From the NCBI GenBank assembly GCA_017889635.1, contig JAGGAC010000025.1:1-33690 (forward strand): DNA of 33,690 nucleotides, given 5' to 3'. Shown piece by piece: positions 1-33,690 of this stretch. Under the pieces are notes generated by a model that saw nothing but the letters and a program-made list of their open reading frames with translations, did no database searches and was not told the origin of the DNA. Position 1 is the first letter of the stretch. Each line of letters starts with the position of its first letter. Source of the DNA: Bacillota bacterium (GTDB lineage: Bacteria; Bacillota; Negativicutes; Sporomusales; CTSoil-080). Made by a program: the position numbers and the translations under genes.

Positions 1-174
1 GGATTCGTATTAAAAGTCAGCAATAATACATTCCGGAGAGGAGGGGTGAAAATCCTAAGATAACTTTTTGCCAGAAGCAATAAATGAAAAAGCATTTGCG
101 ATTCGCTATTGTGTAGGTTATTGGGCAGGAAAAACAGGTTAAAGATATATCCCAAAATCAAAGGAGGAGAAAAT
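1..174. other. Upstream non-coding stretch
   Basis: No convincing gene is seen here. A possible 22-residue N-terminal extension of the next gene (from 109) lacks a ribosome-binding site, whereas the ATG at 175 has a strong AAAGGAGGAG just before it. The promoter of the MFS-decarboxylase pair may lie here or upstream of the window; I could not pick a convincing -35/-10 pair. Confidence 0.4.
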
Positions 175-1380
175 ATGAGTACAACCAACCTTCAGGTTGA
201 GACAACTACGGCTAATAGCTATAGATGGGTGATACTCGCTCTGGCGACTTTAAGTTTTCTGTTTACTTTTATGTCAAGATTTAGCTGGCCGCCTTTAATT
301 CCGGTGGTAGGACCAGTATTCCATATGACCGCTGCTGAAGCCGGATCTTTTATGACCGCCTTCTATTTTGGCTATGTTATAACCCAGATCCCCGCAGGTA
401 TTCTAGCTGATAGACTTGGCTCACGGTTTATTTTGGCAGGAAGCCTTATCATACCTGGAATTATGCTTATTGCGATGGGACATATGGTTACATATAGCCA
501 GGGTTTCTGGTTTAGGTTTGTTATGGGCCTCGGCGCTGGAGCGGACATGGCGGCTGCCTCCCGGGCTTTGACGGAGTGGTTTTCGACAAGAGAACGGGTA
601 GTGGCTTGGGGTATTCTTATGGCTTCCCCAACGGCTGGACTAATGTTGCCTAACTGGGTAGTACCTGCGCTCACCAAAGGATTTGGCTGGCAGGGTGTTT
701 TTGAGATTTTTGGTGTTACGGCCATAGTTATCGGCATCTTGGTAGCGCTTTTTGTACGCGTTTCTGCTACAAGTGTGGTAAGCGGCGGCAATCCATTTGG
801 CGGACTCAAGGTTGTTTTTACCAGCAAAAATCTGATTCTGCTTGCTCTCGCAGGATTTTGCCTGATGTGGGCACAAATAGGTTTGGCTACTTGGGCCAAT
901 GCCTATTTTCATAGAATAGGTTTCAGTGTTGCGGCATCAGGGACGATCATGGTCGTTTATGGTATCGGCGGAATTTTGGCGCCGTTAACATCCCCATTTT
1001 GGATAAAAAGGTTGGGACAGATGAGAAAATTGATTTTCTGGGCGTTTCTCATACAGATTCCTCTCACAATTTGGTTCGGTACCATTCAATCGTATGAATA
1101 TTTAATGACCATGGGATTTTTCCTGGGCTATGTTACTTATCTCGTCAATTCACCGCTTAATATATTGATTACCGATGTCGCCGGCAAGGCATGGGCGGCG
1201 ACGGCGATTGGTTCCACCAATTTTATCTTTCAGTTTGCTTCAATGATTTGTCCGCTAATTGTTGGGCTTTCCATAGATTTTACGGGAACATTCTCTGCTT
1301 CATGGTACATTATTGCGTTAGGTTCATTAGTGGGCATGATTTTGATTTCATGTGTGAAGATGGAAGAAACTGCTGTCTGA
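175..1380 (+). CDS. MFS transporter, probable gallate/aromatic acid uptake
   Basis: A 401-residue major facilitator superfamily carrier with about 12 hydrophobic segments, in the inner membrane. The loop after the second segment carries the MFS motif GILADRLGSR. The start chosen is the ATG after AAAGGAGGAG; an upstream in-frame start at 109 has no such site. It ends 22 bp before a UbiD-type decarboxylase that closely resembles gallate decarboxylase, so the two are probably cotranscribed. Uptake of gallate or a related hydroxybenzoate is inferred from that neighbour. MFS substrate cannot be read from sequence alone, and export of pyrogallol is an alternative. The family call is firm; the substrate is a guess. 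Confidence 0.85.
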   Translation: MSTTNLQVETTTANSYRWVILALATLSFLFTFMSRFSWPPLIPVVGPVFHMTAAEAGSFMTAFYFGYVITQIPAGILADRLGSRFILAGSLIIPGIMLIAMGHMVTYSQGFWFRFVMGLGAGADMAAASRALTEWFSTRERVVAWGILMASPTAGLMLPNWVVPALTKGFGWQGVFEIFGVTAIVIGILVALFVRVSATSVVSGGNPFGGLKVVFTSKNLILLALAGFCLMWAQIGLATWANAYFHRIGFSVAASGTIMVVYGIGGILAPLTSPFWIKRLGQMRKLIFWAFLIQIPLTIWFGTIQSYEYLMTMGFFLGYVTYLVNSPLNILITDVAGKAWAATAIGSTNFIFQFASMICPLIVGLSIDFTGTFSASWYIIALGSLVGMILISCVKMEETAV

Positions 1381-1402
1381 TTTTAGATAGGAGGTTTAAT
1401 TG

Positions 1403-2884
1403 ATGATTAAGGTTACAGATTTTCGTTCTAGTTTGGAGTTGTTAAAGTCAATACCGGGGCAATTGATTGAGACGGATGAACCTGTACATCCGCATGCGGA
1501 GTTGTCTGGGGCTTATCGTTATGTTGGTGCCGGCGGAACTGTGAAGCGTCCCACACGCATTGGTCCCGCCATGATTTTTAATAACGTTGTGGGGCATGAA
1601 GGAGCACGAGTGGTGATTGGATTACTGGCCAGTCGTGAGAGGGTAGGTTATCTGCTGGAGGCACAACCGGATAAACTTGGCCATTTATTAAAAGATGCGG
1701 TGAAAGATCCGGTCGCCCCCGTTGTTGTGTCCAATGATAAGGCTGTTTGCCAGGAAGTTGTTCATTATGCTGACGCTCCTGACTTTGATTTGCGAAAAAT
1801 AGTTCCCGCCCCAACTAACACTGAGGAAGACGCTGGTCCGTACATTACTATGGGGATGTGCTATGCGTCTGATATTGAGACCGGAGTCTCAGATGTGACG
1901 ATTCACCGACTTTGCATACAGAGCAGGGATGAACTTTCTATGTGGATTACTCCGGGAGCCAGACACCTTGGAACTTTTTTTGAGAAGGCGGAAGCGATGG
2001 GAAAATCATTGCCAATCTCCATCAGCATAGGGGTTGACCCGGCCATCGAAATCGGTTCGTGTTTTGAAGCGCCTACTACACCTGTGGGTTATAATGAGCT
2101 TAGTGTAGCGGGAGCCATTAGAAAACGTCCGGTTGAGCTGGTTCAATGTTTAACCATTAATGAAAAGGCTATTGCTAATGCCGAATATGTCATTGAAGGA
2201 GAGATAATGGCGGGGACTCGGGTGAGGGAAGATAAAAATACAAATACCGGTAAAGCGATGCCTGAATTTCCCGGCTATACAGGACATGCACCTGCGGCTA
2301 TACCTGTTATCAAAGTTAAGGCGGTGACGCATCGCAAAAATCCGATAATGCAAACAGTTATTGGACCCAGTGAAGAACATGTCAGTATGGCGGGCATTCC
2401 GACAGAGGCCAGTATTTTAGAAATGGTGGATAAGGCTATGCCTGGCCGCCTATTGAATGTATATGCACATTCAGCAGGCGGCGGAAAATATATGGCGGTT
2501 TTGCAGTTTAAAAAGAGTGTGCCCAGTGATGAAGGTCGGCAAAGACAAGCTGCTTTATTAGCTTTCTCGGCATTTTCCGAACTTAAACATGTGGTATTAG
2601 TTGACGAAGATGTAGATCCATTTGACAGTAATGATGTATTGTGGGCGCTAAATACCCGTTATCAGGGTGATGTAGATACAATTTTTATACCGGGTGTACG
2701 TTGTCATCCGTTAGACCCTTCGGAGATGCCTGCTTACAGCCCGATGATTCGGGACCGAGGCATTTCCTGTAAGGTAATTTTTGATTGCACAGTACCGTTT
2801 AACTTGAAAGATCAGTTTGTCAGGTCGAAATTTAAAGAAGTGGATCCAAGCCGTTTTGCGCCGGATTTATTTAAGAAAAAGTAA
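1403..2884 (+). CDS. lpdC: UbiD-family gallate decarboxylase (prenyl-FMN dependent)
   Basis: Predicted to convert gallate to pyrogallol and CO2 in the cytoplasm, using prenylated FMN and a divalent metal. The 493-residue protein matches the remembered Lactiplantibacillus LpdC sequence (about 490 residues) along its whole length, with shared blocks such as HAELSG.YRY.GAGGTV, AAPTNT/PAPTNT, GKAMPEFPGY, IGPSEEHVSMAGIPTEASIL and ALLAFSAF.ELK. The UbiD R-E-E triad is recognisable: R169 in DVTIHR, and E261 and E266 in AEYVIEGE. The start is the ATG 8 nt after AGGAGG; an adjacent TTG at 1400 sits too close. It follows the MFS gene and is closed by a hairpin at 2944. No UbiX-type prenyltransferase or LpdD-like small protein is in the window, so the cofactor must come from elsewhere. 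A related hydroxybenzoate (protocatechuate) is the main alternative substrate. Confidence 0.9.
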   Translation: MIKVTDFRSSLELLKSIPGQLIETDEPVHPHAELSGAYRYVGAGGTVKRPTRIGPAMIFNNVVGHEGARVVIGLLASRERVGYLLEAQPDKLGHLLKDAVKDPVAPVVVSNDKAVCQEVVHYADAPDFDLRKIVPAPTNTEEDAGPYITMGMCYASDIETGVSDVTIHRLCIQSRDELSMWITPGARHLGTFFEKAEAMGKSLPISISIGVDPAIEIGSCFEAPTTPVGYNELSVAGAIRKRPVELVQCLTINEKAIANAEYVIEGEIMAGTRVREDKNTNTGKAMPEFPGYTGHAPAAIPVIKVKAVTHRKNPIMQTVIGPSEEHVSMAGIPTEASILEMVDKAMPGRLLNVYAHSAGGGKYMAVLQFKKSVPSDEGRQRQAALLAFSAFSELKHVVLVDEDVDPFDSNDVLWALNTRYQGDVDTIFIPGVRCHPLDPSEMPAYSPMIRDRGISCKVIFDCTVPFNLKDQFVRSKFKEVDPSRFAPDLFKKK

Positions 2885-2943
2885 CAGGATGTATGCGTCT
2901 TGAAGCAATGATTTTTTTGCAAGGAAATAATGTATCGGTAGAA

Positions 2944-2986
2944 GAGACCGTCTAAAAAGCATAAAGCTCTAGACGGTTTCGTTTTT
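2944..2986 (+). terminator. Intrinsic terminator after the decarboxylase gene
   Basis: The arm GACCGTCTA pairs with TAGACGGTTTC, with an inner AGC/GCT pair, and is followed by GTTTTTGGGG. It lies about 60 bp after the decarboxylase stop codon. Confidence 0.8.
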
Positions 2987-3042
2987 GGGGGTTGCGTCAG
3001 CCGGATTATTTTTTGGTTATTATATCTAAAAGGAAAAAAGAG

Positions 3043-3071
3043 TTGACAATCATACCAATCCACCATATATT
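3043..3071 (+). promoter_or_regulatory. Sigma-A type promoter of the binding-protein gene
   Basis: A consensus TTGACA (3043-3048) is separated by 17 bp from TATATT (3066-3071). Transcription would start near 3078, leaving a leader of about 190 nt before the ATG at 3268. The leader begins with the large palindrome at 3085-3132. Confidence 0.65.
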
Positions 3072-3084
3072 TAAATAAACGCTT

Positions 3085-3132
3085 ATAATGAAATAAGAAA
3101 AAGTTTAGATAAACATTTTCTTATTTCATTAT
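3085..3132. promoter_or_regulatory. 48-bp near-perfect AT-rich palindrome, candidate operator
   Basis: ATAATGAAATAAGAAAA on the left is exactly complementary to TTTTCTTATTTCATTAT on the right; inside, GTTT-AGAT-AAAC continues the symmetry with one mismatch. It lies directly downstream of the predicted transcription start of the binding-protein gene, which suits a repressor site; it could also fold as an RNA hairpin. The half-site AAATAAGAAAAA is repeated in the palindrome at 16276-16307, likewise just after a promoter. The regulator is unknown. Confidence 0.65.
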
Positions 3133-3267
3133 GCGATGAACTTATAAAAAAGGTTGGCGATTCCTATGGTATTTTCCTAAGGAAGGGAGGATGGATGTCT
3201 CGGACGACTTGAGAATGTTACAGCTAGGTATAATGGGTTAAAACAAGTGAGAAAAGGAGCTGTAGTG

Positions 3268-4539
3268 ATGAAGAACTGGAGTAAGGCTAAGTTAGCGCTT
3301 GCGATGCTTCTAATTGCGAGTTTAGTTGTGCTAAGCGGATGCGGTAGCCAAGCGCAGACGGCGAAACCTTCGAGAGACTATATACTGATTGGGCGTGTCA
3401 ATCCGACGACTGGACCATTGGCTTCTTTTGGGGCTGGAACACCATTTGTTGAAGAAAAGGCTATCGAAGCCATCAACAAGGAGGGGGGCATTTACATAGC
3501 TGAATATGGCAAAAAACTGCCCGTCAAACTTGTTGTTGTCGACTCTGAAAGTAATCCAACAAAAGCAGCCGAGGCAGCCAATAAGTTAATTGTTCAGGAT
3601 AAGGTAGATATACTGACCGCCGCTCATACCCCTGACACTGTCAACCCGGTTTCTGCGGCGGCGGAACGTTATAAAATCCCTTGTATAACGGTTGACTCAG
3701 CGGACTGGGTAAACGGAGGAGGCCCGCACGCTTGGGCGTTCCATGCCTTCTGGGCAGTTCCTTCTATGCTAGAAACTCAAATTGACATGTGGGATATGCT
3801 CTCCAGCAATAAAAAAGTAGGTTTTTTATATGGAACCGATCCGGATGGGGTCGTGATGTCTAAGACGATGAAAGAGAAGGTGGAAGCCCGAGGTTATACC
3901 GTTGTTGACCCTGGTCGTTTCCCATCCGATATTAAGGATTTTACCTCGATCATCAATCAATTTAAGCAAGAAAATGTCGATATTGTTGTCGGGGTAATGA
4001 CCCCGCCTGATTTTTCTACCGCACTTCGGCAAATGCATCAACAGGGCTATGTGCCCAAGGTACTTACAATGGCTAAGGCCATTCTTTTCCCTGCTGATGT
4101 AGCCGCTTTGGGAGACGATTTGGGTATGGGTCTCACTAGTGAAATCTGGTGGAGTCCTAAATTTCCTTATAAGTCTTCGCTTACCGGGCAGACGGCAGCC
4201 GAACTAGGTAAAATGTGGAGTGACTCCTTTAAGGCACAGGCTCCGGCCTCGGTGGGCTACAAACATGCCTCAGTTGAGATTGTGATTGACGTGCTAAAAC
4301 GTGCTCAGTCACTAGACAAGGAAAAGATCAGGCAGGCAATTAAGGAGACGAATCTGGATACTATAATCGGACATATTCAGTTTAACGACCAGAATTTTGC
4401 TGAGACCATGGTTGTCGGCGGTCAATGGGTTAAGGGTAAAGAGTGGCCGTGGGAGTTGAATATCATTACCAATAAAAAAGCTCCGGCAGTACCTCTTTCT
4501 CCGGAAAAAATATTTTATCTTCCGGGAACAACACAGTAA
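3268..4539 (+). CDS. ABC transporter substrate-binding lipoprotein, branched-chain/aromatic (LivK-type)
   Basis: A 423-residue periplasmic-binding-protein type 1 family member that would capture a small solute outside the inner membrane for an ABC importer. The N-terminus has a positively charged start, a hydrophobic stretch and a lipobox LSGC with Cys25, so it is a lipoprotein. The mature part has LivK-like features: GRVNPTTGPLASFG near the N-terminus, EAINKEGGI, and a VGVMTPPDF core. The ATG follows AAAGGAG; a GTG at 3247 would add 7 residues but lacks a site. It stands alone between its own promoter and a strong terminator. The liv-type permease and ATPase operon at 16628-19975 lacks a binding protein, so this is its likely partner. 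The aromatic ligand is inferred from the neighbours only. Confidence 0.85.
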   Translation: MKNWSKAKLALAMLLIASLVVLSGCGSQAQTAKPSRDYILIGRVNPTTGPLASFGAGTPFVEEKAIEAINKEGGIYIAEYGKKLPVKLVVVDSESNPTKAAEAANKLIVQDKVDILTAAHTPDTVNPVSAAAERYKIPCITVDSADWVNGGGPHAWAFHAFWAVPSMLETQIDMWDMLSSNKKVGFLYGTDPDGVVMSKTMKEKVEARGYTVVDPGRFPSDIKDFTSIINQFKQENVDIVVGVMTPPDFSTALRQMHQQGYVPKVLTMAKAILFPADVAALGDDLGMGLTSEIWWSPKFPYKSSLTGQTAAELGKMWSDSFKAQAPASVGYKHASVEIVIDVLKRAQSLDKEKIRQAIKETNLDTIIGHIQFNDQNFAETMVVGGQWVKGKEWPWELNIITNKKAPAVPLSPEKIFYLPGTTQ

Positions 4540-4544
4540 AAGTA

Positions 4545-4597
4545 AAATAAGGAGGCTATCACACTAAAATAAAAATAGTGTGATAGCCTCCTTATTT
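4545..4597. terminator. Bidirectional terminator between convergent genes
   Basis: A stem of about 22 bp (AAATAAGGAGGCTATCACAC against its complement) has a short A-rich loop and A/T tracts on both sides. It separates the binding-protein gene from the convergent LysR gene ending at 4615 and can serve both strands. Confidence 0.9.
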
Positions 4598-4614
4598 AAA
4601 ACCTTTTGGTAAGA

Positions 4615-5583
4615 TTAATTGTTTTTGGGTTTGAACTGACTACTATGGACGGCAGCTACCTCGTGCCGCATTTCCGAGCGGAGACGCAGGGCCTTAAGGG
4701 CGCTAAGGGTGTCGAGCTGGGTTGTGAAGATTGGAATCGCGGGGTTGAGATTGGTTTTCTTCCAGGCAATCATAACATCAAAAGACCGGCTGGGCGTATT
4801 CAGTCCAATGATTCTTACATCCCGCCCGGCGATTTCACGGCAGGTGCCTGGGACAATAGAAATGGCAAGGCCGGATTCGACCATGAACAGGATAGCTGCC
4901 ATTTCCCAGGCCAGGCTGACGATATTGGGCATAAAACCGCGCTCAGCGCAAAGCATGACGGTAAGGTCGTGCAGCAGATAGTCAGTATTCCGGTGAAAAG
5001 TGACGAAGCGTTCATGGGCCAACTGCGCAACGTCTACTGTATCCTCGCCAGCCAGGCGATGGTTTCGGTGTACTGCCACGCCCCAAACGTCGGTAAAAAG
5101 GTTTTTCCCGACAAGCTCGGGAAAGGCGTCAAAACCGTAGGTCATAGTAAACGCTAGATCGATGTCTTCTCGCATTAAAGCTTTGTTAACTTCGCCCCAA
5201 TTGTAGTGCTGCAGGATGAGCTCGATATTCGGATAGGCTTGCCCGAATTCCCGGATTCCTTGAGGAAGGAAATTCTCTTCGATACCGCCTAAGAAACCGA
5301 CTTTGAGACAGCCTATCTGGCCGCGGGCCGCTAGCTGAGCTTTCCTGGCGGCCTCTTCGGCCTTTGCAACGATCGTATAGGCTTCTTTCAAATAGACTTT
5401 GCCGGCTGGTGTTAACTCGAGCGGACGCTTATTGCGAATTACTAATTGGGCTTCAACTTGTTTTTCAAGCTCGGATATCTGCTGGCTGATCGCAGACTGG
5501 GATACGCCCATTATTGTCGCTGCTTCCGAAAAATTAAGATTTTCGCCAACGGCGATAAAGTACTTTAATTTTTGAATATCCAT
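4615..5583 (-). CDS. LysR-family transcriptional regulator (first paralogue)
   Basis: A 322-residue DNA-binding regulator. An N-terminal winged helix-turn-helix occupies about residues 1-60 (LKYFIAVGENLNFSEAA, then SQSAISQQISELEKQ) and is followed by a two-lobed inducer-binding domain. The start ATG follows AGGAGG. The protein is clearly paralogous to the LysR at 20209-21210: both share LPQGIREF/LPQAIRDF, YGFD.FPEL, KTLFTD/KNLFTD and a C-terminal MVAWKK/MIAWKK. It is transcribed away from the symporter-transhydroxylase operon, and a LysR-box-like palindrome lies in the divergent intergenic region. The likely role is activation of the gallate/pyrogallol genes with an aromatic inducer; the inducer is unknown. 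Confidence 0.92.
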   Translation of the reverse strand: MDIQKLKYFIAVGENLNFSEAATIMGVSQSAISQQISELEKQVEAQLVIRNKRPLELTPAGKVYLKEAYTIVAKAEEAARKAQLAARGQIGCLKVGFLGGIEENFLPQGIREFGQAYPNIELILQHYNWGEVNKALMREDIDLAFTMTYGFDAFPELVGKNLFTDVWGVAVHRNHRLAGEDTVDVAQLAHERFVTFHRNTDYLLHDLTVMLCAERGFMPNIVSLAWEMAAILFMVESGLAISIVPGTCREIAGRDVRIIGLNTPSRSFDVMIAWKKTNLNPAIPIFTTQLDTLSALKALRLRSEMRHEVAAVHSSQFKPKNN

Positions 5584-5643
5584 GATTCCTCCTGTTGTTT
5601 TCCGCAGGTCAATTACTATTAGTATAGCTATTTTAGCTTGAAT

Positions 5644-5680
5644 CGTCCAGACTGCAGAGACTGGACGGCTCTCTTTTTGT
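5644..5680 (+). terminator. Terminator-like hairpin on the plus strand
   Basis: CGTCCAG and CTGGACG form a 7-bp stem around a 10-nt loop, followed by GCTCTCTTTTTGTTG. No plus-strand gene lies directly upstream; the hairpin is 61 bp beyond the start codon of the minus-strand LysR gene. It may stop antisense transcripts running through that gene. Confidence 0.5.
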
Positions 5681-5833
5681 TGTCGCTAAAAAACAATTAA
5701 TTATAATAATTTGTTTATATAATATTATGATTTTTTATAAGCGTTTAGGTAGTGGAGGAGTAATATTGATAACAATGAATTATAAATCCGCGTAATTGCT
5801 GGGGCTATCGGTGAACAGTAAAATAATTTCAAA

Positions 5834-5881
5834 ATTTTCGAAGAAAATAGAGGATATTAGAAATTATAATAGTATTATTAG
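5834..5881 (+). promoter_or_regulatory. LysR-box and promoter element of the symporter-transhydroxylase operon
   Basis: A 15-bp perfect 6-3-6 palindrome (ATTTTC-GAA-GAAAAT, 5834-5848) fits the T-N11-A form of LysR boxes. It is followed by a 29-bp element (5853-5881) containing TATAAT and TATTAT. Positions 5853-5881 match 26 of 29 bases at 16537-16565 upstream of the liv operon, where the left part of the box, ATTTTCGAA, is also conserved. No good -35 hexamer is visible, which fits activator dependence. The rest of the intergenic stretch 5584-6126 is AT-rich and holds no gene. Confidence 0.6.
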
Positions 5882-6126
5882 TAATGGCAACGTTATCAGA
5901 TTTATCAGTTTTATTACGCTGTTAGTATTGCGGCATTAGTATGCTACTGCTGAATTAGCAAAGGTTGCACTCTCGAGTAGTTTTTGGCAATAACCGAATA
6001 ACGCATTTAGAGGTTGCTTTGTATCTAAATTTGCTCAGGGCGGTTCCGTATTTACTTAAAAGGGGGCGAGCGTAGGATAACTTCAAAAAGGCCGAATAAT
6101 TGAATGAAGGAGAGGTTGGGGTCGGT

Positions 6127-7614
6127 ATGTGGGGTCCGTTGATTATTGCCGTTGGGTATTTTGTTGTTCTTATTGGTTTGGCAAATTACTTTTTGCACAG
6201 CCGGATAAAGAACATAGTCGATTTTTCTATGGCTGGGAGGTCGCTTAATTGGGGGTTGGTTACGCTGGCTTTGGCGCTTATCCCCCATGGTTCCGGGCAT
6301 ACTATGTCGCTTTGGGAGTCGTCGTCGGTTTTAGGGGCTGCGGTTCTTTGGTGGCCGATCATCGTCGGCGGGGCCTTCATTCCAATAATAATGTTTTGGA
6401 CCGGGCCATGGATGCGCAAACTGCGGGTGGAAACGATTCCTGAGGCTATGGGGCAACTTTATGGCGATAATATGCGCTCTTTGCATTGTGTGATCCAGAT
6501 AGCCACCTGGACCGCTATTGCCATGGCTGAAACACTGGCTACGGCAGGAGCTATTTATGGATTGAGCGGTGGGATTCTTTCTTACAATCCGGGTTGTATC
6601 ATTTTGGCATTTTTGCTGATGATCAGCTACATTATCTTCGGCGGTGTGCTTGAATTGGTATGGGTCAGCGTGGTCAATGTAGTTGTCATGACTGTCGGCT
6701 CATATTTGGCTCTGTTTTTCCTCGGCGGCTGGCTTGTCTCCAATGCAGCAGGCTGGGAGGGGGTCCTTAATACTTACGCCCAGGTGGACCAGCTATGGAA
6801 GTTTGATCTGTTTAACTTTTCGCCGGAAATCGTATTTACGGTAATCATTCCGGTCGCTGTACTGCATATAGCTGCGGGTGGTGTAGCACAGGGAATGTAT
6901 ATCCCCCTTCTTTCTGCAAGAACGGACGAAGACTGCCGAAAAGGCTTCTGGATTTGCAGCCTGACTAACGTTGTTACTTGCTTTCCGTGGGTTATCATTG
7001 CATTAGTTGGGATGTCTATTCCTGCCTTTGCTGCGATAGGTCCGAAACTTATTGTCATGGAAGTAGCTCTTAAGACTATGCCACAATGGGTATATGCCCT
7101 GCTGATGGTTAGTTTGCTCACCTCGGTTCTTTCGACCGGCAGCGCTATTATCATGGGGAACTCCACCGTGTTTATCAATGATATTATTAAGCGGGTGATC
7201 AAGCCGGATATGTCTGATGCAACCAGGCTTAAGCTGATGCGGCCGGTCATTACGCTATGCGGCTTGCTCGCCGCTGTACCGGCGCTCTTCGCTCCTATTC
7301 TGTTTCCTGTCTTCTTGTGGGCATTCTCCTTCGGCATCCCCTTATTTATGATCATGCTGTTTGGTTTGGTTTGGAAGACCAGCCGGACTGCAGCCTGGAT
7401 CACCATTATCGTTACCTATATCGTGAATTTCTGGTGGACATTTGCTACTCCAGCTTGGGCTTCGCCTCCGTGGTCGCTTAACATGTATCCGGTAACCGTG
7501 TGTTCTATCGTGCTGGGGGTTGTACTGTTCGCCATTCTGCCTGGTGAACCCGGTCTGCTCCGGAGAATGAAGGCGGCCGAGGTTTCTTCCGGTGTGAATA
7601 GTCCTGCTATGTAG
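6127..7614 (+). CDS. Sodium:solute symporter (SSS family)
   Basis: A 495-residue inner-membrane carrier with about 12-13 hydrophobic segments, of the Na+-coupled solute:sodium symporter family (PutP/PanF fold). The N-terminal part shows the characteristic DFSMAGRSLNW stretch after the first span. The start is the ATG at 6127, after AAGGAGAGG; an in-frame TTG at 6100 would add 9 residues. It is the first gene of a run with two tiny membrane proteins and athL-athS, all on the same strand with short gaps, so it probably imports a trihydroxybenzene, gallate or another substrate of this pathway. The substrate is an inference; pantothenate- or acetate-type substrates cannot be excluded from sequence alone. 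Confidence 0.88.
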   Translation: MWGPLIIAVGYFVVLIGLANYFLHSRIKNIVDFSMAGRSLNWGLVTLALALIPHGSGHTMSLWESSSVLGAAVLWWPIIVGGAFIPIIMFWTGPWMRKLRVETIPEAMGQLYGDNMRSLHCVIQIATWTAIAMAETLATAGAIYGLSGGILSYNPGCIILAFLLMISYIIFGGVLELVWVSVVNVVVMTVGSYLALFFLGGWLVSNAAGWEGVLNTYAQVDQLWKFDLFNFSPEIVFTVIIPVAVLHIAAGGVAQGMYIPLLSARTDEDCRKGFWICSLTNVVTCFPWVIIALVGMSIPAFAAIGPKLIVMEVALKTMPQWVYALLMVSLLTSVLSTGSAIIMGNSTVFINDIIKRVIKPDMSDATRLKLMRPVITLCGLLAAVPALFAPILFPVFLWAFSFGIPLFMIMLFGLVWKTSRTAAWITIIVTYIVNFWWTFATPAWASPPWSLNMYPVTVCSIVLGVVLFAILPGEPGLLRRMKAAEVSSGVNSPAM

Positions 7615-7647
7615 AGGCGAACGCAAGCTTGTCAGGAGGGATAAGAA

Positions 7648-7752
7648 ATGTGGGTTTTAAAGTTATTCGCCCAGGAACTCATCTTGACCCTGGTCTTAGG
7701 TTTCGTTCTATACGGGTTTTGGCGTCTGGCCAATCCCGGGAAAAAGTGGTAA
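7648..7752 (+). CDS. 34-residue single-span membrane protein, possible symporter subunit
   Basis: The ORF starts at an ATG preceded by AGGAGGG and encodes 34 residues: a short N-terminus, one hydrophobic span (LILTLVLGFVLYGFW) and a basic tail ending NPGKKW. It lies 33 bp after the SSS symporter and 18 bp before a second small membrane ORF. Small membrane partners of SSS carriers are known (for example YhdT with PanF), but I do not recognise this sequence as belonging to such a family. The strong ribosome-binding site and conserved spacing make it a credible gene. Confidence 0.65.
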   Translation: MWVLKLFAQELILTLVLGFVLYGFWRLANPGKKW

Positions 7753-7770
7753 GGATGGAGGAAAAGTAAA

Positions 7771-7875
7771 ATGGGGGTTGATGTTGGAGTTGCCGCTTAT
7801 CTATGCGGGATAATGATTGTTCTTGCTCTTGTTTGCGCTATCGGTCAAATGCACCAAAAAGCGAAACAGAGATAG
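7771..7875 (+). CDS. Second 34-residue single-span membrane protein
   Basis: The ATG follows ATGGAGGAAAAG, a good ribosome-binding site, with 18 bp from the previous stop. The 34 residues consist of a short acidic start, one hydrophobic span (AAYLCGIMIVLALVCAIG) and a polar, basic tail (HQKAKQR). It lies between the symporter and athL in the same orientation. I do not recognise a family. With its neighbour it may form an accessory part of the symporter; an independent role is equally possible. Confidence 0.6.
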   Translation: MGVDVGVAAYLCGIMIVLALVCAIGQMHQKAKQR

Positions 7876-7941
7876 ATGCCAAGGTTTAAGCACTAGCATC
7901 AGACGCTTGTTTGCAAAAAAAATATTTAAGGGGGTACAAAT

Positions 7942-10539
7942 ATGGGAAAAGCGATTCGTATGACAAATTCATCTACCGGAGGTCCTGTTTTCGTTTATGT
8001 AAAAGACGGAAAAATCGTTAGAATGACTCCAATGGATTTTGACGAGACAGATGCAAAATCATGGGAGATCAAAGCAAGAGGCCGGACCTTTACGCCACCC
8101 CGTAAAACAACGATAGCCCCTTTTACTGCTGGCCAGAAATCGATGATATATTCCGATAAAAGAGTTTTGTACCCAATGAAGCGTGTTGATTTTGACCCTG
8201 ATGGCGAGAGAAATATTCAAAATCGCGGCATTTCCGGTTACGAGCGGATTAGTTGGGAAGAAGCTACCGATCTGCTTGTTAAGGAAGTCGACAGAATCAG
8301 AAATACGTATGGACCTTCCGCCATTCTTTCCACCCCCAGTTCTCACCACTTATGGGGTAACGTCGGTTACAGACACAGCACATATTTTCGCTTCATGAAT
8401 ATGATGGGCTTTACTTATGCTGACCATAATCCTGACAGCTGGGAAGGCTGGCACTGGGGTGGTATGCACATGTGGGGCTTTAGCTGGCGGCTTGGCAACC
8501 CAGAGCAATATGATTTGCTCGAAGATGGTTTAAAGCATGCAGAAATGATTGTTTTCTGGTCTTCTGACCCTGAAGTTAATAGTGGTATCTATGCGGCCTT
8601 TGAGTCAACTGTTCGTCGCCAGTGGCTAAAAGATCTTGGCGTCAAAATGGTATTCATTGATCCTTTCTATAACCATACTGCTGGTCTATTCGGAGATAAG
8701 TGGTTATCGCCGAAAATCGGCACCGACCACGCACTTTCCTTTGCTATTGCCTATACTTGGCTAACTGAGGGCACTTATGATAAGGAATATGTTGCAACCC
8801 ATGCCCATGGCTTCGAAGAATGGGCCGATTATGTACTTGGTAAAACCGACGGCTTACCCAAAACCTGTGAATGGGCCGAGGGTGAAACCGGTATTCCGGC
8901 GTGTGAAATCCGCGCTCTTGCTCGCGAATGGGCTAAGAAGAATACCTACCTCGCAGCCGGCGGACTTGGTGGTTGGGGTGGCGCTTGCCGTGCGTCGCAC
9001 GGAATCGAATTTGCCCGCGGCATGATCGCGCTTGCTACAATGCAAGGCATGGGCAAACCGGGCTCAAATATCTGGTCCACAACCCAAGGTGTGCCGCTTG
9101 ATTACGATTTTTATTTTCCTGGTTATGCCGAGGGCGGCATTTCGGGCGACTGTGAAAATTCCGCCGCCGGTTTCAAATTTGCTTGGAGAATGTTCGACGG
9201 CAAGACTACTTTCCCATCGCCGTCCAACATCAATACTTCTGCAGGTCAACACATTCCACGTCTTAAAATACCCGAATGCATCATGAACGGTAATTTTCAA
9301 TGGAGCGGCAAAGGCTTTGCTGGAGGCGATATTGCGCATCAGATGCACCAATACCAGTATCCTGCGCCGGGCTATTCTCCGATTCGGATGTTCTGGAAAT
9401 ATGGCGGGCCGCACATGGGAACAATGACTGCCACTAACCGCTACGCAAAAATGTATAATACCGAAACCCTCGATTTCGTTGTCAGCCAGTCCATCTGGTT
9501 TGAAGGTGAAGTACCGTTTGCCGATTTGATTTTGCCGGCATGCACCAACTTTGAACGTTGGGATATTTCTGAATTTGCCAATTGCTCCGGATACATTCCC
9601 GATAACTACCAGCTTTGCAATCATCGTGTCATTTCGCTGCAGATGAAATGCATCGAGCCGCTGGGTGAGAGCAAATCTGACTACGACATTTACGCCTTGA
9701 TTTCGAAGAAACTCGGTATTTACGAGATGTTTACCGAAGGTAAAGATGAGCTTGCGTGGGTTGAACAGTACTATAATGCAACAGACATGCCGAAATACAT
9801 GACTTTCGACGAATTTAAGAAAAAAGGTTATTTTGTTGTTCCGGATAATCCGAACCGCAAGAAGACGGTGGCTTTGCGCTGGTTTGCTGAAAACCGCGAA
9901 AAGGATACACCGGACTGGGGGCCGCGTCTCAATAACCAAGTTGGCCGTAAGGGTTTGCAAACAACTACCGGTAAGGTTGAATTCATTGCAACAAGTATTA
10001 AACGCTTTGAAGAACAGGGATTTGTTGATGAATATCGTCCGGCAATGCATACCTACGTTCCTGCGTGGGAAAGCCACCATAGTCCGCTCGCTAAAAAGTA
10101 TCCGCTGGGTATGCTTTCGCCGCATCCGCGCTTCTCCATGCATACTATGGGCGATGGCAAGGATAGCTTCATGAACGACATCAAGGACCATCGTGTTCTT
10201 ATCGATGGCCACTATTACTGGATTATGCGTATGAACAGTAAAGATGCGGCGGCTCGCGGCATCAAGGACGGAGATTTGATCAGGGCGTATAACGACCGCG
10301 GTTCGGTAATTCTGTGTGTGCAGGTTGGTGAACGGGTTCAGCCTGGCACCGTACATTCGTATGAATCATCCGCCGAGTACAATCCGATTGGGAAACCAGG
10401 CAAGTCGGCTGACCGCGGCGGCTGCGTCAACATTTTGACACCTGACCGGTACATGTCCAAATATGCCTGCGGTATGGCGCCTAATACTGCGCAACTTGAG
10501 GTTGAAAAGTGGAACGGCGAAATTTACGAGATTTACTAA
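7942..10539 (+). CDS. athL: Pyrogallol-phloroglucinol transhydroxylase, molybdenum large subunit
   Basis: Catalytic subunit (EC 1.97.1.2) that moves a hydroxyl group from 1,2,3,5-tetrahydroxybenzene to pyrogallol, giving phloroglucinol and regenerating the cosubstrate; no net redox change and no water-derived oxygen. The 865-residue protein matches the remembered Pelobacter acidigallici subunit (875 residues) nearly end to end. Known active-site residues are conserved with a 9-residue offset: His135 (PSSHH), Asp165 and the molybdenum ligand Ser166 (HNPDSW), and Tyr395 (YFPGY). Like that enzyme, it lacks the N-terminal Cys cluster of many bis-MGD oxidoreductases and has no signal peptide, so it is cytoplasmic. 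Ribosome-binding site AAGGGGG precedes the ATG. athS follows after 41 bp. The main difference is a shorter loop near residues 93-100. Confidence 0.97.
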   Translation: MGKAIRMTNSSTGGPVFVYVKDGKIVRMTPMDFDETDAKSWEIKARGRTFTPPRKTTIAPFTAGQKSMIYSDKRVLYPMKRVDFDPDGERNIQNRGISGYERISWEEATDLLVKEVDRIRNTYGPSAILSTPSSHHLWGNVGYRHSTYFRFMNMMGFTYADHNPDSWEGWHWGGMHMWGFSWRLGNPEQYDLLEDGLKHAEMIVFWSSDPEVNSGIYAAFESTVRRQWLKDLGVKMVFIDPFYNHTAGLFGDKWLSPKIGTDHALSFAIAYTWLTEGTYDKEYVATHAHGFEEWADYVLGKTDGLPKTCEWAEGETGIPACEIRALAREWAKKNTYLAAGGLGGWGGACRASHGIEFARGMIALATMQGMGKPGSNIWSTTQGVPLDYDFYFPGYAEGGISGDCENSAAGFKFAWRMFDGKTTFPSPSNINTSAGQHIPRLKIPECIMNGNFQWSGKGFAGGDIAHQMHQYQYPAPGYSPIRMFWKYGGPHMGTMTATNRYAKMYNTETLDFVVSQSIWFEGEVPFADLILPACTNFERWDISEFANCSGYIPDNYQLCNHRVISLQMKCIEPLGESKSDYDIYALISKKLGIYEMFTEGKDELAWVEQYYNATDMPKYMTFDEFKKKGYFVVPDNPNRKKTVALRWFAENREKDTPDWGPRLNNQVGRKGLQTTTGKVEFIATSIKRFEEQGFVDEYRPAMHTYVPAWESHHSPLAKKYPLGMLSPHPRFSMHTMGDGKDSFMNDIKDHRVLIDGHYYWIMRMNSKDAAARGIKDGDLIRAYNDRGSVILCVQVGERVQPGTVHSYESSAEYNPIGKPGKSADRGGCVNILTPDRYMSKYACGMAPNTAQLEVEKWNGEIYEIY

Positions 10540-10580
10540 AACGTAGCTCTTAATAGCGGGAAAAAGGAGGACTTAGTTAA

Positions 10581-11408
10581 ATGAAACAATGGTATATGGT
10601 CATAGACGTGGCCAAATGTCATGACTGCAACAACTGTTTTATGGCCTGCAAGGATGAGCATGTTGATAATAAATGGCCCGGCTATACTGACGCTCAACCG
10701 CGTCACGGGCATCGCTGGATGAATATCGAACGCCGGGAGCGGGGGCAATATTCCAGAAATGATGTGGCATATCTTCCGATGCCTTGCCAGCACTGTGAAA
10801 ATGCGCCCTGCATAAAGGCTGGGAATGGCGCGGTGGTTCGTCGTGAAGACGGAGTTGTAATAATTGATATGGAAAAGGCGAAGGGCAACAAGGAACTGGA
10901 GAAATCATGCCCGTACGGCGCTATTTACTGGAACGACGAAGTTGCTACTCCTCAGAAATGCACCATGTGTGCCCATTTGCTTGACGACGAATCGTGGGCT
11001 CCCGGTATGCCGCGGTGTGAGCATGTTTGCCCCACTGGTGCAATTACGACTTACAAACTAGAACCGACCGCGCTGGAAAAGAAAATTAAAGAAGAAGGTT
11101 TAACTGTGTACAAAGCGGAGCTGAACACCGACCCCCACGTTTTGTATAAAAACCTCTTCAAATTTACCAAGAATTTTATTACCGCAGGTGTCTTAGTGGA
11201 TGGGGATTGTTTTGAAAATGCTACCGTTAATCTGAAAAGTAAGGGAGAAGTGGTAGCGACGCAAAAAACGAACTTTTTCGGTGAATTTAAGTTTGACGGC
11301 TTGGAAAATGGTGAATATGTTGTAGAAGTAGACGCCGGCGGCAAAAAAACATCCAATAATGTTATGATTACAAATCAATCGCAAAATATGGGTTTTATTA
11401 ACCTATAA
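10581..11408 (+). CDS. athS: Pyrogallol-phloroglucinol transhydroxylase, iron-sulfur small subunit
   Basis: The 275-residue partner of the large subunit. Twelve cysteines suit three [4Fe-4S] clusters: C13, C16, C19 and C23 in CHDCNNCFMAC; C69, C72 and C77 in CQHCENAPC; C110 in SCPYGA; C127 and C130 in CTMC; C146 and C150 in CEHVC. From about residue 200 a beta-rich C-terminal domain (GVLVDGDCFENATVNL, then GEFKFDGLENGEYVVEV) resembles the carboxypeptidase-regulatory/Cna-B-like domain known at the end of the Pelobacter subunit, which is almost the same length. That domain separates it from ordinary DMSO-reductase-type electron-transfer subunits. The ATG has AAAAAGGAGG about 10 nt upstream. No membrane-anchor gene follows, consistent with a soluble heterodimer. 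Confidence 0.96.
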   Translation: MKQWYMVIDVAKCHDCNNCFMACKDEHVDNKWPGYTDAQPRHGHRWMNIERRERGQYSRNDVAYLPMPCQHCENAPCIKAGNGAVVRREDGVVIIDMEKAKGNKELEKSCPYGAIYWNDEVATPQKCTMCAHLLDDESWAPGMPRCEHVCPTGAITTYKLEPTALEKKIKEEGLTVYKAELNTDPHVLYKNLFKFTKNFITAGVLVDGDCFENATVNLKSKGEVVATQKTNFFGEFKFDGLENGEYVVEVDAGGKKTSNNVMITNQSQNMGFINL

Positions 11409-11416
11409 GTGGTAGT

Positions 11417-11463
11417 TTGCGTAAAGGGGGAGTTTTATTAATAAAACTTCCCCTCTTACGCAA
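11417..11463 (+). terminator. Hairpin after athS
   Basis: TTGCGTAA pairs with TTACGCAA, and the arms continue through GGGGAGTTTTATT and its imperfect complement. The stem is about 20 bp and sits 8 bp after the athS stop codon. No T-tract follows on the right, so it may stabilise mRNA or terminate only partly. Confidence 0.6.
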
Positions 11464-11526
11464 TATGTGTTGCCGAATTTGCTATAAATAGATGGCAGAT
11501 TAAGGTCTGCGGAAAGGTTTATCTTT

Positions 11527-12081
11527 ATGAAAAAAGTTGTAATTTTTAATGGTAGTCCCCGCATGGATGGAAATACGGCTACAATCTTGAATATTGTTGC
11601 CAGAGGTGTACGCGATAATGGGGCACAAGTAAAATTTTATACTCTCTTTAAAATGAAATTTATGGCGTGTCAAAGCTGTTTTGCCTGTCGAATGAATGAC
11701 GATTGTATAATTAGGGATGAACTTCATGGTGCATTGCAGGAAGTAAAAACAGCGGATGGCGTTGTTGTTGGTTCGCCTATTTATATGATGCAGATGACAG
11801 GTCCGGTCAAGAACATGTATGATAGATTATTCCCGTTGACTGATTCCCAATATAATCCAAGATTCGGTACAAAGAAATTACTTACGGTGTATTCTCAGGG
11901 TATAGAAAATTCGCACATGTTTGAGTCCTACTTTGAGTATACGGCGGCGATGTTTCCGATGTTAGGATTAAAATTGATAGGCAACATCGTCTGCGTTAAT
12001 GCTAATGATCCGGAGAGCGCAGAACATAATGCGGAATTGAAGATTCAAGCTTATGAAGCCGGTAAAGCTTTAACAATTTAA
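11527..12081 (+). CDS. Flavodoxin-fold iron-sulfur flavoprotein-like protein
   Basis: A 184-residue NADPH-dependent FMN reductase/iron-sulfur flavoprotein family member. The FMN phosphate loop is GSPRMDGNT (residues 9-17), and a second flavin-contacting motif GSPIYMMQMTGPVKNMYDR lies near the middle. Between them a compact Cys motif, C48-x2-C51-x2-C54-x5-C60, resembles the [4Fe-4S] site of archaeal and clostridial iron-sulfur flavoproteins. It is predicted to be a cytoplasmic electron carrier or reductase. It follows athS by 118 bp after the hairpin, so it may be cotranscribed by readthrough. A part in supplying electrons for aromatic ring reduction is a guess from context. Confidence 0.8.
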   Translation: MKKVVIFNGSPRMDGNTATILNIVARGVRDNGAQVKFYTLFKMKFMACQSCFACRMNDDCIIRDELHGALQEVKTADGVVVGSPIYMMQMTGPVKNMYDRLFPLTDSQYNPRFGTKKLLTVYSQGIENSHMFESYFEYTAAMFPMLGLKLIGNIVCVNANDPESAEHNAELKIQAYEAGKALTI

Positions 12082-12156
12082 TTAGAGGTTGCGGAAGAAT
12101 TTAAGGGTAGAAACTAATGCGCCGTTTGAGCAAAGTTTGGGGTAGAGATATCTTCG

Positions 12157-12858
12157 TTGTTTGTCTGCTGGAGGGCGGTGGCCCGCGATTTGAGAGAAGC
12201 CGGATTAGATCGCGTGAATATAAGCCTCGATACCGTTAATCCAATTATGTTTTCTAGAATCACTACCTGTGGTCGGATTGAGGACACGCTGCTGGGTATT
12301 CAAAGCGCTTTAGATGTCGGGCTGACTCCGCTAAAACTTAATGTGGTGCTAACAGAATCATTATGCGAAACCGACTTGCAATATTTTCTTGAGCAAGTCC
12401 GCCGGTTTCCAATAGCGGTGCGGTTTATTGAATATATGCCATTAGGTGGCACCGGCATTGGCAATGGTCCTGATATTGAAACTGTAAAAGGAATGTTGAG
12501 TACCATTGTTGGTGCCAAGAAATGGCGGCCAATCGAAAATGTCAAGGGAAATGGCCCTGCCAAATATTACCAGATTCTGCCGAAAGCGAGAGGAACTTTC
12601 GGGTTTATAACTCCTATTTCAGATCATTTTTGTGGCGAATGCAACCGTCTGCGCTTGACAGCGGATGGTAAGCTGCGACCTTGTTTGTTATCAAGCAAGG
12701 AAATAGATGTAAAGACGCCGTTGCGAAATGGTGCCAGTGACCGTGAATTGGCATTGCTATTTCATGAAGCGGTCAGCGAAAAGCCGCAGGGCCACTCGCT
12801 TTGTCGAGCGAGTGGTTATCCGGATTTTAAACGAAAGATGTCCCAAATTGGCGGATAA
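12157..12858 (+). pseudogene. moaA: 5'-truncated moaA (molybdopterin biosynthesis radical SAM enzyme) remnant
   Basis: About 225 residues match the C-terminal two thirds of MoaA (GTP 3',8-cyclase, normally about 325 residues): LREAGLDRVNISLDT, RFIEYMPLGGTG, FGFITPISDHFCGECNRLRL and GKLRPCLLS, including the C-terminal [4Fe-4S] cysteines. The N-terminal third with the radical-SAM CxxxCxxC is missing, and only 75 bp separate this stretch from the preceding gene, so it is not present in another frame. The possible TTG start at 12157 has no good ribosome-binding site. The product cannot be a radical SAM enzyme. It is probably a decayed copy left by a deletion or rearrangement; its position beside a molybdenum enzyme suggests that a complete moaA once lay here. 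Confidence 0.85.
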
Positions 12859-12950
12859 TTAGGGATGGTTCGAATGCTTAAATCGATTCAGAAAACAAGT
12901 GAGCTCGCTTTTCTATGAGATGCTTTGTGGATTGTTTATTAACAGAAAAA

Positions 12951-13002
12951 GATGTGCATCAGTCCTTGGAACTTGCAATAAGACTAAGGACTGGTGCACA
13001 TC
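12951..13002 (-). terminator. Terminator of the minus-strand cyclitol operon
   Basis: A 17-bp stem (GATGTGCATCAGTCCTT against AAGGACTGGTGCACATC, one G-T pair) has an 18-nt loop. On the minus strand it is followed by TTTTTCTGTT, the correct polarity for ending the operon whose last stop codon is at 13081. It may also catch plus-strand transcripts from the moaA remnant. Confidence 0.85.
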
Positions 13003-13080
13003 CAAACTATGTACATGAACTAAACAAAACACAATAGTTAAGGGTAAAATCTGCAGGAGTTTTGCTATATTGATCGCACA

Positions 13081-14115
13081 TCAGGACGAGTGCAAATCGA
13101 TCAGTACTTTGATATCTTTCATTGAACTAATTTCGCTGGTGAAGTAGGTATTGATCGTTTCTAAGGTTAGTACCCGCGAGATTATTTTGTTAATATGAGG
13201 GGAGTAGTGGCTGATGATTTTTAGTGCTTGTTCAAAGCCTCCGGTGCTGCCGATATTGGCGGATATGGTCAAGGATTTCTTCATGATCAGGCCAAAGTCA
13301 AGGGTTAGCTTTTGCTGATGGCCGATGCAAACGATTTGTCCACAGGGATTTGCTAACTCAATAATTTTTGTCAATGCGTCTGCATTTCCCGCTGCTTCCA
13401 CTGCCAGGTCAAAATGCCCGGTTAACCGATTGTTGGCGTCAGAAAAATTGGCCAGTACTGTTGTTACGTTGGAAAAACCGAAAGAATCAACAACTGCTAG
13501 TTTTTCGGGGGACATGTCGGCGATGGTAATCTCGGGAATACCTTGCTCCAGGAGTCCGAGCAGAGCCATGATTCCAATGCCTCCTGCGCCGATGATTAGT
13601 GCCTGGCGAACCTTATTCAGCTTATTGGGTGGAATACGATTTATGATTGATTCCACCGCTACGGCCATCGGTTCAGTCAGCGCCAGGGCTTTTATGTCGG
13701 GCAAAACCGGGCAATGATAAAGATGCCGCTGGTTGACAATGATGTGTTGGGCACAAGCACCGTCTACCATTATTCCTTTCTTTTTTACATTAAGACAGTG
13801 GTTTTTGTTGTTAGCGTCGCAAAAACTGCAACTGCCGCAATATAAAGAACAATCGCCTGTGACTATATCACCTGGAAGCCACTTGGCGGAGGCTTCCACG
13901 CCAGCTTGGATTACTTCTCCTACCCATTCGTGCCCGATAATAAGCGGATATTTGTGGGGCGCGGTATAGGTTCCAGCATACAATTTCTTGTCAGAGCCAC
14001 ATAAAGCTACATAGTGGATCCGGACCAATACTTCATCAGCCGCGGGGATACCTATCGGCAAATCAATGACCTGCAATTTTTGAGGTGATTGTATTACAAC
14101 TGCTTTATTTTTCAT
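13081..14115 (-). CDS. Zinc-dependent alcohol/polyol dehydrogenase (MDR family)
   Basis: A 344-residue NAD(P)-dependent medium-chain dehydrogenase related to threonine, sorbitol and aminocyclitol (NeoA/KanK-like) dehydrogenases. Catalytic zinc ligands are C39, H62 and E63 (GHEWVGEV); the structural zinc site is C93, C96, C99 and C107; the nucleotide-binding loop is GAGGIG (176-181). It would interconvert a secondary hydroxyl and a ketone on a sugar or cyclitol in the cytoplasm. It is the last of three minus-strand genes, 18 bp after the TIM-barrel gene, with AGGAGGA before the ATG. Its place beside a sugar-phosphate cyclase makes a cyclitol or inosose substrate likely. Sequence alone cannot separate this from L-threonine or polyol oxidation. 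Confidence 0.85.
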   Translation of the reverse strand: MKNKAVVIQSPQKLQVIDLPIGIPAADEVLVRIHYVALCGSDKKLYAGTYTAPHKYPLIIGHEWVGEVIQAGVEASAKWLPGDIVTGDCSLYCGSCSFCDANNKNHCLNVKKKGIMVDGACAQHIIVNQRHLYHCPVLPDIKALALTEPMAVAVESIINRIPPNKLNKVRQALIIGAGGIGIMALLGLLEQGIPEITIADMSPEKLAVVDSFGFSNVTTVLANFSDANNRLTGHFDLAVEAAGNADALTKIIELANPCGQIVCIGHQQKLTLDFGLIMKKSLTISANIGSTGGFEQALKIISHYSPHINKIISRVLTLETINTYFTSEISSMKDIKVLIDLHSS

Positions 14116-14133
14116 GCGAAATTTCCTCCTCTC

Positions 14134-14973
14134 TTAAAAATTAATGTTGGAGGAGTGTGAGATATTAGTTAGATAAGCCAGGCTTTCTCTCAGAGCCCTT
14201 TGCCAAATCTGATCATGATTATGCAGTTCAACACTGACAAAATGCTCGTAGCCGGATCGTTTTAGGCTGCCAAGTATGCGTGAAAAATCAATGTCTCCTT
14301 CGCCCGGGATTTGATGATAATGAATATTGTCTTTGATATCCTCGATATGAATATGACGAGTGTATGGCAGAGCGTTATCGATTGCTTGGTAGCAGTCTGT
14401 TTCGCTGCAGAAAACATGGCCGATATCCAGATTCAAACGGAATTGTGGCCGATTAATTTGCTTGATGAAAGCGGTTGCTGTAGCTGAAGTTCCAATGAAA
14501 AAGTCTGGCTCGGGCTCCAACACCAGGATGACATCGCCTACCTCTTTGAGCAATTGAAGAATGTTATCGTACAAGTATTCCTGTGCCTGTTCTCGGATGA
14601 CGTCAGGACGGAGTTTGCCGGTATTGATGTTCAATACTGGTGCTCCCAAATAGTGGGTAAGTTCCAAGGATCGTTTGATGATGTCAATGCGTTTGTTTTG
14701 TACTGATTTATCAGGATGAATGAGCGACGGCTCATAGGGTTCGTTTCCTAAAAGATTAGGACCGCCGGCAGCCACGCAAACTATTGAAATATCGTTTGAA
14801 GCACAATAATCTCTGATTTCTTTCGCACGGGACGGAGTGGATTTCAGGGGGTGGAGATGAGTGCCATTGAGAGTCAGTTCAACTCCCTCGTAACCTGCAC
14901 TCTTGATATGGTGCAGGGCTTCGAGTACATCTATCTCGCGCAAAGTAGTTGAGTTAAAACAATATTTGAACAT
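14134..14973 (-). CDS. Sugar phosphate isomerase/epimerase-type TIM-barrel protein (IolE/IolI-like)
   Basis: A 279-residue member of the xylose isomerase-like/AP-endonuclease-2 TIM-barrel superfamily, which contains inosose dehydratase (IolE), inosose isomerase (IolI) and several sugar epimerases. Metal-site candidates in the expected order are E153 (VLEPEP), D183 and H186 (NLDIGH), H209 (RHIHIED) and E249 (VSVELH). The GEGDIDF motif near residue 225 is also typical. The start ATG follows GGGAGG. It is the middle gene of the operon, between the cyclase and the dehydrogenase. It could isomerise, epimerise or dehydrate the cyclase product; dehydration of a keto-cyclitol, as IolE does, is the idea tested in the findings. 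The fold is firm and the reaction is open. Confidence 0.8.
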   Translation of the reverse strand: MFKYCFNSTTLREIDVLEALHHIKSAGYEGVELTLNGTHLHPLKSTPSRAKEIRDYCASNDISIVCVAAGGPNLLGNEPYEPSLIHPDKSVQNKRIDIIKRSLELTHYLGAPVLNINTGKLRPDVIREQAQEYLYDNILQLLKEVGDVILVLEPEPDFFIGTSATATAFIKQINRPQFRLNLDIGHVFCSETDCYQAIDNALPYTRHIHIEDIKDNIHYHQIPGEGDIDFSRILGSLKRSGYEHFVSVELHNHDQIWQRALRESLAYLTNISHSSNINF

Positions 14974-15084
14974 GGGACAGTCAGCCTCCCATTTTTCTAT
15001 TGATCGTTTATTTGTTGAAAATAAAATATTTACTTAGCAGAAAGAATGGTATTACGACAATATATCGAATTGCAAAGTGGCTGA

Positions 15085-16230
15085 TTATGCTATTTTGCTG
15101 GAATAGGCATGTTTATTCTTGTATTCAGTCAATACTTTTCGTACAATCTCAGGCTCTACAAATACCTGGTAATCGCCGTCAGGATTCAAGCATTCGCCAA
15201 GTTCCTTCAATAAAACATATTTTACGCCACTGGCGGTTTTTTTGTTGTCTGCCAAAAATGATTTCATCATGTCGTCAACCGACATATGTTCCGGAATAGA
15301 GATATCCAACCCTAACTTGTTTTGGAAAAAGTAATAATGTTTATCAACCAGAGCTTGTGAAATATATCCTAGGTAATGCGAAAGTTCTGCTGCGATACAC
15401 ATGCCCTTGGCGACGGACAAACCATGAGGAATTTGTCCATCGGTGAAAAACTCTATGGCATGGCCAAATGTATGGCCATATTCCAGGGTCATGCCGTACC
15501 TTTTCTCAGAAGGGTCACGTTTTAATATTTTCAATTTGGATTGAATGATTTTTAGCGCAAGCTCATTCAGATCAGCTTCCGAATAAGCGGCGATATCTTC
15601 ATCTAATTTTGTATCGAAATATTCAAGTAGATTGCCGTCGGAGATAAATCCATTCTTAATAGCCTCTGTGATACAGAATTTTCTACCTGAAATACTTTCC
15701 GATAACAAATATTTAGTGTCGCCAAATAGGAAAATTGGAGCGTAGTACATGCCGAATTGGTTTTTGCCGGTTTTACCGCAAATGGCTTGTTTATTGCTTA
15801 GCGTACTGTCTGTAATCCCCATTAAGGTTGTAGGCATCTCAATGTAGCGGATGCCGCGGAATATCAGTCCTGCTGCCAGACCGACGATGTTGGTAAGACA
15901 GCCGCCGCCAAAACCGATTATAATTGATCCTTTAGAAATCTGATTTTGAACTAATTTTTCGCAAAGGTTTTCGAGGTTGGAAAAATTCTTATGGTGCTCT
16001 CCGTCGGGAATGGTGACCACAATGTGCGGTATGGCGTTTTGGTCAAAAATATTGGTGAGTTCTTTGCCGTACAAGTTTAAAAGGATATCGTTGGTGACCA
16101 AAAATACTTTGTCAAAATCATACTGTTTGATAAGTTTTCCCAATTCGTGTGTAATCCTGTTGCCGAAGTAATAGGTGGGGTCGGGTGATAAATGGGTCTT
16201 GAAGTTGATCATTTTGATTTGTTGTGTCAT
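15085..16230 (-). CDS. Sugar-phosphate cyclase, 2-deoxy-scyllo-inosose synthase-like
   Basis: A 381-residue NAD-dependent cyclase of the 3-dehydroquinate synthase superfamily. It has the cofactor motif GFGGGC (106-111), the PTTLMGITDSTLSNKQA block, GKNQFG and EYGHTFGHAIE; E190, H253 and H269 match the zinc ligands. Two features favour DOI synthase (BtrC-type) over dehydroquinate synthase: SNKQA where the latter has a VGGKTGIN-type sequence, and E250 before YGHT where the latter usually has N. It would cyclise glucose 6-phosphate, or a related sugar phosphate, to a cyclitol ketone. The ATG at 16230 is 8 nt after AAAGGAG; a GTG at 16239 would add three residues. First gene of the operon. Valiolone-type cyclases and EboD-like proteins are alternatives. 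Confidence 0.82.
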   Translation of the reverse strand: MTQQIKMINFKTHLSPDPTYYFGNRITHELGKLIKQYDFDKVFLVTNDILLNLYGKELTNIFDQNAIPHIVVTIPDGEHHKNFSNLENLCEKLVQNQISKGSIIIGFGGGCLTNIVGLAAGLIFRGIRYIEMPTTLMGITDSTLSNKQAICGKTGKNQFGMYYAPIFLFGDTKYLLSESISGRKFCITEAIKNGFISDGNLLEYFDTKLDEDIAAYSEADLNELALKIIQSKLKILKRDPSEKRYGMTLEYGHTFGHAIEFFTDGQIPHGLSVAKGMCIAAELSHYLGYISQALVDKHYYFFQNKLGLDISIPEHMSVDDMMKSFLADNKKTASGVKYVLLKELGECLNPDGDYQVFVEPEIVRKVLTEYKNKHAYSSKIA

Positions 16231-16275
16231 TGGTTTCACTCCTTTAATAAAATAATGTACTCGAAAAGGTAATAA

Positions 16276-16307
16276 AAGTTTTTCTTATTTATAAATAAGA
16301 AAAACTT
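16276..16307. promoter_or_regulatory. 32-bp perfect palindrome, candidate operator of the cyclitol operon
   Basis: AAGTTTTTCTTATTTA is followed at once by its exact complement TAAATAAGAAAAACTT. It lies about 18 bp downstream of the predicted -10 box of the minus-strand operon and 45 bp before its start codon. Its half-site AAATAAGAAAAA is the same as in the palindrome at 3085-3132, with the halves in the opposite order. This suggests one regulator acting at both places. Confidence 0.65.
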
Positions 16308-16325
16308 AAAATATATTTAATATTT

Positions 16326-16353
16326 ATTATATTTAAAATTCAGAAAAGTGCAA
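16326..16353 (-). promoter_or_regulatory. Promoter of the minus-strand cyclitol operon
   Basis: Reading the minus strand, TTGCAC (16353-16348) is followed after 16 bp by TATAAT (16331-16326). The start of transcription would fall near 16320, upstream of the 32-bp palindrome. The -35 hexamer lies inside one arm of the inverted repeat at 16345-16378. Confidence 0.6.
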
Positions 16354-16378
16354 GAACTATTTTTGGTTCTTGCACTTT
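16345..16378. repeat. Inverted repeat overlapping the cyclitol -35 region
   Basis: AAAGTGCAAGAAC pairs exactly with GTTCTTGCACTTT around an 8-nt loop. It is not placed to terminate any gene, since both flanking genes diverge from this region, so an operator over the minus-strand -35 box is more likely. Confidence 0.55.
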
Positions 16379-16509
16379 GTTCTTTGTAAACTTATTTGTT
16401 GTTGTTATAAGAAATACTTATAGAAAGCGAATGGTACGAGAAAAATGTTAATATTGATAATATAAATATATAACGAATTTACTGGGATTAATGGACGATG
16501 TAAAAAAAT

Positions 16510-16565
16510 ATTTTCGAAATAATTGGAAATGTGAAGGAAATTAGAAATAATTATAGTATTATTAG
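16510..16565 (+). promoter_or_regulatory. LysR-box-like and promoter element of the liv operon
   Basis: ATTTTCGAA (16510-16518) repeats the left part of the LysR-box palindrome at 5834-5848. Positions 16537-16565 match the 29-bp element at 5853-5881 in 26 of 29 bases, including the shared TAGTATTATTAG end with TATTAT as a likely -10. It ends 62 bp before the livG start. The two operons are therefore probably activated by the same LysR protein or by its paralogue. Confidence 0.6.
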
Positions 16566-16627
16566 AATAACGTGGTTTGCTGGAGGCGAAACTGAAAAAC
16601 CGCGTGTGAGTAGACGGAGGTGTGGCA

Positions 16628-17353
16628 GTGAAGGCAGTACTCCAAATCCAAGATCTCAGTATATCTTTCGGTAATAATCATGTTTTAAAATCGCTAACCT
16701 TCGACGTAATGCCCAAGGAGGTTCTTGGAGTTATCGGTCCAAACGGTGCAGGTAAAACGGTGATGCTGAACATCCTGACCGGAACACTGCAGCCTACTAA
16801 AGGCAAAATATTTTTTCAGGGAGAAAATATTACCCACAAGAGCATCACAGAACGCTGTCGGATGGGAGTAGGTCGCACCTTCCAGGTTCCGCGGCCATTT
16901 GAAAAAATGACGGTATTCGAAAATGTTATAGTCGCCGGCGTTTATGGCGGTGGGCTTGTGGAGAAGGAAGCCCAGAAGAGGGCGCGAGGCATTATCGACA
17001 AGATTGGCCTGAGTCCGAAGATCAACTGGTTTGCCGGAAAGCTAGGGCTTCTCGACCGAAAACGTCTGGAAATCGGCCGAGCCCTGGCTATCAATCCGAA
17101 GATCCTGTTGTTAGACGAAGTGGCGGGAGGCCTAACCGAATCAGAAGTTGTGGAAATTCTTGGTGTTGTCCAAGCGGTTAAAAAGCAAGGTGTAAGCGTG
17201 GTATGGATCGAGCATGTTCTAAAAACGATGCGCGAAGGGACCGACCGGGTGCTGTGTTTGGCCGAAGGCCGCAATATTGTCTGCGGCTTGCCGGAAGAAG
17301 TCATGAGTTCAAAGGAAGTACTTGATACTTATTTAGGGGTTGACGAACGATGA
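16628..17353 (+). CDS. livG: Branched-chain-type ABC transporter ATPase (LivG-like)
   Basis: A 241-residue ABC ATPase that would energise uptake through the LivH/LivM permeases. Walker A is GPNGAGKT, the Q-loop region carries GRTFQVPRPFEKMTV, the LivG hallmark, and Walker B is KILLLDEVAGGL. The ABC signature position reads LLDRKRLEIGRAL rather than LSGGQ, a variation often seen in LivG. The start chosen is the GTG 7 nt after GGAGG; a GTG at 16622 lies only 1 nt from that site. Its stop codon overlaps the start of livF (ATGA). First gene of a four-gene operon without a binding protein. An aromatic or related acid substrate is inferred from context. Confidence 0.92.
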   Translation: MKAVLQIQDLSISFGNNHVLKSLTFDVMPKEVLGVIGPNGAGKTVMLNILTGTLQPTKGKIFFQGENITHKSITERCRMGVGRTFQVPRPFEKMTVFENVIVAGVYGGGLVEKEAQKRARGIIDKIGLSPKINWFAGKLGLLDRKRLEIGRALAINPKILLLDEVAGGLTESEVVEILGVVQAVKKQGVSVVWIEHVLKTMREGTDRVLCLAEGRNIVCGLPEEVMSSKEVLDTYLGVDER

Positions 17354-18087
17354 CCAACGATGGTGTGATGCTGGACATTGCAAAATTGAACGTTCATTAC
17401 CATGATTTTCAGGCACTTAACGACGTTTCCCTAAAAGTCAGAAAAGGGTCGGTTGTTTCGATCATCGGCTCCAACGGGGCAGGGAAATCGACCTTGTTAA
17501 ACACCATCATGGGAATCAACAAGCCGACCAGCGGTGATATTGCTTTCATGGGCCCAAGTATTGCCGGCCTGGAACCCAATAAGGTGGTAGCCCGGGGCAT
17601 CTCAATGTCCCCGGAAGGCAGCAAAGTATTCGAAAAAATGACAGTGAAAGAAAACCTGCTGATGGGGGCTTATCTGCCCCATGCTCGCAGAAAAGTCAAC
17701 AACAGTTTGGAGAAGGTCTACGAACTATTTCCCGTCCTGAAGGAAAAGGCCGAACAGGATGCTACCTACCTGAGCGGAGGCCAGCGGCAGATGCTCGCGA
17801 TCGCCAGAGCTATCATGTCCGATCCACAACTGTTATTATGCGATGAAATTTCACTGGGGTTAGCTCCGGTAATCATCAAGGATATTTACAGGAAACTCAA
17901 GGAAGTTAACCATGCCGGATTAACTATCGTACTGGTTGAACAGGATGTCCGGCGAAGCCTAAAAAATTCCGACTACAGCTATGTCATTTTAAAAGGCAAA
18001 ATCGTTATGGAGGGCAAGTCTGACGAATTGTCGGAAGAAGAAGTTGCGGATGCCTATTTTGGAGTCAACAAATATACCAGATTCTAG
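17350..18087 (+). CDS. livF: Branched-chain-type ABC transporter ATPase (LivF-like)
   Basis: A 245-residue second ATPase of the importer. Walker A is GSNGAGKST, the signature is YLSGGQRQMLAIARAIM, Walker B is LLLCDEISLGLAP, and the switch histidine region reads VLVEQDV with Q where LivF proteins often vary. The MSPEGSKVFEKMTVKENL stretch is typical of LivF. The ATG overlaps the livG stop codon (ATGA), indicating translational coupling. LivG and LivF form the cytoplasmic heterodimer beneath the two permeases encoded next. Confidence 0.93.
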   Translation: MTNDGVMLDIAKLNVHYHDFQALNDVSLKVRKGSVVSIIGSNGAGKSTLLNTIMGINKPTSGDIAFMGPSIAGLEPNKVVARGISMSPEGSKVFEKMTVKENLLMGAYLPHARRKVNNSLEKVYELFPVLKEKAEQDATYLSGGQRQMLAIARAIMSDPQLLLCDEISLGLAPVIIKDIYRKLKEVNHAGLTIVLVEQDVRRSLKNSDYSYVILKGKIVMEGKSDELSEEEVADAYFGVNKYTRF

Positions 18088-18108
18088 TGAAATGGGGGTG
18101 TGACGCCT

Positions 18109-18987
18109 ATGCCGGAATATGCTATTATCCAGTCGATTCTTAATGGGATTTTGCTTGGAGGACTGTACGCCATCGTCGGTATAGGAATGTCGATGGTCTT
18201 CGGCATCATGGGGCTGACCAACCTGGCACATGGTGACATGATCATCCTTTCGACCTTTTTGTGCATCTTCTTTGTCACCCAACTTATCCCTAATATATTT
18301 TTGGCCCTCATTATAACCATTTTGATTATGATGGCTCTTGGATTCTTGATCCAGAATTTTCTGGTTAATCGAGTCCTTGACAAGGGTGGTGAACCAGCCC
18401 TCCTGGTAACCTTTGGGGTTTCGATCTTCATCCAAAACGTCCTTTTGATGATCTTCGGGGCCGATGCTCAGGTCGTCCATACTCAGCTGGCCGCCATAAA
18501 CATCATTACCACAAAATTTTTCTCCGTCTCAGCCCTCTATCTGTTCAATTTTATTGTTGCCCTGCTGGTAATCGGAGTATTGCATTGCATTGTTTATTAC
18601 ACCTACTTTGGCCGATCAATCCGTGCGACCTCAGATAATGTTGTTGCCGCTGAACTGATGGGTGTAAGCACCAAAAGGATCTACTCATATACGATGTGTT
18701 TGGCTATGGTATCTGCGGCCATCGCCGGTCTTCTGATAGGCATGACTTTTATCTCATATCCTTCTACAGGTACACAGTATCTTATCATCGCCTTTGGCGT
18801 CGTTGTAATCGGAGGCATGGGCAGTCTGATCGGCACATTGTTGGGAGGCATAATCCTCGGTTTAGCCCAACTTCTCGGCGCCTATTTTTTCGGCGCAGGT
18901 TATCAAGCGTTAACCGGCTATATCGTCTTACTCATCATCCTGACGGTGAGGCCACAGGGACTTTTGGGAACGGCGATAAGAAAATGA
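18109..18987 (+). CDS. livH: Branched-chain-type ABC transporter permease (LivH-like)
   Basis: A 292-residue inner-membrane permease with about eight hydrophobic segments. The N-terminal block ILNGILLGGLYAIVGIGMSM, then GLTNLAHGDM, and the ATSDNVVAAELMGV and VVVIGGMGSL blocks are LivH-type. The start is the ATG 8 nt after GGGGGTG; an upstream GTG at 18100 lies within that site. It sits 21 bp after livF and shortly before livM, forming the transmembrane channel with it. Confidence 0.93.
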   Translation: MPEYAIIQSILNGILLGGLYAIVGIGMSMVFGIMGLTNLAHGDMIILSTFLCIFFVTQLIPNIFLALIITILIMMALGFLIQNFLVNRVLDKGGEPALLVTFGVSIFIQNVLLMIFGADAQVVHTQLAAINIITTKFFSVSALYLFNFIVALLVIGVLHCIVYYTYFGRSIRATSDNVVAAELMGVSTKRIYSYTMCLAMVSAAIAGLLIGMTFISYPSTGTQYLIIAFGVVVIGGMGSLIGTLLGGIILGLAQLLGAYFFGAGYQALTGYIVLLIILTVRPQGLLGTAIRK

Positions 18988-19021
18988 GTAAAATACATTG
19001 CGGAGGAGGGGTACGATTACT

Positions 19022-19975
19022 ATGGGGTCGATAAATTGGCGGCTTACATTGAAAATAAGCAGCTTGGCAGTGCTGCTGGCCATATTTTGCGCTGTGCCCC
19101 TTTGGAACAAAGAATATATTACTATGGTATTTATGCTTATCTTTCTCTACATGTCGCTTGGACATATGTGGAACCTTTTGGCTGGTTATGCCGGACTGGT
19201 CTCTTTGGGGCAGCAGATTTTCATAGGAATCGGCGGGTATTCGCTAGCGGTAATCACTGAGTTGTACCAGCTTCCCTGGGCGGTAGGGTTGGCGATAGGC
19301 GGATTGTTGGCGGTGATCTTCGCCATGGTCATATCCCAGCCGATATTCAAAATGCGCGGTGTGTACTTTACTATCGGCACATGGATTGTGGCCGAAGCAC
19401 TGGGGGTATTCTTCAGCAACTGGTCATATGTGCGCTATGCCCGGGGCTTCAATATTACGGTATCTTATCGGATGTCTACTACCGAAGTGTACTATCTGGC
19501 ATTGGCGGTAGGGGTGGCATCGATGGCGTTGGTGTATGTTTTACTTCGTTCAAAGTTGGGGCTGGCTCTGATGGCTATGCGCGACAACGAGTCGGCGGCT
19601 GAAACAATGGGTATCGAACTGTACAAAACCAAATTAAAGTGCTTTCTCATAGCCGCCTTTGTTACCGGTATTACCGGCGGGGTGTTGTATTTATACATTG
19701 CTTTTATCAGTCCAAGCGCCGCTTTTGGTATCGACTGGACGGTAGCGATGGTGTTCATGGTCATCATTGGCGGCATCGGCACTATAGAAGGACCAATAAT
19801 CGGAGCGGTTTTCTTCGTTCTTATCAAACAGTTTCTTTACGACTATCCCGGTATCAGCCTGATTATCCTTGGCGTATTGGCGATCGTTATTATTCTGGTG
19901 GCCCCCAAAGGCATTGTAGGTACGCTGAATGACCGCTACGGCTGGGAGCTTTTGTCTCCCCGCCGTAGGGGGTAG
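19022..19975 (+). CDS. livM: Branched-chain-type ABC transporter permease (LivM-like)
   Basis: A 317-residue second permease subunit with about nine hydrophobic segments. LivM-type blocks are WNLLAGYAGLVSLGQQIFIG, MAMRDNESAAETMGI and MVIIGGIGTIEGPIIGAV. The ATG follows GGAGGAGGGG by about 10 nt; an in-frame TTG at 18998 would add eight residues but overlaps that site. It is the last gene of the operon, which lacks a binding protein; the lipoprotein at 3268-4539 is the likely partner. Confidence 0.93.
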   Translation: MGSINWRLTLKISSLAVLLAIFCAVPLWNKEYITMVFMLIFLYMSLGHMWNLLAGYAGLVSLGQQIFIGIGGYSLAVITELYQLPWAVGLAIGGLLAVIFAMVISQPIFKMRGVYFTIGTWIVAEALGVFFSNWSYVRYARGFNITVSYRMSTTEVYYLALAVGVASMALVYVLLRSKLGLALMAMRDNESAAETMGIELYKTKLKCFLIAAFVTGITGGVLYLYIAFISPSAAFGIDWTVAMVFMVIIGGIGTIEGPIIGAVFFVLIKQFLYDYPGISLIILGVLAIVIILVAPKGIVGTLNDRYGWELLSPRRRG

Positions 19976-19992
19976 GACTAGGATATTTTTTG

Positions 19993-20041
19993 ACTTAGCC
20001 CAGCATAAATAAAAAAATGATGGGGCTAAGTTGCTCCCATC
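19993..20041 (+). terminator. Hairpin after the liv operon
   Basis: ACTTAGCCC pairs with GGGCTAAGT around a 31-nt A-rich loop, beginning 17 bp after the livM stop. No clear T-tract follows, so it may be a weak or factor-assisted terminator. It also lies downstream of the convergent LysR gene that ends at 20209. Confidence 0.45.
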
Positions 20042-20208
20042 AGGTAGATGTAGGCTGCGTTTTGACTTTTGCTATAGCAACCACAATAATTATGTGGATT
20101 GCATTAATGAAAAAAAGTTTCTTGCAAAGTGTCACAGTTCTTGTTGGTATTTTTTACCATTACAGAGTAAGTATGAAAAGTAAGAAGGATAGGCAACAAT
20201 TAGTATGG

Positions 20209-21210
20209 TCAGGCGCGGGACACAATCAAGCCGGACAGATCTGGGGGGAGTTTGAGCTGTTGGGTGTTGATTCTGAGCGACTTGAGAGGTTTTATGGATT
20301 CGAGTTTATCGACAAAGACAGGTACGGAAGCATTAATGCTATTCTTTTTCCAGGCCACCATAACGTCCAGATTTAGCGAACGAGGGCCAATTTTGATCAA
20401 GCAAAGACCGTGATTGGTGACTTCACGGACGAGGCCTGGCAATATTGCTATTCCGCGGCCGGATTTTACCATAAGCAAAACTGTCGCCAAGTCGTTACAG
20501 AGAGTGAAGTTTTGAGGGATAAAGCCGTTTTCCGCACAGATCTGAAGAGTATAATTATGCCAGAGATTATCGGCCTTGGGGTCGATGATTATAAAATGTT
20601 CATCAGATAAGTTGGGTATATGGATGCAGTTTTCCGAAGCTAGTCGATGGCCGCGATGCATGGCAATGCACATGGAATCAGTGAAAAGAGTTTTTGCGGC
20701 CAGTTCCGGAAAAAGGTCGAACCCGTAGTTTGTGGTGAATCCAATGTCGATTTCATCGCGTACTAAAGCCGTGTTGAGTTCTCCACAATTATATTGATGC
20801 AAACTAAAGTTAACTTGGGGGTAGGTCAGACAAAAGTCCCTGATAGCCTGTGGTAGAAATTTTTTCTCGATTCCTCCCCAGTAACCTACCCGCAGTTGGT
20901 CGATCATCCCGTTAGCGGCCGACTGAACCTTCCTGAGAGCTTCATCAAAACGGGCCACTAAAATGTAAGCTTCCTTTAACAATACTTTTCCGGCTTGCGT
21001 CAATTGACGGCTTCTGTGGATGAATAGTGATGCACCCGTTTGCTTTTCCAGTTCGGCCATCTGTTGACTGACAGCGCTTTGCGAAATACCTAGAAGGGTG
21101 GCTGCTTCCGTATAACTTGAACATTCCGCCAGAACAATAAAATAACGTAATTTTTGTATATCTTCTAATCCTCTGGGCTTTATAAGTTTAGTTTTCGACA
21201 CTTTGGTCAA
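20209..21210 (-). CDS. LysR-family transcriptional regulator (second paralogue)
   Basis: A 333-residue regulator paralogous to the one at 4615-5583, with the helix-turn-helix at about residues 18-78 (LRYFIVLAECSSYTEAATLL, SQSAVSQQMAELEKQ) and a C-terminal inducer domain. The TTG start at 21210 has GGGAGG with 8-nt spacing; an ATG only 1 nt after that site opens a different frame and gives just a 9-residue peptide. An unusual 16-residue extension precedes the usual LysR start at EDIQKL; initiation further in is possible. It converges on the liv operon, and the pair of LysR genes encloses the symporter, transhydroxylase, cyclitol and liv genes. It probably responds to an aromatic or cyclitol inducer, unknown. 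Confidence 0.9.
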   Translation of the reverse strand: MTKVSKTKLIKPRGLEDIQKLRYFIVLAECSSYTEAATLLGISQSAVSQQMAELEKQTGASLFIHRSRQLTQAGKVLLKEAYILVARFDEALRKVQSAANGMIDQLRVGYWGGIEKKFLPQAIRDFCLTYPQVNFSLHQYNCGELNTALVRDEIDIGFTTNYGFDLFPELAAKTLFTDSMCIAMHRGHRLASENCIHIPNLSDEHFIIIDPKADNLWHNYTLQICAENGFIPQNFTLCNDLATVLLMVKSGRGIAILPGLVREVTNHGLCLIKIGPRSLNLDVMVAWKKNSINASVPVFVDKLESIKPLKSLRINTQQLKLPPDLSGLIVSRA

Positions 21211-21584
21211 GTCTCATACCTCCCTTTCGGAAAACAATGTTTATAAAACTACTAACGGCTATGAATGTTGAGGCAAGCTACTTTCCGAGGAAGATGTAGG
21301 TTCACTTAATGTATGGTCAATCCTTTTTCTCTCGAATTATAGAGAAATATGCCTATCGCGCTCTGTTCCTTCGTTATAATTATGATAAAGGGGGACAGTG
21401 AGATTGGTGTTTATCAAAGAGAATTTGACGACGGGGTTATTGTGATAGCTTTCACAAGGCTTATCGGTTTGGTTAGTATCAGATCATGTAAGGGGTTGAC
21501 TGTTGGATAATAGCATTGTGTTTTCCTAGTATATAGTCTGGACGGGGGGCTTGCTTAAGCTGAATATATGCAGAAAAAAACAAA

Positions 21585-21618
21585 TGCCAAGACCATCTTA
21601 TTTGGAAATGGCTTGGCA
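21585..21618 (-). terminator. Terminator-like hairpin, minus strand
   Basis: TGCCAAGACCAT pairs with ATGGCTTGGCA with one bulged base. On the minus strand it is followed by TTTGTTTTTTTCTGC, a strong T-tract. It is 437 bp beyond the end of the MarR gene at 22055, the nearest upstream minus-strand gene. Confidence 0.7.
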
Positions 21619-21697
21619 ATGATTTCAAACATATGGTTGTGCATTACAAAATAGACGTAGAATATTGCACCACGTTGAAATCTTGCTCCTTTCCAAA

Positions 21698-21743
21698 TAA
21701 GGGAAGCATAACAGTTTCCCTAAGGGAAGCATAACAGTTTCCC
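21698..21743. repeat. Exact 23-bp tandem duplication
   Basis: Two adjacent identical 23-bp copies, each starting TAAGGGAAGC and ending CAGTTTCCC. Each copy contains the short inverted pair GGGAA/TTCCC, so each can form a small hairpin. No gene is affected. It may be replication slippage or a pair of protein sites. Confidence 0.85.
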
Positions 21744-22054
21744 GTTATACCGATCGGCTAAGCACCATACCTCTTCGAGGGTTAGGTGAGGTAGCTAAGG
21801 GAGCTGCAATATTAGGTTTACAATTATAGCCTTTGCAGTATAGGCTAACAAAAATGAATTAAAATACCAAAGTAAAGATGAATATTTTATGGATTATAAA
21901 CAAAAATAAACGAAAGATAACAAAAGCGAAAAAATGTTACTGTTAATAGTATAGTATAAGTTATAATATTAATGCAAGGGTATGCTAGGATTTTGGTGAA
22001 TGGTAAATGGATAGGTCATGTTATTACCTCTAGGGCTAAATTAAAATGGCTTAA

Positions 22055-22516
22055 TTAATCCGGTATGGCGCGCTTGATTTTTTTTAGTAGTGCAAATAAT
22101 TGCAATGCTTCCTGGTAAGTCAAGTTGTTTGAAAAAGACGAGCAAGTTTGCCAGTAGAGGGGCATTGCCTGATTCAATAATTGGTAACCTTTGGCAGTAA
22201 TATTAACATTGACCATTCGTTGATCTTCTTGGCTGATAGTTCTTGCAATAAATTGATGTTTTTCCAGCCAAACAAGTTGCTTGGTAACAGATGAACGCCG
22301 AATTCCCAGTCTTTTGGCGATTTCGGAAGGTTGCAAAGGAATGGAGCTGGTGTTGTTACTGGTCAGAATTAATAATAGATTTAACTTGCTTTCAGAAATA
22401 TGGCATTGTTCTAATGAATCATTTACTGCATCTATTACATCGTCGGCCAAGCGTAGTAATAGTTGGCCTAATTCCGCTTGTATATGGGGAGGATGAATGA
22501 TAGAGTTGTTTTTCAT
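22055..22516 (-). CDS. MarR-family repressor of the adjacent efflux pump
   Basis: A 153-residue winged-helix regulator. The DNA-binding core is PSEIAKRLGIRRSSVTKQLVWLEKHQFI (about residues 62-89), and the wing SQEDQRMVNVNITAKG follows, as in MarR proteins. It is divergently transcribed from a DHA2-type drug efflux pump. Two matching 19-bp palindromes lie at the two divergent promoters, so it most likely represses both itself and the pump until a toxic ligand binds. The ligand is unknown. Confidence 0.92.
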   Translation of the reverse strand: MKNNSIIHPPHIQAELGQLLLRLADDVIDAVNDSLEQCHISESKLNLLLILTSNNTSSIPLQPSEIAKRLGIRRSSVTKQLVWLEKHQFIARTISQEDQRMVNVNITAKGYQLLNQAMPLYWQTCSSFSNNLTYQEALQLFALLKKIKRAIPD

Positions 22517-22538
22517 GCCCCAAATTCTCCTACCTAAA

Positions 22539-22557
22539 TAATTAGCCTAGCTAATTA
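22539..22557. promoter_or_regulatory. MarR operator 1
   Basis: A perfect palindrome, TAATTAGC-CTA-GCTAATTA, immediately downstream of the minus-strand -10 box and upstream of the marR start codon. The same site with one mismatch occurs at 22680-22698. Confidence 0.8.
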
Positions 22558-22559
22558 GT

Positions 22560-22588
22560 ATTATAAAACAAATCAAGTTGTTTATCAA
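22560..22588 (-). promoter_or_regulatory. Promoter of the MarR gene
   Basis: On the minus strand TTGATA (22588-22583) and TATAAT (22565-22560) are separated by exactly 17 bp. Operator 1 follows directly. Confidence 0.8.
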
Positions 22589-22648
22589 TATTGAGAGATG
22601 CTGAGATAGGTTTGGAAAACCTATTTAAACTTTTTAATAAAAAGTGTA

Positions 22649-22698
22649 TAGACGAAAACTTTCTTTTTTTCTATACTAGTAGTTAGCTAGGCTAATTA
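22649..22698 (+). promoter_or_regulatory. Efflux pump promoter with MarR operator 2
   Basis: TAGACG (22649-22654) and TATACT (22672-22677) are 17 bp apart. They are followed at once by the operator TAGTTAGC-TAG-GCTAATTA (22680-22698), which has one mismatch between its arms and the same arms as operator 1. Repressor bound here would cover the transcription start. Confidence 0.75.
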
Positions 22699-22828
22699 AT
22701 GCTTTGGTAAAAGTTATATTATCGGAGAATTTTTATGGTACCTATCTCTGATAGAAGGGGATGATTGAATCTCTCGTGTATGGGTAAAACAAAATAAAGT
22801 GCCAATAGGCAGATAGCGTGGTGGGTAT

Positions 22829-24199
22829 ATGAATTATCATTTTTCGATGGATAAAATTGTATTAATTATTGTGATGGTTACTTCTTTTGTAACTCCATTT
22901 AGCGCCAGCGCCGTTACAATTGCTTTGCCGACAATTGGCGCAGAATTTCAAGCCGATGCTGTACGTTTAAGCTGGATAATCGGTGTTTTTTTGTTAGCAA
23001 CGGCAGCTTGTTTGTTGCCGTTCGGACGGCTGTCGGATATCGTTGGCCGCAAAAGAGTGTTTGCTGTGGGGGTAGCTTTATTTACCCTTTCGTCTTTTTT
23101 GTCCGGTTTTTCCTGGTCAATGATGACGCTTATTCTGTTCCGCGTTGTGCAGGGGATTGCCAGCGCTATGATTTTCAGTACTGGCATGGCTATTGTTTCC
23201 CTTGTTTATCCGGCTGAAACACGCGGTAAAGCGATGGGGTATATTGCTGCTGCCGTTTATATTGGTTTATCACTAGGGCCTGTGCTCGGAGGACTTTTGA
23301 ATTATTATGTGGGCTGGCGCAGTATCTTTTATTTTACAGCGTTACTCAGTGGTTTTGCGACATTGTTAACAATTTGGCAGTTAAAGGGAGAGTGGATTTC
23401 TGATAAAGGGGAAAAGTTTGATAAAATCGGTAGTTTGGGTTATATGATTGCGCTGATTTTTATGTTATATGGTTTATCAGAAATAACACGAGCCTCGTGG
23501 GCTAAATATGTTATGGGAGCAGGCGTGTGTTTATTGCTGGTGTTTCTGTACTATCAATGGACTCAAGAGTCTCCGCTATTTCCTATTCGTTTATTTTTCA
23601 ACAATCAGGTTTTCGCATTTTCTAATTTGGCAGCTATGATTAATTATAGCGCAACTTTTGCTATTAGTTTTTTGCTTTCGCTTTATTTGCAGGTAATTAT
23701 GGGCTATGATTCGCAAATATCCGGTATTATTTTATTAGTGCAGCCGCTTATAATGGCATTTGTTTCTCCGTTTGCTGGCTCGCTTTCAGATCGCATCGAA
23801 CCGGCTATTATTTCTTCGTGTGGTATGGGGTTAAGTACTATGGGGCTGGCTTACTTCATCTTTATTACGACTGAGACTTCGTTATGGATGATTATTGCTG
23901 ATTTGGCATTAATCGGTTTTGGTTTTGCGCTTTTTAGTTCTCCTAATAATAATGCTATTATGGGCAGTGTAGAGAAAAAGTTTCTTGGTGCCGCCGCTTC
24001 CGCCCTTGGTACTATGCGATTGATCGGGCAAGCTCTAAGCATGGCGATAGTGACGCTGTTGTTGTCCGGTAATGCAGGAATGAGTTCTGACGGACAGTTA
24101 GTGCAAGATTTTCATTTGGCGTTTATTATTTTTACTATTATTTGCGGGATCGGGGTATTTCCATCATTAGTTCGCGGCAAGGTAAAAGCTGTAGCATGA
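22829..24199 (+). CDS. MFS multidrug efflux transporter (DHA2/EmrB type, 14 spans)
   Basis: A 456-residue inner-membrane drug:H+ antiporter. Landmarks are the family's first-span block FVTPFSASAVTIALPTIG, the motif A loop GRLSDIVGRKRVF, and motif C-like GYIAAAVYIGLSLGPVLGGLL. Length and hydrophobicity suit 14 spans. It is divergent from the MarR gene with operators at both promoters, so it is probably induced by a toxic compound. It stands alone, without an EmrA-type adaptor beside it. The substrate is unknown. Confidence 0.9.
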   Translation: MNYHFSMDKIVLIIVMVTSFVTPFSASAVTIALPTIGAEFQADAVRLSWIIGVFLLATAACLLPFGRLSDIVGRKRVFAVGVALFTLSSFLSGFSWSMMTLILFRVVQGIASAMIFSTGMAIVSLVYPAETRGKAMGYIAAAVYIGLSLGPVLGGLLNYYVGWRSIFYFTALLSGFATLLTIWQLKGEWISDKGEKFDKIGSLGYMIALIFMLYGLSEITRASWAKYVMGAGVCLLLVFLYYQWTQESPLFPIRLFFNNQVFAFSNLAAMINYSATFAISFLLSLYLQVIMGYDSQISGIILLVQPLIMAFVSPFAGSLSDRIEPAIISSCGMGLSTMGLAYFIFITTETSLWMIIADLALIGFGFALFSSPNNNAIMGSVEKKFLGAAASALGTMRLIGQALSMAIVTLLLSGNAGMSSDGQLVQDFHLAFIIFTIICGIGVFPSLVRGKVKAVA

Positions 24200-24280
24200 T
24201 GTATTTGCCCTTGGACCTCAAACCAGTACCAGTTTAACAGTTCGATTTTAAATGATAAACTAATATAAAGGGGCTGTAAA

Positions 24281-24346
24281 ATGGGTAGAGTTAATTATAC
24301 GGTAGAACCATTTATCAGGGAAGGGGAAAAATATAATGAATTATAA
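24281..24346 (+). CDS. 21-residue upstream ORF overlapping the next start
   Basis: An ATG with AAAGGGG upstream opens a 21-codon ORF (MGRVNYTVEPF and ten more residues) that ends 11 bp inside the following gene, in another frame. It could be a leader peptide coupling translation of the hydroxy-acid dehydrogenase, or a chance ORF. I recognise no homology. Confidence 0.35.
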   Translation: MGRVNYTVEPFIREGEKYNEL

Positions 24347-25352
24347 GGAAGTACTGAAAAATGCACGTACCTGTATCGGTAGTTACTGCAAGGCATGCAA
24401 TATCTGTAACGGTATTTCTTGTAAGAGCACTATTCCTGGACCAGGGGCAAAGGGCGTTGGAGACACAGCCATTCGCAACTACCAGAAATGGCAAGAAATT
24501 CGTGTCAATATGGATACACTCTGTGTGAGCAGACCAGTAGATACAAAACTCGAATTATTTGGTAAAAAATTTGAATATCCGTTCTTCGCAGGACCTGTTG
24601 GTACGGTAAATATGCACTACAGTGATAAATTTAGCGATATGACTTATAATGATATTCTAGTTTCTGCTTGCATGGAAAATGGAATAGCTGCGTTTACAGG
24701 TGACGGTACAAATCCAAAAGTCATGGAGAGTGCAACAGAGGCAATAGCCAAGGTGAATGGTTGTGGTATTCCTACTGTTAAGCCCTGGAATATTGATACA
24801 ATCAAAGTGAAAATGGAATTAGTGCATAAGGCAGGTGCTTTTGCTGTTGCAATGGATATAGATGCAGCCGGATTGCCGTTTCTAAAAAACATGACACCTC
24901 CGGCTGGCGGAAAATCAGTCGACGAGCTTCGAAACATTTCTGAAATTGCAGGTGTTCCGTTTATTGTAAAGGGGATTATGAGCATAAAGGGTGCAATGAA
25001 GGCAAAAGAAGCAGGAGCAAAAGCAATTGTTGTTTCTAATCATGGGGGCAGGGTATTGGATCAGTGTCCGTCAACTGCGGAAGTACTTCCTGAAATCGCA
25101 GAGGCAGTCGGAAATGATATGAAGATTTTAGTTGATGGTGGCATTCGTTCTGGTACAGATATTTTTAAGGCTCTAGCACTTGGTGCAGACGGTGTTCTAA
25201 TCTGTCGTCCGTTTGTAACAGCTGTTTATGGCGGTGAAAAGGAAGGCGTGAAGATTTATATTGAAAAATTGGCTGAAGAATTAAAGGATACGATGGCTAT
25301 GTGTGGTGCTTTCAGGCTGAGCGAAATAACAAAGGATATGGTACGTAAATAA
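24336..25352 (+). CDS. FMN-dependent alpha-hydroxy-acid dehydrogenase (LldD/lactate-oxidase family)
   Basis: A 338-residue TIM-barrel flavoenzyme expected to oxidise an alpha-hydroxy acid such as lactate to the keto acid. K212 (FIVKGI), the catalytic H236 with R239 (SNHGGRVLDQ), and the FMN-phosphate region DGGIRSGTD followed by GADGVLICRPF are all present. It is unusual in carrying five cysteines in the first 29 residues (C13, C18, C21, C24, C29), where classical members have a tyrosine-containing segment; such Cys-rich starts recur in anaerobe versions and might hold an iron-sulfur cluster. The ATG has GGAAGGGG upstream. It is monocistronic, with a hairpin downstream. The exact substrate is not set by sequence. 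Confidence 0.85.
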   Translation: MNYKEVLKNARTCIGSYCKACNICNGISCKSTIPGPGAKGVGDTAIRNYQKWQEIRVNMDTLCVSRPVDTKLELFGKKFEYPFFAGPVGTVNMHYSDKFSDMTYNDILVSACMENGIAAFTGDGTNPKVMESATEAIAKVNGCGIPTVKPWNIDTIKVKMELVHKAGAFAVAMDIDAAGLPFLKNMTPPAGGKSVDELRNISEIAGVPFIVKGIMSIKGAMKAKEAGAKAIVVSNHGGRVLDQCPSTAEVLPEIAEAVGNDMKILVDGGIRSGTDIFKALALGADGVLICRPFVTAVYGGEKEGVKIYIEKLAEELKDTMAMCGAFRLSEITKDMVRK

Positions 25353-25449
25353 CTAAGTAATAGTACAAGCATGGCGGAAAACTTAGTTATGACCAGCAGA
25401 GTCTGGTGTTTTAATTTGTTAAACAAATTTGAATGAAATCATATGAAAT

Positions 25450-25503
25450 GGCTTTGTGGACTCCGGCAAGTCGGTGTTTGGCATAGCCTCTTTTTTATCT
25501 ATA
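25450..25503 (+). terminator. Terminator after the hydroxy-acid dehydrogenase
   Basis: GGCTTTG pairs imperfectly with CATAGCC, with an inner GACT/AGTC stem, followed by TCTTTTTTATC. A smaller hairpin (ACCAG/CTGGT at 25392-25407, then TTTTAATTTG) lies nearer the stop codon and could share the role. Confidence 0.55.
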
Positions 25504-25633
25504 TATCTGACCAGATTTGTTACTTTAAATCAAATTAACATAACTTATTCATAGTATATTCAAAAGTAATTCATAATAGCATGATATACTTATGTAAAAG
25601 GTAACGGCGGCTAAGTGGACAAAACAACGAACA

Positions 25634-25660
25634 AACTGACATGGATTATACATATCAGTT
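25634..25660. promoter_or_regulatory. 27-bp inverted repeat before the response-regulator gene
   Basis: AACTGACATG and CATATCAGTT match in 9 of 10 positions around a 7-nt centre, 75 bp before the response-regulator start. It could be the autoregulatory site of this two-component system. The rest of the 25353-25734 gap holds only the hairpins described above and AT-rich sequence. Confidence 0.4.
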
Positions 25661-25734
25661 AGAATTATTCTATTTTGTGAATATAGCTGGTGAAACTCAA
25701 ACTCATAAATAATAACCTGCGGGAGGGTACAAGT

Positions 25735-26430
25735 ATGCCCCAATACTCGGTCTTAATTGTCGATGATGATATAAAATTGGTTAAGTTGCTGCAAACTTAT
25801 TTCGAAAAGGAAGGGTTTATTACGTATTCTGCCAATGACGGGTTGGGTGCCCTGAATGTTTTACGAGAACGTAAGCCGGATATTATGGTGTTGGATTTGA
25901 TGCTGCCAGGCATGGATGGGTGGGATGTTTGCCGGAAAATACGGCGGGATAATGATATACCGATTATTATGTTGACTGCTCGTGACGATGAGAGCGACCG
26001 GTTGGTAGGACTTGAGATCGGGGCGGATGATTATGTGACAAAACCATTTAGTCCTAAAGAAGTAGTGGCTAGGGCGAAGGTAGTTTTGCGTCGTGTCTAT
26101 AAAGAGGTAGTGAACCGGGGATTTATCAAATCAGGTAATCTTATCATTGATCTGGAACGCCATTTAATTACGCGGGAAAAAGTGATTGTGGAACTAACGC
26201 CTACAGAGTTTAAGATATTAGAATTGTTGGCACTCAATGCCGATAAAGTGTTTAGCCGACTGCAAATTGTCGAACAAACCCAAGGCTTTGCTTTTGAAGG
26301 GTATGAAAGAACGATTGATGCTCATATCAAAAATATTCGCCGTAAGTTAGAGCTTAATCATAAGGACCCACAGTATGTCAAGACGGTATACGGGATTGGC
26401 TATAAATTCGTCGGTGGTTCCGATGAATAA
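25735..26430 (+). CDS. OmpR/PhoB-family response regulator
   Basis: A 231-residue two-domain regulator. The receiver domain spans about residues 1-120, with the acidic pocket D10-D12, phospho-acceptor D54 (VLDLMLPGMDGWD), T81 and K103 (DYVTKPF). The C-terminal winged helix contains LTPTEFKILELL and ends VKTVYGIGYKF. The start chosen is the ATG 8 nt after GGGAGG; the upstream in-frame ATG at 25690 has no such site. Its stop overlaps the start of the histidine kinase gene (ATGAATAA), so the pair is translationally coupled. A metal or envelope stress input is likely from context. Confidence 0.94.
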   Translation: MPQYSVLIVDDDIKLVKLLQTYFEKEGFITYSANDGLGALNVLRERKPDIMVLDLMLPGMDGWDVCRKIRRDNDIPIIMLTARDDESDRLVGLEIGADDYVTKPFSPKEVVARAKVVLRRVYKEVVNRGFIKSGNLIIDLERHLITREKVIVELTPTEFKILELLALNADKVFSRLQIVEQTQGFAFEGYERTIDAHIKNIRRKLELNHKDPQYVKTVYGIGYKFVGGSDE

Positions 26431-27583
26431 TAGTATTACTTACCGGATTACCGGTTTAACGTTTTTGGTGGTGGCGGTTACCGTGTTTCTGTTGATTTAT
26501 TTGGCAAATGTCCAAATGACCGAGCAGTTCAAGGAATATCTAGTAGTGCAGCAGATGGAGATGAGTCATGGTGGCAGGCTGATGTATGGCGATGGTTCAC
26601 CGGATGCTGCTATGATTATTATGATGGGGCCGCAAGAGCAGACTTTTTTGACAACGGTGCATAATTCGCTTATTTGGGTGGGAATGGCAATTTTGGCGGT
26701 TGGGTTGGCTGCCAGCTATATTTTAGCTCGCAGCATTACTGTGCCGCTTCGAAAACTAAGTCAGGCAGCTGAACAAATAGAACGGGGAAACTTTAATTTG
26801 ACAGTACCAGTGGAGAAAAATGATGAGGTAGGGCATTTGGCGGCGATCTTTAACCGGATGGCGGATGCTTTGGCAACGAACAATAATCTGCGCCGTCAGT
26901 TTTTGGCCAATATTGCCCATGAGCTTAAAACACCGTTAGCGATTATCCAAGGGCATTTAGAGGGAATGATTGATGGGGTAATAGAACCTAGTAAAGAGCA
27001 ATTTAGTTCACTTTATGAAGAAGCTGTGCGATTGAATCGTTTAATTAGAGATTTGAGGGATTTATCGTTGGCGGAAGTACGGCAATTGGCTTTGGAGAAG
27101 CACCCTACGGACATTAACTGGCTTATTGGCAGGTCGCTGACGATGTTAAAACCGCTGGCTGATGAGAAAGACCTTGAGTTTACCTGTAGGTTGGCGGAAA
27201 ATGTACCGGAGATTATGGTGGATAGTGATCGAATGAGTCAGGTTTTTTATAATATCATAGTTAACGCTATACGGTACTCGCCAGTTAATGGCCGGATAAT
27301 GGTAACAACGGAAATAACAGAAAGAGAAACGAAGCCCTGGATTAAAATCGCTGTAACCGATAATGGACCCGGTATTGCTGCCGAGGATGTGCCGTATGTT
27401 TTTGATCACTTTTATCGGGGAGATAAATCGCGGGATAGAAAAAGTGGAGGGACTGGCCTGGGGTTGGCTATTGTAAAACAGTTGGTGGAAATTCATGGTG
27501 GGCAGGTGACGGTTGACAGCGAACTGGGCAAGGGCTGCGTTTTTCAGGTACTAGTGCCTTTTGAACAGGAAAAATTACCCTAA
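26423..27583 (+). CDS. Membrane sensor histidine kinase with Met-rich sensor loop
   Basis: A 386-residue kinase. Two membrane spans (about 10-30 and 84-102) enclose an external loop of about 53 residues; a HAMP domain follows (about 100-152), then the dimerisation helix with phospho-acceptor H166 (NIAHELKTP), and the ATPase domain with N-box NAIRYSP, G1 DNGPGI and GGTGLGLAIVK. The sensor loop contains seven methionines (M32, M45, M47, M54, M64, M67, M68) and histidines, a composition that could bind Cu(I) or Ag(I), or be redox-sensitive. copA and csoR lie directly downstream on the same strand. The start ATG at 26423 overlaps the response-regulator stop. Confidence 0.93.
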   Translation: MNNSITYRITGLTFLVVAVTVFLLIYLANVQMTEQFKEYLVVQQMEMSHGGRLMYGDGSPDAAMIIMMGPQEQTFLTTVHNSLIWVGMAILAVGLAASYILARSITVPLRKLSQAAEQIERGNFNLTVPVEKNDEVGHLAAIFNRMADALATNNNLRRQFLANIAHELKTPLAIIQGHLEGMIDGVIEPSKEQFSSLYEEAVRLNRLIRDLRDLSLAEVRQLALEKHPTDINWLIGRSLTMLKPLADEKDLEFTCRLAENVPEIMVDSDRMSQVFYNIIVNAIRYSPVNGRIMVTTEITERETKPWIKIAVTDNGPGIAAEDVPYVFDHFYRGDKSRDRKSGGTGLGLAIVKQLVEIHGGQVTVDSELGKGCVFQVLVPFEQEKLP

Positions 27584-27693
27584 AAATAGTAAAATGAGGT
27601 ACAACATCTATAGCTGCGAATTTTGTTTTGGTATTCACTCGTATGTCTGCTGGTTATTTGGTGATTGACTAAAGCAGGAGAATATAATATATT

Positions 27694-27717
27694 TATACTA
27701 TAGGGGGGTATAGTATA
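27694..27717. promoter_or_regulatory. CsoR-type copper operator before copA
   Basis: A perfect 9-6-9 inverted repeat: TATACTATA, six G, TATAGTATA. This AT-arm, G-rich-centre form is that of known CsoR operators. A near copy lies at 30412-30435 before csoR. No other clear feature is seen in the 27584-27935 gap, apart from a TTGACT at 27665 that could be part of the promoter. Confidence 0.8.
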
Positions 27718-27935
27718 CAGAGTTTCGGTAAAACATTTAGCTAATAAATTGAAAGAGAATGGTATTATCAATGACAGCAAATGATAATGACACCCATTAT
27801 GTAGAAGAACAAAATTTTTGAGTATGATCCAACTCGAATTTGATTTGTTAACTCTGGTGTCAACGGTCCGCATTTTTGGACATGGCTACAGGATTAAGAT
27901 AGGGAAATGGTTCATTTTTGAAGGAGGTGATTGAT

Positions 27936-30353
27936 ATGCCAAAAGGATCGGCTGGTAATAATACGAATTCAATCAATATTAAAATAGCAGGCATGTCCTG
28001 TGTTGCCTGTGCTGCCCGAATTGAAAAAGGATTGGCTCAATTAGCAGGTGTTAATAAGGCGGTGGTAAATTTTGCTGCTGAGCAAGCTAATGTTACTTAT
28101 GAGCCAGCACAAGTTAACTTGAAAGATATTGCTACAAAAGTTGAAGACCTTGGCTATCAGATTGTTACTGATACTTCTGAGTTTAATATTTCTGGTATGA
28201 GCTGTGCAGCTTGTGCTGCCCGAGTTGAAAAGGGGTTAACCGGTCTGCCTGGTGTTTACAATGCTACCATTAATTTTGCGGCGGAAAAAGCTACAATTGA
28301 ATACAACGTTAATGAATTAACAATTAGTCAGATTAAAGAAAAAGTCAAAAGACTAGGGTATGAAGCTCATAATATAGCTGATGTTAGCGAAAGTGATCAA
28401 GGGAAAAGGGTGCGGCAAGAAGAAATTCGTGGACAAAGGTTTCGACTAATATTGTCAGCAGTGCTATCATTACCGTTACTGCTATCAATGGCGATGCATT
28501 CTTTGGGAATTATGAAAGGCATTGTGGATATTTTAATGAATCCCTACGTGCAGTTTGTACTTGCTACACCGGTACAATTTATAGCTGGTTGGCCTTTTTT
28601 CCGAGGAGCTTATGCTGCGTTAAAAAATGGAAGTGCAAATATGGATGTGTTAGTTGCCATGGGAACATCTGCCGCTTATTTTTTTAGCATAGCGAATATG
28701 TTAACTGGTGTACCTCATCTATACTTTGAAACCTCGGCCATTCTTATTACTCTTATTATATTGGGTAAGTTATTGGAGGCTACAGCCAAAGGTCGTACTA
28801 CCGAAGCCATTAAAGCGCTTATGGGGCTTCAGGCTAAGACGGCGCGTGTAATTCGTAATGGTCAGGAGATGGACCTGCCTATTGAAGACGTATTGGTCGG
28901 CGATGTAATCGGTGTTCGACCAGGAGAAAAAGTTCCGGTAGATGGTGAAATTATCGAAGGTACATCAACTATCGACGAGTCCATGCTTACTGGTGAAAGT
29001 ATTCCGGTAGATAAAAAAGTAGGCGATCAAGTAGTGGGTGCTACAATTAATAAATTTGGTGCTTTTAAATTTCGGGCAGTTAAGGTAGGTCAAGATACTG
29101 CATTGGCGCAAATTGTCCGAATTGTTGAGAGAGCACAAGGCTCTAAAGCACCAATACAACGTTTTGCTGATGTTGTATCAGGCTATTTCGTACCTATCGT
29201 TGTAAGCCTTGCGGTTTTAACCTTTGTTGGTTGGTATTTTATTTTTGATCCAGGAAATTTTACTAGAGCTTTAATTAACTTTACTGCTGTTATGGTAATT
29301 GCTTGTCCTTGCGCTCTTGGTTTGGCAACACCGACATCAATCATGGTAGGAACCGGTAAAGGTGCTGAGAATGGGATCTTGATTAAAGGAGCGGAGCATC
29401 TTGAGAACGCCCACCGTCTGACAACCATTGTTTTAGATAAGACCGGCACGATTACCAAAGGTCAACCGGAAGTTACTGATATTGTGACACTAACCAGTCT
29501 TTCAGCTGAAGAAATATTAAGATTAGCTGCAGCTACCGAGAAAAACTCAGAACATCCACTAGCACAAGCTATTGTTAAACGTGGCCAAGAACAAGGATTA
29601 ACAGTTACAAATCCTGATGAATTCGCAGCTATTCCTGGACATGGTGTAGAGGCGCGCATTAATGGGAAAAAAATTCTCGTAGGCACGCGAAAACTAATGC
29701 GGGAAAACAAAATCGAAATTGAATACACGCTTAGCGAAATTGAACGGTTGGAACGGCAAGGAAAAACAGTTATGCTCTTGGCAGTCGAAAAACAAATGGC
29801 TGGGTTGATTGCTGTGGCTGATACCGTAAAAGAGAATTCGGCTCAAACAGTAGCCGAATTACAGAAACTTGGTATTGAAGTATGGATGATAACTGGTGAT
29901 AACGAGCGTGCGGCAAACGCCATTGCAAACAAAATTGGTATTAATAATGTTTTGGCAGAAGTACTGCCTGAACATAAAGCTGAAAAGGTAGCTGCCTTGA
30001 AAAGAGACGGAAAGGTCGTCGCGATGGTTGGTGATGGCATTAACGATGCTCCGGCATTGGCTACAGCCGATGTTGGGTTCGCCATTGGGACTGGGACCGA
30101 CGTAGCTATTGAAGCGGCTGATATCACGTTGATACGGGGGGATTTAAGCGGGCTTGTTGCTGCTATTAAATTAAGTAAGGCTACGATGAGTAATATTAAA
30201 CAGAACTTATTTTGGGCACTTATCTATAATTCAATAGGTATTCCTGTTTCCGCAGCAGGATATTTGTCGCCGTTGATTGCCGGTGCCGCAATGGCCTTTA
30301 GTTCGGTATCAGTAGTATTAAATGCACTACGCTTAAAGCATTTTAAGATTTAA
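27936..30353 (+). CDS. copA: Copper-exporting P1B-type ATPase
   Basis: An 805-residue inner-membrane pump that exports Cu(I) at the cost of ATP. Two N-terminal heavy-metal domains carry [10 protein letters not shown] (C22, C25) and [10 protein letters not shown] (C90, C93). Further motifs are TGES (352-355), the membrane CPC site (457-459), phosphorylated D501 in DKTGT, the nucleotide-contacting SEHPLAQ (H540), and GDGINDAP (699-706). A late YN pair and a MAFSS motif complete the P1B-1 copper signature. The ATG follows AAGGAGGTGA; an upstream in-frame TTG overlaps that site. A CsoR operator precedes it and csoR follows, so it is induced by copper. Confidence 0.95.
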
Positions 30354-30384
30354 GGTTGTGACGATTATATTAAATAAATTAGAG

Positions 30385-30435
30385 TTGTTAGATGTGAAAA
30401 ATGCAATATTATATACTGCATAGGGGTATAGTATA
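30385..30435 (+). promoter_or_regulatory. csoR promoter and operator
   Basis: TTGTTA (30385-30390) and TATTAT (30407-30412) are about 16 bp apart. They are followed by TATACT-GCATA-GGGG-TATAGTATA (30412-30435), an imperfect copy of the operator before copA, which points to autorepression. Confidence 0.65.
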
Positions 30436-30454
30436 ATGGGAAAATGGTGATTTT

Positions 30455-30724
30455 ATGTTGTCAGACAAGGAAAAAAGTGATCTTAAACTACGGTTAAAAA
30501 AAGTATCTGGTCAAATAAACGGTATCGATAAGATGTTGGATGAGGGACGTTACTGTATAGATATTATTCAGCAGATTTTGGCAGCACGGGCTGCACTAAA
30601 CAAAGTCGCTTTAGTTATAATGGAGAGTCATGCTAAGAGTTGTGTAGTTAAGGCCATACAAGATGACCGTGCAGAGCAAAGTATTGATGAGTTAATGGAA
30701 GTTTTAAAACAATTTAATAAATAA
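30455..30724 (+). CDS. csoR: CsoR-family copper-sensing repressor
   Basis: An 89-residue all-helical metal-sensing repressor (DUF156 family). The C-H-C copper site is complete: C34 (GRYCIDI), H59 and C63 (MESHAKSC). In the apo form it would bind the G-centred operators before copA and before itself, and release on Cu(I) binding. No copper chaperone (copZ) gene is seen nearby. The complete C-H-C set argues for copper rather than the formaldehyde- or nickel-sensing relatives. Confidence 0.92.
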   Translation: MLSDKEKSDLKLRLKKVSGQINGIDKMLDEGRYCIDIIQQILAARAALNKVALVIMESHAKSCVVKAIQDDRAEQSIDELMEVLKQFNK

Positions 30725-30843
30725 TTTAGTTCCTGGTGTAAAAATAAGAAGGTCAGACAAGGATAATTTGTATCCTTCGGGCTATGTGACAAATCAAGAG
30801 GTTATTATTAGTTATGACACTATGGGAACTGAAACATTAGCAG

Positions 30844-30987
30844 ATGATATTTTATATTCTAGCAGATTCTTATGATACAGAAGATCATTTTCAGGATGGC
30901 TATGTTATAAATCCGGTACAAAAATTCTATTACATGTGGTTTGACGCCCATATGCTTTCTAAATGGCAGATAATTTATAGCGGATGA
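30844..30987 (+). CDS. Small ORF of unknown function (47 residues)
   Basis: This ORF starts at an ATG without a clear ribosome-binding site and encodes 47 residues rich in aromatic amino acids (KFYYMWFDAHML in the middle). Its stop overlaps the start of the next small ORF as ATGA. I recognise no family. The 30725-31169 stretch may be a decayed gene; other frames nearby also give protein-like pieces (for example SYDTMGTETLADDILY just upstream). Confidence 0.25.
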   Translation: MIFYILADSYDTEDHFQDGYVINPVQKFYYMWFDAHMLSKWQIIYSG

Positions 30988-31100
30988 GCAACCTTCCTGA
31001 CAAACTAGTGCTACAAGTATGTCAGGACCCAATAAAGTTTGGTAGGCTAGGTTGTACACATGTTCATCGTTTTCATAATGATAAATATGAGGCGGCATGA
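30984..31100 (+). CDS. Small ORF of unknown function (38 residues)
   Basis: The ATG overlaps the preceding stop. The 38 residues end in a His-rich tail (CTHVHRFHNDKYEAA). I recognise no family. It may be part of a decayed gene together with the previous ORF; a minus-strand ORF of 79 codons covers the same place and looks like a shadow. Confidence 0.22.
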   Translation: MSNLPDKLVLQVCQDPIKFGRLGCTHVHRFHNDKYEAA

Positions 31101-31169
31101 CTGGAATTCTGTCGCATGAATTAATTTTTTAGTTGTAATATAAAGGCAGTTAATGCTTACTAGAAAGAG

Positions 31170-31214
31170 AAAGCCAGAGGCGTGAAGGATTTAATCCTTT
31201 GCGCCTCTGGCTTT
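31170..31214. terminator. Strong hairpin, likely terminator
   Basis: AAAGCCAGAGGCG and CGCCTCTGGCTTT form a 13-bp stem with an inner AAGGAT/ATCCTT pair. It lies 70 bp after the second small ORF and ends whatever is transcribed from csoR onward. The T-tract is short on the plus strand. Confidence 0.65.
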
Positions 31215-31350
31215 GTATAGGTGCGATGTTTGTAATATCCACTCCAACCTCAAAAGTGAAGCAAATAGGAGAACCATTGATAACCGATAAACTTCTTTGC
31301 CGACAGATTTGATATGTTGACATCTAATGATTTTATTTTATAATCTAACA

Positions 31351-31390
31351 AGAGCAAATTAGTTTTTTAGTTTTATTGACTAATTGCTCT
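31351..31390. repeat. Inverted repeat upstream of the unknown membrane protein
   Basis: AGAGCAAATTAGT and ACTAATTGCTCT pair with a single bulge around a 15-nt T-rich loop. It is 118 bp before the next start codon. It may be an operator or a leader hairpin; the ACTAAT core resembles the MarR sites nearby, but only partly. Confidence 0.4.
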
Positions 31391-31508
31391 CTTAAAACAA
31401 TTTACATTTTGCACCAATATTGAGGTCACACAGATATTGTTAAACACTTGGGCCTTTTTATTTAGTGCAATTTTTGCATCAGAATTTTATAAAGTCTAGG
31501 GTGGTTTA

Positions 31509-32246
31509 ATGGAAAACAGACAAAACTCCAGCCAACAATCGGGCACTTTTGAGATTGCCTTCTTTAAAACAGTTGTTATTCTTACTACTATGGCAATTAT
31601 TCTGGAGTTTATGGCAATATTTTGCAAAATTATTTCTCCGACTGCGATTGTAATAACTGGCATGATCACATTTATAATAGGATTATATCCAGCCATCAAA
31701 TTGGGGGATCCTAAGATACATAATGGCAGTGAATGGCCACGAAATGCATTTTTGCAACTAGCTTTACTCAGTATTTTAGGCATTGTTTTAACTAATTCGT
31801 CTAAATGTAATATAGAAGAAGGCGGATACGTTATTCTCGGTCTGTATGGCTTGATTATTGCATCTGTGCTTAGCAGCATAATCTTTGTTTTGGCTCGAAA
31901 ATGCAACAATCGGGTATTGCACCCAGCCCTCATTATACTTGTCAGCATCCTTAGCGCGAATTGTTTTATAATTAGTGTCAACATTATAGCAGACAGTAAG
32001 GAACCAATGGAATATTCAACAGTAATAGTTGGCAAAGATAGTTATTCGGGGAAAGGAAGCTCATCGTGGTTTTATTTAGCACCGTGCGGACCATTTACAA
32101 AGCAGCAGAAAGCATTTGTTTCAGGATGGGATTACCGGAAATATGGAAAAGGTGATAAAGTCTTTATTCAACTTCACTCTGGTTTTCTCGAAGTTAAGTG
32201 GTATACACTGAGTTTTGATAGCGAGTCACGAGGGAATCGCCAATGA
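31509..32246 (+). CDS. Unknown membrane protein with five spans and a soluble C-terminal domain
   Basis: I do not recognise this 245-residue protein. Five hydrophobic segments lie at about residues 17-41, 44-65, 80-97, 105-129 and 139-162, followed by a soluble tail of about 80 residues containing GKGSSSWFYLAP, VSGWDYRKYGKGDKV and ending in a beta-strand-like GFLEVKWYTL. Tails of this kind occur in uncharacterised membrane proteins, where they are thought to be small beta-rich domains. The ATG has only a weak GGGTGG upstream. No partner gene is nearby that would suggest a role. Confidence 0.65.
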   Translation: MENRQNSSQQSGTFEIAFFKTVVILTTMAIILEFMAIFCKIISPTAIVITGMITFIIGLYPAIKLGDPKIHNGSEWPRNAFLQLALLSILGIVLTNSSKCNIEEGGYVILGLYGLIIASVLSSIIFVLARKCNNRVLHPALIILVSILSANCFIISVNIIADSKEPMEYSTVIVGKDSYSGKGSSSWFYLAPCGPFTKQQKAFVSGWDYRKYGKGDKVFIQLHSGFLEVKWYTLSFDSESRGNRQ

Positions 32247-32433
32247 ACTAAAAACAAATTTTATTTTAGAGTCTGGATGCGGCGGCAAAGGCGCTTCGCA
32301 TACACTTTTGAATATTGGCAGCGCTCTGGCAGTCGCCGACCATAAAGAATTTGTTGGCAGTGCTGTAGAAAGCCAATGCATCTTGATGAGCAAGACCGTC
32401 ATTGGTGGCGCGGAGGTGAGAATATCAATATAA
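32215..32433 (+). pseudogene. Probable remnant of an unidentified gene
   Basis: An open frame of 72 codons without ATG near its start and without a ribosome-binding site overlaps the end of the membrane-protein gene. It reads like protein (ELKTNFILESGCGGKGASHT, then LMSKTVIGGAEVRISI) and ends just before the MarR promoter. I do not recognise the family. It is most simply the 3' end of a gene whose front was lost, but it may be a chance ORF. Confidence 0.3.
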
Positions 32434-32467
32434 TCCCCTTGGTTAATTTGAGGAAGTGTTATATTTT

Positions 32468-32520
32468 TTGACAAAACCGATAAGTTAGGTTATTATATAG
32501 TTAGTCGACTAATTATATAA
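32468..32520 (+). promoter_or_regulatory. Promoter and operator of the second MarR gene
   Basis: TTGACA (32468-32473) and TATTAT (32491-32496) are exactly 17 bp apart. A 28-bp palindrome centred on AGTC-GACT, with one G-T mismatch, covers 32493-32520 from the -10 box to the start codon. Related sites lie at 33060 and 33126, so the regulator probably represses itself. Confidence 0.8.
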
Positions 32521-33027
32521 ATGGGAGGGTTCACTCTGCATCCAAATAGAAAGGAATTTCCTACACGTGAGGTTTTGCGCCGGTTTGCTGAGCAGATACC
32601 TGAAATCAATGTTTCTTCTGTAGAATTGATGTTGCAAATTTTAAAGGCTTCAAATGAGATACAATATCATATATTTGATATATTGGAGAAAAAGTACAAA
32701 TTATCCGAAGGAAAACTAGAGGTAATGATTATCATGTATCTTTCTCATAAGGGAATTTCTCCATCCAGCTTAGCCGAAAGGGCAGGTGTAACAAGGGCAA
32801 CAATTAGTGCTATGCTGCAACGAATGATCCGAGATGGACTTGCACATTCGTATTCAGATGCAAGCGATGGGAGAGGGAAGGTTGTTGCTCTTACGGGGAA
32901 GGGAAAGAGCTTTATGGATGAAATATTACCAGAACATTTTTTACGCACAGCTAGATTGATGGATAAGTTAAATCATGAAGAACAAACTCAATTGGTACAC
33001 TTGTTGGAAAAAATAAAGTTAGATTAG
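32521..33027 (+). CDS. MarR-family regulator of an HlyD-type efflux system
   Basis: A 168-residue regulator with the winged-helix core SPSSLAERAGVTRATISAMLQRM and the wing SDASDGRGKVVALTGKG. The start is uncertain: the ATG at 32521 has no ribosome-binding site and lies within about 20 nt of the predicted transcript start, while GGGAGGG falls inside the frame and points to a CTG at 32536. It precedes an HlyD-type adaptor gene, and three matching palindromes surround the two genes, so it most likely represses the efflux operon and itself. Confidence 0.9.
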   Translation: MGGFTLHPNRKEFPTREVLRRFAEQIPEINVSSVELMLQILKASNEIQYHIFDILEKKYKLSEGKLEVMIIMYLSHKGISPSSLAERAGVTRATISAMLQRMIRDGLAHSYSDASDGRGKVVALTGKGKSFMDEILPEHFLRTARLMDKLNHEEQTQLVHLLEKIKLD

Positions 33028-33056
33028 CTTTTAATTAGATTTAAAAGCTTTTTTAT
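33026..33056 (+). terminator. Terminator after the second MarR gene
   Basis: AGCTTTTAA pairs with TTAAAAGCT, followed by a run of T. The stem begins inside the MarR stop codon. Confidence 0.75.
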
Positions 33057-33059
33057 ACC

Positions 33060-33085
33060 AATATAATAAGTCGACTAATTATATT
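33060..33085. promoter_or_regulatory. MarR operator upstream of the HlyD gene (distal)
   Basis: A 26-bp palindrome centred on TCGA with a single internal mismatch; its core AAGTCGACTAATTATAT matches the operator at 32493-32520. Confidence 0.75.
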
Positions 33086-33125
33086 GCATACATTTTTTTG
33101 TAAAATGAAGGTTGGTGTAAACAGA

Positions 33126-33143
33126 TAGTTAGTTGGCTAATTA
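33126..33143. promoter_or_regulatory. MarR operator upstream of the HlyD gene (proximal)
   Basis: TAGTTAGTTGGCTAATTA differs at two positions from the site TAGTTAGTCGACTAATTA at 32498-32515. It lies 38 bp before the HlyD start, near the expected promoter. Confidence 0.7.
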
Positions 33144-33180
33144 TAAGTGGCTTTGAAATTAGTTGATAAGGAGTATGAAC

Positions 33181-33690
33181 ATGGATCTAAAAAAGAAAAC
33201 AGTAATTGTGGGCCTTATATTTTTTGTTTTGTTTTTTGTGGGTGGAATACTATTAGTTTTAAAAGGTCACGATGCGGTGGCACTAGCTATTGATAAAAAA
33301 GCCGGGATTTTGACGGCAGAGGAAGTGAAGCTTGCCTTTGAAAATATCGGCGGGCGGTTAGTTACTAAAGAGATACAGGAATCCCAGGAAGTAAAAAAAG
33401 GTGACATCCTGATGGTGCTTGATAGTACCGATGTGGACTTGTCGATACAACGCTTGCAGACCCAAATCAACCAAATGGATGCCAAGATTGGTCAAATGAA
33501 TGGCAGTATTGCTATTGGTTATGCGAAAACCTCAACTGTTGAGGAGCAGACCTATCGGCAAATTGAACAGCAAAAAGCGGGAGTTGATTCAGCTAAAGCT
33601 ACCTATGATAATCAGCAGCTAAATTATAATCGTAAGAAGGCTCTAGCTGATTCCGGAGCTGTTTCTCCGTCGGAGCTTGATAGTGCTCGA
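33181..33690 (+). CDS. HlyD/EmrA-type membrane-fusion protein, 3' end beyond the window
   Basis: The frame is open to the window end (170 residues seen). It has a basic start, one membrane span (about residues 7-27), a biotinyl-lipoyl-like half (GGRLVTKEIQESQEVKKGDILMVLD split by short loops) and a long coiled coil beginning near residue 85 (RLQTQINQMDAKIGQM), including the ADSGAVSPSELDSA motif typical of these adaptors. It would connect an inner-membrane pump to the cell exterior or outer membrane. The ATG has AAGGAG 7 nt upstream. MarR operators precede it. The pump gene is expected after the window end. Confidence 0.88.
   Translation, partial: MDLKKKTVIVGLIFFVLFFVGGILLVLKGHDAVALAIDKKAGILTAEEVKLAFENIGGRLVTKEIQESQEVKKGDILMVLDSTDVDLSIQRLQTQINQMDAKIGQMNGSIAIGYAKTSTVEEQTYRQIEQQKAGVDSAKATYDNQQLNYNRKKALADSGAVSPSELDSAR

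What the first reader, a model, noticed from the sequence alone, without database searches (positions are those of the whole stretch)
13081..16230. Three-gene cyclitol operon that could make the transhydroxylase cosubstrate 1,2,3,5-tetrahydroxybenzene
Beside athL-athS lies an operon of a DOI-synthase-like cyclase, an IolE/IolI-like TIM-barrel protein and a zinc dehydrogenase. Transhydroxylase needs 1,2,3,5-tetrahydroxybenzene as cosubstrate. On paper, DOI (C6H10O5) oxidised at the carbon next to the ketone gives a trihydroxycyclohexane-1,2-dione (C6H8O5), the same skeleton as the IolE product. Loss of the C4 hydroxyl as water (DOI numbering) then gives C6H6O4 with oxygens at 1,2,3,5. Three genes fit three steps from glucose 6-phosphate. 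The gene families are read from sequence; the pathway is inference.
Basis: partly seen in the sequence, partly recalled or inferred. Interest (0 to 1): 0.85.

Follow-up and report, generated by a model that had tools for sequence, protein, structure and literature searches.

The report
Possible home-made primer for pyrogallol breakdown
Next to genes with which an anaerobic bacterium seems to break down gallic acid sits a three-gene set that looks able to turn a sugar phosphate into a polyhydroxybenzene, possibly the helper molecule that this breakdown needs; no experiment has shown this yet.

Summary
At 13081-16230 (minus strand) lie cyclase, TIM-barrel and zinc-dehydrogenase genes, 222 bp from an athL-athS-flavodoxin-moaA set. 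The cyclase groups with 2-deoxy-scyllo-inosose (DOI) synthases (100/99) and carries their diagnostic residues, not AroB's; a separate aroB exists. AthL matches the solved transhydroxylase over its full length (1786 bits). A scan with the cyclase alone found the same trio in Desulfosporosinus fructosivorans, again beside athL-athS but differently arranged. Against: only 2 of 16 athL-bearing genomes have the trio, and a relative with a very similar gallate cluster lacks it, so it is not essential. The chemistry is permitted, not forced: 2 of 14 enumerated routes from DOI give 1,2,3,5-tetrahydroxybenzene. The reactions of the TIM barrel and dehydrogenase cannot be read from sequence. Most likely the trio makes a polyhydroxybenzene that primes AthLS (0.5; 0.35 for the 1,2,3,5 isomer). 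Four searches of an open-licence library listed no paper that I recognised as describing such a pathway.

The parts
15085..16230 (-). Sugar phosphate cyclase of the DOI-synthase type (ORF runs to GTG 16239; ATG 16230 has the ribosome site)
   Evidence: Pfam DHQ_synthase/DHQS_C; best solved structure 2d2x DOI synthase, 165 bits, next a DHQS with 158; groups with three DOI synthases, 100/99, and shares N117, S148-x-K150-Q151, N196, E253-Y254 with them; EYGHT motif against N-x-GH[TS] in AroB-type loci
14134..14973 (-). Xylose-isomerase-like TIM barrel, candidate dehydratase or ketone isomerase
   Evidence: PF01261 135 bits; E153, D183, H209, E249 (metal-ligand candidates by analogy) invariant with L003; weak kinship to IolO/TM_0416, UlaE, IolI, AsbF
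13081..14115 (-). Zinc-dependent medium-chain dehydrogenase
   Evidence: ADH_N, ADH_zinc_N; C39, H62-E63 and the C93/C96/C99/C107 cluster conserved with L003 (zinc roles by family knowledge); best NCBIfam IolM below cut-off
7942..10539 (+). athL, transhydroxylase large subunit
   Evidence: 1786 bits to solved structure 4v4c, pyrogallol hydroxytransferase large subunit, residues 1-865
10581..11408 (+). athS, transhydroxylase iron-sulfur subunit
   Evidence: Fer4_11; a relative in each of 15 other stretches, directly beside athL in 14 (in L079 the clustered relative lies about 7.5 kb away)
1400..2884 (+). UbiD-family hydroxyarylic acid (gallate-type?) decarboxylase
   Evidence: UbiD; NCBIfam VdcC 471 bits, under the cut-off of 650; 81% to L003
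6100..7614 (+). Sodium:solute symporter, perhaps for uptake of the aromatic
   Evidence: SSF; 63% relative in the L003 cluster
4615..5583 (-). LysR regulator
   Evidence: LysR_substrate; 54% to a LysR of L003
16376..16573 (+). Region between the cyclase and the ABC operon that resembles the symporter's upstream region 5710-5893
   Evidence: local alignment score 102, shuffles max 66, 0 of 500 reach it; 26-bp pattern built from the two at 16540-16565 and 5856-5881, no other place in the window with up to 3 mismatches
16622..19975 (+). Branched-chain-type ABC transporter operon, divergent from the trio
   Evidence: 68% relatives near athL in L065, 53-63% in L077; last permease BPD_transp_2; the ATPases and first permease were named by eye

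Best explanation
The trio is a small biosynthetic operon that builds an aromatic starter for the transhydroxylase. The cyclase turns glucose 6-phosphate into DOI or a close isomer; the zinc dehydrogenase oxidises one ring CHOH; the TIM-barrel enzyme removes one water (perhaps after moving the ketone); the ring then aromatises to a tetrahydroxybenzene, most usefully 1,2,3,5-tetrahydroxybenzene. Because AthLS regenerates this molecule in every turnover (recalled: pyrogallol becomes tetrahydroxybenzene while the old one becomes phloroglucinol), only a trace would be needed to start and top up the cycle. Shown here: gene content, DOI-synthase character of the cyclase, a close AthL relative beside it, linkage kept in a second genome. 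Inferred: substrate, regiochemistry, product and the priming role. Probability 0.5 that the product is a polyhydroxybenzene primer for AthLS, of which 0.35 for the 1,2,3,5 isomer.
For: Cyclase groups with DOI synthases (100/99) and shares their residues, while a separate AroB-type gene lies elsewhere in both hosts. AthL matches the solved enzyme over its whole length. Trio in the same order beside athL-athS in D. fructosivorans, found by the cyclase alone, in a different arrangement. Both clusters carry a UbiD-family decarboxylase, 81% identical. No cyclase orthologue away from athL in the genomes searched. One oxidation plus one dehydration of DOI gives exactly C6H6O4, and a valid route to the 1,2,3,5 isomer exists. 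The trio's upstream region adjoins a stretch shared with the upstream region of the cluster's symporter.
Against: 14 of 16 athL genomes lack the trio, including G017, whose cluster has related ubiD, moaA, ABC and athL genes. Only 2 of 14 enumerated routes reach the 1,2,3,5 isomer, and a chemical precedent (acid dehydration of myo-inosose) gives the 1,2,3,4 isomer (PMC11467972, passage). The trio cyclases are a long separate branch with residues of their own (for example L274 where AroB and BtrC have Glu) and about 31% identity to BtrC, so even DOI is not certain; the tree has long-branch warnings and lacks EEVS, EboD and DDGS. The dehydrogenase's best named family (IolM) would by analogy oxidise the wrong carbon. 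The shared upstream stretch is nearer the ABC operon and may serve only that; no likeness to it was found at the athL promoter or in the athL-cyclase gap of L003. The linkage rests on two genomes.
Confidence: 0.5

Rival explanations
1. The trio makes a different polyhydroxybenzene (1,2,3,4- or 1,2,4,5-tetrahydroxybenzene, or hydroxyhydroquinone by two dehydrations) that AthLS can use as hydroxyl donor. (Its 0.15 is part of the 0.5 above.)
For: 12 of 14 enumerated routes lead to the other two tetrahydroxybenzenes. Recalled, from no call: P. acidigallici extracts also accept hydroxyhydroquinone as donor. The dehydrogenase is nearest to IolM, a 3-dehydrogenase.
Against: The known cosubstrate (recalled) is the 1,2,3,5 isomer. 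The kinship to IolM is weak (155 of 450 bits).
Confidence: 0.15
2. The trio makes a DOI-derived cyclitol metabolite (signal, protectant or antibiotic part), and its place beside athL is incidental.
For: DOI synthases are known from aminoglycoside pathways (recalled); of the two plasmid records opened, one (Sodalis) has an aminotransferase, a glycosyltransferase and a radical SAM gene nearby, the other (Streptomyces) shows no such genes within 8 kb. In L003 the trio is lower in G+C (35-37%) than athL (47%) and ubiD (42%), as for a later arrival. Most athL genomes lack it.
Against: The operon itself holds only the three genes in both genomes. It lies next to athL in two lineages with rearranged order; the chance of a given athL copy lying within 5 kb of a given place in a 6.1-Mb genome is about 0.2% (arithmetic; copies in that genome not counted).
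Confidence: 0.25
3. The trio degrades or interconverts a cyclitol (inositol-like) that comes with the tannin substrate, the cyclase acting on another sugar phosphate or in another sense.
For: Dehydrogenase and TIM barrel score best in NCBIfam to IolM and IolO, both of the Thermotoga inositol pathway (recalled).
Against: Both far under cut-off. DOI-synthase-type cyclases release phosphate and build rings; a degradative role is not known to me. Among the 20 window proteins scanned there is no inositol dehydrogenase, diketo-inositol hydrolase or sugar kinase model; the L003 neighbours were not scanned against families.
Confidence: 0.1

Closest known systems
2-deoxy-scyllo-inosose synthase (2d2x; BtrC of Bacillus circulans, name recalled)
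   Same: Zinc-site and lysine columns and the diagnostic E-Y-G-H-T, S-x-K-Q, N117 and N196 positions; groups together, 100/99
   Different: About 31% identity; own long branch; HGL in place of HGE; operon without the aminotransferase or glycosyltransferase genes seen in Sodalis
Pyrogallol-phloroglucinol transhydroxylase AthLS of Pelobacter acidigallici (4v4c; organism recalled)
   Same: Window AthL matches over the full length, 1786 bits
   Different: Whether P. acidigallici has the trio could not be looked up here
ebo operon (EboD cyclase + xylose-isomerase-like member)
   Same: Sugar phosphate cyclase in one operon with a xylose-isomerase-like protein (PMC5133447, abstract and passages)
   Different: The paper places EboD among sedoheptulose-7-phosphate users and the operon also has a UbiA-type prenyltransferase, a metallo-hydrolase and a phosphate hydrolase; it lists no zinc dehydrogenase. 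No Ebo-named model is among the hits
Thermotoga inositol pathway (IolM, IolO; pathway recalled)
   Same: Top NCBIfam matches of the dehydrogenase and TIM barrel
   Different: Both far under the equivalog cut-offs; no cyclase in that pathway (recalled)
AsbF-type dehydroshikimate dehydratase (3dx5; activity recalled)
   Same: TIM barrel; precedent (recalled) for a dehydration that creates an aromatic ring
   Different: Only 26.6 and 28.1 bits over about 100 residues

Membership tests
DOI synthase | Groups with DOI synthases, not with AroB | tested here: met
   100/99 for 2 trio + 3 DOI synthases (one solved, two by annotation) against 36 DHQS/AroB rows; long-branch warning; EEVS, EboD and DDGS not in the tree
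DOI synthase | Glu-Tyr before the zinc His and no Arg at the AroB Arg site | tested here: met
   E253-Y254 and G249 (Cys in L003) against Asn-Phe/Leu and Arg in the six DHQS/AroB rows of the site table; EYGHT absent from 36 other loci, 35 distinct genes, and from 29 phylum loci (34 weaker phylum matches had no locus and were not checked)
DOI synthase | Makes DOI from glucose 6-phosphate | not testable with these tools
   needs an enzyme assay
Pyrogallol-phloroglucinol transhydroxylase (AthL) | Full-length match and active-site residues | tested here: met
   1786 bits; His144, Tyr152, Asp174, Ser175, Tyr404 (structure numbering; roles recalled) present here; 19 of 20 aligned rows, this one included, have all five, the exception being a distant second ORF of L082
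IolE inosose dehydratase | NCBIfam TIGR04379 cut-off 290 bits | tested here: not met
   34.2 bits
IolO 5-keto-L-gluconate epimerase | NF041099 cut-off 300 bits | tested here: not met
   79.1 bits
Xylose-isomerase-like TIM barrel metalloenzyme | PF01261 above cut-off and Glu-Asp-His-Glu metal site | tested here: met
   135 bits; E153, D183, H209, E249 invariant in the two orthologues; ligand roles by analogy; no usable model
IolM scyllo-inosose 3-dehydrogenase | NF041097 cut-off 450 bits | tested here: not met
   155.3 bits
AthLS-linked cosubstrate pathway (proposed) | Found with athL wherever it occurs | tested here: met
   2 of 2 trio genomes found; only two cases
AthLS-linked cosubstrate pathway (proposed) | Present in most athL genomes | tested here: not met
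   2 of 16

The most novel reading that the evidence does not exclude
Some anaerobes build a benzene ring from glucose 6-phosphate through a deoxy-inosose, outside the shikimate and polyketide routes, in order to supply the catalytic cosubstrate of the pyrogallol transhydroxylase; the trio would then be the missing source of 1,2,3,5-tetrahydroxybenzene.
Probability: 0.35. Interest if true: 0.88.

Novelty: new variant of a known kind. Interest (0 to 1): 0.72.

Why it matters
Pyrogallol transhydroxylase needs tetrahydroxybenzene to start, and where cells get the first molecules is, to my knowledge, unsettled. A three-gene operon next to the enzyme that could make it from a common sugar phosphate turns this into a direct test with three recombinant proteins. 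If true it also adds a biological route to an aromatic ring that I know from no other source, and explains how some anaerobes begin to use gallate and tannins.

Tried and rejected
Structure prediction of the TIM barrel and cyclase from two-row alignments gave poor models (pLDDT 56.5 and 46.9), so no fold search was run. A likeness between the cyclase-ABC region and the athL promoter, or the athL-cyclase gap of L003, was sought and not found (z at most 1.3); among the same 40 comparisons a few others rose above their shuffles (window ubiD-PBP region with the symporter region, z 5.8; L065 PBP upstream with the cyclase-ABC region, z 4.2), not followed up. Neighbours of other athL genes were looked at for another cosubstrate pathway: the ten recurring L071 proteins scanned include thiolase, beta-keto acid cleavage enzyme, cyclase-family hydrolase, SDR, CoA-transferase and transporters, which fit phloroglucinol degradation; a second molybdopterin enzyme recurs in five stretches and I assign it no role. 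Plasmid search for the cyclase: 7 records (3 annotated aroB, 2 without annotation there, 2 annotated DOI synthase); only the last two were opened, and neither shows the TIM barrel and dehydrogenase beside the cyclase. The idea that the cyclase is simply the host's AroB was rejected: an AroB-type gene lies on C106 of the own genome and another in D. fructosivorans.
Full report
What is there. On the minus strand of the window lie three complete genes in the order cyclase (ATG 16230 to 15085), TIM barrel (14973-14134) and zinc dehydrogenase (14115-13081). The last two genes are 18 bases apart, the first two 111. They converge on athL-athS-flavodoxin-moaA (7942-12858), 222 bases away. Pfam confirms the families. 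G+C of the trio (40-46%) is in the range of its neighbours in the window (39-50%); in L003 the trio is 35-37% against 47% for athL and 42% for ubiD. The window is contig C112 of a draft genome of 152 contigs, 99% complete, 3.9% contamination.

The cyclase. By similarity alone it is not clear-cut: a DOI synthase (2d2x) 165 bits, a DHQS (3zok) 158 bits, and much lower scores for 4p53 (74.5) and 5tpr (63.5), which I recall as sedoheptulose-7-phosphate cyclases. Residues and tree decide. At AroB's Asn-x-Gly-His-Thr both trio cyclases read Glu-Tyr-Gly-His-Thr, as 2d2x and two annotated DOI synthases do; the 36 other loci (35 distinct genes) and the 29 phylum loci read the AroB form (34 weaker phylum matches had no locus and were not checked). 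In the site table, N117, S148-x-K150-Q151, N196 and the loss of the AroB Arg also follow DOI synthases. In a tree of 41 rows trio and DOI synthases stand against 36 DHQS/AroB rows with 100/99; the program warns of long branches, and EEVS, EboD and DDGS were not included. The trio cyclases have residues of their own, so DOI as product is likely, not certain. Both hosts have a separate AroB-type gene.

The other two proteins. The TIM barrel keeps Glu153, Asp183, His209 and Glu249, by analogy the metal ligands of this superfamily, in both orthologues. Its named relatives are all weak: IolO 79 of 300 bits, hydroxypyruvate isomerase 66 of 353, IolE 34 of 290; TM_0416, UlaE, IolI, AsbF and others among solved structures. 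The reaction cannot be read from this. The dehydrogenase has the usual catalytic and structural zinc residues and is nearest IolM, 155 of 450 bits.

The neighbourhood. AthL matches the solved transhydroxylase 4v4c over its whole length with 1786 bits; the genome's own second AthL scores 1361 in another search. A UbiD decarboxylase (VdcC model 471 of 650 bits), a symporter, MFS and ABC transporters and two LysR regulators complete what looks like a gallate cluster. Upstream of the cyclase, 16376-16573 resembles the symporter's upstream region 5710-5893 (score 102; 500 shuffles reach at most 66), with a 26-bp core at these two places only (pattern built from them). It lies nearer the ABC operon, so co-regulation of the trio is only suggested. 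A strong hairpin (16345-16378; -19 kcal/mol for a 71-base stretch, z -5.7) stands at the cyclase-side edge of that region and scores as terminator-like on both strands; the number of such sites in the region (3) is what shuffles give (3.4).

Distribution. The genome-collection scan with the cyclase alone returned one relative, Desulfosporosinus fructosivorans (it works by exact peptide words, so distant relatives are missed). There athL, start to start, is 346 bases from a divergent cyclase, followed by TIM barrel and dehydrogenase in that order, then a UbiX-like gene (named by eye) and a UbiD gene 81% identical to the window's. Identities of the trio proteins are 72, 63 and 58%. The order within the trio is kept while its orientation to athL differs. 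In the class, 10 of 380 genomes have athL at E <= 1e-150 and 1 of 380, the window's own, has the cyclase at E <= 1e-55. In the phylum sample 6 of 398 have athL; 64 of 398 match the cyclase at E <= 1e-38, the best outside the own genome at 2.1e-47, and the 29 checked are of AroB type. The two sets overlap. Together they give 15 athL genomes; with D. fructosivorans the trio is in 2 of 16. The five phylum-only athL genomes had no cyclase match better than 2.5e-38. The TIM barrel (strong match in 1 of 15, weak in two more) and the dehydrogenase at E <= 1e-50 (1 of 15) are likewise missing elsewhere. None of 19 other athL stretches, some cut by contig ends, shows a trio gene at E <= 1e-15 and over 60 bits. 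G017, on a 5.2-Mb contig, has athL 85% identical to that of D. fructosivorans with ubiD, MFS, moaA and ABC relatives but no trio.

Chemistry. Allowing one ketone shift, 8 of 29 give 1,2,3,5 (the enumeration rules are mine). Oxidation must come first in the two direct routes. In synthetic chemistry, double elimination from a protected inosose gave a protected 1,2,3,5-tetrahydroxybenzene, whereas acid dehydration of free myo-inosose gave the 1,2,3,4 isomer (PMC11467972, passages).

Literature. Searches for tetrahydroxybenzene with transhydroxylase or pyrogallol terms (25 of 495 papers listed, 11 papers), with gallate and anaerobic (4 papers) and with 2-deoxy-scyllo-inosose (none) gave listings in which I recognised no biosynthetic pathway; most of the listed papers were not opened, and only open-licence papers are held. 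PMC10470551 (passages) describes the gallate to pyrogallol to phloroglucinol route. PMC4585845 (2015, passages) says there had been no reports of aromatic degradation by Desulfosporosinus. The need of AthLS for 1,2,3,5-tetrahydroxybenzene, its regeneration and the use of hydroxyhydroquinone as donor are recalled from the Schink group's work; the structure paper was not held.

Judgement. The specific product is a good, testable guess and not more. The patchy distribution says that the trio would be an optional, self-sufficient source of primer; genomes without it must get theirs otherwise, or the trio does something else.

Noticed in passing
16345-16378: Strong hairpin between the divergent cyclase and ABC operon, terminator-like on both strands.
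   Followed up: partly
5710-5893 and 16376-16573: Two similar upstream regions with a shared 26-bp core, before the symporter and before the ABC operon.
   Followed up: partly
12157-12858: moaA-like gene matches only positions 106-336 of the 336-position model, so its N-terminal third appears to be missing from this ORF.
   Followed up: no
L064 (G000:C94): The same genome holds a second athLS with ubiX- and ubiD-like genes, without a trio on that 10.5-kb contig; AthL 65% identical.
   Followed up: partly
7942-10539: This AthL scores 1786 bits against 4v4c (Pelobacter, recalled) but at most 1361 against the Bacillota copies found, in a different search; perhaps a transfer between phyla.
   Followed up: no
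L071:5341-7590 and relatives in L073, L074, L075, L081: A second molybdopterin oxidoreductase recurs beside athL in five stretches.
   Followed up: no
L082:1625-4273: A distant second AthL-like ORF (33-35% identity) lies near athL in this genome.
   Followed up: no
L076 (G023:C44): athL there is split into two pieces in the assembly.
   Followed up: no
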